DNA from: an uncultured Alphaproteobacteria bacterium
Lineage (GTDB): Bacteria > Pseudomonadota > Alphaproteobacteria > HIMB59
DNA length: 64,000 nt
Reading direction: 5' to 3'
Assembly (NCBI GenBank): GCA_902521155.1
Contig: CABYQR010000001.1
Span: forward strand, 1-64,000
Shown here: positions 1 to 64,000 of the stretch, piece by piece
Layout of the letters: each line of letters begins with the position of its first letter
Position numbering within the stretch: the stretch's first letter is position 1
Notes under the pieces: model-generated
The model's input: the letters and a program-made list of their open reading frames with translations, nothing else
What the model was told of the DNA's origin: nothing
The model's database searches: none
Made by a program: the position numbers and the translations under genes

Positions 1-216
1 AGATAAAAATAATGGAATAAATATCATCCATTTATAAAAACTTTTAACTAAATTTTGATCACCGCCTAGGTAACCATGCCAAGCTAGTTGAATGTTTAAA
101 ATAAATTGATCAAAATAAACATCACCAAATTTTTTATTTAACCATAGAGGAATAATTATAAGTAGAAATAATATATAGAATAAAAATATTTTAATAAAAA
201 ATTTTAAAGAATTCAC
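1..216 (-). CDS. N-terminal fragment of a membrane protein, possibly LTA synthase/sulfatase-type phosphoglycerol transferase (runs off window)
   Basis: Manual minus-strand translation from GTG at 216: VNSLKFFIKIFLFYILFLLIIIPLWLNKKFGDVYFDQFILNIQLAWHGYLGG...; AGGAG just upstream; hydrophobic N-terminus. Family assignment tentative. Confidence 0.4.
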   Translation of the reverse strand, partial: MNSLKFFIKIFLFYILFLLIIIPLWLNKKFGDVYFDQFILNIQLAWHGYLGGDQNLVKSFYKWMIFIPLFLS

Positions 217-524
217 AGCTCCTAAGGTACAAAATTATGTCTATTTGTAAATTGTTTCAATGGTACGATATTTTATATTAGATTATTCTGGAAATGACTT
301 TTTTAATCTTATTAAAGAATTACAAAGAAAAAAATAAGTACTTTACAACCCTATTTTTAATTTTTAGTAAGAACACACCTAGTATAAGGTTCATACACCC
401 CCTATGGCACATGCATGGGGGTATCACAAAAGTATCACAACCAATAAAAAATTATTGTTTCAGCTACCTTGCTATACTAGTATCACTACTGGAAAATTGT
501 TGAGAATAAACGCTTAAACAATAG

Positions 525-600
525 GGGGCCATAGCTCAGCTGGGAGAGCGCTACGCTGGCAGCGTAGAGGTCAGGGGTTCGATCCCCCTTGGCTCCACCA
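525..600 (+). tRNA. tRNA-Ala (anticodon GGC)
   Basis: Cloverleaf: acceptor GGGGCCA/TGGCTCC, D-arm AGCTCAGCTGGGAGAGCG, anticodon stem-loop CTACG-CTGGCAG-CGTAG, T-arm GGGGTTCGATCCCC, encoded ACCA end. Confidence 0.95.
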
Positions 601-613
601 AAATAGGGGCAAT

Positions 614-820
614 ATGGAACAAAATATAGATAAGCTTTTTTCTATGAATTTCATAGGAACATGGCTCATTACACTCTTTCTAATAGCTGTAGTAATTTTT
701 GCTAGCTATAAAATATTTAATATTATGTTTAGGTCAGATATATACTTTAAAAAGTCAGCAATAAGCTATTTTTTAGTATTTGTATTTATTTTTGGTTTCT
801 TAATTTATTACTTCAGTTAA
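614..820 (+). CDS. Small hydrophobic membrane protein, unknown function
   Basis: 68-aa ORF with two hydrophobic segments, preceded by AGGGGC; directly downstream of tRNA-Ala. Confidence 0.55.
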   Translation: MEQNIDKLFSMNFIGTWLITLFLIAVVIFASYKIFNIMFRSDIYFKKSAISYFLVFVFIFGFLIYYFS

Positions 821-1132
821 TTAAGCTTGAGAAAATAGTTTTACTTTTTCAAATGGCATATGGTCAGCAATATCACTTTCTCCATAATAAACATCCTCAA
901 CTATTCCCTCCTCGTTAATTAAAACATCAACTGGAACGATATCAACGTATCCTTTAAATTGAACAGGTAAATAACCTTTAATACCAGCTAAGAAAAATCT
1001 ATGAACTTTAAAAATTATTGCTGAGAAGAGTTTTCCATAGGATCTCTCAACATCATATTTATTAAAATATTCAAAGTTTTCGTCAGCAAGCACGGTAAAT
1101 GGTAAATTATGTCTATCCAAATTTTTCTTCAA
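821..1132 (-). pseudogene. C-terminal remnant of an AhpC/TSA-type peroxiredoxin-like protein
   Basis: Sequence LPFTVLADENFEYFNKYDVERSYGK...VPVDVLINEEGIVEDVYYGESDIADHMPFEKV resembles the C-terminal half of peroxiredoxin-like proteins; the N-terminal catalytic Cys region is missing and there is no ATG start (open frame runs back into the dhaK 3' end). Confidence 0.5.
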
Positions 1133-1169
1133 AAAATCATACAGGCTTATTTTTTTGCAATATATTGTA

Positions 1170-2162
1170 TTACATTCCCCATCTCATGGCAGCTGTTAGA
1201 ACTGAAGAGTCCCAATGTTTTACAAGCTCTTCGTCAAGCTTAGTAAGTGTTATAGAAACCCCTTGCATCTCAAGAGAAGTACAATAATTACCAACTAGTG
1301 ATCTTGATATTTTTATATTTTTTTTATCAAGAACGTTTTTAGCATTATCAAATATTAAATATAACTCTGTAAGAGGAGTGCCTCCCATACCATTAACAAA
1401 TAATAAAATTTCTTCATTTTTTTCAGGCTTTAAATCCTCATTTATCGCCTCTAATAACTCACTAGTAACCTCCTGAGCAGATTTAATTTTATCTCTTCTT
1501 CTTCCTGGTTCTCCATGAATTCCAACTCCAAATTCCATTTCGTCATCACCAATTTCAAAGTTTGGTTTACCCGCTGCAGGTACAGAACAGCTTGTTAAAG
1601 CCACACCCATTGAACCTGAATTTTTATTAACTTTATCTCCTAATTTTTTGCATTCTTCCAAACTTCCTCCAGCTTCAGCTAAGGAGCCAACGATTTTTTC
1701 AACAACCACTGTTGCAGCCACACCTCTCCTACCTGTTGTAAAAGAAGAGTCTTCTACTGCTACATCGTCATTAGTGAGAACAGATGCATTCGGACCTGAC
1801 ATCATTTCAGCTGCCATTTCAAAATTCATAACGTCACCTGAGTAATTTTTTACGATAAAGATTACCCCAGCACCACTATCAACTTTCTCAGCCGCGGCTA
1901 ACATTTGATCTGGTGTAGGTGAAGAAAAGACATAACCTGGACAAGCAGCATCAAGCATACCATGACCTACTAAGCCACCATGCATAGGTTCATGGCCACT
2001 TCCTCCTCCACTTATTAGTGCGACTTTACCATCTTTAGTCGGTGAAGCTCTAGTAATAAAGTTAGGATCATAGTAACAGTTCACAATATCTTTATGTGCT
2101 GCACCAAACCCTTGCAAGCTTTCCTTAAGAAAGTTATCAGCTGTATTCATAAATTTTTTCAT
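1170..2162 (-). CDS. dhaK: Dihydroxyacetone kinase subunit DhaK
   Basis: GGGSGHEPMHGG and GIHGEPGRRR motifs; adjacent to dhaL. Confidence 0.92.
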   Translation of the reverse strand: MKKFMNTADNFLKESLQGFGAAHKDIVNCYYDPNFITRASPTKDGKVALISGGGSGHEPMHGGLVGHGMLDAACPGYVFSSPTPDQMLAAAEKVDSGAGVIFIVKNYSGDVMNFEMAAEMMSGPNASVLTNDDVAVEDSSFTTGRRGVAATVVVEKIVGSLAEAGGSLEECKKLGDKVNKNSGSMGVALTSCSVPAAGKPNFEIGDDEMEFGVGIHGEPGRRRDKIKSAQEVTSELLEAINEDLKPEKNEEILLFVNGMGGTPLTELYLIFDNAKNVLDKKNIKISRSLVGNYCTSLEMQGVSITLTKLDEELVKHWDSSVLTAAMRWGM

Positions 2163-2171
2163 AGTTTCCTC

Positions 2172-2801
2172 CTAACTATTTAAAACTGACTCACAGACAG
2201 TTTTGATCATTAATTGTGATGATCGCGCTCCCGGATCGATATGACCTTTAGCGCGTTCACCTAAAAATGAAGCCCTACCTTTTGTAGCTAGTAAATCTTT
2301 GGTAGATAGCATCCCTTTTTCAGCTATATCAATTGCTTCACTTAATATCTCATTTTTATTTTTGTTTTCTTCGACTCCTTTTTTTAAGCAATTAGAAACT
2401 GGGATAAGAACGTCCATCATTGTTTTTTCTCCCACATCAGCTTTACCTCTTTGTTTAACAGCTTCCACTCCTTGAGCAAAAATCTCAATTGCTTTTTTAT
2501 AGTCTATTCCCTCATCTATTCCATTTCCTTTTGCCATAGTCATAAATAAAGTCCCAAATAAAGCACCCGAAGAGCCACCTATTCCAGATAAAACTTTCAT
2601 AGCAATTTGGCTTAGGGCTTTGGAAGCCGTTAAATCTTTAATTGTTGATTCAAGCTCTATAACAAGTTTAATTCCTCGTTGAACATTAAAGATATGATCT
2701 CCATCCCCAATCTCTTGATCAAGTTTTTCGATTTCAGGAGCATTGGCATCAATAACTATTTGAATTTCTTTAGCTTTTTGAATAAAAAAATTAGAACTCA
2801 C
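2172..2801 (-). CDS. dhaL: Dihydroxyacetone kinase subunit DhaL
   Basis: GDGDH nucleotide-binding motif, GGSSGALFGT, DPGARSS motifs. Confidence 0.9.
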   Translation of the reverse strand: MSSNFFIQKAKEIQIVIDANAPEIEKLDQEIGDGDHIFNVQRGIKLVIELESTIKDLTASKALSQIAMKVLSGIGGSSGALFGTLFMTMAKGNGIDEGIDYKKAIEIFAQGVEAVKQRGKADVGEKTMMDVLIPVSNCLKKGVEENKNKNEILSEAIDIAEKGMLSTKDLLATKGRASFLGERAKGHIDPGARSSQLMIKTVCESVLNS

Positions 2802-3808
2802 TAGACCCTCTTTCCTTGTTCATTAAAAAATAAAACCTTACTATTATCAATACCAAATTTAATGTCTTGACCACGTTGGCCATCAAAAGAACCTTGGTAC
2901 AAAGATAATATCTCAGTTCCATTATAATCTAACTCTACAACAGTTTCGGCACCTAAGGCCTCTATAGTTTTTACTGATCCAATTAATTCCCCTTGTCCTA
3001 GTTTAACATGTTCGGGTCTAACACCTAATTTATGATCACTACTCGGTAAAGAAGTTTTTAAAGTAGAGTTATTCAAAATATTAATCTTAGGTGATCCTAA
3101 TCTATTGGCTACATAAATCGAATTTGGTTTATTATAAATTTCCTCGGGGGTGCCAATTTGAGCTATTTTACCATTCTCTAAGACGCCTATCTCATCAGCC
3201 ATTGTTGTTGCTTCCGCTTGATCATGAGTTACATATAAAATCGTAGCTCCTAAATTTAGTTGAATTTTTTTTAACTCAACTCTTAAACTTTCTCTTAGTT
3301 TTGCGTCTAAGGAAGATAAAGGTTCGTCCATTAAGTAGATGTTAGGGTCTCTTACGAGCGCTCTTCCAATTGCTACTCTTTGCATTTCTCCACCTGAAAG
3401 CTCTGTTGCCTTGTTATTTAATTTAGGGGAAATCTTTAACATCTCTGCTATTTTTGTAACTTTAGAGTCAATTTCACTTTCAGGAAGTTTTCTCAGAGGG
3501 GAGCGAAGAGGAAAAGCTAAATTGTCATAAACTTTGTAATGGGGATACAAAGAATATTGTTGAAAGACGAAGGCAGTATCTCTAGCTGCTGGTTGAGCAG
3601 AGGTAATATCTTCATCATCAAATAAAATTTTGCCTTTATCAATTTTTTCAAGACCTGCCACGGAGCGAAGCATAGTGGTTTTACCAGCACCAGTAGGACC
3701 TAAAAGTACAAAGAATTCTCCATCTTTAACGGTAAAGCTTACATCATCTAGAGCTTTAATAGTTTTGTCATAAATTTTAGTGACATTCTGAAGTTCGACT
3801 TTAGCCAT
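2801..3808 (-). CDS. ABC transporter ATP-binding protein (UgpC/MalK type)
   Basis: Walker A GPTGAGKTT, signature LSGGEMQRV, Walker B IYLMDEPLSSLD, C-terminal TOBE-like region. Confidence 0.93.
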   Translation of the reverse strand: MAKVELQNVTKIYDKTIKALDDVSFTVKDGEFFVLLGPTGAGKTTMLRSVAGLEKIDKGKILFDDEDITSAQPAARDTAFVFQQYSLYPHYKVYDNLAFPLRSPLRKLPESEIDSKVTKIAEMLKISPKLNNKATELSGGEMQRVAIGRALVRDPNIYLMDEPLSSLDAKLRESLRVELKKIQLNLGATILYVTHDQAEATTMADEIGVLENGKIAQIGTPEEIYNKPNSIYVANRLGSPKINILNNSTLKTSLPSSDHKLGVRPEHVKLGQGELIGSVKTIEALGAETVVELDYNGTEILSLYQGSFDGQRGQDIKFGIDNSKVLFFNEQGKRV

Positions 3809-4890
3809 TATGTCATAAACTCGCTTGCTATTGCTTTGTCAGTAGAGCCATCAAAAATAATTTGGTTATTATTCAATGTATTAAACTGAACTTGCTCATT
3901 GATTTTTACATTTGTATCACTATCTACTCTTATCTTAATATTTCCTAGACTAGTTTCTATTGTAAGAATTTTTCTTGATCCTAGATATTCAACTCCAAAT
4001 ATGTTTCCTTTAATTCCATTTTCTGAAACTAATTTTAAATTTTCTGGTCTGACTCCTAAAAAGTTTTGATCGGAAGAAGAGGCACCTCTTTGAAAGGGTA
4101 TTGGTAAAGTGGTTTCAGAGATATTTACACTGGATTGATTGGGAGATATTTTTTCATTAACAGGAATAAAGTTCATCCCAGGAGAACCAATAAAATTAGC
4201 CACAAATTTTGTCTTTGGTTTATTGTAAATAATATTAGGAGAGTCTGCTTGGAGTATCTCTCCTTCATTCATCACGGCTATCCTATCTGCCATAGACATT
4301 GCTTCTTGTTGATCATGAGTTACATAAACTGTTGTGGCATCTATGTCATCATGAAGCTTGCGGAGCTCTAAGCACATAAGCTCTCTAAACTCAGCATCTA
4401 AAGTTCCTAATGGTTCATCCATTAGAAAAGCTTTTGGTCTTCTTACTAATGCTCTACCCAAAGCTACTCTTTGACGATCACCACCAGCTAAAGAAGAAAC
4501 CTTAGATTTAAGTAAGTGATCAATTCTTAATAATTTTGCAGCTTCTAAAACTCGAGTATTTATATCTTTTTTTGAAAATTTTTGCATTTTTAAGGGAAAA
4601 GATAGATTATTTTTAACGTTCAGATGTGGGTATAAAGCAAAAAGCTGGAAGACAAATGCTATGTCTCTTTGAGACGCCCTAAGATAACTAACATCCTCTT
4701 TATCAAGGTAAATATTACCAGATGTTGGTAATTCTAACCCTGCAATCATGCGTAGAGTTGTTGTTTTTCCACACCCCGATGGGCCTAAAAGAACAAAAAA
4801 CTCTTTATTTTCAATAACTAAATTAGAATTTTTGACAGCTATAAAATCACCAAAGGATTTATGAAGATTTTTTATTTCTATTTCTGCCAT
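3808..4890 (-). CDS. ABC transporter ATP-binding protein (UgpC/MalK type)
   Basis: Walker A GPSGCGKTT, Walker B AFLMDEPLGTLD; second ATPase of the operon. Signature is LAGGDRQRV rather than LSGGQ. Confidence 0.92.
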   Translation of the reverse strand: MAEIEIKNLHKSFGDFIAVKNSNLVIENKEFFVLLGPSGCGKTTTLRMIAGLELPTSGNIYLDKEDVSYLRASQRDIAFVFQLFALYPHLNVKNNLSFPLKMQKFSKKDINTRVLEAAKLLRIDHLLKSKVSSLAGGDRQRVALGRALVRRPKAFLMDEPLGTLDAEFRELMCLELRKLHDDIDATTVYVTHDQQEAMSMADRIAVMNEGEILQADSPNIIYNKPKTKFVANFIGSPGMNFIPVNEKISPNQSSVNISETTLPIPFQRGASSSDQNFLGVRPENLKLVSENGIKGNIFGVEYLGSRKILTIETSLGNIKIRVDSDTNVKINEQVQFNTLNNNQIIFDGSTDKAIASEFMT

Positions 4891-4892
4891 GG

Positions 4893-5084
4893 TTAATCTG
4901 GAAAGTGACTAGTGATTACAAAGCCAATAGTTCCTATTAAAATTACAATAAAAGAATATGTGTACATCCACATAGCAAATGGCTGCATCAACATAAAGAC
5001 ACCTATTAAAATTAAAGCAGTAGATAGGTTTTCCCAAATTACTCTTCTGAAGATTTTTCTAAATAAGCTTTTTTTCTCAGACAT
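4893..5084 (-). CDS. Small two-TM protein within sugar ABC operon
   Basis: 63-aa hydrophobic ORF tightly packed between permease and ATPase genes; position is analogous to small membrane proteins in other CUT1 operons. Confidence 0.65.
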   Translation of the reverse strand: MSEKKSLFRKIFRRVIWENLSTALILIGVFMLMQPFAMWMYTYSFIVILIGTIGFVITSHFPD

Positions 5085-6028
5085 TATTTTCTAACTGCTC
5101 CAAATGTAATTCCTCTTAATAAATGTTTTCTTAAAACTACTGTAAATATCATAACAGGTATTAAGAACAAAGTTGTACCAGCACCAATAGCCGGCCAATC
5201 TAATCCTCCCTCACCAATAATAGTTGGTATAAATGGAGGTGCTGTTTGAGCATTAAACTGGGTTAATAAAACTGCAAATGCGTATTCGTTCCAGGAGAAA
5301 ATCATACAAAAAATGGCAGTAGCGGCAATACCAGTCATCGCCTGAGGTAAAACTACTTTAAAAAAAGCTTGGAGTCTGGAGTAACCATCAATCATTGCAG
5401 CCTCTTCATATTCTTTAGGTATCTCATCCATGAAACCTTTCAACAACCAAACAGCTAAACTTAAATTAACAACAGTATATAAAATTATCATTCCCAAGTG
5501 AGTGTCGCCAAGACCTAGCTTTCGATACATAATAAAAATTGGAACAGCAACAGCTATAGGGGGGAACATTCTAGTTGATAATATAAAAAACATAAGGTCA
5601 TCTTTTAATGGGACTTTGAAACGAGAAAAGGCATAGGCTGCTAGAGCGCCTAAGAATACAGAAAAGAAAGTTGCGCCAAATCCAATAATCATAGAATTAG
5701 TGTATCTGCCAAAAAATTTCGAAGGTCCAGTGATGACCATGTCCCTACTTCTGACTAGCTCTTCATACCAGGTCTCTGCCTCAGGAAGAGAGTCTAAATA
5801 CTCCTCGGATTGCCTAGATCTATTAGTAAATAAATTCACATATCCCTCTAAAGATGGCTCAAAAAAAACCTCTGGCGGATAAGAGATAGCACTATCAACA
5901 CTTTTGAAACTAGTCGCTACAATCCAAGAAATAGGTATCAAAGTAACAACCATATAGACGATTATTATGGTAGCTGCTAATTTCCTTGAAAAACCTGAGG
6001 GTTCTAAGGGTGATCTTGAAGTATCCAT
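5084..6028 (-). CDS. Carbohydrate ABC transporter permease (MalG type)
   Basis: EAAMIDGYSRLQAFFKVVLPQ EAA-loop motif, multiple TMs. Confidence 0.92.
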   Translation of the reverse strand: MDTSRSPLEPSGFSRKLAATIIIVYMVVTLIPISWIVATSFKSVDSAISYPPEVFFEPSLEGYVNLFTNRSRQSEEYLDSLPEAETWYEELVRSRDMVITGPSKFFGRYTNSMIIGFGATFFSVFLGALAAYAFSRFKVPLKDDLMFFILSTRMFPPIAVAVPIFIMYRKLGLGDTHLGMIILYTVVNLSLAVWLLKGFMDEIPKEYEEAAMIDGYSRLQAFFKVVLPQAMTGIAATAIFCMIFSWNEYAFAVLLTQFNAQTAPPFIPTIIGEGGLDWPAIGAGTTLFLIPVMIFTVVLRKHLLRGITFGAVRK

Positions 6029-6931
6029 TTATCGATCCTTTATTTTGTTCATGACTTTGACATAAACATTTCCAAATCCAAATATTGTGACAAATAATAT
6101 TACAGCAAAAGCCGAACTATATCCGGTCTTCCATTTCTCAAAAGCTTCTCGTTTCAAATTAATAGAAGCTAATTCAGTTGCAGAACCGGGTCCTCCAGAG
6201 GTTAGTTCAACAACTAAATCAAACATTTTAAAATTTTCAATCCCCCTAAATAAAAGAGCTAATAGCAAAAATGGCAAGACCGAAGGAAGAGTAATGTGAA
6301 TAAATTGTTGCCATTTACTTGCTCGATCAACTTCTGCGGCTTCATACATGTAATTAGGAATAGACCTTAATCCAGCTAGGCAAATTAACATTGTAAAGGG
6401 TGTCCACATCCATGTATCAACAATCACGATAGACCATGGGGCAAGAGTGCTAGATCCAATCATATCAAATACACCAAAGTCATAGAAAAAATTAATGACA
6501 TAGTTGAATAAACCAACCTGAGGATTATATAAATATGTCCAAAATACACCCACAACAGCTGGTGATAACATCATGGGTAGTACAATCAGTGTAGTTAATA
6601 ATTCATTTCCTTTAAATTTTTTATTTAATAAAAGTGCTAGACCAAGTCCAATTAGAGCCTGGAGAATTAACGTCCAACAAACAAAATGAGCTGTAATTTG
6701 CATCTTTTCCCAGATCTCTTCTTTACCAAGAATTTTTTTATAATTTTTTAAACCAACAAACTTTGGCTCTCTTCCAATTTTATTAGCGTAGAAATTTGTA
6801 AAAGACATTCTGATTGCATAAATCAGAGGATATATATTGATTGCTAAGAGTAGGATTAAAGTAGGAGTAATAAAAATCCAAGCAATAGCTTTATCAGATA
6901 AGCCTTTAAATTTTTTGACAGCACTCTTCAT
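6029..6931 (-). CDS. Sugar ABC transporter permease (MalF type)
   Basis: EAAEVDRASKWQQFIHITLPSV EAA-loop, six TMs. Confidence 0.92.
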   Translation of the reverse strand: MKSAVKKFKGLSDKAIAWIFITPTLILLLAINIYPLIYAIRMSFTNFYANKIGREPKFVGLKNYKKILGKEEIWEKMQITAHFVCWTLILQALIGLGLALLLNKKFKGNELLTTLIVLPMMLSPAVVGVFWTYLYNPQVGLFNYVINFFYDFGVFDMIGSSTLAPWSIVIVDTWMWTPFTMLICLAGLRSIPNYMYEAAEVDRASKWQQFIHITLPSVLPFLLLALLFRGIENFKMFDLVVELTSGGPGSATELASINLKREAFEKWKTGYSSAFAVILFVTIFGFGNVYVKVMNKIKDR

Positions 6932-6962
6932 ATCAGAATATATCTAATTAAATTTTTATGAG

Positions 6963-6984
6963 GGGTGGGAGAAATCTCCCACCC
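6963..6984 (-). promoter_or_regulatory. GC-rich hairpin between SBP and permease genes
   Basis: GGGTGGGAGA-AA-TCTCCCACCC perfect 10-bp stem, 14 nt after the SBP stop; no strong U tract. Confidence 0.7.
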
Positions 6985-6998
6985 TTAAGATTTATATT

Positions 6999-8309
6999 TT
7001 ATATTTTTCCGTCTGCTTCAAAGACTTCTTCCCAGTCCTCAATAATTTTATCGAGGGCCTCTTTAGCAGAACCTTTTCCGTTAACAACATAATCGTGAAT
7101 TCTCTCCTGCATAGGAAGCATTAATTCAACAAATGTTGGTTCTTGCCAGAAATCTTTAACTATGCCCATTGAATCAAGGAAACCTTGAGCATAAACAGCC
7201 GAGTCAACAAAATCTGGAGATCCAAGAACATCCATATGACATGAATACCCTCCTAAATCCCACCATTTTTGTTGAATATCTGGTCTTGCAAACCACTTCA
7301 TATATTCAAGAGCTAAGTCTTGCTTTTCTGAGTAACTAACAACAGAGATACCTTGTCCACCTAAAGTAGCAGCACAAACGTTTTGACATGGGTTTGCAAA
7401 GAAACCTGACTCACGTCCATCACTATCTTCTTTATAAACACCCGGCCAGAAAGCATACCAGTTCATCTGGAAAGCAACCTGCCCTGATTTGTAGGCATCA
7501 AGGTTTGCAACCATATAGGCATCTGAGTGCCCTGGAGGTGCGCAATCCTCATACATTTTTCTATAGAACTCAACTGCCTCTGCAGCTGCATCAGAATTGA
7601 AATAACCGTCCATTGAATAAGGATTATTTGGATCTTCGTACTCCATACCCCATGCATACATAGCAGCAGTTACACCCATAGTAATGCCCTCAGAGCCACG
7701 CTCTGTATTTATAGCAGCTCCATATCTTACTACGCCATCAATCTCTCTTCCTTGGAAGAAAGTACACATGTCATATAATTCATCCCAAGTTTTAGGAACA
7801 CCTAGATCATAACCATGTTTTGATTTAAATTCAGATTGAAGTTCTGGTCTATTGAACCAGTCTTTTCTGTAAGCCCAAGCTAGTGCGTCACCCATTGCTG
7901 GAAGTGCATAATAGTTTGGACTTCCTTTAGGCCATGTTGAGTAGGCATAAACAGTAGCTGGGTTAAAGTCATCCATTGATATTCCGTTAGCATCAAAGAA
8001 ATCATTTAATTTTACATAATGACCATAAACAGCACCGGCACCAATCCACTGAGAGTCTCCAATTAAGAGATCAAATGTGCTACCTTGGTTGTTAAGTTCA
8101 TTTAACATTCTATCAGCAAAATTTGGCCAAGGCACAAATTCGAAGTTCATGTCAACACCAGTTTCTGCTGTAAATTCTTTACTTAGTTCTTGTAAAGCAT
8201 TAGCTGGATCCCAAGCGGCCCAACCTAGAGTCAATGACTCAGCTTTTACATTTAAAGAAAAAAATAAAGCAAATACTGGTAATATAAAAATAGATAGTAT
8301 CTTCTTCAT
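6999..8309 (-). CDS. Extracellular solute-binding protein (carbohydrate, family 1)
   Basis: Signal peptide MKKILSIFILPVFALFFSLNVKA; COG1653-like composition; heads the ABC operon. Confidence 0.9.
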   Translation of the reverse strand: MKKILSIFILPVFALFFSLNVKAESLTLGWAAWDPANALQELSKEFTAETGVDMNFEFVPWPNFADRMLNELNNQGSTFDLLIGDSQWIGAGAVYGHYVKLNDFFDANGISMDDFNPATVYAYSTWPKGSPNYYALPAMGDALAWAYRKDWFNRPELQSEFKSKHGYDLGVPKTWDELYDMCTFFQGREIDGVVRYGAAINTERGSEGITMGVTAAMYAWGMEYEDPNNPYSMDGYFNSDAAAEAVEFYRKMYEDCAPPGHSDAYMVANLDAYKSGQVAFQMNWYAFWPGVYKEDSDGRESGFFANPCQNVCAATLGGQGISVVSYSEKQDLALEYMKWFARPDIQQKWWDLGGYSCHMDVLGSPDFVDSAVYAQGFLDSMGIVKDFWQEPTFVELMLPMQERIHDYVVNGKGSAKEALDKIIEDWEEVFEADGKI

Positions 8310-8341
8310 GTTATATCCTCCTAGTTCAATAACGATTGTTA

Positions 8342-8360
8342 ACTATACAAAATTTATAGT
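8342..8360. promoter_or_regulatory. Possible operator in divergent promoter region
   Basis: Inverted repeat ACTATA-N7-TATAGT between divergent genes at 8309 and 8443. Confidence 0.25.
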
Positions 8361-8442
8361 AAATTATAAATATTGTAATTAAATGCTTTTAAGCTATGTC
8401 AAAAATTCATAGAATAATACTTTGAGTTTAGGGGGTTAGAAG

Positions 8443-9495
8443 ATGTCAATTAAAGGACCGGCTATTTTTTTAGCACAATTTGCTGGAGATGAGGCGCCAT
8501 TTAATAGTCTTGAGAGCATTTCAAAATGGGCAAGCAATTTAGGTTATATTGGGGTTCAAATCCCAAGCTGGGATGCAAGGTTATTTGATTTAAAAAAAGC
8601 TTCTGAGAGCAAGGGTTATTGCGATGAAGTTAAAGGAGTCTTATCAAATCACAATTTATCTTTGACTGAGTTATCCTCTCACCTTCAAGGCCAATTAGTA
8701 GCTGTCCACCCTGCCTATGATACTGCTTTTGATGGATTTGCAGCTCCTGAAGTAAGAGGCAATCCTAAAGCTAGACAAGAGTGGGCCGTTAACCAACTCA
8801 TGATGGCAGCAGAAGCCTCTAAAAATTTAGGTTTAACTAATCATGTTACTTTTTCAGGAGCTCTAGCTTGGCCCTATGTCTATCCTTGGCCACAAAGACC
8901 TGCTGGTTTAGTTGAAACCGCCTTTGATGAACTAGCTAGTCGTTGGATACCTATACTTGATCAGTTTGATAATTGTGGAGTAAATTTATGTTATGAAATT
9001 CATCCAGGTGAGGATTTACATGATGGTATTACGTTTGAAATGTTTTTAGAAAGAGTAAAGAATCATTCACGCTGTAATATGCTCTATGACCCAAGTCATT
9101 ATGTACTTCAGCATTTAGACTATTTACAAAATATTGATATCTATCATGAAAAAATAAAAATGTTTCACGTTAAAGATGCTGAACTGAATCCCTCTGGTAA
9201 GCAAGGAGTTTATAGTGGGTTTCAATCATGGAAAAATCGAGCAGGTCGATTTAGATCTTTAGGAGATGGGCAAGTAGATTTTAAATCAATATTTTCAAAA
9301 TTGACAACATATGGTTTTGATGGTTGGGCTGTATTAGAATGGGAATGCGCGCTAAAACATCCTGAAGATGGTGCAAAAGAAGGTTCTCAATTTATTAAAG
9401 AACATATTATTAGAGTAACCGAAAAAGCTTTTGATGATTTTGCTGATGCTGGTACCGATGAAAAAGCTAATAAAAAAATGTTAGGTATAGAATAG
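8443..9495 (+). CDS. Sugar phosphate isomerase/epimerase (xylose isomerase-like TIM barrel)
   Basis: CYEIHPGEDLHDG, MLYDPSHYVLQHLD, MFHVKDAE, WAVLEWEC: metal-binding TIM-barrel signatures. Confidence 0.85.
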   Translation: MSIKGPAIFLAQFAGDEAPFNSLESISKWASNLGYIGVQIPSWDARLFDLKKASESKGYCDEVKGVLSNHNLSLTELSSHLQGQLVAVHPAYDTAFDGFAAPEVRGNPKARQEWAVNQLMMAAEASKNLGLTNHVTFSGALAWPYVYPWPQRPAGLVETAFDELASRWIPILDQFDNCGVNLCYEIHPGEDLHDGITFEMFLERVKNHSRCNMLYDPSHYVLQHLDYLQNIDIYHEKIKMFHVKDAELNPSGKQGVYSGFQSWKNRAGRFRSLGDGQVDFKSIFSKLTTYGFDGWAVLEWECALKHPEDGAKEGSQFIKEHIIRVTEKAFDDFADAGTDEKANKKMLGIE

Positions 9496-9497
9496 TT

Positions 9498-10652
9498 TTG
9501 AATCAGAGAATTAAACTAGGAATGGTTGGAGGAGGTCAGGGTGCATTTATTGGCGCTGTCCATCGAATAGCTTCGAGAATTGATGATCGCTATGAACTAG
9601 TTGCTGGAGCTTTTTCTTCAAATCCAGAAAAATCTCTAGCCTCAGGCAAAGAGTTAGGCATTAGTACCGATCGTAATTATAAGGATTATCTTGAAATGGC
9701 ATCTAAAGAGTCTGAAAGAACTGATAAAATTGATGCCGTTGCTATTGTAACTCCTAATCATATGCATCACCCTATTGCTATGGCTTTTATTGAAAAAGGA
9801 TTTCATATAATTTGCGATAAACCACTAGCTATTAATTTAAAAGAGTGTGAGGAGTTAGTTAAAGCCACAAAAGAAAAAGATATAATATTCGCTCTAACTC
9901 ATAATTATACTGGATACCCTATGATTAGAAATGCTAAGGCCATGTGCGAGCAAGGAGATTTAGGAAATATTAGAGTTATTCAGGCAGAATATGCTCAAGA
10001 CTGGTTGACAGAAGACATTGAAAATAAATCAGAAAGTGGCGGGAATAAACAAGCTGCTTGGAGAACAGATCCTGCACAATCAGGTGGAGGAGGATGCATT
10101 GGAGATATTGGGACTCATGCTTTTAATCTGGTCAGATTTATAACAAGTTTACAACCTCAACAACTCTCTGCAGAGCTCACTAGTTTTGTCTCAGGAAGAC
10201 AATTAGATGATAATGCTCAGATATCTATTCGCTTTAACGGTGGGGCCAAAGGATCTATTTGGTCTTCTCAAGTTGCTATCGGTAATGAAAATCATCTCAT
10301 GATTAGAATATATGGAGAAAAAGGAGGACTGGAGTGGTGCCAAGAAGATCCTAACTATCTCTACTTTACTAAGTTTGGTTCTCCAAAACAAAAAATTACC
10401 CGAGGGGGAGCTGGAGCTCTGGAGGCTGCCAATGATGTTACAAGAATACCACCTGGTCATCCTGAAGGATACTTAGAGGGTTTTGCTAATATCTATACAG
10501 ATGTCGCTAATGCTTTATCTGATAAATTGAAAAATAATTATGATGCTACTAAATATTGCTTTCCGACTGTTGAAGATGGATTAGAAGGTATTAGATTTAT
10601 AGAGAGATCTATTGCCTCCAGCTCTTCTGACTCCAGTTGGGTTAATTTCTAG
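9498..10652 (+). CDS. Gfo/Idh/MocA family oxidoreductase
   Basis: GMVGGGQGAFIGAVHR Rossmann motif, CDKPLAINL, GDIGTHAFNL; TTG start. Confidence 0.9.
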   Translation: MNQRIKLGMVGGGQGAFIGAVHRIASRIDDRYELVAGAFSSNPEKSLASGKELGISTDRNYKDYLEMASKESERTDKIDAVAIVTPNHMHHPIAMAFIEKGFHIICDKPLAINLKECEELVKATKEKDIIFALTHNYTGYPMIRNAKAMCEQGDLGNIRVIQAEYAQDWLTEDIENKSESGGNKQAAWRTDPAQSGGGGCIGDIGTHAFNLVRFITSLQPQQLSAELTSFVSGRQLDDNAQISIRFNGGAKGSIWSSQVAIGNENHLMIRIYGEKGGLEWCQEDPNYLYFTKFGSPKQKITRGGAGALEAANDVTRIPPGHPEGYLEGFANIYTDVANALSDKLKNNYDATKYCFPTVEDGLEGIRFIERSIASSSSDSSWVNF

Positions 10653-10653
10653 A

Positions 10654-11607
10654 TTAATTCCAATTCAGTAAGCTTCGAGTAGACCAATAGTCATTAACGG
10701 GAATAGTAAATTCATCTAAATTTGGAATTTGAGTATCTTTTTTTTCCAAAGAATTTATGTTTTCTTTTAATTGAGAAATAGTAGATGCACCGGTTAATAC
10801 TATTTTGATAAATGGTAATTGGTAGACCCAAAGGAAGGATAATTCTTCCAAACTCATTTTTAATTTTTTTGCTATCTCCATTAAACTATCAATTTCGTCC
10901 TTGTGGAGGTTTTTATTTGCACTTGTCAGTCTTCCATTAGAAAAAACTTCTTTTGCTATAACATTTATTTTTAGATTTGAAGCTTCTTCTAATACTGAAA
11001 GGCATGATTGATCAAAAATATTGATTGTGGATTGCAAAAAGCTAAAAAGTTTTAATCCTTCATTCACCTTAATAAATTGTTCAATCGTTTTTCTTTGATC
11101 AGGACCGCTAGTTGAAATGCCAATATCTATTCCACTTTTTTTGATCGTTTCTAGTTCAGCTATAACAGCTGGGTCATCTAAGACATTACTGTCAGGTGTT
11201 ACAGAGTGGATATGATAAAGGTCAATGCTTTTGCCTAAATTCATTCTAGTTTCTATCCATTGATGCTTTAAGAAAGCAGCAGAATGGTCTTTTCTTTCAT
11301 GTTTGTCAGCTTTAATTTCCCAATTAGCTAAGTATTCGTATCCCCATTTAGATCCAACAAATCCATTAAACTTAGTTTGTTTTCTAATCCAAGTTGAAAG
11401 GAATTCCTCAGCATCACCATAAACTCTAGCTGTATCAAAATAACGAATACCATTATTATAGGCAAAATCTAAAACTTGATGGCAGTTTTCTCTCATTTTT
11501 AATTTAGATTTATCATCACCTAAATCCTTATCATGTCCTATGTTAATGTATCCAGGCCTTCCTAGAGAGGCTAGACCTAAGCCGATCTTGTTATCGAGCT
11601 TAAACAA
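10654..11607 (-). CDS. Aldo/keto reductase
   Basis: YFDTARVYGDAEEFLSTWI, DLYHIHSVTPD motifs. Confidence 0.88.
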   Translation of the reverse strand: MFKLDNKIGLGLASLGRPGYINIGHDKDLGDDKSKLKMRENCHQVLDFAYNNGIRYFDTARVYGDAEEFLSTWIRKQTKFNGFVGSKWGYEYLANWEIKADKHERKDHSAAFLKHQWIETRMNLGKSIDLYHIHSVTPDSNVLDDPAVIAELETIKKSGIDIGISTSGPDQRKTIEQFIKVNEGLKLFSFLQSTINIFDQSCLSVLEEASNLKINVIAKEVFSNGRLTSANKNLHKDEIDSLMEIAKKLKMSLEELSFLWVYQLPFIKIVLTGASTISQLKENINSLEKKDTQIPNLDEFTIPVNDYWSTRSLLNWN

Positions 11608-12205
11608 TTAAAAATTTTTTAATTTCTGATTTTATAATAGATGGATCTGTTAAATGTATGGTTTGAAATCCCAATTTTATGGAAGCTTCAATATTATCTG
11701 CACGATCATCTACAAATAATGTTTCATTTGGATTAAGATCGAAACGAGATATAGCTAATTCATAAATTTTAGGATCAGGTTTCACTAAAAACTCTCGGCC
11801 AGAAATAATCTTATCATCAAATTCTTTCAAAAAAGGATATTCTTCTTCCATGCCTTGGTAAGTTTCATCAGACCAATTAGATAAAACATAGCAAGGATAT
11901 CCCAGAGATTTTATTTCTTTGAAAACATCAATGGTATCTTGATAGGCACCATTGACCATTTTTCTATGATTGGGATAATATAGTTTTATTTCTTTTTCAT
12001 GTTCTGGAAATTTTTCCACAGCTTCCTTAACAGCAACATCAATTTTGATACCTGCATCACAACGCATGTCTAAGTGAGGAAAAGCGATATTTTTTAGAAA
12101 TTCGTCAAGTTTGTTTTCATCAGAGATATAATTTTTGAAAACATGTTTGGGATTCCAATCGAAAAATACATTACCTAAATCAAACAGAAATTTTTTTATA
12201 GCCAT
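11600..12205 (-). CDS. HAD-superfamily hydrolase (YihX/HAD-IA like)
   Basis: FDLGNVFFDWNP, LSNWSDET, KPDPKIYELA, FVDDRADNIEAS motifs. Confidence 0.88.
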   Translation of the reverse strand: MAIKKFLFDLGNVFFDWNPKHVFKNYISDENKLDEFLKNIAFPHLDMRCDAGIKIDVAVKEAVEKFPEHEKEIKLYYPNHRKMVNGAYQDTIDVFKEIKSLGYPCYVLSNWSDETYQGMEEEYPFLKEFDDKIISGREFLVKPDPKIYELAISRFDLNPNETLFVDDRADNIEASIKLGFQTIHLTDPSIIKSEIKKFLIV

Positions 12206-12208
12206 TAA

Positions 12209-13516
12209 CTAATCTATGAATGTATTGAGGAGATTTTCAAGATATTCCTGTCGGCCTGATTTTGGCTCAGGGTTTATATTCTCATTTATAACTTTTTGAT
12301 GCATATCCTCCAATGATAGAGATTGCATAATATCTGATTTTTGGTTCCATACTTTATACCTTTGATTTAAGAAATCTTTATAGCCACCGTCATTGATCAT
12401 TTTTTCAACAGCTATTAGAGCTCTGGCACAAGTATCCATTGATCCAATATGAGCATAAAATAAATCTTCTGGATCTATGGACTGTCGTCTAATTTTAGCA
12501 TCCATATTTAAACCACCAGATGAAAAACCGCCATTTTCGTAGATATAATAAAAGGGGAGGACTAACTCTTCGACATTATTGGGGAATTGATCAGTATCCC
12601 ACCCAACTAAATAATCTCCCCTATTAACATCAATACTTCCAAATATATCGTTAGCTAGAGCATATGCGATTTCATGCTCGAAGGAGTGTTTAGCTAAAAT
12701 TGCATGATTTACTTCAATATTTAACTTAAATTCTTTTTCTAGACCATACTTCTGTAAAAAGGCAAAAACACTAGCAGAGTCAAAGTCATATTGATGTTTT
12801 GTTGGTTCATGTGGTTTAGGTTCTATTAAAAGTGAACCTTTAAATCCTATTTGATGCTTGTGTTCTGCTACTAAATTTAAAAACCTACCAAGTTGATCAA
12901 GCTCTTGCTTCATATTGGTATTAAGAATTGTTTCATAACCCTCTCTACCTCCCCAAAGTACATAGTTTTGTCCCCCAAGAAATTTTGTATTTTCTAGACA
13001 CATCTTGACTTGAGCGGCAGCATACTGAAAAACATCTGGATCAGGATTTGTAGCTGCACCTGACATATATCTACGATGACTAAAGAGATTTGCGGTTCCC
13101 CATAATAGTTTAACCTTAGATGTCTCTAATTTTTTAGACATTTCATCAACAATAGTTTTTTGAATTTTTTCTGTTTCAGAAAAGCTTGAACCTTCTGGAG
13201 CTACATCAACATCATGGAAACAAAAAAATGGTATTCCTAATTTTTCGAAAAAACTAAAGGCATTGTTAAGTTTATTTTTAGCTTGTTCTATAGGATCTCC
13301 TGACTCCATCCATGGTCTAAGAAAAGTCTGACCTCCAAATGGGTCACTACCTTGCCAGTTAAAGGAATGCCAATAACATGTGGCCATCCTTAAATGCTCT
13401 TCTAAAGTCTTTCCTAAAATTTTTTTATCAGCTTCATAGTATTTAAATGATAAAGGATTTTTAGAGTCTTTTCCTTCATACTTTATATTTGGAATATTTT
13501 GAAAATAATCTGTCAT
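12209..13516 (-). CDS. xylA: Xylose isomerase
   Basis: [51 protein letters not shown] motifs; expected length (435 aa). Confidence 0.95.
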
Positions 13517-13519
13517 AAT

Positions 13520-14464
13520 TTAGTCATAATAGAACATGGGGGCTTTTTTAAAATCTTCCCATGCATCTGGATCATGACCAGTGACTATAATTGCTTTTTT
13601 TTCTTTGGCAATTTTTTTTAGTTTTTTAACAGAGTCAACAACGTCTACTGCGGAGCAAACCAATCCAGGTAAGGTTAAATTATTCCAGTGATCCATAGTA
13701 TAAGCAGCATCAATAGTTAACAAAACATATCCAGTATTAGGAAGCTTAACTAAAAAGGATTGGTGACCTGGTGCATGACCTGGTGTGAAAATTAAAATAA
13801 TTGAACCGTCTCCAAAAAGGTCATAAAAATCATCATTTTTATGGTCTAGAAATTTCCAATTAATATTAGGTTTGTCAAAATCTTTTCTTATATACGCAGG
13901 TTTAGAAAACCAATCAGGGTTAAAGGCATAGTCATATTCTCTTTGTTGAACTAAATGAGTTGCATTAGGAAACCTACCAATACCACCAGAGTGATCAAGA
14001 TGTAAGTGTGAGTGTAAAACATATTTAACACTAGAGGGGTCAACTCCAATATTGTTTAATTGGTCAACACAATTTTCTTTTTTTCCCATTACAGGCTCGT
14101 AAGCTGCAACTACTGATCCCCAATGTGCATGCATATCCTCGCTTACTTCTTTTGCATTACCTCCATCAATTACAACGTCTCCCTTAGGATGCCTAATTAA
14201 AAACCATGGTACTGGGATTTCAAACTCCTCGTTTGATTGATTCATCTTAATATATTTCATTTTTGTTTTAAGAGTTCCAGTTTGAAACATATAAAGTCTT
14301 ATTTCTGATGAGGTATTTGAGAGATTATTATATTCTGCTTTTGATTGAGCAATTGCCTCTTTGATAGAATAATCTTCCTTAATTTCTTTTTTTTTATTTC
14401 GAATAATATCATCAAATTTATCTAGATCTGATTTCTTGTAGTTTGTAATTGGGGGTTTTTTCAT
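13520..14464 (-). CDS. N-acyl-homoserine-lactonase-like metallo-beta-lactamase fold hydrolase
   Basis: HSHLHLDHSGG metal motif, TPGHAPGHQSF. Confidence 0.85.
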   Translation of the reverse strand: MKKPPITNYKKSDLDKFDDIIRNKKKEIKEDYSIKEAIAQSKAEYNNLSNTSSEIRLYMFQTGTLKTKMKYIKMNQSNEEFEIPVPWFLIRHPKGDVVIDGGNAKEVSEDMHAHWGSVVAAYEPVMGKKENCVDQLNNIGVDPSSVKYVLHSHLHLDHSGGIGRFPNATHLVQQREYDYAFNPDWFSKPAYIRKDFDKPNINWKFLDHKNDDFYDLFGDGSIILIFTPGHAPGHQSFLVKLPNTGYVLLTIDAAYTMDHWNNLTLPGLVCSAVDVVDSVKKLKKIAKEKKAIIVTGHDPDAWEDFKKAPMFYYD

Positions 14465-14740
14465 TTACTTAATTTCTATCTCAACAAAACTGTAGGGGAA
14501 ATTATTATTATTCAAAACATTATGGTTAACCCCTTTTTGCCTAAAGTAAGAATTTCCTTTTTGTAACTTTGAAATAGCTATCTCGCCATCATGGTTAATT
14601 ATTTTTAGTTCTCCATCTGACATAGGTACAACTACATAATCATATTCATGAATATGCTGTCCTGTTTCATCGCCAACTTCAAAAGACCATTCGGTAACTC
14701 GGGTCTTGTCGTTATCAATCATAACGTTGGCTTTTGCCAT
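14465..14740 (-). CDS. Small cupin-domain protein
   Basis: From internal ATG (MAKANVMIDNDKTRVTEWSFEVGDETGQHIHEYDYVVVPMSDGEL...); the longer ORF start in the track would overlap the upstream gene. Stop of the upstream ORF at 14745 fits this start. Confidence 0.75.
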   Translation of the reverse strand: MAKANVMIDNDKTRVTEWSFEVGDETGQHIHEYDYVVVPMSDGELKIINHDGEIAISKLQKGNSYFRQKGVNHNVLNNNNFPYSFVEIEIK

Positions 14741-14744
14741 TTTA

Positions 14745-15104
14745 TTAAATATTTCTACAAGGAACGCTCTCAGCTTTTTCAGCTTTAAGAGCCTCTGCAG
14801 CCTTTGTTGCCTCAACTTCTGTTTCATAGACCATGTCTGGAAAAAGAACAAATGGTTTTGCTCTATCTGCACTCAACTGACCAACACACCATGTTTTTCC
14901 AGGGTCAACACACATAACCATATATGTTCCTGGGATTGGTCCGTAATGTCTATTATTCAAAAAAAAAAGACATTCAGCCATATCGTTTAATTTGTCGATA
15001 TCAAGGTTTTGAAGTGCTTTTTTTTCTAGATCGTTAATTGGAGTATCAAGAGCTCCAAGGGTTTCTTTACCAAATGGAATTTCCTGCATATTTTCTTTTT
15101 TCAT
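14745..15104 (-). CDS. Conserved-looking small protein of unknown function in DMFase operon
   Basis: 119 aa, start immediately after the dmfA2-like stop; no recognised domain. Confidence 0.65.
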   Translation of the reverse strand: MKKENMQEIPFGKETLGALDTPINDLEKKALQNLDIDKLNDMAECLFFLNNRHYGPIPGTYMVMCVDPGKTWCVGQLSADRAKPFVLFPDMVYETEVEATKAAEALKAEKAESVPCRNI

Positions 15105-17459
15105 TTATGGTAAAGGTCCATCCTTTAGAAAACCTTTGAGAGTATTTTCCATAATTTTAGATACATTATTATTATAATTATTGTGAGATAAACTACCACA
15201 CCAGGCCAAAGAGCCTGGAGCAAACATTGCTCCATTATTTGGAGTTTTGTAATAAATCATATCCGCTCTAACCATTGGGTTTTCATGGCCACCACCATGA
15301 TAGCCTCTCACTGCAAAGTGAATTTCTTCATTTACCTGAAGCATCATATTTGAATGATCTTGGGATCGTGCTAAGTAAAATGCATTATGAGGAGTACCAA
15401 ATTCTAAGTCATAACGATCAAGTTCTACTCCAGCTGCTCCACCTCCCACTAATCCAAAATCTCCAATGACCTCATCGGCACCAATGCCTTCAAAGATCCA
15501 TGAGCACTCAGGTTTGAAACTATCCTCTTCTCGTTTATAATATGAGGAAACATCAAAACCATAAGAAGTAAAAGTTAGTCCACATACCTTAGAAGGTATT
15601 CTTCCTCTTGCTCTCCACATACCTCCGTATTTACCGTCAAACGCATTATTGTACTCCCCTGGATTAGCGGTCCACGCTCTCGTTCCAGCTTCACCTTTTC
15701 TAACTTCTGTTATGTTCGAGTTATCAGGATGATATTCGCTGATCCAATAAAAGCCGTCTGAACCAAGGTAGAAACATCTTCCACCTTGCATTTGATAAGA
15801 CTCAAGTGCATCCATATATTTCTCTGAAGAATACTCAGGATGACTACCTGTTAAAACTACTTTGTATCTATTTAAAAGATTAACACCTTCATGCTCTAAG
15901 TCTTCGTCTGTTAAAACATCAAATTCAAAACCTTTTTCTTCTAACCAGTCTGTTAAATGAAGATCGGCGTTTAATTGCCAAAGAGAAGGAGATAGCCAGT
16001 GTCTGTATTTAGGTCTCATATTCAAAATAGGTCTCAACCTTGATGAAATAGAAACACCATGTCCATCAGAGTGTAATGAATAAGTAGATAGTCCATACTC
16101 TCTGTGTTCATTTAAATATAAATCAGAAGGGTTTAAGACTGGAACTTTTCCTGCTAATAATTGTGCAACAACTGAATTAGTACCTAAGTTGTCATTTGAA
16201 TATGCCATGTAGCTATTAGTAGGAAGTAAAAATAAAATTTTTGATGTCGCTTTACCTTTGGGAGGTTTTACACAAAAGGGAATGTAATCTTCAAATTCAG
16301 ATTCTTCTCTTCCATCAACTCTTAACCTAACACCGTAAACTCCACTTTTTAAATTTTCAGGAACTTTTAAAGTAAAATCAACATCCCAACGGGCATCATC
16401 TATATCATCATCATGAAAATGGATAGCTCCATATTCTTCAGGCTTATGATGAAAAACCATTTCGTCTGCTGTCCAGTTATGTCCAGTCATACCTCTATTT
16501 GGCATATTAATTATGAAGCCATGATGATTATTTGGTGATGTATCAACAATTTTAGTTGAAGAAATATTTTTGCCGATATTGGCATGAAAATCCCATGCCG
16601 CCACTACAGTAGATCTTATATGAGTATTACACTCATCATAACTCGAAGCTAAAGACTCAATTTCAGCTTTTGATAAAGCAACATTTGATAATCTTGGTCT
16701 ATCAATTTTACCGTTGAATATTTTAGTTTGCTCGGGTAATTCAATTGGCTCTAAAACTTCCTTGAAATGTCCTCCTGATATTTTTCTACCAGATCTGTTA
16801 TGAAGAGAGGTAGCTGCAATAAGAACAGGAGAGTCATTTGGTGCCGGTATAACAGAACTTGTGGTTTCAATAATAGCTGAGGTTTCCTCAATAGGGTTTA
16901 AGATAGCCATTCCCAATCCACCATTAGTGGATGTAACTCTTGGCTCTTGATGTAGGGTTAGTCTTCTAGATTTCGCATCAAAAGTAGCAATAACAAGGTA
17001 CCATACTTTTCTAAGAAGTTTTTTTTCAGAGGAAATAGTAGTAACCTGTGAACCATCGCCAATTTCAACAGATAAACATCCATTATCATCAACAAAAAGA
17101 CCAAAACCTTTTTTGTCTTGTTCATTAAATTTAGTAAGAATTCCTTGTCTACCTTTATCTGGGGTAGTTGGGAAAATGTAAGCTTGCATTGTAAAGCTTT
17201 CAATATTTAAATTATCGTGCTGAGGAACAACTATGTAGGAACCACCATGAATTCTTTGATTTTTACCTTGGTATGAACCATTACAAGAAGCACTAATTTC
17301 TTCTTCCTTATAACCTGGGCCCTCAGGGTTTGTGTCTCCATGAATAAGTCTGACAAGTTGGACATCAAATTTGTCATTATTCTCTGCATTTATATAAAAT
17401 TTTATTTCTTCGCCCGGATGAGCTGAATATTTATCACTATACCCTGTTATTTTTAACAT
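15105..17459 (-). CDS. N,N-dimethylformamidase large (beta) subunit-like
   Basis: N-terminal LamG/ConA-like region plus C-terminal glutamine-amidotransferase-like region with TNSYMAYSND, STYSLHSDGHGVSISSRLRPILNMRP, LTGSHPEYSSEKYMDALESYQMQGG; matches DMFase architecture. Confidence 0.82.
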   Translation of the reverse strand: MLKITGYSDKYSAHPGEEIKFYINAENNDKFDVQLVRLIHGDTNPEGPGYKEEEISASCNGSYQGKNQRIHGGSYIVVPQHDNLNIESFTMQAYIFPTTPDKGRQGILTKFNEQDKKGFGLFVDDNGCLSVEIGDGSQVTTISSEKKLLRKVWYLVIATFDAKSRRLTLHQEPRVTSTNGGLGMAILNPIEETSAIIETTSSVIPAPNDSPVLIAATSLHNRSGRKISGGHFKEVLEPIELPEQTKIFNGKIDRPRLSNVALSKAEIESLASSYDECNTHIRSTVVAAWDFHANIGKNISSTKIVDTSPNNHHGFIINMPNRGMTGHNWTADEMVFHHKPEEYGAIHFHDDDIDDARWDVDFTLKVPENLKSGVYGVRLRVDGREESEFEDYIPFCVKPPKGKATSKILFLLPTNSYMAYSNDNLGTNSVVAQLLAGKVPVLNPSDLYLNEHREYGLSTYSLHSDGHGVSISSRLRPILNMRPKYRHWLSPSLWQLNADLHLTDWLEEKGFEFDVLTDEDLEHEGVNLLNRYKVVLTGSHPEYSSEKYMDALESYQMQGGRCFYLGSDGFYWISEYHPDNSNITEVRKGEAGTRAWTANPGEYNNAFDGKYGGMWRARGRIPSKVCGLTFTSYGFDVSSYYKREEDSFKPECSWIFEGIGADEVIGDFGLVGGGAAGVELDRYDLEFGTPHNAFYLARSQDHSNMMLQVNEEIHFAVRGYHGGGHENPMVRADMIYYKTPNNGAMFAPGSLAWCGSLSHNNYNNNVSKIMENTLKGFLKDGPLP

Positions 17460-17461
17460 TC

Positions 17462-17887
17462 TTATTCTCCACTATACTCTTCTAATAATCTATTAACTCT
17501 TTTTAAAAAAATAGCATGTTCACATGCCTCTTCAGATGAATAGGAATCCTCGGTAATTTCTACTGGCTCTCCCCTGACACCTGTGGTAATTCCAATACGG
17601 TAGTCCTCATGAAGCTTTAGACAAATAGTAACAAAACCATTTTCCTTGCTTCCTCTTCTTAATTTATCTAATAGAGTTTGAAGATCTTGACTATGTTGTA
17701 CCACGGGATGATCTCTTGTTGCCGCTCTTCCAACCGGTGTGGCTCTATGTTCTTCAATTAAAGACTTCAATTTTTGAGGATCTCTTAGCATGGGTAAGAT
17801 ATATTTCTTTGTAATAAAATCATCTGTGTGCTTATGGCCTTTATTTAATTGCACACTTGAAGGTTGCTTATAGCTATAATCTGACAT
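17462..17887 (-). CDS. N,N-dimethylformamidase small (alpha) subunit-like
   Basis: 141-aa ORF 2 nt upstream of the large subunit; size and position match the DMFase small subunit. Confidence 0.65.
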   Translation of the reverse strand: MSDYSYKQPSSVQLNKGHKHTDDFITKKYILPMLRDPQKLKSLIEEHRATPVGRAATRDHPVVQHSQDLQTLLDKLRRGSKENGFVTICLKLHEDYRIGITTGVRGEPVEITEDSYSSEEACEHAIFLKRVNRLLEEYSGE

Positions 17888-17994
17888 TATTTTATTGTAG
17901 TTCCTCTTATCCCTTCAAACAGTTTTTCGTTCCAGTATTTGAAACAGAATACGAAAAAAGATGCCAAAAATAAAGGTTTTTCTAATTTATTCAT
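17887..17994 (-). CDS. Unlisted 35-aa single-TM small protein between SSS symporter and DMFase small subunit
   Basis: Manual translation: MNKLEKPLFLASFFVFCFKYWNEKLFEGIRGTTIK*; begins 2 nt after the symporter stop and its TAA overlaps the next ATG (TAATG). Confidence 0.6.
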   Translation of the reverse strand: MNKLEKPLFLASFFVFCFKYWNEKLFEGIRGTTIK

Positions 17995-17996
17995 AT

Positions 17997-20051
17997 TTAT
18001 AAAGCATAAACAGATAGTATAACCGTAGCAACGGCCATACCTATTAGTATCAAAGGCCAACCATAGCCTCCGCCCATCTTATCAATATAATTTCCTTTAT
18101 CTTCGACGTCATCAGGAGCTGAGTATTCGTCTCCATTTAAAATAGGTTTTTTGGGGAGTGTTGATAGGTCCAATTTGTTAGCCATAAACCAGATTAACAG
18201 TACTCCAGCCGCCCACCATATGATTTGGTATGCCCAAAGGGAAGGTATGCCCATAACCCACTTATCATAAGACAAATCGGCACTTCCAAAAATTAGATTT
18301 CCAAAAATTAATCCAGGGCCAATAGAGAAAAATGCCCAGATAAGAAATAATACATAAGCTAAAGATTTAATTTTTTTTCTTGAAGGGTGAATTCCCATAT
18401 GATCATTCATAAAATCATGAAAACTTTTTCGATGTTCTTTATCAGCATCATTACTTGAAAAAGCAGATGATAAAAAACATACAATCACATTAAAAAATAA
18501 ACCCCACAATCCTGAATATATTGTAAGAGGCCATCTACCCCATGGAAGAGCATTTCCAGTTAACTTATGTCCAAAAGTCTCAGCTAGAATTACAAAAAAC
18601 ATACCAGTGATAAGGCCAAGAGTGGCTCCCGTTTTAGTAATCCAAGGGAACCAAATCATTCCTAATAAAACTGGAAATAATTGAAATCCAAAAGCTATTG
18701 CCAATCCCCCTAGGAGAATTAAAGATGTTTCAAAAAATGTGGCAAGATAAAGTGCTGCAAGACAAATAAGTAGCATTGCTAATCTTGCTACTAACAATTC
18801 TCTTTTCCAAGTTGGTTCTTTATCAATGTAAGGTCTGTAGAGATCTCTAGCGACCATGCTTCCAGAGGTCATTAAAAAAGCAGCAAGGGTTGATTGTAAT
18901 GCTGCTATCAAACAAATCGCTAGTAAGCCAACTAAGATAGGTGAAGCTGAGCCAAGACTTCCAATAAATGAAAAAATTAGTGATGAGACATTATTAATAT
19001 CTAACTCTGGAAGAATTTGATTAAGAGCAAAACCATTTAGATTTATGGATGGATTGGCGCCGAGTAAGTTAGCCCCCACTCCTAATAGGGCAGCGAAAAT
19101 AAATAAAAATATACCCACTATGGCTCCAGAGCCCCATATTTGGTAATAGTAGAATGACTTAGGAGATTTAACACTGTAACTCCACATTGAAAACGTAGGT
19201 GATAGAACTATTCCCATATAAGAAAGAGTAAAAGATAAAATCATCACAGCAGTCCAGGGACCTCCTGAGGGATTATTTTTACCTAAACCACCGACCCACT
19301 GAATTACGCCTGGCACATTGAAGAAACCAGAGAGGTCACCTCCCCCATATCCTTGAGTGGAGCCCCAAGTTCCAAAAGATATAAAACTATTTGCTGTTGC
19401 TAAATCATCAAAAAAACTCAATCCACCCAAATAATAATAAGTACCAAGTCCAATCGATATGAATAAAACAAAAAATAACCAGGATTGAACTACACCTATG
19501 CTGATCATAGATTTGAAACCTCCTGAGACAACATAGAATAAAACAACTGCAGTTAAAACCCACATCGCTGAGTCTCTTCCCAATTCACCTGCACTCACAA
19601 ATTCAACCATACTACCCGTTGCTCCAATAACTAATCCAAGAAATGGAACAGCAAAAAATAAACCTATAATTAAAATTGTAATTCTAAGAGTATGGCTTTT
19701 ATAATATTTAAAATACATTTCACCTGGGGTTATAAGATTATATTTTCTGCTCAACATCCATTGACGTTTGAAAAATAAAATACTCCCTAAAGGAATGGTA
19801 ATTACAATTGCTGCTGTTGCTAAAAAAGAATACCCATCAGCATATATTAGTGAAGGGAAAGTGATGATTGTGATACCCGCAAAGGTTGCTGCAGTAGCAG
19901 AAAAAAAGAATACCCAAGATGAGATACTTCTATCGGCTAAGTAATAGGACTCAGGTGAAGAATTTTTTCTAAGAGTTCTAGCTCCCCAAAATAGGCAAAA
20001 GCTCCAATAAACAACTAGGAAGAAAAAGAACCAATATAAGTTAGCTAACAT
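17997..20051 (-). CDS. Sodium:solute symporter (SSS) family protein
   Basis: 684 aa, multi-TM, VYWSFCLFWGARTLRKNSSPESYYLADRSISSW, SLLLxG-type helices typical of SSS. Confidence 0.88.
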   Translation of the reverse strand: MLANLYWFFFFLVVYWSFCLFWGARTLRKNSSPESYYLADRSISSWVFFFSATAATFAGITIITFPSLIYADGYSFLATAAIVITIPLGSILFFKRQWMLSRKYNLITPGEMYFKYYKSHTLRITILIIGLFFAVPFLGLVIGATGSMVEFVSAGELGRDSAMWVLTAVVLFYVVSGGFKSMISIGVVQSWLFFVLFISIGLGTYYYLGGLSFFDDLATANSFISFGTWGSTQGYGGGDLSGFFNVPGVIQWVGGLGKNNPSGGPWTAVMILSFTLSYMGIVLSPTFSMWSYSVKSPKSFYYYQIWGSGAIVGIFLFIFAALLGVGANLLGANPSINLNGFALNQILPELDINNVSSLIFSFIGSLGSASPILVGLLAICLIAALQSTLAAFLMTSGSMVARDLYRPYIDKEPTWKRELLVARLAMLLICLAALYLATFFETSLILLGGLAIAFGFQLFPVLLGMIWFPWITKTGATLGLITGMFFVILAETFGHKLTGNALPWGRWPLTIYSGLWGLFFNVIVCFLSSAFSSNDADKEHRKSFHDFMNDHMGIHPSRKKIKSLAYVLFLIWAFFSIGPGLIFGNLIFGSADLSYDKWVMGIPSLWAYQIIWWAAGVLLIWFMANKLDLSTLPKKPILNGDEYSAPDDVEDKGNYIDKMGGGYGWPLILIGMAVATVILSVYAL

Positions 20052-20065
20052 AAAACAATGTTAAA

Positions 20066-20929
20066 TTAAGAATTATATTCAGTTTTTTCCTTAATTATTC
20101 TTAGGGCCTCTAAAAGGTATACTCGGAAGAGTTCATGATTTTCACTCATAGGGAAGTGACCTATATCCTTCATCTCGATATATACACCTCCTTTGATTTG
20201 TCTTGCTGTATCTTCAGTTGCCTCAGGTGGTGTTAAGTAATCATAGTCACCCGTTAGCATAATAACAGGGCACTTATGGCCATCAATATTTTGCAGTTCA
20301 TCTCTTAAGTCGTGGTCAACAGAATAAAAATGGAGATCTCCTTTAAAAGCCTCTGAGCCCTGAGTGTAATAATGCCATGTAAGCCATCTGTCCATATCAG
20401 GAGATTGAGGGGCCATTAAATCCCATACTCCACTTCCACAAACTTGGGCTGCGTTAGCATGAGGATGTCTCCACCAATCAATATAAAAGCCTGGAGAATA
20501 ATGGGCTGCTTCGACTGGAATAACAGCTTTAAATTTATTTGGGTATTTTAATGCGAGCTGGAGAGCAACATTTCCACCAAAAGAAGACCCCATAAATATA
20601 GGGTTATCTAGATCTAAAGCCTTACAAAGTTCTAATATAAAATTACAATAGTGTTCTGCTGTAAGCTTATATTCTTCTTTCCACCACTCAGTATTATGAG
20701 CGGGGTCTGATTTACCATGCCTTGGAAGGTCGTATGCTATAACTTGGTAGTTTTGAGTAATTTCATCATCCTCTAGTAATCCTCTCCATTGGTGATTGTG
20801 GCAACCGGCAGTATGCTGACAAACTAAAGGAGTACCTTTTCCATTTGAAAGATAAAATACTTTATATTGCTGTCCATCAACTTCTATTGTTACGTATCTA
20901 CCGATGGGGTCGTGATGTTTAACTGCCAT
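20066..20929 (-). CDS. Alpha/beta hydrolase
   Basis: Nucleophile elbow GSSFGG, YDLPRHGKSD, C-terminal DIGHFPMSE. Confidence 0.9.
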   Translation of the reverse strand: MAVKHHDPIGRYVTIEVDGQQYKVFYLSNGKGTPLVCQHTAGCHNHQWRGLLEDDEITQNYQVIAYDLPRHGKSDPAHNTEWWKEEYKLTAEHYCNFILELCKALDLDNPIFMGSSFGGNVALQLALKYPNKFKAVIPVEAAHYSPGFYIDWWRHPHANAAQVCGSGVWDLMAPQSPDMDRWLTWHYYTQGSEAFKGDLHFYSVDHDLRDELQNIDGHKCPVIMLTGDYDYLTPPEATEDTARQIKGGVYIEMKDIGHFPMSENHELFRVYLLEALRIIKEKTEYNS

Positions 20930-20957
20930 TAAAAAGTCTCCTTAGAATATATAATCA

Positions 20958-21347
20958 TTAAACTGGAACTCCTGATTTTCTGAGAAGCTCAAATTGTACA
21001 ACAAAGTTTCTGATATTTTGCATCAATATAAGATGATTGCCTTCAATTAAAAGATCTCTTCTAAAAGAAGCTGCATAGATACCATGATACATTGGTTTTG
21101 GAATAGGCCTTGCAAATTCCCTCCATGTTTTTTCAGATGCTCTTAAAGCAAAGTCATAAGGATCTAATCCCCCAGGGCTAGTATTAATGTTCTTAACTTT
21201 ACCATCATGCATTTCAATTATGACTTTGACACTTTCCATATCAAATAGAAATGAACAGGTGTAATATTTAGCCATAGCTTTAATGGTTTCGTCACTTTCA
21301 GTGAGGTCCTTAAATTTCTTAGCCCAAGATTTTATATCTATACTCAT
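20958..21347 (-). CDS. SCP2 sterol-binding-like domain protein
   Basis: SFLFDMESVKVIIEMHDGKV...DFALRASEKTWREF...DLLIEGNHLILMQNIRNFVVQFELLR pattern resembles SCP2 fold proteins. Confidence 0.5.
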   Translation of the reverse strand: MSIDIKSWAKKFKDLTESDETIKAMAKYYTCSFLFDMESVKVIIEMHDGKVKNINTSPGGLDPYDFALRASEKTWREFARPIPKPMYHGIYAASFRRDLLIEGNHLILMQNIRNFVVQFELLRKSGVPV

Positions 21348-21357
21348 ATCTTATACC

Positions 21358-23343
21358 TTATTTCTTTTTTGGATTTTTTTTTGTATCTTCGTCAAATCTC
21401 ATATGTTTATCTTTTTTAGGATCTTCGTAGTCTCCTAAAATATTTCTTATATTACTGGCTTCCCCAGGGGACATCCCGATTTCTTTTAGTAAACTATCTA
21501 AGAAAGGTTGTTGAGCTCTATATCTTAAAGCTGAGTTAACTACGTTATCTGCAAGAGAGCCTTTTTTGGAGTCTCCACCATAACTTGCCGAAGAACCTTC
21601 TGATCCGGTTCCATCGCCTGAAGATCCACCTTGGCTAAAACCAGGTAAGCCGTTAACATCTACAACTTTGATAGAGTCGATATTCTGCATTGGCTTGACC
21701 CACTCTCTAATAATGCCTTCGATTTTTTCTGCTAATTTTAATCTTAATGCACTTCTTCTACTTGCATCACTTCTTAAGTTTTCAGCTTCATTAAGGGCTT
21801 TTTTGCCAGAAGCTTCAATCTCATATCTTATTTTAGCAGCCATAGCAGCCAGTTTTTCTCTTTCAGCATTCTTACTAGCATCAATTACTCCAAGAGCTTT
21901 TGCTTTTTCAGCTTGTTCGATATCTCTAATAGAATTAACTTTTTCCTCTGCCTCTACAGCCTTCGCTCGAGCAACCTCTTCTTCCATTTTAGTTTTTAAG
22001 ACATTTTTAGACTTTTCGAGAACCTCTTGTTGTTTTTGCTTCTCTTCAATTTCAATTCTCTTAGCTTTTTCAATATCTAAAACTCTAGTTTCCTGTTCAG
22101 CAGCAATTTTAAAAGAGTCAACATTTTTTTGTTGAGCAGTTTTTGCGTTTTTAATTTGCTCTTCTGCCATAATGTAAGCCTCTTCAGACTCATATCTCTT
22201 TCTGGCTTCTTCTTTTGCTGTTTGAGCTTTTTCTTCAGCTAGTTTTATGTCAACAGATCTTTGTTTTTCCAAACGGCTAAATTCGACATCACGCTCTAAC
22301 TCAAGAATTGATTTTTCAGTATCAACGTCTCTTTGTTTTATTTCAATATCGGTTTGTTTCCTAAATTCGTTTTGTTCTTTTCTTCTTTTTTCAATTTCTT
22401 GAATAAGTTTTGTTTCTTGAATACTTTTTTCCATTTCGACAAAATCTTTTTTACCTATTCTTGCAATTTCAATATCCTTTTGAGAAGATATTTCAGCTAA
22501 CTCAGACTCTTTTTCTTTTTCAGATTTTGTTTTTATAGTTTCAGTGTTTTCAATAGCTCTTTGTTGTTCAATTTCTCTTTTTTGCTGATACTTAGAAAAT
22601 TCTTCTTCTTTCTCTATTTCGAGTGTTTGTTTAATAGATTGAAGGTTTTTATTTCTAATACTAACTTCAGTATCTTTTTCAATATCATTTCTTTTTTTCT
22701 TTCTGGATTGAGTAAACTCTGTGATTTGCGTTAATCCTTCAGCATCGAAAGTGTTAGATGGGTCAAAAACATTTACAGGTGCTTGGTTCAGAGAGGTTAA
22801 GGAAACTGTCTCAAGTTCTAAACCTGTATGCTTAATAGCTTCTTCAACGTGAGCTGCTACTTTTTTAATATATTCTGATCTATTTTCCTGAATTTCATCT
22901 AAGCTCATTTTAGCAGCCACTACGCCTAAACCATCAACAAATCTACCTTGAACTAGTTCTTTCAAACTATCCGGTTCTAAGGTTCTGTTTCCAAGTGTTT
23001 GTGCTGCTATAGAAACAGCCTCTTTATTAGGGGCAACCCTAACATAGAATTCTGCTGTGACTTCAGCTCTCATCCTATTCATTGTAATAAAAGACTTATT
23101 TCCATTTCTTTGAACTTCAATACTCAAGGTCTTCATTCCGACAGAAGTAATATTGTGAACAATAGGTAATACAAAAGCACCGCCACTAATTACGACTTGC
23201 TCGCCACCCATTCCAGTTCTAACAAATGCTACTTCTTTAGAGGATCTTCTGTATAACCAATGAAGTAAGTAAACGATAATAGCTATAGCTAAAGCTATTA
23301 AAATAATGACTGCAATTATGTCTGCTCCGCTTGTAATGTTCAT
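21358..23343 (-). CDS. Flotillin/YqiK-like SPFH-domain membrane scaffold protein
   Basis: N-terminal TM, SPFH region (VVISGGAFVLPIVHNITSVGMKTLSIEV...), about 300-residue charged coiled-coil, C-terminal oligomerisation-like tail. Confidence 0.88.
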   Translation of the reverse strand: MNITSGADIIAVIILIALAIAIIVYLLHWLYRRSSKEVAFVRTGMGGEQVVISGGAFVLPIVHNITSVGMKTLSIEVQRNGNKSFITMNRMRAEVTAEFYVRVAPNKEAVSIAAQTLGNRTLEPDSLKELVQGRFVDGLGVVAAKMSLDEIQENRSEYIKKVAAHVEEAIKHTGLELETVSLTSLNQAPVNVFDPSNTFDAEGLTQITEFTQSRKKKRNDIEKDTEVSIRNKNLQSIKQTLEIEKEEEFSKYQQKREIEQQRAIENTETIKTKSEKEKESELAEISSQKDIEIARIGKKDFVEMEKSIQETKLIQEIEKRRKEQNEFRKQTDIEIKQRDVDTEKSILELERDVEFSRLEKQRSVDIKLAEEKAQTAKEEARKRYESEEAYIMAEEQIKNAKTAQQKNVDSFKIAAEQETRVLDIEKAKRIEIEEKQKQQEVLEKSKNVLKTKMEEEVARAKAVEAEEKVNSIRDIEQAEKAKALGVIDASKNAEREKLAAMAAKIRYEIEASGKKALNEAENLRSDASRRSALRLKLAEKIEGIIREWVKPMQNIDSIKVVDVNGLPGFSQGGSSGDGTGSEGSSASYGGDSKKGSLADNVVNSALRYRAQQPFLDSLLKEIGMSPGEASNIRNILGDYEDPKKDKHMRFDEDTKKNPKKK

Positions 23344-23373
23344 ACCTATTTATCACCTCCTAGATTGATTTTT

Positions 23374-24072
23374 TTAAGCATTAGCTCTTGTGTCCTGTGT
23401 TGCTGCCTTATAGATAATCAATCCAAAGACAATTTTATTTAAAAAATCTGCTAAATTATAAATTATATTAACACTGTTTGGGTCTATACCTCCACCCAGA
23501 TGCTCTATAAAATATCCCATAGGATATATAGCCCATCCAATAGTCAGTATTAATCTGTTTGAGAAAAAAGCCATTTGGATATTTTCGTTACCACATTTTG
23601 CATTTGCTCTTCCAGCTTCTCCAACATAAAGCTCTCCAAGAACGTAAAGCCATCCAACTAATCCAACAATGAAACCTAGTGTTTTGCTCATATATCCAGC
23701 AGCACCTAAAAATTCAGCTACGATAAAAACTAATGTTCCAACTAAAAGCCTCCAAAACATTCCTTGTTTGACTTTCACTACTGAAGTCAGCATTGCGTAA
23801 AAAATTAATACCTGCATTGGAAAGTTTAAAAACCAATCTACATATCTCAAAATAGTTGGGGCTGTTCCACTAACGACCCATAAATTTTTAATGAAAAAGT
23901 AGTGAATTGAAGACATAAGGCAGACAACCGCAATCATTGTCATTGGGGTATGCCATCGGACACTAACTTTACTTCTTTCAAAAAAGAAGAATAAGGTTGC
24001 ACCAATCATAGCAACTGAAATTAACCAGAAAGATCCTCCTACGATATCGTAGGGTAATAACATTTTATTCAT
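23374..24072 (-). CDS. Microbial (proteorhodopsin-like) rhodopsin with non-canonical D-N-I motif
   Basis: Seven TMs; LRYVDW (helix C), GWAIYPMGYF, YNLADFLNKIVFGLII with retinal Lys213; H57 equivalent of PR H75; N83, Q87, I90 at PR 101/105/108. Confidence 0.95.
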   Translation of the reverse strand: MNKMLLPYDIVGGSFWLISVAMIGATLFFFFERSKVSVRWHTPMTMIAVVCLMSSIHYFFIKNLWVVSGTAPTILRYVDWFLNFPMQVLIFYAMLTSVVKVKQGMFWRLLVGTLVFIVAEFLGAAGYMSKTLGFIVGLVGWLYVLGELYVGEAGRANAKCGNENIQMAFFSNRLILTIGWAIYPMGYFIEHLGGGIDPNSVNIIYNLADFLNKIVFGLIIYKAATQDTRANA

Positions 24073-24200
24073 TTTACCTTACTTATTCCTCTTGCATTAA
24101 ATATATTACCTAAAACAATAGCATTATAAGTTTTTGTTTCAGCAAATGAAACGAATATTCCCTCTGTCTTATATATATGTGTAAAAAAACTGTTGATCAT
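24069..24200 (-). CDS. Unlisted 43-aa small protein between ABC permease and rhodopsin
   Basis: Manual translation: MINSFFTHIYKTEGIFVSFAETKTYNAIVLGNIFNARGISKVK*; start overlaps the permease stop (ATGA) and stop overlaps the rhodopsin start (ATGA). Confidence 0.65.
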   Translation of the reverse strand: MINSFFTHIYKTEGIFVSFAETKTYNAIVLGNIFNARGISKVK

Positions 24201-25588
24201 ATTTGCTCTCTTATATGAGGGGCTCGAGAATAAAGCGCCACTAGCGGAAGAATCAATAAGCCAAAAATAAATTGCTGTCCCTCAAAACTTAAACCAAGAC
24301 CTGCAAGAAATGTACTTATAACTTGAAGGGCTAAACAGCCTATAACGGTATATCCATATCCTCCATATCCTCCTAATAAAGAAGTGCCACCAACTGCTAC
24401 TGCTGCAACTGTTAAAAATAGGTATTGGTCACCTACTCCAATAAAACCTCCTCCACTCCATCCTAAAAGCATGGCTCCGGTGGCCGCTGATGTAAAACCG
24501 CTAATAACAAAAACTCCTACCCAATAAACTCTCTCAGATATTGATAATCTATCAGCTGAAAGTCTTTTACCTCCAACAGCATATAAGTTTCTTCCCCATT
24601 TAGTATGTCTCATGCCAACAATCAATACGATGGAAGCAAGAATCCAAATTAAAATGACAGGTGGTATTGGAAGACCAAAAAATTTTCCATTTAAGGATGC
24701 TAGATTTTTTAACCAATCTGGGACAACTCCGAAAACTGTACCACCGGTAACAGTTGGTAGAGAAACTAAAATTTGAACTCCTCCCACACACATAAAACCT
24801 ACACCCAGGGTAACAATGAGCGCCTGTCCTTGGAGGTTAAAACTTATTAGTCCATTAAACAAACCGACAAGAATTCCAAAGACTAAAATAACTATGAAAG
24901 CTAGCCAAGGGGGAACACCCAGAGAAATCATTGACATTAAACCTAAGTTCGATGAGCCAATTAAAAAGGGAATAGAAAGATCAAGACCTCCAAGCATCAC
25001 AACAAGTGTTTGTCCTATTGTGGCAAGACCTAAGAAAGATGCAAAGACCAACATTGATTTTATATTTTGAATAGACAAGAAACCATCAATTGAAACTGAA
25101 CCTATAATAAAAAGACCTATCAACACTGATACACCTATGATGACACTTCTATTTATGTTTAAGAATTTATAGGCAACAAAGGCAAGTATTAAAAAACCTA
25201 AAAAAATTATTGCTGATACAACTGTTCTTCCGGAAAAGAATCCTGGAACTAGAAAACATAATAGAATGAATAATGCTAATAAAAGGAGAAATCCTGTGAC
25301 AGCAATCCAATTTCGAGAGATTAATTCCCAGAATAAGCTTCTTTTAGCAGATTCTTCAATTGCATCAATTTGCTCTGAGATATCTTTTTTTTCAGATAAC
25401 TTATAGGACCACTTAATGGAGAAATGATGCCAACCCCATAGGACTAATGCCGTGACCGCAACGGAGTAGAATGCAACCTGTATCCAGTCAGTTCTATCGA
25501 CATACCCTAATACGGCCGTCCCAATTCCTGCAGCCACCGCAAAGAAAATTCCTAAACCCTTAGAAAAATTAAATATTCTTTTTTCCAT
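24197..25588 (-). CDS. Ribose-type ABC transporter permease with N-terminal extension
   Basis: BPD_transp_2 features (GGLDLSIPFLIGSSNLGLM, GQALIVTLGVGFMCVGGV, AVAVGGTSLLGGYGGYGYTVIG), 463 aa. Confidence 0.9.
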   Translation of the reverse strand: MEKRIFNFSKGLGIFFAVAAGIGTAVLGYVDRTDWIQVAFYSVAVTALVLWGWHHFSIKWSYKLSEKKDISEQIDAIEESAKRSLFWELISRNWIAVTGFLLLLALFILLCFLVPGFFSGRTVVSAIIFLGFLILAFVAYKFLNINRSVIIGVSVLIGLFIIGSVSIDGFLSIQNIKSMLVFASFLGLATIGQTLVVMLGGLDLSIPFLIGSSNLGLMSMISLGVPPWLAFIVILVFGILVGLFNGLISFNLQGQALIVTLGVGFMCVGGVQILVSLPTVTGGTVFGVVPDWLKNLASLNGKFFGLPIPPVILIWILASIVLIVGMRHTKWGRNLYAVGGKRLSADRLSISERVYWVGVFVISGFTSAATGAMLLGWSGGGFIGVGDQYLFLTVAAVAVGGTSLLGGYGGYGYTVIGCLALQVISTFLAGLGLSFEGQQFIFGLLILPLVALYSRAPHIREQI

Positions 25589-25593
25589 ATTCT

Positions 25594-27864
25594 TTAGTTT
25601 TCCCTATCCTCTGTTAGGCCTCCCCATTTTTCAAGCCCTTCCTGAGATTTAAGCTTCACTTTATAAACACTAAATGCCTGCCATACTAAAGGAGCAGATA
25701 AGATACCTGCGGAAGTAATTAAGAGCATTTTCCAAAATGGATAACCAACTCCATAAAATAAAGCTGACCAAGTAAGAGCCGCTATGCTTAATAAGGGTAT
25801 GTATGACTTAAATCTAGCATAAGTAACTCTTCCTTGCAGGGTCAGGTAAGTAAAAAATTGGAACACAAAAATTGCAAATATGATTAAACCTGTTTCCTTG
25901 AGGAAAGTAATATTTTCTCCTAAGAAATCTCCTCTTACAGGCCTACTATAGGCAACTGATGAGGTATCACCAATATTAAGTTCTGTTATAATAGGAGTGA
26001 AATATTTTGAACCATCATCTGATATAATTGTACCTGAAGGAGATGCTAAAAAATAAACTCCTAAAATTGCTAGTATTCCTAAGAATACAATAAATATATT
26101 ATTTAAATTAACCTGAGTTAATAATGTCGGAGCTGTAAGAAGAAATAATAAAAGACATATAAGAATAACCGCATATCCATCTATCCCAAAGAAACTTTGT
26201 CTATTAGCTTCAACACCATAATATGCGACACCAGCAAAAACAATAATTGAAACTACGATTGCAAAGAGAACTAACGTTTGAGTTTTTATTTCTTTTCTAA
26301 ACTTTGGTAAGGCAATGATAACAATAGCTGAGGTGAAAAATACTATTCCTGCAAGTGTTGCTATTGCATAGGTAATGCCTACTAAAAAGCTTGAGGAAGT
26401 AAAGTCAGGTAATCCAGATCCAATTCTTAAATAATCTGATGAAAAATACTGTGGTGCGTAATTTAAGATATACTGTAAGTTGGATCCTAGGTCTTGATTA
26501 ACAAAGTTAACAGCTCTAGTTCCGCTAAAGACACATCCAAAAAATATTACAATTGATGCAATTATAAAAGAAACTGTGGGTGCATCTCTATGCTTGACCA
26601 AAAGGTAAATAAGGTAAATTAAAGAGGCAATTCCTATAGCAATAAACAACCATACTGTCGAGTTACCTCCTTCTGCACATGCTTTACCTGTGATTAAACA
26701 ATCACTGCCCGACTCGAGGGCTTTTTCAAAAATTTCTGCATCTTTTGACTTTCCGCCAAACCCGCCGACTGTTCCTCGCGTAACTTGATCAAATTTCATG
26801 TGAATTTGAACAGCAGCGGCACTCAACATACCTATTATAAAGAAAACAAAGACAGATAAATTTTTTAAAGCTTTTTGGATGTAAGGAAGGGCAATTAGTA
26901 TTAATAGCGAGGCTACTAAAACAGCTCCGTAAGATAAATCTGTTACAAAACTTTGAAACCTTTCAAATCGAAAAGTAGATAATATAAAATTAATTAAATA
27001 GATATTGAGCGCTCCAAGGATTGCCCCGAAAGCACCTCCTCGACCCCCTACTAAACTAGAACCTCCAAGCACTAATGCTGTTATTGCCATAAGTGTATAT
27101 GTTGTGCCTTGGGTAGGATCACCTGAACCAATCAAACCGGTAAAAGCAATGGCTGCAAGAGCTGCGTATACGCCACCTATTATATGAGCACCAATTCTAA
27201 CTAAATAAATTCTAACACCACTGGTATAAGCTGATTTTTCATCAGAGCCCATTAACTTTAAATGTTGCCAGAATGCTGTATGTGTTAGCGCATACCAAAT
27301 TAATGTTGAGAATATGAGGAGTATGAGAACAGGTTGTATAATTTCAGTTCCAGCACTCCAAGATAACATCCAGTCAGGAGCCCTTCCCCCTGGTCTGGGT
27401 AAAATTACTAGATTTATCCCAGAAAAAGCCAAAAACATACTTAATGCAACGATAATGGGTTGGACACGAACAAATAAAACGATCAAGGCGTATAAGAATT
27501 GATAAATAACTCCAATTGCAATAGCACAAACAAAGTATGCAACGGGCGATTGAATATACCCCGCTCCATATAATTGGATTGTGGTTACATTTATAAAACC
27601 GATCAAGGGACCCATTGATAAGTCCACTGTTACTCGGCCTGCAAGAGCTAATACGGTAAGTGCATACGTAGCTAGTATTAAAGGTGTAGAGACCATTATG
27701 GCAGTTCCTATTCCAGAAGGAGATATAATTTGAGGACCTCTTATAAGAGCAAAAATAATTAAAGCAAAAAATATGAAGATAGGAACGATTAAATACTTTG
27801 AAGATTGAGGGTCAGAGCCAGAGATTTGTGAAGGCTTGATAATATTTATGATTTGAGAAACCAT
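25594..27864 (-). CDS. Ribose-type ABC transporter permease with large extra C-terminal multi-TM region
   Basis: N-terminal ~330 aa typical (VTVDLSMGPLIGF, GVRIYLVRIGAHIIGGVYAALAAI, LVLGGSSLVGGRGGAFGAILGAL); ~420 aa additional hydrophobic segments. Confidence 0.88.
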   Translation of the reverse strand: MVSQIINIIKPSQISGSDPQSSKYLIVPIFIFFALIIFALIRGPQIISPSGIGTAIMVSTPLILATYALTVLALAGRVTVDLSMGPLIGFINVTTIQLYGAGYIQSPVAYFVCAIAIGVIYQFLYALIVLFVRVQPIIVALSMFLAFSGINLVILPRPGGRAPDWMLSWSAGTEIIQPVLILLIFSTLIWYALTHTAFWQHLKLMGSDEKSAYTSGVRIYLVRIGAHIIGGVYAALAAIAFTGLIGSGDPTQGTTYTLMAITALVLGGSSLVGGRGGAFGAILGALNIYLINFILSTFRFERFQSFVTDLSYGAVLVASLLILIALPYIQKALKNLSVFVFFIIGMLSAAAVQIHMKFDQVTRGTVGGFGGKSKDAEIFEKALESGSDCLITGKACAEGGNSTVWLFIAIGIASLIYLIYLLVKHRDAPTVSFIIASIVIFFGCVFSGTRAVNFVNQDLGSNLQYILNYAPQYFSSDYLRIGSGLPDFTSSSFLVGITYAIATLAGIVFFTSAIVIIALPKFRKEIKTQTLVLFAIVVSIIVFAGVAYYGVEANRQSFFGIDGYAVILICLLLFLLTAPTLLTQVNLNNIFIVFLGILAILGVYFLASPSGTIISDDGSKYFTPIITELNIGDTSSVAYSRPVRGDFLGENITFLKETGLIIFAIFVFQFFTYLTLQGRVTYARFKSYIPLLSIAALTWSALFYGVGYPFWKMLLITSAGILSAPLVWQAFSVYKVKLKSQEGLEKWGGLTEDREN

Positions 27865-27867
27865 ATT

Positions 27868-29376
27868 TTAATCGAAGAATACTACTTTCATTTTTTCTCC
27901 ATTGTCTAAAGATCTAGATTCTTTTCTCATTATGCCTAATTTATCAGTTTCTGATATTTTAATTTTTTTGGGATCCACGCTATTTAAATTTTCTAAATTA
28001 TTATTAGGGGCAATATTGGAGATCAATAAATTTAAATTATTCTCAATGTATTTTGTATTATGATTGCCTTCTTGAAAGTTTTTGTCTTGCAAGAGTGAAA
28101 TTAAAAATGGGATATTCGTTTTAATACCTTTAATTTGAATTTTTTTTAAGTATGCAATTAATTTATCGATGGCATCCTCTCTAACTAAATCATGAGATAT
28201 AATTTTTCCAATCATGGGATCATAATAAAAACTTATTTCTTCATTTTCTTCAAAACCCCAATCAAGACGAATACCATTTGGAGGATCAGGGAATATCATC
28301 TTTGAAATTTTTCCAGGAGAAGGTAAAAAATTTTTTTCTGGATCCTCTGCATATACTCGACACTCTATTGCGTGGCCATAGCTAGAAATCTTTTCTTGAT
28401 TTAAAAATTTGATTTTTCTATTAAAAGCAAAATTTATTTGCATAGAAATTAAATCGTTATTTGTAACTAATTCTGTTACAGGGTGTTCTACTTGAATACG
28501 TGTATTCATTTCCAGAAAATAATATTTTTGTTCATCCATATCATAAATAAATTCAACTGTTCCTGCACCTTGGTAATTTACATAAGATGCTAATTTGATA
28601 GCCGATAAAGCCATATTATCTATAGTGTCTCTAGAGATTTTAGGTGCTGGAGACTCTTCAATTATTTTTTGATACCTTCGTTGCATTGAACAATCTCTCT
28701 CAAATAAATGAACAGAGCCCTTCTTACCAAAACCAAATACTTGGATTTCGATATGTCTGGCATTAGTAATAAATTTTTCTAAAAAAATACTCCCATCACC
28801 AAATGCTTTTTTGGCTAAGGTAGAAGTTTTTTCTATAGCTTTTTCTAAGTCTTCGTAGTTACTTACGATATTCATTCCAATGCCTCCACCACCGGCACTA
28901 GATTTTACTAAAATCGGAAATCCTATCTTTTCACATTCGGTTTTTAAATGTTGCTTACTCAATTTATCTATTTCATTAAGTCCAGGACAGATGGGAACAT
29001 TAGATTTAAGGGCTAGGTCTCTTGCAACATCTTTGTTTCCCATTGATCGAATAGTTTCTGGCTTAGGCCCAATCCATATAATTTGATTATCTATTACTTT
29101 TTGGGCAAATTGATCATTCTCGGATAAAAAACCAAAGCCTGGATGTATAGCATCTACTTTAGCCTCTATTGCAACTTTTATTATCTTGTCTGCATTAAGA
29201 TAGCTTTCTTGAGATTTACTTGGCCCGATATGAAAAGCCTCATCAGCCCTTTTAACATGCTTAGCATTTTTATCTGCATCTGAATAAACAGCTACAGATT
29301 TATATCCGAGTACCTTGCAGCTCTTGATAATCCTAATTGCGATTTCTCCTCGGTTAGCTATTAAAATTTTTTTCAT
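27868..29376 (-). CDS. Biotin carboxylase (AccC-like) subunit
   Basis: KKILIANRGEIAIRI, HPGFGFLSEN, SSAGGGGIGMNIV, ERDCSMQRRYQKIIEESP, EMNTRIQVEHPVTE. Confidence 0.95.
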   Translation of the reverse strand: MKKILIANRGEIAIRIIKSCKVLGYKSVAVYSDADKNAKHVKRADEAFHIGPSKSQESYLNADKIIKVAIEAKVDAIHPGFGFLSENDQFAQKVIDNQIIWIGPKPETIRSMGNKDVARDLALKSNVPICPGLNEIDKLSKQHLKTECEKIGFPILVKSSAGGGGIGMNIVSNYEDLEKAIEKTSTLAKKAFGDGSIFLEKFITNARHIEIQVFGFGKKGSVHLFERDCSMQRRYQKIIEESPAPKISRDTIDNMALSAIKLASYVNYQGAGTVEFIYDMDEQKYYFLEMNTRIQVEHPVTELVTNNDLISMQINFAFNRKIKFLNQEKISSYGHAIECRVYAEDPEKNFLPSPGKISKMIFPDPPNGIRLDWGFEENEEISFYYDPMIGKIISHDLVREDAIDKLIAYLKKIQIKGIKTNIPFLISLLQDKNFQEGNHNTKYIENNLNLLISNIAPNNNLENLNSVDPKKIKISETDKLGIMRKESRSLDNGEKMKVVFFD

Positions 29377-30155
29377 TAATCGGCAACTATATATGGCATT
29401 TTTTTATCAGTTATATCTTTTGGTTCTTTTGCGGGATTGTTTTGAGACATATTTTTTCTCAATGCTTGAAGTATTTCAATAGCATTGGGTGTATCCGAAT
29501 GAACGCATATAGTTTCACATCCAACATCAATATCTGTATTATTAACTGTCTTAACCTTATTCTCTTTAATAGCTCTCATACATCTTTCAACAGCTAAATC
29601 TGCTGGGTAGTATTTATTTCTTCCTTTTGCAATAACTAAATATCCTGTCTCGTCGTACTCTAAGTCCGAATAGAACTCCGCTATAAATTTAATACCTCTT
29701 TCTTTGTAAACCTTTTCATGAAAAGTATTCACCATTCCAAAAATGCCTACTCCAAAAATTTCTGCAGCATCAGCTATTCCATGAGCTACATCTTCTTCTT
29801 TGGCAGACACTCCATATAAAGAGCCGTGGGGCTTGATATGATTCAATGGAAGCTTAAATTCTTCTAAATAAGCTTTCAGAGCCCCTGTTTGATACATAAC
29901 TAAGTTTTTAATTTCTTCTCTTTGCATTTTCATAGGTCTTCTGCCAAAACCTACTAGATCTGGATAAGCGGGATGAGAACCAACTTTGACATTATGTTTT
30001 TTTGCCAATTCAACAGTTTTTCGCATTGTATTAGGATCAGATGCATGAAATCCACAAGCGACGTTGGCTGCATCTATGAAGGGCATTATTTCGGAGTCTT
30101 CAGCGAAGGAATATATACCAAATCCTTCTCCCATATCACAATTTAGGTCTACCAA
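29376..30155 (-). CDS. pxpA: LamB/YcsF family protein (5-oxoprolinase subunit PxpA-like)
   Basis: DLNCDMGEGFGIY, NVACGFHASDP, VGSHPAYPDLVGFGRRPM, CVHSDTPNA; TTG start with AGGAGG. Confidence 0.92.
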   Translation of the reverse strand: MVDLNCDMGEGFGIYSFAEDSEIMPFIDAANVACGFHASDPNTMRKTVELAKKHNVKVGSHPAYPDLVGFGRRPMKMQREEIKNLVMYQTGALKAYLEEFKLPLNHIKPHGSLYGVSAKEEDVAHGIADAAEIFGVGIFGMVNTFHEKVYKERGIKFIAEFYSDLEYDETGYLVIAKGRNKYYPADLAVERCMRAIKENKVKTVNNTDIDVGCETICVHSDTPNAIEILQALRKNMSQNNPAKEPKDITDKKMPYIVAD

Positions 30156-30295
30156 GCATCCTCCTTACACTATAAATTTACAGAAATTAGAGATTTATTG
30201 TTAAATTCTTATCCACATAATGGAACGTTTTTTATAAATTAAATTGAATGTTATGTATTATTATTAAAACTTTAAAATAAGTAAGGAGGAATAAA

Positions 30296-31456
30296 ATGGC
30301 AATGTTAAGAAAATTTATCGCAATTTTTGCTATTAGTTTCATCGGTATCGCAGGAACTTCAAATGCTGATATCCTAGATGAAATACCTGCCGACATTAGG
30401 GACTTTGTTTATGATCCTGATTTTATGGATCCTATGCAACCTTTGGGTGAAAGTGTTTATAGAAATTGGAAAAGTGATAGACCTCTTCCATGGACTATTG
30501 GATACGCAAGTTCTTATGCTGGTAACCTTTGGAGAAAAGGTGTTATGGAAAGATTATACGGTGACTACCTTCCAAAGATGAAGGAAGCAGGTATCTTAAA
30601 TGATATCGTAGTTACTCAATCTAACCTAAAAGATGCTGTTCAAATTCAGCAAATGAGACAACTAGTTGACCAAGGTGTTGATGGACTTGTCGTATGTTGT
30701 TCAAACCCTGTAGCTTTAAACCCTACTATTGAATATGCATATGGTAAAGGTGTACCAACAGCTTCTATGACTGGTTTTTTGACATCAGAATATGCAATCA
30801 GTACTTCAGTTAATTATGCTTTAACTGGTTACTATATTGCTTCTTGGTTAGCCGAGACTATTGGTGGTGAAGGAAACGTTGTTATCATGGAAGGTATTCC
30901 AGGAGCTTCAGCCTCTGACTCTCAGCATGCTGGTATGTTAAAAGGTTTTGCAGAATATCCTGACATTACTGTTGTAGCTGAAATAGCACATATGTGGACT
31001 CCACAAATTGCTCAAGCAGAACTTCAGAAATGGTTATCTGCGAACACTACAGAAGTACATGGATTTGCAGTTCAATCTTCTGGTGAGTCTGGTGCTTTAA
31101 ATGCATTAGAATCCTCTGGTAGACCAATGGTGCCAATGGCCCTAGGTGGAGAGATTGGAGCTTTCTGTTATTGGAGAAATAATCCTGATTTCATCGATAG
31201 AGCTGTTTATGCTTGGCCTCCAGGGGACGACGCAGAATTTGCAATGAACGTTCTTTTAAAGACAATGAAGGGTCAAGGCTTAAAGATGCAATCTATTCTT
31301 GTGCCTCCTTATGAAGAAGATGTAGAAACTATTCAATCATTTGTACCTGAAGATTGTGACAGAAACTCTAGTGAGTTTAGAACTGTCGGAATCGAAAACT
31401 GGGCAAGTGACGATTATCTAAACAACTTCTTTGATAATGGTGAGCCTTTAATTTAA
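30296..31456 (+). CDS. Sugar-type (Peripla_BP_4) periplasmic substrate-binding protein
   Basis: Signal peptide, GYASSYAGNLWRKGVMERL, QIQQMRQLVDQGVDGLVVCCSNP; AGGAGG before ATG. Confidence 0.9.
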   Translation: MAMLRKFIAIFAISFIGIAGTSNADILDEIPADIRDFVYDPDFMDPMQPLGESVYRNWKSDRPLPWTIGYASSYAGNLWRKGVMERLYGDYLPKMKEAGILNDIVVTQSNLKDAVQIQQMRQLVDQGVDGLVVCCSNPVALNPTIEYAYGKGVPTASMTGFLTSEYAISTSVNYALTGYYIASWLAETIGGEGNVVIMEGIPGASASDSQHAGMLKGFAEYPDITVVAEIAHMWTPQIAQAELQKWLSANTTEVHGFAVQSSGESGALNALESSGRPMVPMALGGEIGAFCYWRNNPDFIDRAVYAWPPGDDAEFAMNVLLKTMKGQGLKMQSILVPPYEEDVETIQSFVPEDCDRNSSEFRTVGIENWASDDYLNNFFDNGEPLI

Positions 31457-31469
31457 TACTCAGTCATTA

Positions 31470-33248
31470 ATGAATGAGGAAAAAATTCAAGATAGCGCTT
31501 CTGAAGATCAAGCGCTATCTTCTCCAAAAGCTGGAGGGGACATATACGTCCAAGATGCTGATAAATCTTTTGGCGTTACAAAAGCTCTAAACGGAGTTAA
31601 TTTCAAAGCAAATTTTGGTGAAATCCACGCTATTGTTGGTGGCAATGGATGTGGTAAAAGCACTTTAGCTAAAGTAATATCTGGAGTTCTTCCATTAGAT
31701 AAAGGAAAAGTTTCAATAATGGGGCATTCTCCTAACTCTCCCATTGAAGCTCAAAAAGTTGGAATTTCAACAGTGTTCCAGGAAGTTATGATTGCCGAAG
31801 AGGCAACTGTTTATGAAAATTTATTTATAGGATATGACTCATTTTTTGGGAAAAAATTAAGTCATAGAGAAAAAGTTGAAAAAGCAGCCTCTATAATGTT
31901 GGAGCTTGCTGGTGAATTTGTGGATCCCTACACTATTGCTAGCCAACTCTCTTTAGGGATGAAGGCTTGGATCACAATTGGAAGGGCTTTTTTAAGAAAT
32001 CCAAAAGTTTTGATCTTAGATGAATCTTCAGCCGCTTTAGACTTTGATTCAACAGAAAGGCTTTTTGCAAAAATGAGATCATTACGTGATCAGGGTGCTG
32101 CAATATTTATTGTAACTCATCGAATTGCAGAATTAGTCCGAATAAGCGATAGAGCAACTGTTATGAGAGACGGTAAAGATGTTGGAGTTTTAGCCGGAGA
32201 TGAAATAACAGAAAAAAACTTACTCCGCCTAATGACAGGAGATAAAAAATTTTCGACTGCTTCAGAAAATAGATCGACACCCCCTCTTTCTAAAACTGAT
32301 GAGATAGTCTTATCATCCAAAAATTTAAAAGTATGGGATGATGGTGAAGAAATAAATTTCGAACTTCCAAAAGGTGAAATACTAGGGGTGACTGGACTGG
32401 ATGGGCAAGGGCAAGATAATTTTGTAAAAGCTTTATCTGGTATCGATCAACCCTTAAGTGGAGAAGTAATTGTTAAGCAATCTGACGAAGAAAGAGAATT
32501 AACAAAAAAAGAATTTAAAAAAGTTGAGAGCTTATTAGAAGCTAAAAAAAGTGGTATTGGGTATGTCTCAGGGGATAGAAAAAAAGAAGGAATATTTCCA
32601 AATATGAGTATCTATGAAAATATGGTTATTCCCTTATATAAAGGCAAGCAGGCAAAAACCTCAGGAGGATTTTTAGGTTTTATTAAATGGATAGAATTAA
32701 ATGGAATTTTTGATTGGGAAGTTGAGAGACTAAGCATAAAAACTGGGCCTAAAAATAATCTCATAACTTCACTAAGTGGAGGTAATCAACAAAAAGTTAT
32801 GATCGCCAGGGCTTTTACAACTACTCCTAAAATTTTAATTCTTAACGATCCAGCTAGAGGTATTGATGTAGGCGCCAAGAGGGATCTTTACAAACATTTA
32901 AGGATCTTTGTAAATGAAGGAGGAACAGTAATATTTCTCTCAAGTGAACTAGAGGAATTTATTGGCCTTTGTCACCGCGTGCTTGTTTTTAGGGATGGAA
33001 GTATTTTTGAAACATTTGAAAAAGAAGATATTGATCCTAATATTATTTTAGAGGGAATGTTTGGTCACACAAAAAAGAAGTCTCTCTCAAGCCAAAATGT
33101 TACTACAAAAAATAGTCAGGGTAATGACCTTGATAAAGTTATTGCAGCTAAGGTAAATCAAGCTCCTTCAAAACCCACTAATATTAAAGTAGTTGATTTC
33201 AAAAAAAAATCAGATCAGACAGATAAAATTAAAATTAAATACTTTTAG
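31470..33248 (+). CDS. Ribose-type ABC transporter ATP-binding protein (duplicated NBD)
   Basis: Walker A GGNGCGKSTLAK, VLILDESSAALD; second half LSGGNQQKVMIARAF. Confidence 0.92.
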   Translation: MNEEKIQDSASEDQALSSPKAGGDIYVQDADKSFGVTKALNGVNFKANFGEIHAIVGGNGCGKSTLAKVISGVLPLDKGKVSIMGHSPNSPIEAQKVGISTVFQEVMIAEEATVYENLFIGYDSFFGKKLSHREKVEKAASIMLELAGEFVDPYTIASQLSLGMKAWITIGRAFLRNPKVLILDESSAALDFDSTERLFAKMRSLRDQGAAIFIVTHRIAELVRISDRATVMRDGKDVGVLAGDEITEKNLLRLMTGDKKFSTASENRSTPPLSKTDEIVLSSKNLKVWDDGEEINFELPKGEILGVTGLDGQGQDNFVKALSGIDQPLSGEVIVKQSDEERELTKKEFKKVESLLEAKKSGIGYVSGDRKKEGIFPNMSIYENMVIPLYKGKQAKTSGGFLGFIKWIELNGIFDWEVERLSIKTGPKNNLITSLSGGNQQKVMIARAFTTTPKILILNDPARGIDVGAKRDLYKHLRIFVNEGGTVIFLSSELEEFIGLCHRVLVFRDGSIFETFEKEDIDPNIILEGMFGHTKKKSLSSQNVTTKNSQGNDLDKVIAAKVNQAPSKPTNIKVVDFKKKSDQTDKIKIKYF

Positions 33249-33253
33249 ATTAA

Positions 33254-34510
33254 ATGGTCCAAAAATATAAAACATCAGATATTGATTTATTCAGTAAAAT
33301 TAATTTGTCAGAGAATGTAAATCCCCTTTTTAAAAAAAATGCTTACCAAAAAGAAAAAGCTAAGAAACTAAAATTTACCTATCAAAATAAAGATACAAGT
33401 AAGTTTGACCTTCTTGAAAGTAACTTGGTTAATAATGACTTTAAAAAAGAGGAGGCTTTATTTTTTTCTCAAAAAAATATTGATGATTATTCTGCATTTA
33501 AAAAAATGTACCCGCATAATTTAAAAACTTCCAAACCAAAAATACAAAAGCCCTCTATTAAAAGACATATTAATCCAGATGGAAGCTATCCTAAACTTCA
33601 AATACACGAAACTAATAATATAAAGTCAAATATATTTCATGGAGAGTATGCTGAACCAAAATACCTTCCGGGAGGTGATAAATATCTCCTTGTTGAATTT
33701 GGGAATGTAATGAATTTAGAGCTTAATTTTAAAGCTCAAGGTTTAGCTAAAGCTATTGAGACTGCTAATATAAAAGGCGTCTATGAAACTCTTCCCTGTT
33801 TTGCTTCAATGATTGTTCACTATAATCCTGATGAAATAAAGTTTAATGACTTGAAAACAGAACTTGCTCAACTTGTTAAAAATCTAAAATCCTCAGATGA
33901 TGTCGTTGTAGAAAGTAGATTATTTAGATTTCCTACTGTCTACCTTGATAAATGGACGAAAGAAGCTGTAAACGATTATGTTTCTAAAATTGCTTTTAAA
34001 AAATCAGACCCTGAATTTATAGTCGAGTTAAATAATTTAGATAATGTTGACCACTTCGTCAGAGTTCATTCTGGAACAGAATATTGGGTAGCATCGCTTG
34101 GGTTTTGGCCTGGGTTGCCTTTTACAATGCCGCTTGATCCTCGATGTAAATTAACCGCTCCTAAGTATAACCCTCCAAGAACATGGACTCCTAAAGGCAC
34201 AGTTGGTATGGGAGGTTCATCCACTGCTATATATCCTGATAAGCTACCTGGGGGCTACCAAATCTTTGGTCGAACTCCTGTTCCCATCTGGGACCCTGAA
34301 AAGAGATTCGATGTTTTCAAGGATAGTATTTGTTTATTTAGACCTGGAGATAGAATTAAATTTGATCCTTGTAGCTATGAAGAGTTTGAGTCAATTGAAA
34401 GAAAAGTAGAAGAAGGAAGTTATAATTTTGATGTCATGAAAGATCATAAATTTTCAATTAAAGAATATAAAAAATGGTTATCCAAATTAGATTATCAAAA
34501 AAAATTTTAA
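33254..34510 (+). CDS. AHS1/KipI-like carboxyltransferase subunit (PxpB/urea-carboxylase AHS1-like) with N-terminal extension
   Basis: YLPGGDKYLLVEFGNVMNLELN, GFWPGLPFTMPLDPRCKLTAPKYNPPRTWTPKGTVGMGGSSTAIYP, PGGYQIFGRTPVPIWD; ~130-aa N-terminal extension. Confidence 0.88.
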   Translation: MVQKYKTSDIDLFSKINLSENVNPLFKKNAYQKEKAKKLKFTYQNKDTSKFDLLESNLVNNDFKKEEALFFSQKNIDDYSAFKKMYPHNLKTSKPKIQKPSIKRHINPDGSYPKLQIHETNNIKSNIFHGEYAEPKYLPGGDKYLLVEFGNVMNLELNFKAQGLAKAIETANIKGVYETLPCFASMIVHYNPDEIKFNDLKTELAQLVKNLKSSDDVVVESRLFRFPTVYLDKWTKEAVNDYVSKIAFKKSDPEFIVELNNLDNVDHFVRVHSGTEYWVASLGFWPGLPFTMPLDPRCKLTAPKYNPPRTWTPKGTVGMGGSSTAIYPDKLPGGYQIFGRTPVPIWDPEKRFDVFKDSICLFRPGDRIKFDPCSYEEFESIERKVEEGSYNFDVMKDHKFSIKEYKKWLSKLDYQKKF

Positions 34511-34513
34511 GAA

Positions 34514-35482
34514 ATGTTTGAAGTAATAAAGAAAGGATTAGAAACCTCTGTTCAAGATTATCCTGGTCGAGTTGGATTTTTAAATCAAGGCTTTCCTCCT
34601 TCTGGACCTATGGACAGTTGGTCGTTTCGTCTGGCTAATTTACTTGTTGGAAATAATCCAAATGAAGGTGCCCTTGAATGTCAGTTTACTGGTCCAACTT
34701 TAAAATTTGAGTCGGAGCATGTAATAGCTATTTGTGGGGCTGATATGCAACCTAAAATTGATGGTCAATCAATTTCCCTTTGGGAAAGTGTATTAATTAA
34801 ATCAGGACAGACTCTAGAATTAAATTTTTGTTTGAGTGGAGCAAGATCTTATATCGCTTTTTCTGGTGGTATTGATATTCAATCATGGTTGGGTTCTAAA
34901 TCTACATTTCATAAAGCGGGTGTAGGAGGTGTTGATGGGTATGCTCTTAAAGAAGGACAAAAAATATCTTTAAGGAAATCTGAAGGTGTCGTTGGTAAAA
35001 GAATAAAAAGTGAATCGATTCCAGAAATAACCAAGTCAGGGTTATGGGAAATTGAAGTTGTGAGAGGTCCCAATGATGATTGGTTAGATGAGAATGGTTA
35101 TAGAACTTTTCTTCAAGCAGAATGGAAGTTGCAAGCACGAAGTGATAGGACAGGTTTTAGACTTGATGGACCTCCTTTAACTTTTAATGAAAAAGCAACA
35201 GATAAGTCTCCTGAACATGGCTACGAACCATCAAATATTATTGATCAAGGTTATCCGGTAGGTGGTATTAATTTGGCAGGCCAGACTCCCATTATTTTAG
35301 TGAATGATGGCCCGAGTATGGGTGGCTTCATCGTTCCCTACACTGTTCCTTCTGCTTCTTTTTGGAAATTAGGTCAGGCTAAACCAAACGAAAAATTCAA
35401 ATTTAAAGAAATTTCTGTTGAAGAGTCTCAAGAAATGCGCTCCCTTCAAACATCATTATGCTCAAATGGAAGTATTATTTAA
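34514..35482 (+). CDS. AHS2/KipA-like biotin-dependent carboxyltransferase subunit (PxpC-like)
   Basis: VQDYPGRVGFLNQGFPPSGPMDSWSFRLANLLVGN, RSDRTGFRLDGPPL, GGINLAGQTPIILVNDGPSMGGF. Confidence 0.92.
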   Translation: MFEVIKKGLETSVQDYPGRVGFLNQGFPPSGPMDSWSFRLANLLVGNNPNEGALECQFTGPTLKFESEHVIAICGADMQPKIDGQSISLWESVLIKSGQTLELNFCLSGARSYIAFSGGIDIQSWLGSKSTFHKAGVGGVDGYALKEGQKISLRKSEGVVGKRIKSESIPEITKSGLWEIEVVRGPNDDWLDENGYRTFLQAEWKLQARSDRTGFRLDGPPLTFNEKATDKSPEHGYEPSNIIDQGYPVGGINLAGQTPIILVNDGPSMGGFIVPYTVPSASFWKLGQAKPNEKFKFKEISVEESQEMRSLQTSLCSNGSII

Positions 35483-35485
35483 AAA

Positions 35486-35704
35486 ATGGCAACTGAAGTC
35501 TTAACATCGGTTCCTGGAAATATATGGAAAGTACTTGTAAACGTTGGTGATACTGTGAATGAGGGAGATGTTCTTTTTATAATGGAGGTTATGAAATCAG
35601 AGGTAAATCACAATGCTCCCATTAGTGGTACTATAATTGAAATCAACATTCATAATGATCAAGAAGGTGTCGATCCAGGCACGGTAGCTATTTTAATAGA
35701 ATAA
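35486..35704 (+). CDS. Biotin carboxyl carrier protein (biotinyl domain)
   Basis: 72 aa, VLFIMEVMKSEVNHNAPISGTI biotinyl-lysine motif (EVMKS). Confidence 0.88.
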   Translation: MATEVLTSVPGNIWKVLVNVGDTVNEGDVLFIMEVMKSEVNHNAPISGTIIEINIHNDQEGVDPGTVAILIE

Positions 35705-36319
35705 ATGAGCAGTGAATTAATATTATATAATGGTCCCACTTCACCCTTTGGAAGAAAATGCAAAGTTGTCGCTCTTATTTTAAATATTGAGCATAAAGAA
35801 GATAAAATAAACATTTACAAGTCGAGGTTTCTTGATGAATTTAATCCTTTAAGGCAAGTGCCTACTCTTATTGTTGAAGGTAAGGCAATTACAGATAGTG
35901 ATAATATTTGCTTATACTTAGATAATCTCTCCAATGAAAAGTCTCTTTATCCAAAAGATAGATATTGGGATTGTATGACTATGATTAGTGTTACTAATGG
36001 AATTATGGAGAATGCTGTCAATAGATATATAGAAATGTCAGCCATCTCTGAAGTAGAACAAAGAAAAAAAGCCATTGAGAGATATGAAAAAAAGATTTTA
36101 AGATCTATAAACTGGATTGAGAATAAATTTGAGGAAATTTTCAGTAATGAAATAACTATGGATCAAATAGCTATTGCTTGCGCACTAGATTACACATCAT
36201 TTCGTTACACGTCTGATTGGGGAATTGAAAATCCAAAACTCAAAGCTTGGCTAGAAAATATTTCAAAAAATGATTTTATGAAAAGCACTAAACCAGGGGT
36301 AAGTTTTAAGTATGAATAA
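35705..36319 (+). CDS. Glutathione S-transferase family protein
   Basis: LYNGPTSPFGRKCKVVALIL, QVPTLIVEGKAITDSDNICLYLD. Confidence 0.85.
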   Translation: MSSELILYNGPTSPFGRKCKVVALILNIEHKEDKINIYKSRFLDEFNPLRQVPTLIVEGKAITDSDNICLYLDNLSNEKSLYPKDRYWDCMTMISVTNGIMENAVNRYIEMSAISEVEQRKKAIERYEKKILRSINWIENKFEEIFSNEITMDQIAIACALDYTSFRYTSDWGIENPKLKAWLENISKNDFMKSTKPGVSFKYE

Positions 36320-36359
36320 ATATTTAGAAAAACAATTAAACATGATAAGTTATAAACAT

Positions 36360-36857
36360 ATGAAACTTTTTTATGTATTAATATCAATGATTGCTCTGAT
36401 GCCCATAAATCTCAATGCAGAGTATGAAATGCATATTCCTAATTGTACTCAAAAAGGAGTAGAAAATTGTGGTGGCTTTCTTTTTGACAATGAAACAGGT
36501 GATGTTTTATTTTGTGGATCAGAAAACTGTGTTGATCTTAAACTACCTAAGTCATGGAGAACAAAGCAAGAGGGAAAACAATCCAAACAAGATCAAATAA
36601 TAGAAATGCTATCTAATATCCAAGTTGGCACAGTAAGCACTATCCAAAACAATACAAATATTACTGATGCATCCCAAGCAGAAAAAAAATCGACAGTAAA
36701 AAAAGAAGAGAAGAAAACTGAGGCCAAAGAAGAGAAGAAGCCTGCCAAAAAAGCAGAAAAGTGTGATAAAGAAAAGAAAAGTTTGTGTAAAGGTTCGGGT
36801 GGTATGCAACTTGGTGGTACTAAAATGAAACTTAAAAAACCAAAAAAATCAGAATAG
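36360..36857 (+). CDS. Secreted Lys/Glu-rich protein of unknown function
   Basis: Signal peptide MKLFYVLISMIALMPINLNA from an internal ATG; C-terminal low-complexity EEKKTEAKEEKKPAKKAEK tail. Confidence 0.6.
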   Translation: MKLFYVLISMIALMPINLNAEYEMHIPNCTQKGVENCGGFLFDNETGDVLFCGSENCVDLKLPKSWRTKQEGKQSKQDQIIEMLSNIQVGTVSTIQNNTNITDASQAEKKSTVKKEEKKTEAKEEKKPAKKAEKCDKEKKSLCKGSGGMQLGGTKMKLKKPKKSE

Positions 36858-36858
36858 T

Positions 36859-37086
36859 TTGAAAAGTAAACTTCAAAAAAAAGCTACAGCTTTATTTATT
36901 ATTAGAGAAAAATTAGCCCTAGACCTCTCAAATGAAATTTATATGCATAAAGAAGAAGCTTATGAAATAATTGATTTTGCCTTGCAGCTAACTGATAAAA
37001 TTCCTAACTCTTACGAACAACTAAAATCTGAAATTAAATCTTATATAATTATTAATATGTTATCGTTAGTAACAAAATTTCAATAA
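36859..37086 (+). CDS. Hypothetical protein
   Basis: 75-aa ORF, TTG start adjacent to upstream stop. Confidence 0.45.
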   Translation: MKSKLQKKATALFIIREKLALDLSNEIYMHKEEAYEIIDFALQLTDKIPNSYEQLKSEIKSYIIINMLSLVTKFQ

Positions 37087-37087
37087 T

Positions 37088-37681
37088 TTAAATTCCACTT
37101 GTATCGATAACCTTTTGTTGAGACTTTTGCTCATCAGCATCTATTTTATTTTCAAAAACCTTATTCTCTTTTTTTAAAAAATTTATGTCACTTAAAATTA
37201 TATCCATTCTTCTGTTGTTGAAACTATAGTCACAGGTGACACTAAAAATTAATTGATTATCATTTTTTTTTTCATGTAAATAAATCTCCCAGGTAGTTTT
37301 GCTTTGAAGCTTATTTGGGAATTGTTGTACATTGGTAAAAAAAAGTTCTAAGTTTTTTTTTTCGAAAGATGTAATGAATTTATTTTGCACATCTAGACAT
37401 TCAACGGGGCTCATATCTAACTTTCTATTTGAACCATGTATTTCAAAAATACTCCCATTCTTGGTAGATTTTATTGTGTATTGATTAAGATATTTATTAG
37501 AAATGAGAACACGATCCTCATAAATTACAATATTATCTATGATATTTTTTTTATAGTTAATATCTCCATCATTTTGATATCTATTAATGTCCTCATAGAG
37601 TTTGTATCCAAAAAGTTCAATCGAGAATGAATAAGGAGATATAAAAAATATATTTAATATTAATAAAACTATCCTAATCAT
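37088..37681 (-). CDS. Secreted hypothetical protein
   Basis: 197 aa with signal-peptide-like N-terminus MIRIVLLILNIFFISPYSFS. Confidence 0.55.
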   Translation of the reverse strand: MIRIVLLILNIFFISPYSFSIELFGYKLYEDINRYQNDGDINYKKNIIDNIVIYEDRVLISNKYLNQYTIKSTKNGSIFEIHGSNRKLDMSPVECLDVQNKFITSFEKKNLELFFTNVQQFPNKLQSKTTWEIYLHEKKNDNQLIFSVTCDYSFNNRRMDIILSDINFLKKENKVFENKIDADEQKSQQKVIDTSGI

Positions 37682-37700
37682 AGTTTATTATAACATTAAT

Positions 37701-38150
37701 TTAATTCTTTGTAATTGTGTTGAGAGGGAAAGGAATATCCTCAATTGTAAAATTTTTACAATGCTCAAGACCTTCGATCAATTTAGACCATAATATTCTT
37801 CCATCTTCCTCTAGGGCTGGAAGTGTGGAAGAAGCTAAACTTAAAAACCAAATTTTGAAAGAGTCCTTGGATACCCTATCTAAATCAGAATTGACTAACT
37901 GAGAAAATGTCTGTTTCCATTGATTTAAGAGAATAATAAGCTCCTCTTCGGAGAGCTCTTTGGATGAAAGAAAATATTTTTTTTGCAATGTCACCTGATC
38001 TTGCTCGAGCATGGATAGTTTAAATTGATATGCGCTATCCAAAATTATAGCCTTTTCAGCTCCATCATTCATATCAACCCATTCAATAAAACCTTTTAGT
38101 AACCCTGAACAAATATCTTGAAGTTGCTCTTTTTCAATATTTTCAATCAT
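37701..38150 (-). CDS. Hypothetical protein downstream of ParA-like ATPase
   Basis: 149-aa ORF, 15 nt after the ParA-like stop. Confidence 0.6.
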   Translation of the reverse strand: MIENIEKEQLQDICSGLLKGFIEWVDMNDGAEKAIILDSAYQFKLSMLEQDQVTLQKKYFLSSKELSEEELIILLNQWKQTFSQLVNSDLDRVSKDSFKIWFLSLASSTLPALEEDGRILWSKLIEGLEHCKNFTIEDIPFPLNTITKN

Positions 38151-38165
38151 AAATTTTATTAAATA

Positions 38166-38804
38166 TTAAATTTGTAATAAAGACTTTATTTCTTTTGCCA
38201 GGGAAAGCATCTCAAGACATCCTTTACCTGTTCTTTGTTTTTCTACTACGGTTAAACCTAGCCCCATTGAGGATACAAAGATTTGCCTATTACCTAAAAT
38301 TGTTTTAGCTTTTTTGACTTCCATGTCTTTTACGAATTTTACAGCCTCTTTTATTAGTTTTGATTTAGCATTTGCTCGATTAATTAAAATTAGAATTTCT
38401 TTTTTTTCTCTTTTTGCTAACTCTATAATTGACTCTGTTGCCCAAAAATCAACCTGAGAGGGAGATATAGGAATAAGGACTAAATCTGCTATCTCTATTG
38501 CGGGTCTGCCATCTGCTTCAATTTTTGGAGGAGTGTCAATTATGACGATATCACATTTTTCTTTTAAAGTTTTAGCTTCGTATTGTGCTCCCCAAAGACT
38601 CGCTGTTTTAAACTGAAGAGTATTCTTATCTTCAAGTTTTTCTTTCCTTGTTATAAACCACTTTCCCAAACTTCCTTGCGGATCTGTATCAAGGAGAGTT
38701 GTCGAGAAATTATTTTTTAAGGAAAATACCGTAGCTAAATTAGTAGCTATAGTTGTCTTTCCAGAGCCACCTTTTTGTTGGGCAATGGTAATTACTTTAG
38801 ACAT
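38166..38804 (-). CDS. ParA/MinD-family ATPase
   Basis: Deviant Walker A KGGSGKTTIATNLA, DTDPQGSLGKW, VIIDTPP. Confidence 0.92.
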   Translation of the reverse strand: MSKVITIAQQKGGSGKTTIATNLATVFSLKNNFSTTLLDTDPQGSLGKWFITRKEKLEDKNTLQFKTASLWGAQYEAKTLKEKCDIVIIDTPPKIEADGRPAIEIADLVLIPISPSQVDFWATESIIELAKREKKEILILINRANAKSKLIKEAVKFVKDMEVKKAKTILGNRQIFVSSMGLGLTVVEKQRTGKGCLEMLSLAKEIKSLLQI

Positions 38805-38933
38805 AATTTAAGTATAAAAAATAAAGAATTAGAAGAAAGTCTTATTTATAAAATATTGTGGGTTTGTCTTTATAATTATTGATTTTAAGATGTTTTTGAT
38901 AGGAAAAATTGATACATAATTTATATTGCTCGC

Positions 38934-40097
38934 ATGCAATCGTTCAATTTTAATACCACACCGGGAATCCGATTTGGTGAGGATTTATCTGTGAAATCTG
39001 CTGAGGAGGTATGTAAAAAATTAGGATCTAAAATACTCTTTGTAACCGATCCAGGCCTGGTAAAATTAGGTTTGATTGACAATACCATTAAGGCTTTGAA
39101 GGTGAATTCTGAGGTCTTAATTTTTGATAGTGTCGAAGCCGATCCCTCACTAAGAACACTAATGCTATGTTTAGAAGAAGGTAAAAATTTTAAAGCATCT
39201 GGAGTTATTGGTTTCGGTGGTGGCTCCTCTATGGATACTGCTAAACTTACAGCGTTGTTATTAGGTTCAGGTGAAAATATTCATGAGGCTTGGGGGGTTG
39301 CTAATGCAAAAGGTCCAAGATTACCTTTAGTTCTCTACCCTACTACCTCTGGAACTGGATCTGAGATAACTCCCATCTCAATTATTACTCAAGATGATTT
39401 AGAAAAAAAGGGTGTGTCGTCTCCTTTAATATTACCTGATTTAGCTATTATGGATCCCCTTCTAACTTTGGGACTTCCTCCCCATATAACTGCAGCGACT
39501 GGAATAGACGCAATGGTTCATGCTATAGAGTCATATGCTTCAAAAAGTTTGAATAATAATTTAATTTCTAAAATGTTAGCTAAAGAGGCTTTAAATCTTT
39601 TAGGTGAATCAATCACGACTGCCGTTACTAATGGGAAAGATGTGACAGCTCGATCTAATATGCTTCTGGGTTCGATGTTAGCAGGAGCCTCATTTGGTAA
39701 CTCCCCTGTAGCTGGGGTTCATGCTTTGGCTTATCCTATTGGAGGAACGTTTCATGTACCGCATGGCTTATCAAACGCAATAGTTCTCCCATATGTTTTA
39801 AGATTTAATATTAAAGATCAAAGTGCGGCTAAACTCTATAGCGAGATAGCCCCTATTATCTTCCCAGAAATAGATATGACTACAAGTACTCAGGATATAG
39901 CTTCAAACTTTATAGAAAATTTATCGAAACTCTCTTCAAATTTAGGCCTAGAACAACGTCTAAGAGATGTTGGTATTCCCGAAACAGCCTGTGAGACAAT
40001 GGCAAAAGATGCAATGAAGCAGACTCGTCTATTAATTAACAATCCAAAGGAAATAACGGAAAAAGATGCATATGATATTTATAAGTCTGCTTGGTAG
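38934..40097 (+). CDS. Iron-containing alcohol dehydrogenase
   Basis: GFGGGSSMDTAK, PTTSGTGSEITP, GIDAMVHAIESY, GVHALAYPIGGTFHVPHGLSNA. Confidence 0.93.
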   Translation: MQSFNFNTTPGIRFGEDLSVKSAEEVCKKLGSKILFVTDPGLVKLGLIDNTIKALKVNSEVLIFDSVEADPSLRTLMLCLEEGKNFKASGVIGFGGGSSMDTAKLTALLLGSGENIHEAWGVANAKGPRLPLVLYPTTSGTGSEITPISIITQDDLEKKGVSSPLILPDLAIMDPLLTLGLPPHITAATGIDAMVHAIESYASKSLNNNLISKMLAKEALNLLGESITTAVTNGKDVTARSNMLLGSMLAGASFGNSPVAGVHALAYPIGGTFHVPHGLSNAIVLPYVLRFNIKDQSAAKLYSEIAPIIFPEIDMTTSTQDIASNFIENLSKLSSNLGLEQRLRDVGIPETACETMAKDAMKQTRLLINNPKEITEKDAYDIYKSAW

Positions 40098-40172
40098 GGT
40101 GGATCTATTTGTCAAATATTCAATAGCTCTCAATCTTGAAATATTATGATTTTAAACTAAATATTATTAAAA

Positions 40173-40874
40173 ATGTTAATTGTAAAAGATATATCTAAAA
40201 ATTTTGGTGAATTTAAAGCCATAAACCATCTCTCTTTTGAGGTAAAAGTTGGCGATGTCATGGGTTTTTTAGGTCCTAATGGTGCTGGAAAAACTACATC
40301 CATGAGAGTAATTACCGGATATCTAAGATCAGATGGGGGCACAGTTTTAATCAATAATAAAGACATTGAGCAAGATCCTATTTTTACTAAATCCATGATT
40401 GGGTATTTACCAGAGGGTGTACCTTTGTATTTGGATTTTTCACCTTATCTATATCTGGATTATGTTTGCCAAGTTAGAAATATCAAAAATTCTAGTAAAG
40501 CTATTAAAAAAGTTATCAGTGATCTTCAGTTAGAAGAGGTTAAAGATGTACCTATCGAAACTTTATCTAAGGGTTTTAAGAGAAGAGTGGGAATAGCTCA
40601 AGCACTCATACACAACCCAAAACTTTTAATCTTAGATGAGCCTACGGATGGCCTAGACCCTCTTCAAAAATTTGAAGTTCGCAAATTAATTAAAAATCTC
40701 TCTAAGACAAAAGCTATTATAATATCTACTCATATTCTCGATGAGGTACCAGAAGTCTGTAATAAATGTCTTATTATTAACAATGGGGAAAAGGTATTCG
40801 AGGGAACCCCTACTCAATTGAAACGAAAACTGGGTAAGTCCCTTGATGAAAAATTTAGAAAGCTGGTTAGCTAA
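40173..40874 (+). CDS. ABC transporter ATP-binding protein (GldA-like)
   Basis: GPNGAGKTTSMRVITGYL, LSKGFKRRVGIAQAL, LLILDEPTDGLDP; followed by GldF/GldG-like genes. Confidence 0.9.
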   Translation: MLIVKDISKNFGEFKAINHLSFEVKVGDVMGFLGPNGAGKTTSMRVITGYLRSDGGTVLINNKDIEQDPIFTKSMIGYLPEGVPLYLDFSPYLYLDYVCQVRNIKNSSKAIKKVISDLQLEEVKDVPIETLSKGFKRRVGIAQALIHNPKLLILDEPTDGLDPLQKFEVRKLIKNLSKTKAIIISTHILDEVPEVCNKCLIINNGEKVFEGTPTQLKRKLGKSLDEKFRKLVS

Positions 40875-41593
40875 TGTTAGCTTTAATTAAAAGAGAATTA
40901 AAATTATATTTTATCACTCCAGTTGCATACATTTTTACCGCTATATTTATTTTAACCTCTATGTCCTTGACTTTTTATTTTGGATCTTTTTTTTCATCAG
41001 GTGTAGCAGACTTAACAGTATTTTTTAGCTTTATTCCTTGGGTTTATATTTTTTTTATTTCAGCTGTAACTATGAAGAGTTGGTCTGAAGAGAAAAGACT
41101 TGGTACAATTGAACTTTTAATGACTTTACCAATTCCTTTATGGAAAATAGTTCTAAGTAAATTTTTTGCGACTTGGGCTTTTGTTACATTCTCAATTATA
41201 TTAACTTTTCCAATTTGGATAACAGTTAACTATTTAGGAAATCCTGATAATCTTGTTATAATTGGCCAATATTTGGGTGTTATCTTAATGGCTGGTGCCT
41301 ATGTTTCTTTGGGAATTTTCTTCTCTTCTCTTACCAACAATCAAATAATTGCCTTTATTTTATCCATTTTAGTTTCTTTTCTTTTTACAATAAGTGGCTT
41401 TCCTTTGATGGTCAATTTCATTACGGGAGTTCTTCCAATCGAAATAGTAGAGCTCATATCTAGCTTCAGTTTTTTGACACATTTTTCAAGCATTCAAACA
41501 GGTTTCTTTTCTATAAAGGGGCTAATGTTCTTTTTATCTTTTATTGCACTTTGGAACTATTTAACAATTATTAAATTTTTAAATCGGGAATAA
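40874..41593 (+). CDS. ABC transporter permease (GldF-like)
   Basis: Six-TM ORF with MKSWSEEKRLGTIELLMTLPI. Confidence 0.88.
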   Translation: MLALIKRELKLYFITPVAYIFTAIFILTSMSLTFYFGSFFSSGVADLTVFFSFIPWVYIFFISAVTMKSWSEEKRLGTIELLMTLPIPLWKIVLSKFFATWAFVTFSIILTFPIWITVNYLGNPDNLVIIGQYLGVILMAGAYVSLGIFFSSLTNNQIIAFILSILVSFLFTISGFPLMVNFITGVLPIEIVELISSFSFLTHFSSIQTGFFSIKGLMFFLSFIALWNYLTIIKFLNRE

Positions 41594-43431
41594 TGAATAA
41601 ATTCTTTAATAAAAATTATTTTTTAATATCTGTTGTTAGTACGGTTATTTTATTTTTATCTTTTAATTATATAGTTCAAAAAATTAATTTTAACCTAGGA
41701 ATTGATTTTACATCTAATAAAACTTTTACACTCTCTAATGGGACCAAACGTGTAATTGATGAGATAGATGAGCCTATAAAAATTAATTTTGTATATAGTA
41801 GAAATCTATCAAAAAATATCCCCATAATTCAAAATTATGCAAATCAAGTACAGGGATTGTTAAATAGGTATTCCGACTTAGCATCAGGTAAGATTGAATT
41901 GAGTTTTATTGAACCTGAGCCTTATTCTGATGACGAAGACTATGTCAACAGATATGGGATACAAGGATTTCCCATTGACCAGGAGGGATCTAAAATTTAC
42001 TTTGGCATGATAGCCTCCAACACAACAGATGATATTGAGGTTGTTTCATTTTTTGATCCTTCTAAAGCGGCTACTCTAGAAAAACAGTTAACTGATATTG
42101 TCTACAAGCTCAATAGATCTAAAAAACCTATGATTGGGTTTTTATCTTGGGTAGACACTGCTCCTCCCATGATGCCCAATAATCAACTTGGCCAAGGTGA
42201 ATACACTATCCTTGAAGAGTTAAGTTATTTTTATGATTTTGAATTTTTAGATACAGATGTTGAGAGTTTTGAGAATATTGATCTTTTATTCGTCTATCAC
42301 CCTTCAGATATTACGGATAAAACGGAATATGCCATTGAGCAATTTATATTAGAGGGTGGAGAAACGGTGATATTCTTAGACCCCTTCTTTGAAAAAAACG
42401 ATCACTCCAACAAAACATCTGATCTTACTAACATCTTAAAAACCCTAAATATCAACTATAATAGCAATGTTATCCTTGATGGAGCCCAAGCAACTAGGCT
42501 TCAAACTCAGCAAAACATCTCTGACAATACCTCTTTACAAACAATTCTTAAACTCAACTGGCCTGAAGTCAGGGGCCAGTTTATTAACCAATCTGAGGAA
42601 ATTGGTAATGGCCTATCTCTAATCAGGTTAGTGTCTGCTGGGGGGTTAGCGCCTTTAAATGAAGAAAGTGAAATCTCTTATATTCCCTTAATATCTTCAA
42701 GTGAAGTCACTATGGACTTGCCAATGAGAGAAGTTCACGATCCTATAAAATTAATTAACAATTTTCAGCCGACCGGTATTACATATGATTTTGGAGTAAA
42801 ATTAAGCGGTAAAACATCTAGTAGCTTTAACGATTTTGAATTTATAAGAGAAGATCATATTGATAGTTCGGTTAAAGACATCAATGTTGTTCTATTTAGT
42901 GATGCAGATTTTATTAGAAATGCTTTTTGGGCTAGAATACAAAAGTTCCTAGATACTAATGTCATTGAGGCTACATCAGATAATGGAACTCTTGTTACTA
43001 ACGTTCTAGATTCTATGACAGGTTATGACGAGTTTATTGATTTGCGAAACAAAGAAGCCCCGTTTAGACCTTTTGTAGTTGTTCAAAAACTTCAAGCAGA
43101 AGCAGAACAAAAATACTTAGGACAAGAGCAAGAATTACAAGCACAACTAGATGAGACTTTAGTAAAAATACAAAATTTGTCTGGGGGAAGAGATGCTGAG
43201 TCAGTTAATTTAACAGATAAACAATTAATGGAACTTGCTGATTTTCAATTAGAGGTAGAAAGAAAACGTCAACAATTAAGAGAGGTTAGAAGAAATTTGA
43301 GCAAGAATATAGATAGGCTAGCCAATCAAATTAATATTTTAAATACATTTTTAATTCCTATCCTTTTAATTTTACTCATGTTTATTATTCCACGACAATT
43401 GGGTATTAAAAAAAGAAAAAGTAGAGCATGA
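41593..43431 (+). CDS. GldG-family ABC auxiliary protein
   Basis: NFNLGIDFTSNKTFTLSNGTKRVIDEIDEPIKINFVYSRNL; C-terminal TM; gene order. Confidence 0.88.
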   Translation: MNKFFNKNYFLISVVSTVILFLSFNYIVQKINFNLGIDFTSNKTFTLSNGTKRVIDEIDEPIKINFVYSRNLSKNIPIIQNYANQVQGLLNRYSDLASGKIELSFIEPEPYSDDEDYVNRYGIQGFPIDQEGSKIYFGMIASNTTDDIEVVSFFDPSKAATLEKQLTDIVYKLNRSKKPMIGFLSWVDTAPPMMPNNQLGQGEYTILEELSYFYDFEFLDTDVESFENIDLLFVYHPSDITDKTEYAIEQFILEGGETVIFLDPFFEKNDHSNKTSDLTNILKTLNINYNSNVILDGAQATRLQTQQNISDNTSLQTILKLNWPEVRGQFINQSEEIGNGLSLIRLVSAGGLAPLNEESEISYIPLISSSEVTMDLPMREVHDPIKLINNFQPTGITYDFGVKLSGKTSSSFNDFEFIREDHIDSSVKDINVVLFSDADFIRNAFWARIQKFLDTNVIEATSDNGTLVTNVLDSMTGYDEFIDLRNKEAPFRPFVVVQKLQAEAEQKYLGQEQELQAQLDETLVKIQNLSGGRDAESVNLTDKQLMELADFQLEVERKRQQLREVRRNLSKNIDRLANQINILNTFLIPILLILLMFIIPRQLGIKKRKSRA

Positions 43432-44432
43432 TTATTAAAAATTTAAAAATATTACTTCTGATATCTTTCGGTTCATTGGTCCTAGCTTCAGGAATGTATT
43501 TCGATGAACAATCATCAGAATCTGAATTACCATCAGAAAGTTTAATTCCTACCTTTGAGTCAATTTTACAAGAAATTGCCTATATAGAATTTTCAAACAG
43601 TCAGGGAAAATCAGTTATTGAAGATATTGAAGGCCAATGGCTCATCACAACATCTTATAATTTTCCTGCTAATACTGAGCTTTTAAGTCGTTTTTTTATT
43701 CAATTACGCGAAGCTAAAATATTAGAAGCTAAGACTAATCGAATAGATCTACTTTATAAATTAGGATTAGATGACGAGAACAAGATGCGATTAATATTAA
43801 AATCCTCAGATGGTAGAGTGCTCTATGATCTAGATATTGGAACTTATAATTACAATATCCCAGGATCCTATATAAAAAATACACAAGAATCACAATCATA
43901 CTTGGTTAACACTAATTTAACTGCAGATGTTTCAGGTTTTTATTGGACACCTACAGATTTACTTAATATTGGAAAATCACAAATTCAAACTGTACAGATT
44001 TATAATCAAAATATGATTAACCTTGAAGAAAAAGATAGTTCACTTAGGCATTCAAATCTCCCTCTTGGTTTTTCTAAATTGAGCGAAGATAAGATTAGCG
44101 AAGTACATAGTGCTCTAACTGACCTTCAACATAATGGCTTTATCCTAAGATCTAATTTACCCAATTCTTCAGATTTGAAGGTTAGGTATACTTTAAAAAA
44201 TGGCACGGTTCTATTCGTTGAATTATACGATATCAAAGATAGAGGTATTCATGCTACCTTTGATTGGAACTATATAAATGATGATGTTCAAATAACAAAG
44301 TTTATAGATCCCATATTAGATGGTGGTCAATTACAAGTAAGCTCAGTGTCCCTGCTATCTAATTTTGCATACAGTGTTCCTCAGGTATTTTTTGATAATA
44401 ATAATTTGAAGCTTCGAGCTAAGTCAGAATAA
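43428..44432 (+). CDS. DUF4340-like protein
   Basis: Position after GldG-like gene, N-terminal TM, IEDIEGQWLITTSYNFPANTELLSRFFIQLREAKILEAKTNR pattern. Confidence 0.75.
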   Translation: MIIKNLKILLLISFGSLVLASGMYFDEQSSESELPSESLIPTFESILQEIAYIEFSNSQGKSVIEDIEGQWLITTSYNFPANTELLSRFFIQLREAKILEAKTNRIDLLYKLGLDDENKMRLILKSSDGRVLYDLDIGTYNYNIPGSYIKNTQESQSYLVNTNLTADVSGFYWTPTDLLNIGKSQIQTVQIYNQNMINLEEKDSSLRHSNLPLGFSKLSEDKISEVHSALTDLQHNGFILRSNLPNSSDLKVRYTLKNGTVLFVELYDIKDRGIHATFDWNYINDDVQITKFIDPILDGGQLQVSSVSLLSNFAYSVPQVFFDNNNLKLRAKSE

Positions 44433-44437
44433 TAATT

Positions 44438-45388
44438 TTAAATATCACTAATCTTAAATTTTATTTTATGCCGATATGTCTGTCCTGGACTAATAAGAGA
44501 AGAAGGGAATTTCTTATTATTAGGAGAATTTGGAAAATTTTGTGTTTCTAAACACATACCTTGAAAAGGTCTTAACTTTTTAGACTGTGACTTAAACCTT
44601 AAATATTGACCAGAATAAAATTGAACACCAGGTTGATCTGAAAATAGACTCAATTGAATTTTACTTCCTGGGGAAATAAGCTTTGCAACTAAACTGCTAT
44701 TTTTTTTTATGATGTAATTTTCATCAAATCCAGAGCCTTTTTTTTCAACTTTTCTACCAATATTTGAAATATTTCTAAAATCAAATTGTCCATTTTTAAC
44801 ACTTATTCTTTTTCCGGTAGGAATATTATCTTTATCATTTTCTAAATAATAATCAGCATTTATGAAAAGTTCATGATTAAAGATATTTTTTTTTACTTTA
44901 TCTAAGTTCCAATATGCATGATTTAATAAGTTTACATGGGTAGTCTTAGAGGACTTTGCTGTCATAAGTATATGAAGGTTATTGTCTTTAAGCAGATATT
45001 TACAAGTAGACCTCAGTTCACCTGGAAATCCCTCTTCCCCATCAGGAGAAGTATAGTTATATGTAACATGCAAATTAGATGAATCTTTAATTTCCCAAAT
45101 TTTTGATTCAAATCCTTTCTTTCCTCCATGAAGGATATTTTTACCTTCGTTTTTAGTTAAACTATATTTAGTTTGATTTATGCTGAATTGAGCATTTTTA
45201 ATTCTATTGGCGTATCTTCCACAAGTAGCACCAAGATAGTTTCTGTTATTTTTATATGAGGAAATTTTGTCAAGATTTAAAATTAAATTTATTTTTTTTC
45301 TTTTATGAAATACTTCAAAAAGAGTTGCACCCATATTTAAAATCTTAATTCTTAAAAAATTATTCTCTATTGTGTGAGACTTAATCAT
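44438..45388 (-). CDS. Aldose 1-epimerase (galactose mutarotase)
   Basis: YLGATCGRYANRIKNAQF, NILHGGKKGFESKIWEI, NLLNHAYWNLD. Confidence 0.92.
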   Translation of the reverse strand: MIKSHTIENNFLRIKILNMGATLFEVFHKRKKINLILNLDKISSYKNNRNYLGATCGRYANRIKNAQFSINQTKYSLTKNEGKNILHGGKKGFESKIWEIKDSSNLHVTYNYTSPDGEEGFPGELRSTCKYLLKDNNLHILMTAKSSKTTHVNLLNHAYWNLDKVKKNIFNHELFINADYYLENDKDNIPTGKRISVKNGQFDFRNISNIGRKVEKKGSGFDENYIIKKNSSLVAKLISPGSKIQLSLFSDQPGVQFYSGQYLRFKSQSKKLRPFQGMCLETQNFPNSPNNKKFPSSLISPGQTYRHKIKFKISDI

Positions 45389-46224
45389 TAATGACTAAAT
45401 TGAGAGATATTCTCTAATACCTTTTTAGTTGTCTCTTTTAATTTAGGTAATGTGGATTTGATTAATTGAATCCTATCGTAGATTGAAGGGTTATTTGTAA
45501 TCTCTTCCCTGAGGGTATCGCCAAATGTTTTTCTGAGTTCAGTCCCAATGTTGAATTTACAAACGTTTGTATTATTAGCAATACTGCGTCTTAAAGGATA
45601 ATCAATTCCGCTACTCCCGTGCAAGACTAATGGAACGTCAGTTAATTTTTCAATTTGTTCAATCACATCTAAATCAATGGAAGAAGATGTGTTTGTTTGT
45701 AAATGTATGTTGCCAGCACTAATAGCCATGGCATCACATCCTGATAATTCAGCAAATTGTTTAGCTTGTATTGGATCAGTGTTTTGAGACTCTGCTCCTT
45801 CATTGTATCCAACAAATCCTATTTCGCCTTCAACTGAAATGTTGGTTTTATGAGCTAATTCAGCAATTTCATGGGTTTTTTCTATATTTTCATTTAGAGA
45901 AAGTTTAGAACCGTCAAACATAATTGAGGTAAATCCACTATCTATTCCCTCCATACATTCTTCTTTTGTATAGCCATGATCTAAGTGGCATACAACTGGA
46001 CAGCTTGATTGGTCTGCTAAATATCTAAACATCTTACCTAGTATTGGCACCGGAGTGTTGGCTCTACAGCCAGGGCCCGCTTGTAAAATAACAGGTAAAT
46101 TTAAATCTTCTGCTACCTCTGCATAACATCTGGCATCTTCCCATCCTAAAACAACTAGTCCGGCAACTGCATATTTATCTTTTTTTGCTTTTTGTAAAAC
46201 TTCAGATAGTGTGGCGACAGTCAT
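45388..46224 (-). CDS. Class II ketose-bisphosphate aldolase (possibly IolJ-like)
   Basis: VVCHLDHGYTKEECMEGIDSGFTSIMFDGS, LVLHGSSGI, FNIGTELR. Confidence 0.9.
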   Translation of the reverse strand: MTVATLSEVLQKAKKDKYAVAGLVVLGWEDARCYAEVAEDLNLPVILQAGPGCRANTPVPILGKMFRYLADQSSCPVVCHLDHGYTKEECMEGIDSGFTSIMFDGSKLSLNENIEKTHEIAELAHKTNISVEGEIGFVGYNEGAESQNTDPIQAKQFAELSGCDAMAISAGNIHLQTNTSSSIDLDVIEQIEKLTDVPLVLHGSSGIDYPLRRSIANNTNVCKFNIGTELRKTFGDTLREEITNNPSIYDRIQLIKSTLPKLKETTKKVLENISQFSH

Positions 46225-47063
46225 TTATACTTGGCAATCATATCCTTAATTCCAGGAATTGTTTCTAGTTGATAGGCATGTGTTTTTTGAAAATATTGAA
46301 TAAGAGATCTCTGTGAAAGACCTACTAAGATAGTAAAATAGTACATTTCATATCCGGGAGCTACAACACAAGGATGATAGCCCTTGTCTATAGCTATAGT
46401 TGATCCGTTAAATAACTGATAACCAAAACCTTCTTTATCCTCTTCGTATTGCATCACTTGGACTCCAAATCCATGTCCTGGTTTGAAGCGATAATTATAG
46501 ACTTCATCATGTCGAGTCTCTTCAGGAAGTCTGTTTGTATCATGTTTATGTGGAGGGAAGCCTGACCAACCTCCTGCTCCCACAGTGTAGAGCTCATTGA
46601 CAAGCAATCTTCCAACTTGTTCATGCTGTTTTGCTCCTAAGATATGTTTAATTTTTCGATGAGTTTTTGTATCATCTGAACCATACTGAACCATATCAAT
46701 TTCTTTTTGGGGAACTAAAAATGCCTCTAATTTCTTTTCATAAATACCACCGGCAATAAAACACTCGGTACTGTCTGAAAGGCAAGTAATTGTGCATTCA
46801 GAGTTAGTGGGTATATAACTACCCTCGGGTTCGCCATCCCAAACATCAGTATTTCTAGTTCCAATTTGGCCAAGTTTATTTCCATCAACTGTCAACTCCA
46901 CTAAACCCGTAGCAGGCACCACGCTAGTCTCATGTTGAGGAAGTTGATAACTATAGCTTTCCCCTTTTTTTAAATTGATAATATTAAAGTAAACCAAAGG
47001 AACAGTTTCATTTTGCTCCCCAAATAAAGCGATATTCTTGTTGTCTGAGTATGGTATATGCAT
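46221..47063 (-). CDS. iolB: 5-deoxy-glucuronate isomerase
   Basis: Cupin family; WSGFPPHKHDTNRLPEETRHDEVYNYRFKPGHGFGVQVMQ. Confidence 0.92.
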   Translation of the reverse strand: MHIPYSDNKNIALFGEQNETVPLVYFNIINLKKGESYSYQLPQHETSVVPATGLVELTVDGNKLGQIGTRNTDVWDGEPEGSYIPTNSECTITCLSDSTECFIAGGIYEKKLEAFLVPQKEIDMVQYGSDDTKTHRKIKHILGAKQHEQVGRLLVNELYTVGAGGWSGFPPHKHDTNRLPEETRHDEVYNYRFKPGHGFGVQVMQYEEDKEGFGYQLFNGSTIAIDKGYHPCVVAPGYEMYYFTILVGLSQRSLIQYFQKTHAYQLETIPGIKDMIAKYK

Positions 47064-48026
47064 CTATATCTCCATTGTTTGTTGATTAATAAATTTTTCT
47101 AGTTCACTACTGCCTGGCATTGCTGAGGAGCAGCCCACTTTGGTTACCACAATAGCTGCATTTGCCGAGCCTCTTTTAATTGAATCCTCTAGGGAAAATC
47201 CCTGAAAGAGAGAGCTAATAAAACCTCCGTTAAAAGCATCTCCTGCTCCAGTGGGTTTGATAGCTTCGACCTTAAATATTCCAAAATTTAATTCCTTTTC
47301 TTTAGTAAAAACTTGCGATCCTTTTTCTCCCATCTTGTAGATTATAATTGAGGGCTTCTCATTTATAAAGTCTTTAGCTAGTTGCAAACCATCAGTAGAG
47401 TTATTTGCAATATTGAATTCTAGGTCATTGCCTATAATGATGTCCATTTCCTTCATAATTTTTTTATAAATATTGGATTTAATTTCATCTGACTCCCAAT
47501 TATAAGGTCTGTAATCCATATCCATTATTAAGGGAATACTCAGTAAGGATGCTTTTTCAGCAGCATAAAAGACTGCCTCCCTCGATGGGCTAGATGACAA
47601 TGCTGTGCCAGAAATAAATACAGCTGAATAATCTTGAAAATTAATCTTGTCTATATCTTCCTTGTCTAACTGCAAATCACAGGAATTATTTCTGTATAAT
47701 ATTGATTGATTATTTTTAAGAATAGTTTCTACAACAGCTACTTGAGTTTGAAACTTTTTATTGATTCTCCTACAAAGATTACTGCCTACATTAAAATCTT
47801 CTAATTTTTTAAAAATGTATTCACCGATAGCATCGTCTGAAATACAGGTAACAAGGTCTGAACTCACACCTAGCTTTGATAAGGCCACACAAGTATTGGC
47901 AGCAGATCCACCTAAGTGAGTGGAAAATTCTTGAACATCAGATATCTTGGTACCAGGAGGTTCAGGATAAATATCCATACCTGCTCTACCAATTACTAAT
48001 AATTTTTTTGATTTATCAAATTTCAT
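47064..48026 (-). CDS. iolC: PfkB-family carbohydrate kinase (IolC-like)
   Basis: GRAGMDIYPEPPGTKISDVQEFSTHLGGSAANTC, GAGDAFNGGFIS. Confidence 0.85.
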   Translation of the reverse strand: MKFDKSKKLLVIGRAGMDIYPEPPGTKISDVQEFSTHLGGSAANTCVALSKLGVSSDLVTCISDDAIGEYIFKKLEDFNVGSNLCRRINKKFQTQVAVVETILKNNQSILYRNNSCDLQLDKEDIDKINFQDYSAVFISGTALSSSPSREAVFYAAEKASLLSIPLIMDMDYRPYNWESDEIKSNIYKKIMKEMDIIIGNDLEFNIANNSTDGLQLAKDFINEKPSIIIYKMGEKGSQVFTKEKELNFGIFKVEAIKPTGAGDAFNGGFISSLFQGFSLEDSIKRGSANAAIVVTKVGCSSAMPGSSELEKFINQQTMEI

Positions 48027-48058
48027 TGGAAAAATTTAGTCTAGAGGAAATATCAATA

Positions 48059-49216
48059 TTACTTAAGAATTTTTTGTATTTCTTCTAGCGAAAAGTGTTC
48101 AGCTTTTTGACAGGTAGTTTTAATTTCCTGTGGTATTTTTGAGTCTGCTGCTTTCATTGTAGATTTAATAATATCTAGGACATGTAAAGATAATTCTCCA
48201 TTACACCTATGATTTAAGCCATTTTCAATACAATATGCCATTTCAGCAAGACCCACTCCCCGATAATTTGCATTTGTGGGAGACTCATTGGCTCTTCCGC
48301 TTTGAGAAGTAATATTAATTCTGCCTAAAGGAAGATCGTTTGTTTTGTGTTCTTCCCATACTCCAGAATCATCATTAGTTGTCATTACTGAGCCTCCAAA
48401 CATATTTGGGTCTGGAACTATCATTGAGCCTCTATCTCCATAGAGCTCTATGTGATTACGTTGGTGTGCTACGACATCAAACGAAAGGGTAATTTGTATT
48501 AAAGCTTGGTTATGAAACTCTAAATTAACCAAATAACTTGTAGGGCATTCAACAGAAAATTCTTGGTCTTTTTTAGGACCTATGCCAATGACTCTTTTTT
48601 CAAATACTTTAGTAGAGATACCATGAACACTTTTAGCTGGGCCTAGTATATTTACTAAAGCAGTAAGATAGTATGGTCCCATATCCATTACGGGGCCACC
48701 TTCATTATTGGCAAACCAAGGCTCTGGATTGGGATGATAGGATTGAACTCCTGGATAAGCAAAGATTGCACTTCCAAGTCTAACATTGCCTATTTTATTT
48801 TTATTAATTAAATCTATGGATTTTTGAATACCTCCTCCTAAAAATGTATCAGGAGCATTTCCGATATATAAGCCTTTAGATTTTGATAAAGCTAGTAGCT
48901 CCTCTCCCTCTGAGAAATTGACAGCCATTGGTTTTTCACTATAAACGTGCTTTCCATTTTCGAGAGATTTTTTGGCAACTTCATAGTGAGCTCTAGGTAT
49001 TGTTAAATTTAAAATGATTTCAATCTCTGAGTCATTTAATAACTCTTCGACAGAACATGAAGTAATTCCATAGTTATCAGCACATTTTTTCGCATTTTCT
49101 AGATTAATATCTGCACATTTGACTATTTTAAAATTATTAAAGTAATCATGACCACGAAAATATGTTTCAGATATATGCCCGCATCCAATTAATCCAACAT
49201 TGAAAACCTTGTTCAT
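48059..49216 (-). CDS. Gfo/Idh/MocA family oxidoreductase
   Basis: VGLIGCGHISETYF, YSEKPMAVNF, DMGPYYLTALV. Confidence 0.9.
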   Translation of the reverse strand: MNKVFNVGLIGCGHISETYFRGHDYFNNFKIVKCADINLENAKKCADNYGITSCSVEELLNDSEIEIILNLTIPRAHYEVAKKSLENGKHVYSEKPMAVNFSEGEELLALSKSKGLYIGNAPDTFLGGGIQKSIDLINKNKIGNVRLGSAIFAYPGVQSYHPNPEPWFANNEGGPVMDMGPYYLTALVNILGPAKSVHGISTKVFEKRVIGIGPKKDQEFSVECPTSYLVNLEFHNQALIQITLSFDVVAHQRNHIELYGDRGSMIVPDPNMFGGSVMTTNDDSGVWEEHKTNDLPLGRINITSQSGRANESPTNANYRGVGLAEMAYCIENGLNHRCNGELSLHVLDIIKSTMKAADSKIPQEIKTTCQKAEHFSLEEIQKILK

Positions 49217-49225
49217 ATGAGAAAT

Positions 49226-50683
49226 TTATTTATCTAGGCCGCACATATTGACGTATTTGATTTCAATAAAATCATCAATACCATACTTTGAGCCTTCTCT
49301 TCCAAGACCAGACTCTTTTATTCCTCCAAAAGGAGCTTCAGCTTTTGAGGTTAAGCCTGTATTAACACCAACCATGCCATATTCAAGTGCCTCTGAAACC
49401 CTCCAAATTCTACCTATATCTCGAGAGTAAAAGTAAGAAGCTAGTCCATAAGGAGAATTGTTTGCCAAATCGATGACTTCTTTTTCATCTTTGAATTTAT
49501 AAACAGGAGCCACAGGACCAAAGGTTTCTTCTGTAGTAATTTTTGCTTGAGGAGTTACTTCTGTCAGGATAGTTGGTTGATAAAAGTTTAATCCAAGGGA
49601 ATGCTTTGAGCCACCTATTGCAACTTTTGCTCCAAGGGCAACTGCATCCTCAACGTGTTCTTCCACTTTACTTAAAGAGTGTTCATCGATCATGGGGCCT
49701 GAAGAATTTTCTTCGTTTAATCCATCTCCTACTTTCATTTTGGAAACAGCATCTACAAACTTTTTACAAAATTCCTCATGAACTTTTTCTTGAACATAAA
49801 TACGATTTGCACAGACACATGTTTGACCTGTATTTCTAAATTTACTTTGCATTGCACCAGTTACAGCATCATCAATATTGGCATCGTCAAAAACTATGAA
49901 GGGAGCATGGCCACCTAATTCCATTGAAACTTTTTTGACAGTGCCTGCACATTTTTGTAATAAAATTTTTCCAATTTCAGTTGATCCTGTAAAAGATAAT
50001 TTTCTTACAATTGGGTTTGAGGCTAATTCATCTCCAATAGCTGATGCTTTTCCTGTAATAACATTTAAGGTTCCTTTAGGAAAACCCGCTTTTTCGGCTA
50101 ACACAGCCAAGGCTAGAGCTGAAAAAGGAGTTTGACTTGCAGGTTTGATTACTACGGGGCATCCTACAGCTAATGCTGGAGCACATTTTCTTGTAATCAT
50201 GGCGTTAGGGAAATTCCAAGGAGTAATAGATGCTACTACTCCAACAGGTTGTTTTAAAACTATTATTCTTCGGTCGGTTAGAGGATCAGGAATAGTATCG
50301 CCGTATATTCTTTTTGCTTCTTCAGAAAACCATTCTACAAATGAAGCTCCATAGCCAATTTCACCTCTGGATTCATTAATAGGTTTCCCTTGTTCAATTG
50401 TCATTATTTGGGCTAATTCTTCTTTATTATCAATCATTAAATTAAACCATTTACGGAGGATATCAGATCGTTGTCTAGCTGATTTTGCTCTCCACTCTGG
50501 CCATGCTTCGTTTGCAGCTTCTATAGCTCTTTTAGTTTCAGCTGTTTCGCATTTTGGAACTGTTCCAATTTCCTCTAAATTTGCAGGGTTGTTGACAGAA
50601 ATTGTTTCACGGGAGTCTGCCTCAATCCACTCTCCATTAATATAGCATTTGTCTCTATAAAGTTTTGACTCTGTGATTTTCAT
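49226..50683 (-). CDS. Succinate-semialdehyde dehydrogenase-like aldehyde dehydrogenase
   Basis: TPWNFPNAMITRK, SFTGSTEIGK, MELGGHAPFIVF, FRNTGQTCVCANR. Confidence 0.93.
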   Translation of the reverse strand: MKITESKLYRDKCYINGEWIEADSRETISVNNPANLEEIGTVPKCETAETKRAIEAANEAWPEWRAKSARQRSDILRKWFNLMIDNKEELAQIMTIEQGKPINESRGEIGYGASFVEWFSEEAKRIYGDTIPDPLTDRRIIVLKQPVGVVASITPWNFPNAMITRKCAPALAVGCPVVIKPASQTPFSALALAVLAEKAGFPKGTLNVITGKASAIGDELASNPIVRKLSFTGSTEIGKILLQKCAGTVKKVSMELGGHAPFIVFDDANIDDAVTGAMQSKFRNTGQTCVCANRIYVQEKVHEEFCKKFVDAVSKMKVGDGLNEENSSGPMIDEHSLSKVEEHVEDAVALGAKVAIGGSKHSLGLNFYQPTILTEVTPQAKITTEETFGPVAPVYKFKDEKEVIDLANNSPYGLASYFYSRDIGRIWRVSEALEYGMVGVNTGLTSKAEAPFGGIKESGLGREGSKYGIDDFIEIKYVNMCGLDK

Positions 50684-50770
50684 ATTTTATTTATAGCAGT
50701 TCTGTATTTATACTTCAGTAACAATTTTGCCGCCTACTCCAATATTATCGATTTCTAATATATTCACTTT

Positions 50771-51595
50771 TTATTTATCTAAATTAATTTTATCTTCAGG
50801 AACGGGTGGAGAAAATGGATAACCTCCCCAGACAGATTGATCAAAGTTGACAACCGATCCTGTCATCATACCAGAGTCATCTGAAGCTAAAAATGTGACT
50901 GCCTTGGCTACTTCTTTAGGATCAAGGAGCCTCTCAAAAGGCTGAGATTTACCAGCTTCTTTTAACCAGTCCTCTGGTGCCCCGTGGTATTTTGTTTGAA
51001 TATCATGTTCGCCATCTGAAGCCATCCATCCAATATTTAATTGGTTGACTCTTATTTTATTTTTTAATAATGCAAATGCTGTATTCCTCGTCAAAGTTGC
51101 AAGCGCGCCTTTAGATGTACTATATGCTGAAATAAAAGGCTGCCCTGTCAAGGCGGATACTGATCCTATATTGATAATTGATCCTTGAATTTTTTGTTCA
51201 ATCATAATCTTTACTGTATCTTGAATAAGAAAATAAGGGCCTTTTACGTTTACCCCTATCATTTTATCAAAAAGCTCTTCCGAAGTATTTACTATATCGC
51301 CTCTGTCAGTAATGCCTGCAGCATTTACAAGTATATCCAATTTACCAAACTCTTTTTTTGCAATAGATACAGCATTTCTACATTGTTTAACTTCAGATAA
51401 ATCAGTCTTTACAAAAATTACATCGCAGCCTGTATCACTTTTGATTTTCTCAGCAACTTCAATGCCTTTATTCTCATTTCTACCAATAGTAACAATTCCT
51501 GCAGCACCATTATCCGCAAAACATCGAGCAATAGCTGCACCAAGTCCTTGTGTACCACCTGTAACTAAAGCAAACTTTCCATCAATTCTATTCAT
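50771..51595 (-). CDS. Short-chain dehydrogenase/reductase
   Basis: ALVTGGTQGLGAAIA, NAAGITDRG, YSTSKGALATL. Confidence 0.93.
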   Translation of the reverse strand: MNRIDGKFALVTGGTQGLGAAIARCFADNGAAGIVTIGRNENKGIEVAEKIKSDTGCDVIFVKTDLSEVKQCRNAVSIAKKEFGKLDILVNAAGITDRGDIVNTSEELFDKMIGVNVKGPYFLIQDTVKIMIEQKIQGSIINIGSVSALTGQPFISAYSTSKGALATLTRNTAFALLKNKIRVNQLNIGWMASDGEHDIQTKYHGAPEDWLKEAGKSQPFERLLDPKEVAKAVTFLASDDSGMMTGSVVNFDQSVWGGYPFSPPVPEDKINLDK

Positions 51596-52499
51596 CTAGG
51601 TATTCTTCTATTTGATATCCATATAGACTAAGACATTCTAATAATTCCTTGTTGCCAATCTTGGCATATTCAAAGGGATTGGCTTTAGCAGGATCTTGTT
51701 CAGCCTCTACAATAAACCATCCCTCATAGTTGTTTTGAGCTAGAACCTCAATTACTTCTTTAAAGTTTATATTGCCATCACCTGGAACAGTAAATGCACC
51801 CTTAAGTACTGCATCCAAAAAACTCTCTTTACTTTTATCTAAGGTATTAATTACTTGTGATCTTATATCTTTGGTGTGGACATGGTTTATTCTATGAGCA
51901 TATTTTTTAATTACATTTAAAGAGTTTCCACCAGCAAAGGTCATGTGCCCTGTATCAAATAATAATTTAACAGCCTCACCAGTATTATTCATTAAATTAT
52001 CTAGTTCTTCCTCTGTTTCAATAGCAGTTCCCATGTGATGATGAAAAGAGATAGGCATACTAAATTCTTCACAATACTCTGCAAAAGCAGTTAATTTTTT
52101 CCCATATTCTTTAAAATCCTCTTGGTGAATTTTTATTTTGGTATTTAAAGGTGCATGCCGAACATTTTGTATTGTTCCTGCTGTTTCCCCATAAGCCAAA
52201 CAAGATGCTCCTAGTTCTTTAAAAAGGGTTAACTGATCAAATGCTTGATCTTTTTCTTTTTCTAAATCATTGGTTAATACGGTGCCTGAATACCATCCTG
52301 AAGCTAGATATAATTGATGATCTTTAAGAATGGGGCCTAGTTCTTCGGATTTCTTAGGAAATTTACCTCCAGTTTCTACTCCAGAAAAACCAGCTAATTT
52401 TGATTCTGATAGACAAGTCTCTAAAGTCGTTTTACCACCTAATTCAGGCAAATCATCATTTGACCAAGCTATTGGTGCTATACCTAATTTTGCTTTCAC
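51588..52499 (-). CDS. iolE: Inosose dehydratase-like (IolE-like) sugar phosphate isomerase/epimerase
   Basis: GIAPIAWSNDDLPELGG, SFHHHMGTAIETEEELD, LLFDTGHMTFAGG, VHTKDIR. Confidence 0.88.
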   Translation of the reverse strand: MKAKLGIAPIAWSNDDLPELGGKTTLETCLSESKLAGFSGVETGGKFPKKSEELGPILKDHQLYLASGWYSGTVLTNDLEKEKDQAFDQLTLFKELGASCLAYGETAGTIQNVRHAPLNTKIKIHQEDFKEYGKKLTAFAEYCEEFSMPISFHHHMGTAIETEEELDNLMNNTGEAVKLLFDTGHMTFAGGNSLNVIKKYAHRINHVHTKDIRSQVINTLDKSKESFLDAVLKGAFTVPGDGNINFKEVIEVLAQNNYEGWFIVEAEQDPAKANPFEYAKIGNKELLECLSLYGYQIEEYLDE

Positions 52500-52535
52500 T
52501 AAATTCCTCCAAACTTTATATGAAATGGATCATAC

Positions 52536-52549
52536 TGAAATTTATTTCA
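52536..52549. promoter_or_regulatory. Possible operator palindrome in divergent promoter
   Basis: TGAAAT-TT-ATTTCA between iolE-like and iolG-like genes. Confidence 0.25.
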
Positions 52550-52601
52550 AATTAAAAACTTTTTTATTTTTTTGAAATTAAAGTAGTTTATAAATTTCCA
52601 A

Positions 52602-53609
52602 ATGGACAAAGTTAGAATTGCAGTGCTGGGTTGTGGTAGAATTGGTCAAATGCATGCAAAAAATATTAACCTTCATGAGAAGACTCAATTAAGCTGTGTG
52701 TATGATATCAATTCTGAATTTGCCAATAAAGTTGCAACAGATTTTAATGTTCCAGCTGTTAACAATGACCAAGAAATTTTTTCTAATCCAGACATTGATG
52801 CCATTCTTATTTCATCAGCTACTAATACACATATAGAGTTTATTGAAAAATCTGTTGCTGCCAAAAAACCTGTATTGTGTGAAAAGCCGATTGATTTAGA
52901 TATTAAACTTGTTAATGAATGTGCGGATCGATTAAAGGGTAACACTGTTCCAATTCAGTTAGGTTTTAATAGAAGATTTGATCCTGGTCATCAATCCGCA
53001 AAACAGTCTTTGATTGATGGTGAAATTGGAGATCTTCACCAATGCATTATTACTTCTAGAGATCCAGGATTGCCCAGTTGGGAGTACCTTCAAGGCTCTG
53101 GTGGTCAATTCAGAGATATGACTATTCATGATTTTGATTTGGCTAGGTTTATGCTAGGTGAAGAGCCTATTAAGGTTTTTGCAATCTCTAATGCTCTGAT
53201 AAATCCCAAAATTAAAACAGAATTAAATGACAGTGATACCTTAATGATTATTATGGAAACTAAATCTGGCAAACAATGCCATATCAATAATTCCAGGTCT
53301 GCTTCCTATGGATATGATCAAAGAGTAGAACTCTTTGGTAGCGAAGGAATGACTATCAGTGAAAATAGGAAACCTCATGAGGTAAGAAAATTTAATGCTG
53401 ATTATGTTGATAAACAAGCACCACTTCTTAATTTTTTTATAGAGAGATATCAAGAAGCCTATATGCATGAAATTACAGCTTTTGCTGAGGTGGTTATAAA
53501 TAAAACTAATCCTAGTGTAGACTTTGAAGATGGACGAAAAGCTTTAGTTCTTGCAGAGACTGCATACAAATCCATACAATCTGGAAAAATGGAGAGCATT
53601 GATAATTAA
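52602..53609 (+). CDS. iolG: Inositol 2-dehydrogenase-like (IolG-like)
   Basis: AVLGCGRIGQMHAKNI, CEKPIDLD, GFNRRFDPGH, MTIHDFDLARFMLGEE. Confidence 0.88.
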   Translation: MDKVRIAVLGCGRIGQMHAKNINLHEKTQLSCVYDINSEFANKVATDFNVPAVNNDQEIFSNPDIDAILISSATNTHIEFIEKSVAAKKPVLCEKPIDLDIKLVNECADRLKGNTVPIQLGFNRRFDPGHQSAKQSLIDGEIGDLHQCIITSRDPGLPSWEYLQGSGGQFRDMTIHDFDLARFMLGEEPIKVFAISNALINPKIKTELNDSDTLMIIMETKSGKQCHINNSRSASYGYDQRVELFGSEGMTISENRKPHEVRKFNADYVDKQAPLLNFFIERYQEAYMHEITAFAEVVINKTNPSVDFEDGRKALVLAETAYKSIQSGKMESIDN

Positions 53610-53672
53610 AAGAAATCAATTAATGATTAATAATAGATTGTTATTACTACAATAAGCACTACTAATAGTTAA

Positions 53673-54494
53673 ATGATAAACAACATAGTTAAAACTAAAT
53701 GGTTAAAAAAACAAACTGTTCTAAATAGCTTCTTATCTATTCCTAATACTTTCACTGCTGAGATAATGTCTGAACAAGGATACGACGCTTTAACTATAGA
53801 CTTCCAACATGGTATGATTGGATTTAATGACTTATTTACTATGTTGCAAAGCATACGAAATAGTGGAGTGACACCGATTTGTCGGGTATCTAGTTTAGAT
53901 CATGCGGTTATATCTAAAGTTATGGATGCTGGTGCTTTAGGAGTTATCTGTCCTATGATAAATACTCGTCAACAGGCAGAACAACTAGTTCAAGATTGTA
54001 AATATCCCCCTGTTGGTATTAGAAGTTTTGGGCCCACTCGAGCAAATTTTTCAGTTAGCTCTAATTATTTTTATGAAGCAAATGAAGGAACATTTTGTCT
54101 AGCTATGATTGAAACACAAGAGGCATTTGACAACCTTGATGAAATAGCATCAACTCCGGGACTTGATGGTCTATACATTGGAACGGCTGATTTAACTATT
54201 GGCCTTAATCAAGGAAAGCTTGTACCTGGTTTTGATAGAAAAGAACCCGAGATGATTGAATCCAAAAAGAAAATATTAGAGGCAGCACATAAACACGAAA
54301 AGGTTGCTTGTCTTCATTGTGGCACACCAGAATATGCCGCTCAAGCTACTAAGTGGGGTTTTGATTTAGTAACTATAACCAATGATGTTAGATTACTTGC
54401 GGGAGCTGCTGGAGCTCATGTAAAAAAATTTAAAGAGTTAACAAATCAAGATCACGATGAGTCTGATAAAGACACAAACCCTAGTTCTTATTAA
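53673..54494 (+). CDS. HpcH/HpaI-type aldolase
   Basis: YDALTIDFQHGMIGFND, MDAGALGVICPMINTRQQAEQLV, MIETQEAFDNLDEIASTPGLDGLYIGTADL. Confidence 0.92.
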   Translation: MINNIVKTKWLKKQTVLNSFLSIPNTFTAEIMSEQGYDALTIDFQHGMIGFNDLFTMLQSIRNSGVTPICRVSSLDHAVISKVMDAGALGVICPMINTRQQAEQLVQDCKYPPVGIRSFGPTRANFSVSSNYFYEANEGTFCLAMIETQEAFDNLDEIASTPGLDGLYIGTADLTIGLNQGKLVPGFDRKEPEMIESKKKILEAAHKHEKVACLHCGTPEYAAQATKWGFDLVTITNDVRLLAGAAGAHVKKFKELTNQDHDESDKDTNPSSY

Positions 54495-54500
54495 TTAAAA

Positions 54501-55289
54501 TTAAACTGCTTCTAGCTCTTTTGCGAGATCGCCTATTTGGGCACCACCAGCCATCAATCTTTTCACATCATCGCCGCCAAGCTCTGAAGATTTACCAGAA
54601 CCGATAACTTCACCAAGGCTTAGAAAAGTAAAACGATCTGCAATGAGTCTGGCATGGATTTCGTTATGTGTAATTAAAATGATTGCTATATTTCCCAATT
54701 GTTGAACTTTTTTAATAGTCTTTAAAACTTCCATTTGTTGTTTTTGTCCAAGAGCAGATGTGGGTTCATCTAAAATTAAAACCTTTGCACCAAAATATAT
54801 AGCTCTTGCGATGGCTAAAGTTTGCCTTTGACCACCAGACATTGTCCCAACTAGCTGAGTAGGATCAGAAATATTGATACCAATCTTTCCCATTTCAGAA
54901 ATAGTGATTTCATCCATATCTTTAAAATTTAAAATTCCAAGTGGACCAGGTCCTTTTTTTAATTCATTGCCTAAAAAGAAATTTCTAGTAACAGATGTTA
55001 AGGCATTAAGTGCTAAATCTTGATAGACAGTTCCAATACCAGCACTAGTTGCTTCTCTCGGAGATCCAAATTTGACTTCACTGCCATCAACTTTAATTGT
55101 TCCTGAAGTTGGCTTATGTACTCCAGATAATACTTTTATAAGAGTTGATTTTCCCGCACCGTTGTCACCCAATAGAGCGTGGACTTCACCCGGTAAAACA
55201 TTTAAAGAAACACCATTGAGAGCGGTAAAAGTACCGAATTTCTTTACTAAATCTGTGATTTCAATAAATGGATTTCGGTTATCTGACAT
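54501..55289 (-). CDS. Ribose-type ABC transporter ATP-binding protein (single NBD)
   Basis: GDNGAGKSTLIKVLSGV, MSGGQRQTLAIARAI, VLILDEPTSALG. Confidence 0.93.
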   Translation of the reverse strand: MSDNRNPFIEITDLVKKFGTFTALNGVSLNVLPGEVHALLGDNGAGKSTLIKVLSGVHKPTSGTIKVDGSEVKFGSPREATSAGIGTVYQDLALNALTSVTRNFFLGNELKKGPGPLGILNFKDMDEITISEMGKIGINISDPTQLVGTMSGGQRQTLAIARAIYFGAKVLILDEPTSALGQKQQMEVLKTIKKVQQLGNIAIILITHNEIHARLIADRFTFLSLGEVIGSGKSSELGGDDVKRLMAGGAQIGDLAKELEAV

Positions 55290-55291
55290 GG

Positions 55292-56881
55292 TTATATGCT
55301 TCCTATAATTCGTTTTCTAATATTTTCATTGGTTAGAGCAGATGCAATAATGACAAGTCCTAAAAAGACACGATAAAACGAACCATCAATACCTGGTATG
55401 TAAAAGAATGCTTCTTTAGCTATTCCAAATATAAAAGCGCCAACACAAATTCCAAGAATAGTGCCAAAACCACCCGTCAGGACAACTCCTCCAATAACAG
55501 CAGCTGCAATGGCTTCAAGTTCTTTTAGATTTCCTTTTGCTGCATCAGCTGTGTTAACTTCAAAGACCTGGCAAGTTGCAAAGACTGTTGCACAAAATGC
55601 TGAAAACATAAACAAAGATACTTTGACTTTATCAGTAGGCACTCCATTCGCTTTTGCGGCATTGAGGTTTCCTCCTGTGGAATAAATCCAGTTTCCTGCC
55701 TGTGTTCTACTAAGAACAACGTAACAGACAATTGCTATAATCAACCAAATCATTACACAGGCATAAAGACCCGGTGCAAATTGATTTCCAAAGTTATTGG
55801 TATTCCAATCAATAGGAAAATATAACCAATTAAAAATTGGCTCTAGAATATTTCCACCAAAAAAATTTGCCACTGGTTGAGATGAATATAGTGAGTCAAT
55901 GTAAACTCTGGCAATGTCAACGTCGGTTACAGTCTTTGCAACCGAAGGCTCAATTTGAAAGTTAGCAATTTTTTCTTGAATCATTCCCACCATATAGTCA
56001 TTACCCGATTGTTGAGCATTAGCTAATGCTTCTTGGAGTGGTTTGGTTCCTTTTTTAATTAAAATTTCTGTTTTTGCATCTGCTACTCTTTGATATGTGT
56101 ATTCTAATCTTTCTGTAATGGTAGCAACTGTTTCAGCTGGAATATTTTGGGCAATAGAAACAAGATCGGCTTCAGGAAGAGCTTTTGCTTTCTCTCTCAC
56201 CATTTCACCATGACCTGGGACACTAACAATATTTTTAATATCAGGTATTTCTGTAACTGTTGTTGCTCCTTTTGCTTGATCAGCTCTGTGATTAAATGAA
56301 CGAAGTGATACCTCTGTTAAACCTCTGAGGAAAAACAAGCCTCCCAAAGTAACAATAAAAGAAGGGAGACCAGATTTAACCACTATAGTTCCCTGTATCC
56401 ATCCAAAGAAAAGTGTAAAGCATAATGTAATAAAGATTGCCATGATAGGAGATACATCAGACAAATGAAAAAGTGTATAAAATTCAATGTGAAAACCACC
56501 ATCAAATGAGAAATAAGGAATAATAACAGAAAAACCCCATCTCAATATCATAGCCATACAGGCTCCTGCAAAACCAATCATTGAACCTATAGATAGGTCA
56601 AACTCTCCCGAAATAATCAACAATCCCGCACCTATTGCTATAATGCCTAATTGGGATATCACCCTTAAAAAGTTTCTTATTCCTAAAGCATTAAAACCCT
56701 CTCCAGAAAAAGGGTTCCAAGACATCTCACCAGCGGGGATGGAAAAATATCCAAGCATTCCAAAGAGTAGTAACATAACTCCAATTGGACCTATTTCAGG
56801 TCGGGAGATTAATGCGGTCAGCCAAGTTTTCTTTTGGTGCCTATCTGATTCTTGTCTTTGAGGAGTTGTGGAGTTAGCCAT
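55292..56881 (-). CDS. Ribose-type ABC transporter permease with a ~135-aa soluble insertion
   Basis: GEFDLSIGSMIGFAG, GLPSFIVTLGGLFFLRG, AAAVIGGVVLTGGFGTILG; helical insert at about residues 200-335. Confidence 0.9.
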   Translation of the reverse strand: MANSTTPQRQESDRHQKKTWLTALISRPEIGPIGVMLLLFGMLGYFSIPAGEMSWNPFSGEGFNALGIRNFLRVISQLGIIAIGAGLLIISGEFDLSIGSMIGFAGACMAMILRWGFSVIIPYFSFDGGFHIEFYTLFHLSDVSPIMAIFITLCFTLFFGWIQGTIVVKSGLPSFIVTLGGLFFLRGLTEVSLRSFNHRADQAKGATTVTEIPDIKNIVSVPGHGEMVREKAKALPEADLVSIAQNIPAETVATITERLEYTYQRVADAKTEILIKKGTKPLQEALANAQQSGNDYMVGMIQEKIANFQIEPSVAKTVTDVDIARVYIDSLYSSQPVANFFGGNILEPIFNWLYFPIDWNTNNFGNQFAPGLYACVMIWLIIAIVCYVVLSRTQAGNWIYSTGGNLNAAKANGVPTDKVKVSLFMFSAFCATVFATCQVFEVNTADAAKGNLKELEAIAAAVIGGVVLTGGFGTILGICVGAFIFGIAKEAFFYIPGIDGSFYRVFLGLVIIASALTNENIRKRIIGSI

Positions 56882-56926
56882 AGGTTTTTTATTTACAATA
56901 TAATTTTAATAATTTTATGAAAAGCA

Positions 56927-56950
56927 AAGTGGGCAGAGAACTGCCCACTT
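56927..56950 (-). promoter_or_regulatory. GC-rich hairpin between SBP and permease genes
   Basis: AAGTGGGCAG-AGAA-CTGCCCACTT perfect 10-bp stem, 13 nt after the SBP stop. Confidence 0.7.
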
Positions 56951-56963
56951 AATTATTTAAATA

Positions 56964-57896
56964 TTATCTATCAATACCTGCTAAAGCAGCAACTGATGAT
57001 GCATTTGACTTATCAACAAATCCTGGACCTGAAGGAATGTTAGCACCTGGTAATAAACCAGCACCATTGTTGTATAAGTGCATTACGATAATAGGCATAT
57101 AACCTTGTAGACGCTGTTGCTGATCAATTGTGAAAGCAACTTTACCCTCATTGATTAAGTCCATAACTGGTGGGCTTAAGTCAAAACAAGAGTGGTGTAC
57201 TGACATACCTAGTTCATCGATAGCTTGCTGAACACCAACACATACGTGTGGACCAACAGATAAAACTGCATCTACATCTGGGTTAGCTTGTAAACCAGCA
57301 GCAGCTCTAGTTGGGATAGTAGCTGGGTCATTTGAGCTATCTACTAATTCAGTAGGAATTGCTTCAGCATAACCACCACATCTATCAGTTAAAGCAGTGT
57401 TGTAAGCTTCTTGAATCATGCAAAGAGCTTTAGTAGCACCTTCTGCTTTTGCTCTTGCACCTGCTGATTGACCAGCAAGATATTCAGGCTGACCAACGTG
57501 CATTAATGCACCTAGAGATGCTGAAGACTCAAGACCTGAGTTCATTGTTACAACTGGGATACCAGCAGCAACTGCATCTTTAATAGCTTGACCTAGAGCT
57601 TCAGGATCTGGAAGTGAAACTACCATACCGTCAGGCTGTGTAGCTGCAGCTGCAGCAATTGACTTAGCCATGTCACCCATATCGCCTGATGGGTTGAAAA
57701 TGTATTCAAAGTCTGCGCCTATGTGTCTAGCAGCATCCTCACCACCTTTTTGAACAACTGGCCAGAAAGGGTCTTTACCCTCACCGTGTGTAACCATTAC
57801 ATATCTTTCAGCAAAAGCAGAAAGAGATAGGAATGATACAAGAATTGTAAGAATTATTTTTTTCATTAATTCCTCCTTTATATACAATCGGGACAT
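56964..57896 (-). CDS. Ribose-type ABC transporter substrate-binding protein
   Basis: Signal peptide MKKIILTILVSFLSLSAFA; Peripla_BP_4-like; likely starts at the internal MKK. Confidence 0.9.
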   Translation of the reverse strand: MSRLYIKEELMKKIILTILVSFLSLSAFAERYVMVTHGEGKDPFWPVVQKGGEDAARHIGADFEYIFNPSGDMGDMAKSIAAAAATQPDGMVVSLPDPEALGQAIKDAVAAGIPVVTMNSGLESSASLGALMHVGQPEYLAGQSAGARAKAEGATKALCMIQEAYNTALTDRCGGYAEAIPTELVDSSNDPATIPTRAAAGLQANPDVDAVLSVGPHVCVGVQQAIDELGMSVHHSCFDLSPPVMDLINEGKVAFTIDQQQRLQGYMPIIVMHLYNNGAGLLPGANIPSGPGFVDKSNASSVAALAGIDR

Positions 57897-58072
57897 ACTA
57901 ATGAAAAATTAAAGGCATTTCAAAGTGTATCTACTCATTTTTTATGCAAAAATTGCAGTTGGGACAAAATGTTCAAATTTAAGAGATTTACAGCAGTTTA
58001 TCAGTCATATCAATGCAACCGAGATTAAAATTACCTATGGATTAAGGCATTTAAATAATAGAAAATATAAAA

Positions 58073-59062
58073 ATGAACAAACAAGAATTTGGTGCTGGGA
58101 TATGGCATTTTGCGACTTACCTAGATAGGTATGCAACTGATGGATATGGGGAACCAAGAAGTGTTTTAGATGCAATTAAGTTAGCAGGAACTGTCAAAGA
58201 CTTATCATATGTAGACTTGAATTATCCTTTTTTTGGTGGAAATTTTTCTAATGAGGAAATTAAATCAGCCTTGGACGAAGCAGGTTTAAAAGTAATTGGA
58301 ATTACTCCAGAAATTTACACCAGAGAGTTCTCGAAAGGTGCTTTTACAAACCCTGACTCAGGAGTTAGGAAGAGAGCACATGAATTAATAACAGAAGCAT
58401 GTGAAGCAGTAAAATTTTTTGATGCAAAGTATGTAAAACTTTGGCCAGGTCAAGATGGTTGGGACTACCCTTTTCAAGTCGATCATAAATCTTTGTGGAA
58501 GAATTCAATGGATGGGGTAGGAAATTTAGCAAGTGAAAATCCTGATTTAAAATTTGTAATTGAGTATAAACCCAGAGAGCCCAGAGTTAAAATGAGCTAT
58601 GACTCTGTTTCGAGAACTATTTTAGGTATAGAAAAAATAGGACTTCCAAATGTAGGACTTTTATTAGACTTTGGACATGCAATATATGGAGGGGAGTCAG
58701 CCGCGGACTCAGCACAATTAGCCATTGACTACGGAAGACTTTTTGGAATGGATGTAAATGATAATTATAGGTCATGGGATGATGATCTTCTTGCAGGAAG
58801 CCTCCATCCTCTAGAACTTTTTGAGTTTTTTTATGTTCTAAGAAAAAATAATTGGGAGGGAGTATGGCAGCTTGATCAATTTCCTTTTAGAGAAGATAGT
58901 GTTGAAGTAGCTAATATGGCTATTACTTTTTTAAAATCAGTGGATAAAGCTCTTGATAGTCTTGATTTTGAAGCCTTAGCAAAAGCACAATCTAATCACG
59001 ACGCTATGGCAGCTTTAAAAATTGCGCAAAAAGCACTTTATACTCAATTAGCAAAAGATTAA
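58073..59062 (+). CDS. Sugar phosphate isomerase/epimerase (TIM barrel)
   Basis: [49 protein letters not shown]. Confidence 0.85.
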
Positions 59063-59087
59063 TAATTATTTGCATTAAAATTATTTA

Positions 59088-59918
59088 ATGACTAGCCATT
59101 CTAAATTACTAAAACAAAAGTCTATTGAATACAGAAAAACTATTTTAGAAATTATTTTTAACTCGGGGGCTGGTCATACAGGAGGGAGTCTATCCTGCGT
59201 GGATATATTAAATGTTCTCTATAACTCCGTTATGGATATTTCTCCAAAAAATTTTTCTAAAATTGATCGAGATCATTTTATCCAAAGCAAAGGCCACTCA
59301 GTAGAGGCCCTATATACAGTTTTGTGTGATTGCGGCTTTTTTCAAAGAAATGATTTGGATACCTTAAATCAATTTAACTCTCATTTTATAGGTCATCCAA
59401 CAAAAAAAATTCCTGGAATTGAACATAATACTGGAGCTCTTGGTCATGGTCTTTCAGTAGCAGTTGGATTAGCATTGGGTTTAAAAAAAGATAAAAAAAA
59501 ACATCGTGTATTTACTTTACTTGGTGACGGCGAACTTTCTGAGGGATCTGTCTGGGAGGCTGCTACATCAGCTTCAAAATATAACCTGGATAACTTAGTA
59601 GTGATAATAGACAGAAATAAATTGCAAATTACAGGGGGCACTGAAGAGGTTAACCCGATAGAACCATTATCAAATAAGTTTGAGTCATTTGGTTTTAAAG
59701 TTCAAGAGGCTGATGGTAATAGCATAGAAAGTCTTTTAAATATTTTCCAAAATATTCCATTCCAAGAGGGTATGCCAAATATGATTATTGCTAATACAGT
59801 CAAAGGTGCAGGTATAAGCTTTATTGAAAATCAAGTATCTTGGCATCATAAAGTTCCAACTCAGGAAGAATTCAATTTAGCCATTCAAGAACTTGAGGAG
59901 AATTTAAAAAATGCCTAA
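59088..59918 (+). CDS. Transketolase N-terminal subunit (AplA-like)
   Basis: GAGHTGGSLSCVDIL, FIQSKGHSVEALYTVL, GALGHGLSVAVGLALG, LLGDGELSEGSVWEAA. Confidence 0.93.
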   Translation: MTSHSKLLKQKSIEYRKTILEIIFNSGAGHTGGSLSCVDILNVLYNSVMDISPKNFSKIDRDHFIQSKGHSVEALYTVLCDCGFFQRNDLDTLNQFNSHFIGHPTKKIPGIEHNTGALGHGLSVAVGLALGLKKDKKKHRVFTLLGDGELSEGSVWEAATSASKYNLDNLVVIIDRNKLQITGGTEEVNPIEPLSNKFESFGFKVQEADGNSIESLLNIFQNIPFQEGMPNMIIANTVKGAGISFIENQVSWHHKVPTQEEFNLAIQELEENLKNA

Positions 59919-60852
59919 CACCTTAGGTAAGCCTAATTTAGAAATTTTTGCTGATACCTTATTAATGGAGGCTAAAAAAGATTCAAAAATTATTGTTGTT
60001 ACTAGTGACTCCAGAGGGTCTGGAAAACTAGTACCTTTCGGAAAAGAACTACCTCAACAAATTGTTGAAGTGGGCATTGCAGAGCAAAATCTTGTAGGGA
60101 TTAGTGCTGGATTAAGCGCATCAGGAAAAAAAGTATTTGCCGTATCGCCTGCAAGCTTTCTAACTGCCAGATCTTTAGAACAAATTAAAAATGATATAGC
60201 TTACTCAGATCATCCAGTAGCCCTTGTAGGAATTAGTGCGGGAATTAGTTATGGTCAACTAGGATCTACTCATCATTCAATTCATGATTTTGCCGTAATG
60301 AGATGTATTAATAATATGACTATAGTTGCCCCAGCAGATAACTTTGAGGCATCAGAGGTTATCAAACAAGCTGTCAATTATAATCATCCCTTATATATAA
60401 GGTATGGAAAAAAACCCATGCTTGATATTCATTCAGGTAAAACACAATTTCAAATTGGTAAAGCTATTATAATTGAAGAAGGTGAAGATGTTGCTTTAAT
60501 TGCAACTGGGGAGACAGTTCAAAGAGCTTTTTTAGCAAGTCAAATTCTCAAAGAAAATAATATTAACCCCACAATAGTTAGCATGCACACTATTAAACCT
60601 TTTGACTCAGAAACTTTTTTAAATATAGCAAAAAAATCAAAGATAATAGTTTCCATTGAGGAGCACAGTGAATTTGGTGGACTTGGGGAACAATGTGCTA
60701 GTTTACTTGCCCAAAATCAAATCAATACAAATTTTAAAATAATTGGAATACCTGATGAATATATGGTTAATGGATCTCAATCTGATGTTTTGGACTATTA
60801 TAATATGAGTCCCGAAAAAATTGCAAATACAACAAAATCACTAATTGATTGA
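59911..60852 (+). CDS. Transketolase C-terminal subunit (AplB-like)
   Basis: VEVGIAEQNLVGISAGLSASGKKVFAVSPASF, STHHSIHDFAVMR, VSIEEHSEFGGLG. Confidence 0.92.
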   Translation: MPNTLGKPNLEIFADTLLMEAKKDSKIIVVTSDSRGSGKLVPFGKELPQQIVEVGIAEQNLVGISAGLSASGKKVFAVSPASFLTARSLEQIKNDIAYSDHPVALVGISAGISYGQLGSTHHSIHDFAVMRCINNMTIVAPADNFEASEVIKQAVNYNHPLYIRYGKKPMLDIHSGKTQFQIGKAIIIEEGEDVALIATGETVQRAFLASQILKENNINPTIVSMHTIKPFDSETFLNIAKKSKIIVSIEEHSEFGGLGEQCASLLAQNQINTNFKIIGIPDEYMVNGSQSDVLDYYNMSPEKIANTTKSLID

Positions 60853-62321
60853 TGGGCTATATCTCCATTGACTCTTCTACATCTTCGACAACTATTCTTG
60901 TTTTTGACGACAAGTTAAAAATTAAAAAAAAATTTCAGAAAGAACATAAGCAAATCTTTACTCCTGAGGGGTATGTGGAACATGATTTAAATGAAATATA
61001 CCAAAATCTAATAGATTTAATGAGGCTGGCTTCACAATTAGAGTCAAACCCAAAATTTATCAGTCTAACTAATCAAAGAGAGACTTTCGCTCTTTTTGAT
61101 AAAGAGACAGGTAGGCCTGTTCATAACGCCATAGTTTGGCAATGCACCCGTGGTCAAAAGTACTGTGATGAGATAATTAATAACCCCTCTATTTCAAATC
61201 GAATTACCCAAAAAACTGGACTCAAAGCTAATTCTTTTTTTTCTGCCAGTAAATTGCAATGGGTTCTGAACAATAAACCAAAAATAAAAAAAGGATTTGA
61301 TAATGGAAGTATTTTGTTTGGAACTATTGATACATATTTAATTTATCGTTTAACCAATTGTCAAAATTATACAACCGACACTACAAATGCCTCTCGTACT
61401 TTATTATTTAATTGCATAGAGAATAAGTGGGATGGAGATCTTATGTCTATTTTTGAAATAACAAAAAGTGTCCCTCTTCCAATTGTCAAATCTAGCTCTG
61501 ATCATTTTGGGGATAGTGATTTTGATAAATGCTTCTCAAAAAAAATTCCAATTATTGGTGTTGTTGGAGATGCCCAAGGATCTTTTTTTGGGAACTTTTG
61601 TTTTAGTGAGGGTGACACAAAAATTACTACTGGTACGGGCTTTAATATTCAAACCAATATAGGAAAAAAATTCACAATAGATAAAAATTCTTTTACATCT
61701 CTTGCTTATACCAAAGGTAATGAAAATTATTATTCTCTGGAGTGCCTTAGTTCTTTTGCAGGAGCCACAATTTCTTGGTTAAAAAATAATTTAAGAATTA
61801 TAGATAATCCAAATGAGAGCGAAGAACTATCTAAAAAGGTTAATAGTTCAGAAGGTGTTTATCTTATCCCCGCTTTTACAGGGCTTGGTCCTCCTTTTTG
61901 GAAACCAAAGGCTCGAGCAAGTTTTTTTGGAATTAATGCGTCGACAAATAAATATCATATAATAAGAGCTTCCCTAGAGTCAGTTGCGTTCCAAATGGTT
62001 GTTTATATGGAATCTCTGAAAAATTCTAAAAATATTAATTTTCACAATATTGTAGTTGACGGTGGTATGGTCAAAAATGATCTATTTCTTCAAATAATTG
62101 CTGATCTTTTAAGAACTGAAATCAAAGTTCCAATTATAGAAGAGATGTCATCTTATGGATCTCTTTTAATGGGAATTCAAAAAAACCAACAAATTGGGGA
62201 CTTAGAAGAGTTAAAAAATTTTAAAATTGATCAAAAAGTCATAAAACCCCAACTTAATTCTAGAATAAATGGGTCCTACGATGGATGGAAAGATACAATT
62301 TATAAACATTTTATGAGATAA
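60849..62321 (+). CDS. FGGY-family carbohydrate kinase (glycerol/apulose kinase-like)
   Basis: ISIDSSTSSTTILVFD, NAIVWQCTRGQKYCDEI, DTYLIYRLT, VVDGGMVKNDLFLQIIAD; 4-nt overlap with the preceding gene. Confidence 0.9.
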   Translation: MMGYISIDSSTSSTTILVFDDKLKIKKKFQKEHKQIFTPEGYVEHDLNEIYQNLIDLMRLASQLESNPKFISLTNQRETFALFDKETGRPVHNAIVWQCTRGQKYCDEIINNPSISNRITQKTGLKANSFFSASKLQWVLNNKPKIKKGFDNGSILFGTIDTYLIYRLTNCQNYTTDTTNASRTLLFNCIENKWDGDLMSIFEITKSVPLPIVKSSSDHFGDSDFDKCFSKKIPIIGVVGDAQGSFFGNFCFSEGDTKITTGTGFNIQTNIGKKFTIDKNSFTSLAYTKGNENYYSLECLSSFAGATISWLKNNLRIIDNPNESEELSKKVNSSEGVYLIPAFTGLGPPFWKPKARASFFGINASTNKYHIIRASLESVAFQMVVYMESLKNSKNINFHNIVVDGGMVKNDLFLQIIADLLRTEIKVPIIEEMSSYGSLLMGIQKNQQIGDLEELKNFKIDQKVIKPQLNSRINGSYDGWKDTIYKHFMR

Positions 62322-62392
62322 AAAACAAGTCTAGGATTTAAACATAATTTCTTATAAATTAATTCGACTTATATATATAGGAGGAAATTACT

Positions 62393-63418
62393 ATGAGAAA
62401 ACTAACTCTAGTATTGGCATCATTTCTAGCCTTTGCTTTTACGTTTGCTACAACAGCAGCAAAAGCAGAAGTTGAAGCATGCCTGATTACAAAAACAGAC
62501 ATCAATCCTTTCTTTGTTAAAATGAAAGAGGGAGCCGAAAAAAGAGCTTCTGAAATGGGTGTTAAACTATCATTTTTTGCTGGTAAAGTTGACGGTGACC
62601 ACGAAACTCAAGTCAGAGCTGTGGAAACTTGTATAGCTTCAGGGGCAAAAGGAATTTTAATTGCTGCTTCTGATACAAAAGCGATTGTTCCTGTTCTTAA
62701 AAATGCACAAGACAATGGTCTTCTAGTTATTGCACTAGATACTCCACTTGAGCCAATTACTGCTGCAGACTCTACTTTTGCAACAGATAACTTCAAAGCT
62801 GGTGAATTAGGTGGTGCTTGGGTAGCTGCAAAATTAGGTGCAGATGCTGCTAATGCTAAAATTGCTATGCTAGATCTTAACGAAAGTCAGCCTTCAGTGG
62901 GTGTTCTTAGAGACCAAGGTTTCTTAACTGGTTTTGGTATAGACGTAAAAGATGTATCAAGATGGGGTGATGAAGATGATCCACGTATTATTTGTAACGA
63001 AGTTACTAATGGTAACGAAGAAGGTGGAAGAACTGCGATGGAAAAATGTCTTGCAAAAGATCAAGACATCAACGTAATTTACACCATCAATGAACCAGCA
63101 GCTGTTGGCGCTTATGAAGCACTAAAAGCTATGGGCAAAGATGATGGTAGTGTTCTTATCGCTTCAGTTGACGGTGGTTGCCCTGGTGTAGCTGACGTTG
63201 AAAGAGGTATCATTGGAGCAACATCTCAGCAGTATCCATTATTAATGGCTTCACTAGGTGTGGAAGCTATTGCGGCTTGGGCTGCAGATGGATCAAAGCC
63301 TTCAAATACTCCAGGACTGGATTTCTATAACACAGGTGTAAACCTAGTTACTGATGATGCAGCTAGCGGAGTTGATTCTATTAGTGTCAAAGAAGGCATG
63401 GATAGATGTTGGGGTTAA
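62393..63418 (+). CDS. Ribose/fructose-type ABC transporter substrate-binding protein
   Basis: Signal peptide, [51 protein letters not shown]. Confidence 0.93.
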
Positions 63419-63438
63419 TCCAATAATCAATAATTCTT

Positions 63439-63461
63439 CAGGGCAGAATTTTTCTGCCCTG
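63439..63461 (+). promoter_or_regulatory. GC-rich hairpin between SBP and permease genes
   Basis: CAGGGCAGAA-TTT-TTCTGCCCTG perfect 10-bp stem, 20 nt after the SBP stop. Confidence 0.7.
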
Positions 63462-63478
63462 ATTGCTAAAATTTAATT

Positions 63479-64000
63479 ATGAATAAAATTTCTGATGACA
63501 TATCTAAAGACCTTAAGGATCAACCTAATTTCTCCTCTGATATTGGAGAAGTTGACCAAGATCATCATACTTTTGACATCGGAGAACAGTCAAATTTAAA
63601 AAAAATTCAACACTTCCTTCACGGAAATCCAACAATAGTTCCTGTTATTATTTTAGTTCTCAGTGTTATTGGCTTTGGATTTCTAGCTGGAGGTAAATTC
63701 TTTTCAGCTTTTAATCTCTCATTGATCGTCCAGCAAGTAACAATAGTTGGAATATTAGCAGCCGCTCAAACTCTTATTATACTTACTGCCGGTATTGACC
63801 TGAGTGTGGCCGCTATGATGGTGCTCGCCTCCGTATTTATGGGTAAGCTTTCTGTTGAAATGGGAATGCCAACACTTCCAGCTATTGTGGTTGGTTTAGT
63901 TTCAGGAGTAGCTACTGGAGCCTTTAATGGATTACTTGTGACTCGATTAAAGCTCCCTCCTTTTATTGTAACCTTAGGTACTTGGAATATTTTTTTCGCC
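63479..64000 (+). CDS. Ribose-type ABC transporter permease (truncated by window end)
   Basis: Manual translation: MNKISDDISKDLKDQPNFSSDIGEVDQDHHTFDIGEQSNLKKIQHFLHGNPTIVP...IILTAGIDLSVAAMMVLASVFMG...LKLPPFIVTLGTWNIFFA. Confidence 0.88.
   Translation, partial: MNKISDDISKDLKDQPNFSSDIGEVDQDHHTFDIGEQSNLKKIQHFLHGNPTIVPVIILVLSVIGFGFLAGGKFFSAFNLSLIVQQVTIVGILAAAQTLIILTAGIDLSVAAMMVLASVFMGKLSVEMGMPTLPAIVVGLVSGVATGAFNGLLVTRLKLPPFIVTLGTWNIFFA

Follow-up and report, generated by a model that had tools for sequence, protein, structure and literature searches.

A HIMB59-type FArhodopsin with a DNI motif lies beside a flotillin gene on an accessory genomic island

Flotillin-associated rhodopsins (FArhodopsins, FARs) have been described from SAR11 (motif DTT), Pseudothioglobus (DTL) and HIMB59/AEGEAN-169 (DNI) by Haro-Moreno et al. 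2023 (PMC10308929). They are reported always to be accompanied by a flotillin gene, with an ordinary proteorhodopsin (PR) as the second rhodopsin, and in SAR11 the FAR and flotillin genes are co-transcribed (PMC10308929). In the same study, the retinal lysine is missing from most freshwater FARs, and the discoverers' AlphaFold models clash with retinal in all three marine FAR groups. The DTT FARs neither bound retinal nor pumped when expressed in E. coli (PMC5864233). A companion paper on AEGEAN-169 (= HIMB59) reports rhodopsin homologues and makes no functional prediction. FArhodopsins occur widely among the most abundant bacteria of the sea, and each well-placed member is informative.

The window analyzed here is a stretch of 64,000 nucleotides from an uncultured alphaproteobacterium of the HIMB59 lineage (contig CABYQR010000001.1). 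Its rhodopsin gene is a HIMB59-type (DNI) FArhodopsin. An earlier note on this sequence stated that DNI fits no known group; the observation of the motif is correct, and DNI is the published motif of the HIMB59 FArhodopsins. The gene and its neighbors are as follows.

13520..40100, no strand assigned: FAR island, approximately 26.6 kb, absent from the complete genus-mate G030
15105..17459, minus strand: N,N-dimethylformamidase beta-subunit-like protein (DMFA2_C), named in the published cluster
17997..20051, minus strand: sodium:solute symporter (PF00474), named in the published cluster
20066..20929, minus strand: alpha/beta hydrolase (Pfam), conserved in the cluster by locus comparison
20958..21347, minus strand: open reading frame for a 129-aa protein with no Pfam match
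21358..23343, minus strand: flotillin, 661 aa (PF15975 Flot and PF01145 Band_7), directly downstream of the rhodopsin gene
23344..23373, minus strand: rhodopsin-flotillin spacer, 30 bp, with the strong Shine-Dalgarno-like sequence AGGAGGTGAT
23374..24072, minus strand: FArhodopsin gene, 232 aa (PF01036), with the DNI motif, Q87, F84, E120 and K213
24197..27864, minus strand: two ABC-transporter inner-membrane permeases (BPD_transp_2), the "inner membrane translocator" of the published cluster
27868..30155, minus strand: biotin carboxylase and a PxpA/LamB-YcsF protein, from domain matches
30296..35482, plus strand: sugar-type ABC binding protein and ATPase, with two carboxyltransferase-domain proteins (PxpB/PxpC or urea-carboxylase-like)

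The published HIMB59/AEGEAN-169 FArhodopsins share with the window the DNI motif, Q or L at the tuning site, the conserved lysine, a downstream flotillin gene on the same strand and a second, DTE rhodopsin. Their cluster of approximately 26 kb likewise contains the DMFase, the symporter, the biotin carboxylase and carboxyltransferases, and PxpA. The 129-aa protein may be the sterol-carrier-domain protein listed in that cluster. The flotillin spacer is 30 bp in the window, whereas 16 nt is published for SAR11; otherwise nothing substantial differs.

The translated gene has a Bac_rhodopsin Pfam match (E = 3.5e-30) and a predicted seven-helix fold (pLDDT 89.7), which rules out a chance open reading frame. 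The dN/dS of the FAR gene is 0.017–0.03; the gene is under strong purifying selection and is not a decaying pseudogene. The protein is 40.6% identical to green proteorhodopsin over 219 residues (sequence from PDB chains). All of the residue equivalences listed earlier hold in this alignment: H57/H75, D79/D97, N83/T101, Q87/L105, I90/E108, A124/E142, D209/D227 and K213/K231 (window/green proteorhodopsin). The constant offset of 18 that had been given for them applies to helices A–E and G; in residues 154–194 (helix F), the offset is 17. The Schiff-base end is intact (K213, D79, D209, R76 and W80); both the lysine and the Asp counterion of the proteorhodopsin pumps are present. The window rhodopsin has DNI (D79, N83 and I90) in place of the pump DTE, and the residue at the donor position, isoleucine, is neither Glu nor Asp nor Lys. 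The earlier note is supported in that the protein does not belong to the standard pumps for protons, sodium or chloride and lacks the donor carboxylate. The first predicted helix begins at residue 10, in agreement with the note, which saw no clear sign of a cleavable signal peptide. By contrast, the paralog elsewhere in this genome has a signal-like N-terminus of approximately 20 residues.

FAR loci were compared in 80 cases from public genomes, comprising uncultured alphaproteobacterial single cells, Pelagibacterales, and some gammaproteobacterial and other bins. The rhodopsin phylogeny with motif extraction that had been proposed as a check places the window rhodopsin in a clade of its own, apart from the pumps. 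In the maximum-likelihood tree, the division between FARs and pumps has support of 100/100. The window rhodopsin falls inside the DNI clade (96/98), which is sister to the DTT clade. Its nearest relative, with an identical protein, is from the single cell AG-325-G13. K213 is present in 80/80 FARs. Rare FARs contain Glu in place of Asp, either at the counterion (L109 and L122, motif ETT) or at the second counterion (L119). One metagenome bin of the genus contains a second, DTT-type FAR cluster (L033, on G015:C23; L120), which lies on an 8-kb contig and closely resembles the SAR11 cluster. This cluster is probably mis-binned rather than part of a genome with two FARs.

In all 80 FAR loci, a flotillin gene is next to the rhodopsin gene, downstream and on the same strand, and the spacing in the relatives is 3–79 bp. 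FAR and flotillin form the only universal pair across the 12.7-kb loci compared. The pair is accompanied by the 129-aa protein and the hydrolase in HIMB59, in SAR11 and in two DTL loci; the DMFase-like gene accompanies it in HIMB59, in SAR11 and in two different DTL loci. Flotillin-type genes away from any FAR are present in some genus-mates (G002:C1:90412-90780, G024:C1:43626-44000 and G013:C52:7637-8017, in frames of approximately 580 aa); in G002 and G024, this gene is a second copy. Because of these genes, the paper's statement that the flotillin beside the FAR is the only copy does not always hold.

The genus-mate G030 is a single contig and a 99%-complete genome without a FAR. In this genome, the counterparts of window positions 12212-13516 (xylose isomerase) and 40173-40874 are approximately 120 bp apart. 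This site contains no close counterpart of any window gene from 13520 to 40100, and genome-wide only distant paralogs of two island genes are present. Since the flanking genes adjoin in G030 without the intervening genes, the island is approximately 26.6 kb. This size matches the discoverers' figure, and the gene types match their list. The FAR gene is carried by 26 of 36 same-genus genomes, and several of the others are incomplete. Carriage by viruses was also considered, and no FAR is present in viral contigs. At the edge of the island is an AttM-type N-acyl homoserine lactonase (13523-14464, minus strand; NF045700, over cut-off). Between 24197 and 35482, the ABC permeases are unusually long (756 and 463 aa), and the biotin carboxylase, the PxpA-like protein and the two carboxyltransferase-domain proteins lie around the sugar-type ABC transporter.

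The same genome contains a DTE proteorhodopsin (G000:C15:3173-3817). This gene is followed by crtI, crtB, a lycopene-cyclase-family gene and blh; the retinal-making operon thus sits with the pump and not with the window FAR.

The missing donor is a lesser oddity of this protein than two departures in its retinal pocket, F84 (pump V102) and E120 (pump G138). The earlier note mentions neither these residues nor the minus strand of the gene. Positions 84, 120 and 137 (pump G155) are V/G/G in 17/17 pumps compared. Among the FARs, the window type has F/E/G, the sister DNI type has F/G/W, the DTT type has F/Q/G and the DTL type has H/E/G. We take the three positions to correspond to BR T90, G122 and S141, respectively. 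When residue volumes are summed over the nine ring-site positions of the aligned sequences, every FAR exceeds every pump. PDB entry 9r23 is the PsFAR mutant H84V/E120G, in which the structure depositors altered the same two positions. Retinal binding by the window FAR is doubtful, as judged from these residues. Within the DNI clade, sequences with the tuning residue L87 have G120 and W137, versus E120 and G137 in the window type. Since all other FARs have E or Q at position 120, this pattern is suggestive of a single event in which one plug would have been swapped for another on the branch leading to the L87 sequences. No description of the G120/W137 detail was found in the literature searched. 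The two DNI sub-types seemingly plug the same pocket with different residues and form a testable natural comparison.

The best PDB hit of the window rhodopsin is PsFAR from Pseudothioglobus (9r21, E=7.9e-99). The predicted model matches 9r21 most closely (TM 0.95, 61% identity), followed by the mutant 9r23 and then by the PsPR pump and other proteorhodopsins. PsFAR (9r21/9r23) is 61–62% identical to the window rhodopsin and shares its fold (TM 0.95), E120, Q87 and A124. It differs in its D-T-M motif, in H84 (F84 in the window) and in F at position 57 (H in the window). The deep-water DTT-T rhodopsins of SAR11 (Olson et al. 2018, PMC5864233) are FARs of the sister clade that similarly lack the donor and the signal-peptide region and contain F84. 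They differ from the window rhodopsin by T at positions 83, 90 and 87, Q120, F at 180 and H at 184. The green and blue proteorhodopsin pumps (7b03 and 4jq6; PsPR, 9r22) share the fold, the counterions, the His-Asp pair and the retinal lysine. Unlike these pumps, the window rhodopsin has no donor carboxylate, has lost E142, has a probably filled ring pocket, contains no signal peptide and has a flotillin partner.

The reading that we favor, and consider reasonably probable, is that the HIMB59-type FAR is a probably retinal-free, non-pumping seven-helix membrane protein that works with flotillin in a microdomain. The window FAR would bind all-trans retinal inefficiently and would not pump. It would be a seven-helix membrane component, probably pentameric like proteorhodopsin, and in a putative partnership with flotillin it would organize a membrane microdomain, most likely one that serves the transporters encoded on the same island. 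Light-driven pumping would be done by the ordinary DTE proteorhodopsin of the genome. The low dN/dS and the intact Schiff-base end (K213 in 80/80 FARs) argue that the protein is not simply dead. Three observations stand against this reading. Essentially all marine FARs retain the retinal lysine and the counterions, which is odd if retinal is never used. The expression failures in E. coli were obtained with no flotillin present and with no DNI protein. Finally, HIMB59 FARs reach their highest abundance in the well-lit upper layer (PMC10308929).

The earlier note proposed instead that the protein binds retinal and, for want of a donor, has a slow photocycle suited to a light sensor or regulator. 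Retention of K213, D79, D209, H57 and R76, replacement of the donor carboxylate by I90 and recruitment of HIMB59 FARs in the upper photic zone are consistent with this proposal. We consider it unlikely, since the ring pocket appears filled at positions 84 and 120, the two that the PsFAR structural group mutated, and the DTT relatives bound no retinal in E. coli (PMC5864233). As for a sensory role, no transducer, kinase or cyclase gene is adjacent to the window rhodopsin, whose neighbors are the flotillin and an ABC permease gene, and the partner gene is the flotillin. Slow Schiff-base reprotonation requires bound retinal; with the pocket apparently filled, and given the E. coli data for DTT FARs and the discoverers' models, that mechanism is probably moot. 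The doubt about retinal shifts the focus from photocycle kinetics to ligand binding and the flotillin partner. The intact Schiff-base end beside an apparently plugged ring end would suit a slim ligand at K213, either a fatty acid or a shortened apocarotenoid, by which the protein would sense or buffer the lipid or carotenoid state of the membrane in the flotillin domain. In favor of a non-retinal ligand, retinal-free green proteorhodopsin holds decanoate, salt-bridged to the same lysine and with no ring density (PMC11322631). We nevertheless regard this ligand role as decidedly unlikely, as the literature searched contained no evidence of a ligand for any FAR and most freshwater FARs lack the lysine (PMC10308929). 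A broader form of the idea, which we hold to be improbable, is that the marine FARs are opsins turned from photon to lipid receptors. In such receptors, E120 or Q120 with F84 or H84, or W137 with F84 where position 120 is G, would plug the ring end; K213 and the counterions would hold a slim linear carboxylate or aldehyde, whose occupancy would control assembly of the flotillin microdomain.

Equally improbable is the discoverers' proposal of a mixed complex with the DTE proteorhodopsin, in which the FAR would tune the performance of the pump. Every FAR genome in the published single-cell set also has a PR (PMC10308929), and a PR is present in 22 of 27 genus genomes with a DNI FAR, the assemblies being incomplete. 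However, the complete genus-mate G030 has a PR and no FAR, and the FAR gene is located on an accessory island, not in the vicinity of the PR operon. That the protein is a proton pump with another donor, such as a buried E120, is barely credible. The window type does have this extra carboxylate in helix D, but in the alignment its counterpart in the pump is the ring-side G138, not the cytoplasmic donor, and the sister DNI clade has G120; on these two points, E120 was rejected as a substitute donor. The DTT relatives, moreover, did not pump (PMC5864233).

Outside the pocket, residue E190, at the outer end of helix F (codon near 23500), also distinguishes the two groups. The residue at this position is E, N or Q in 83/83 FARs and G in 17/17 pumps. 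Position 190 is thus a FAR-specific site and is possibly a partner interface.
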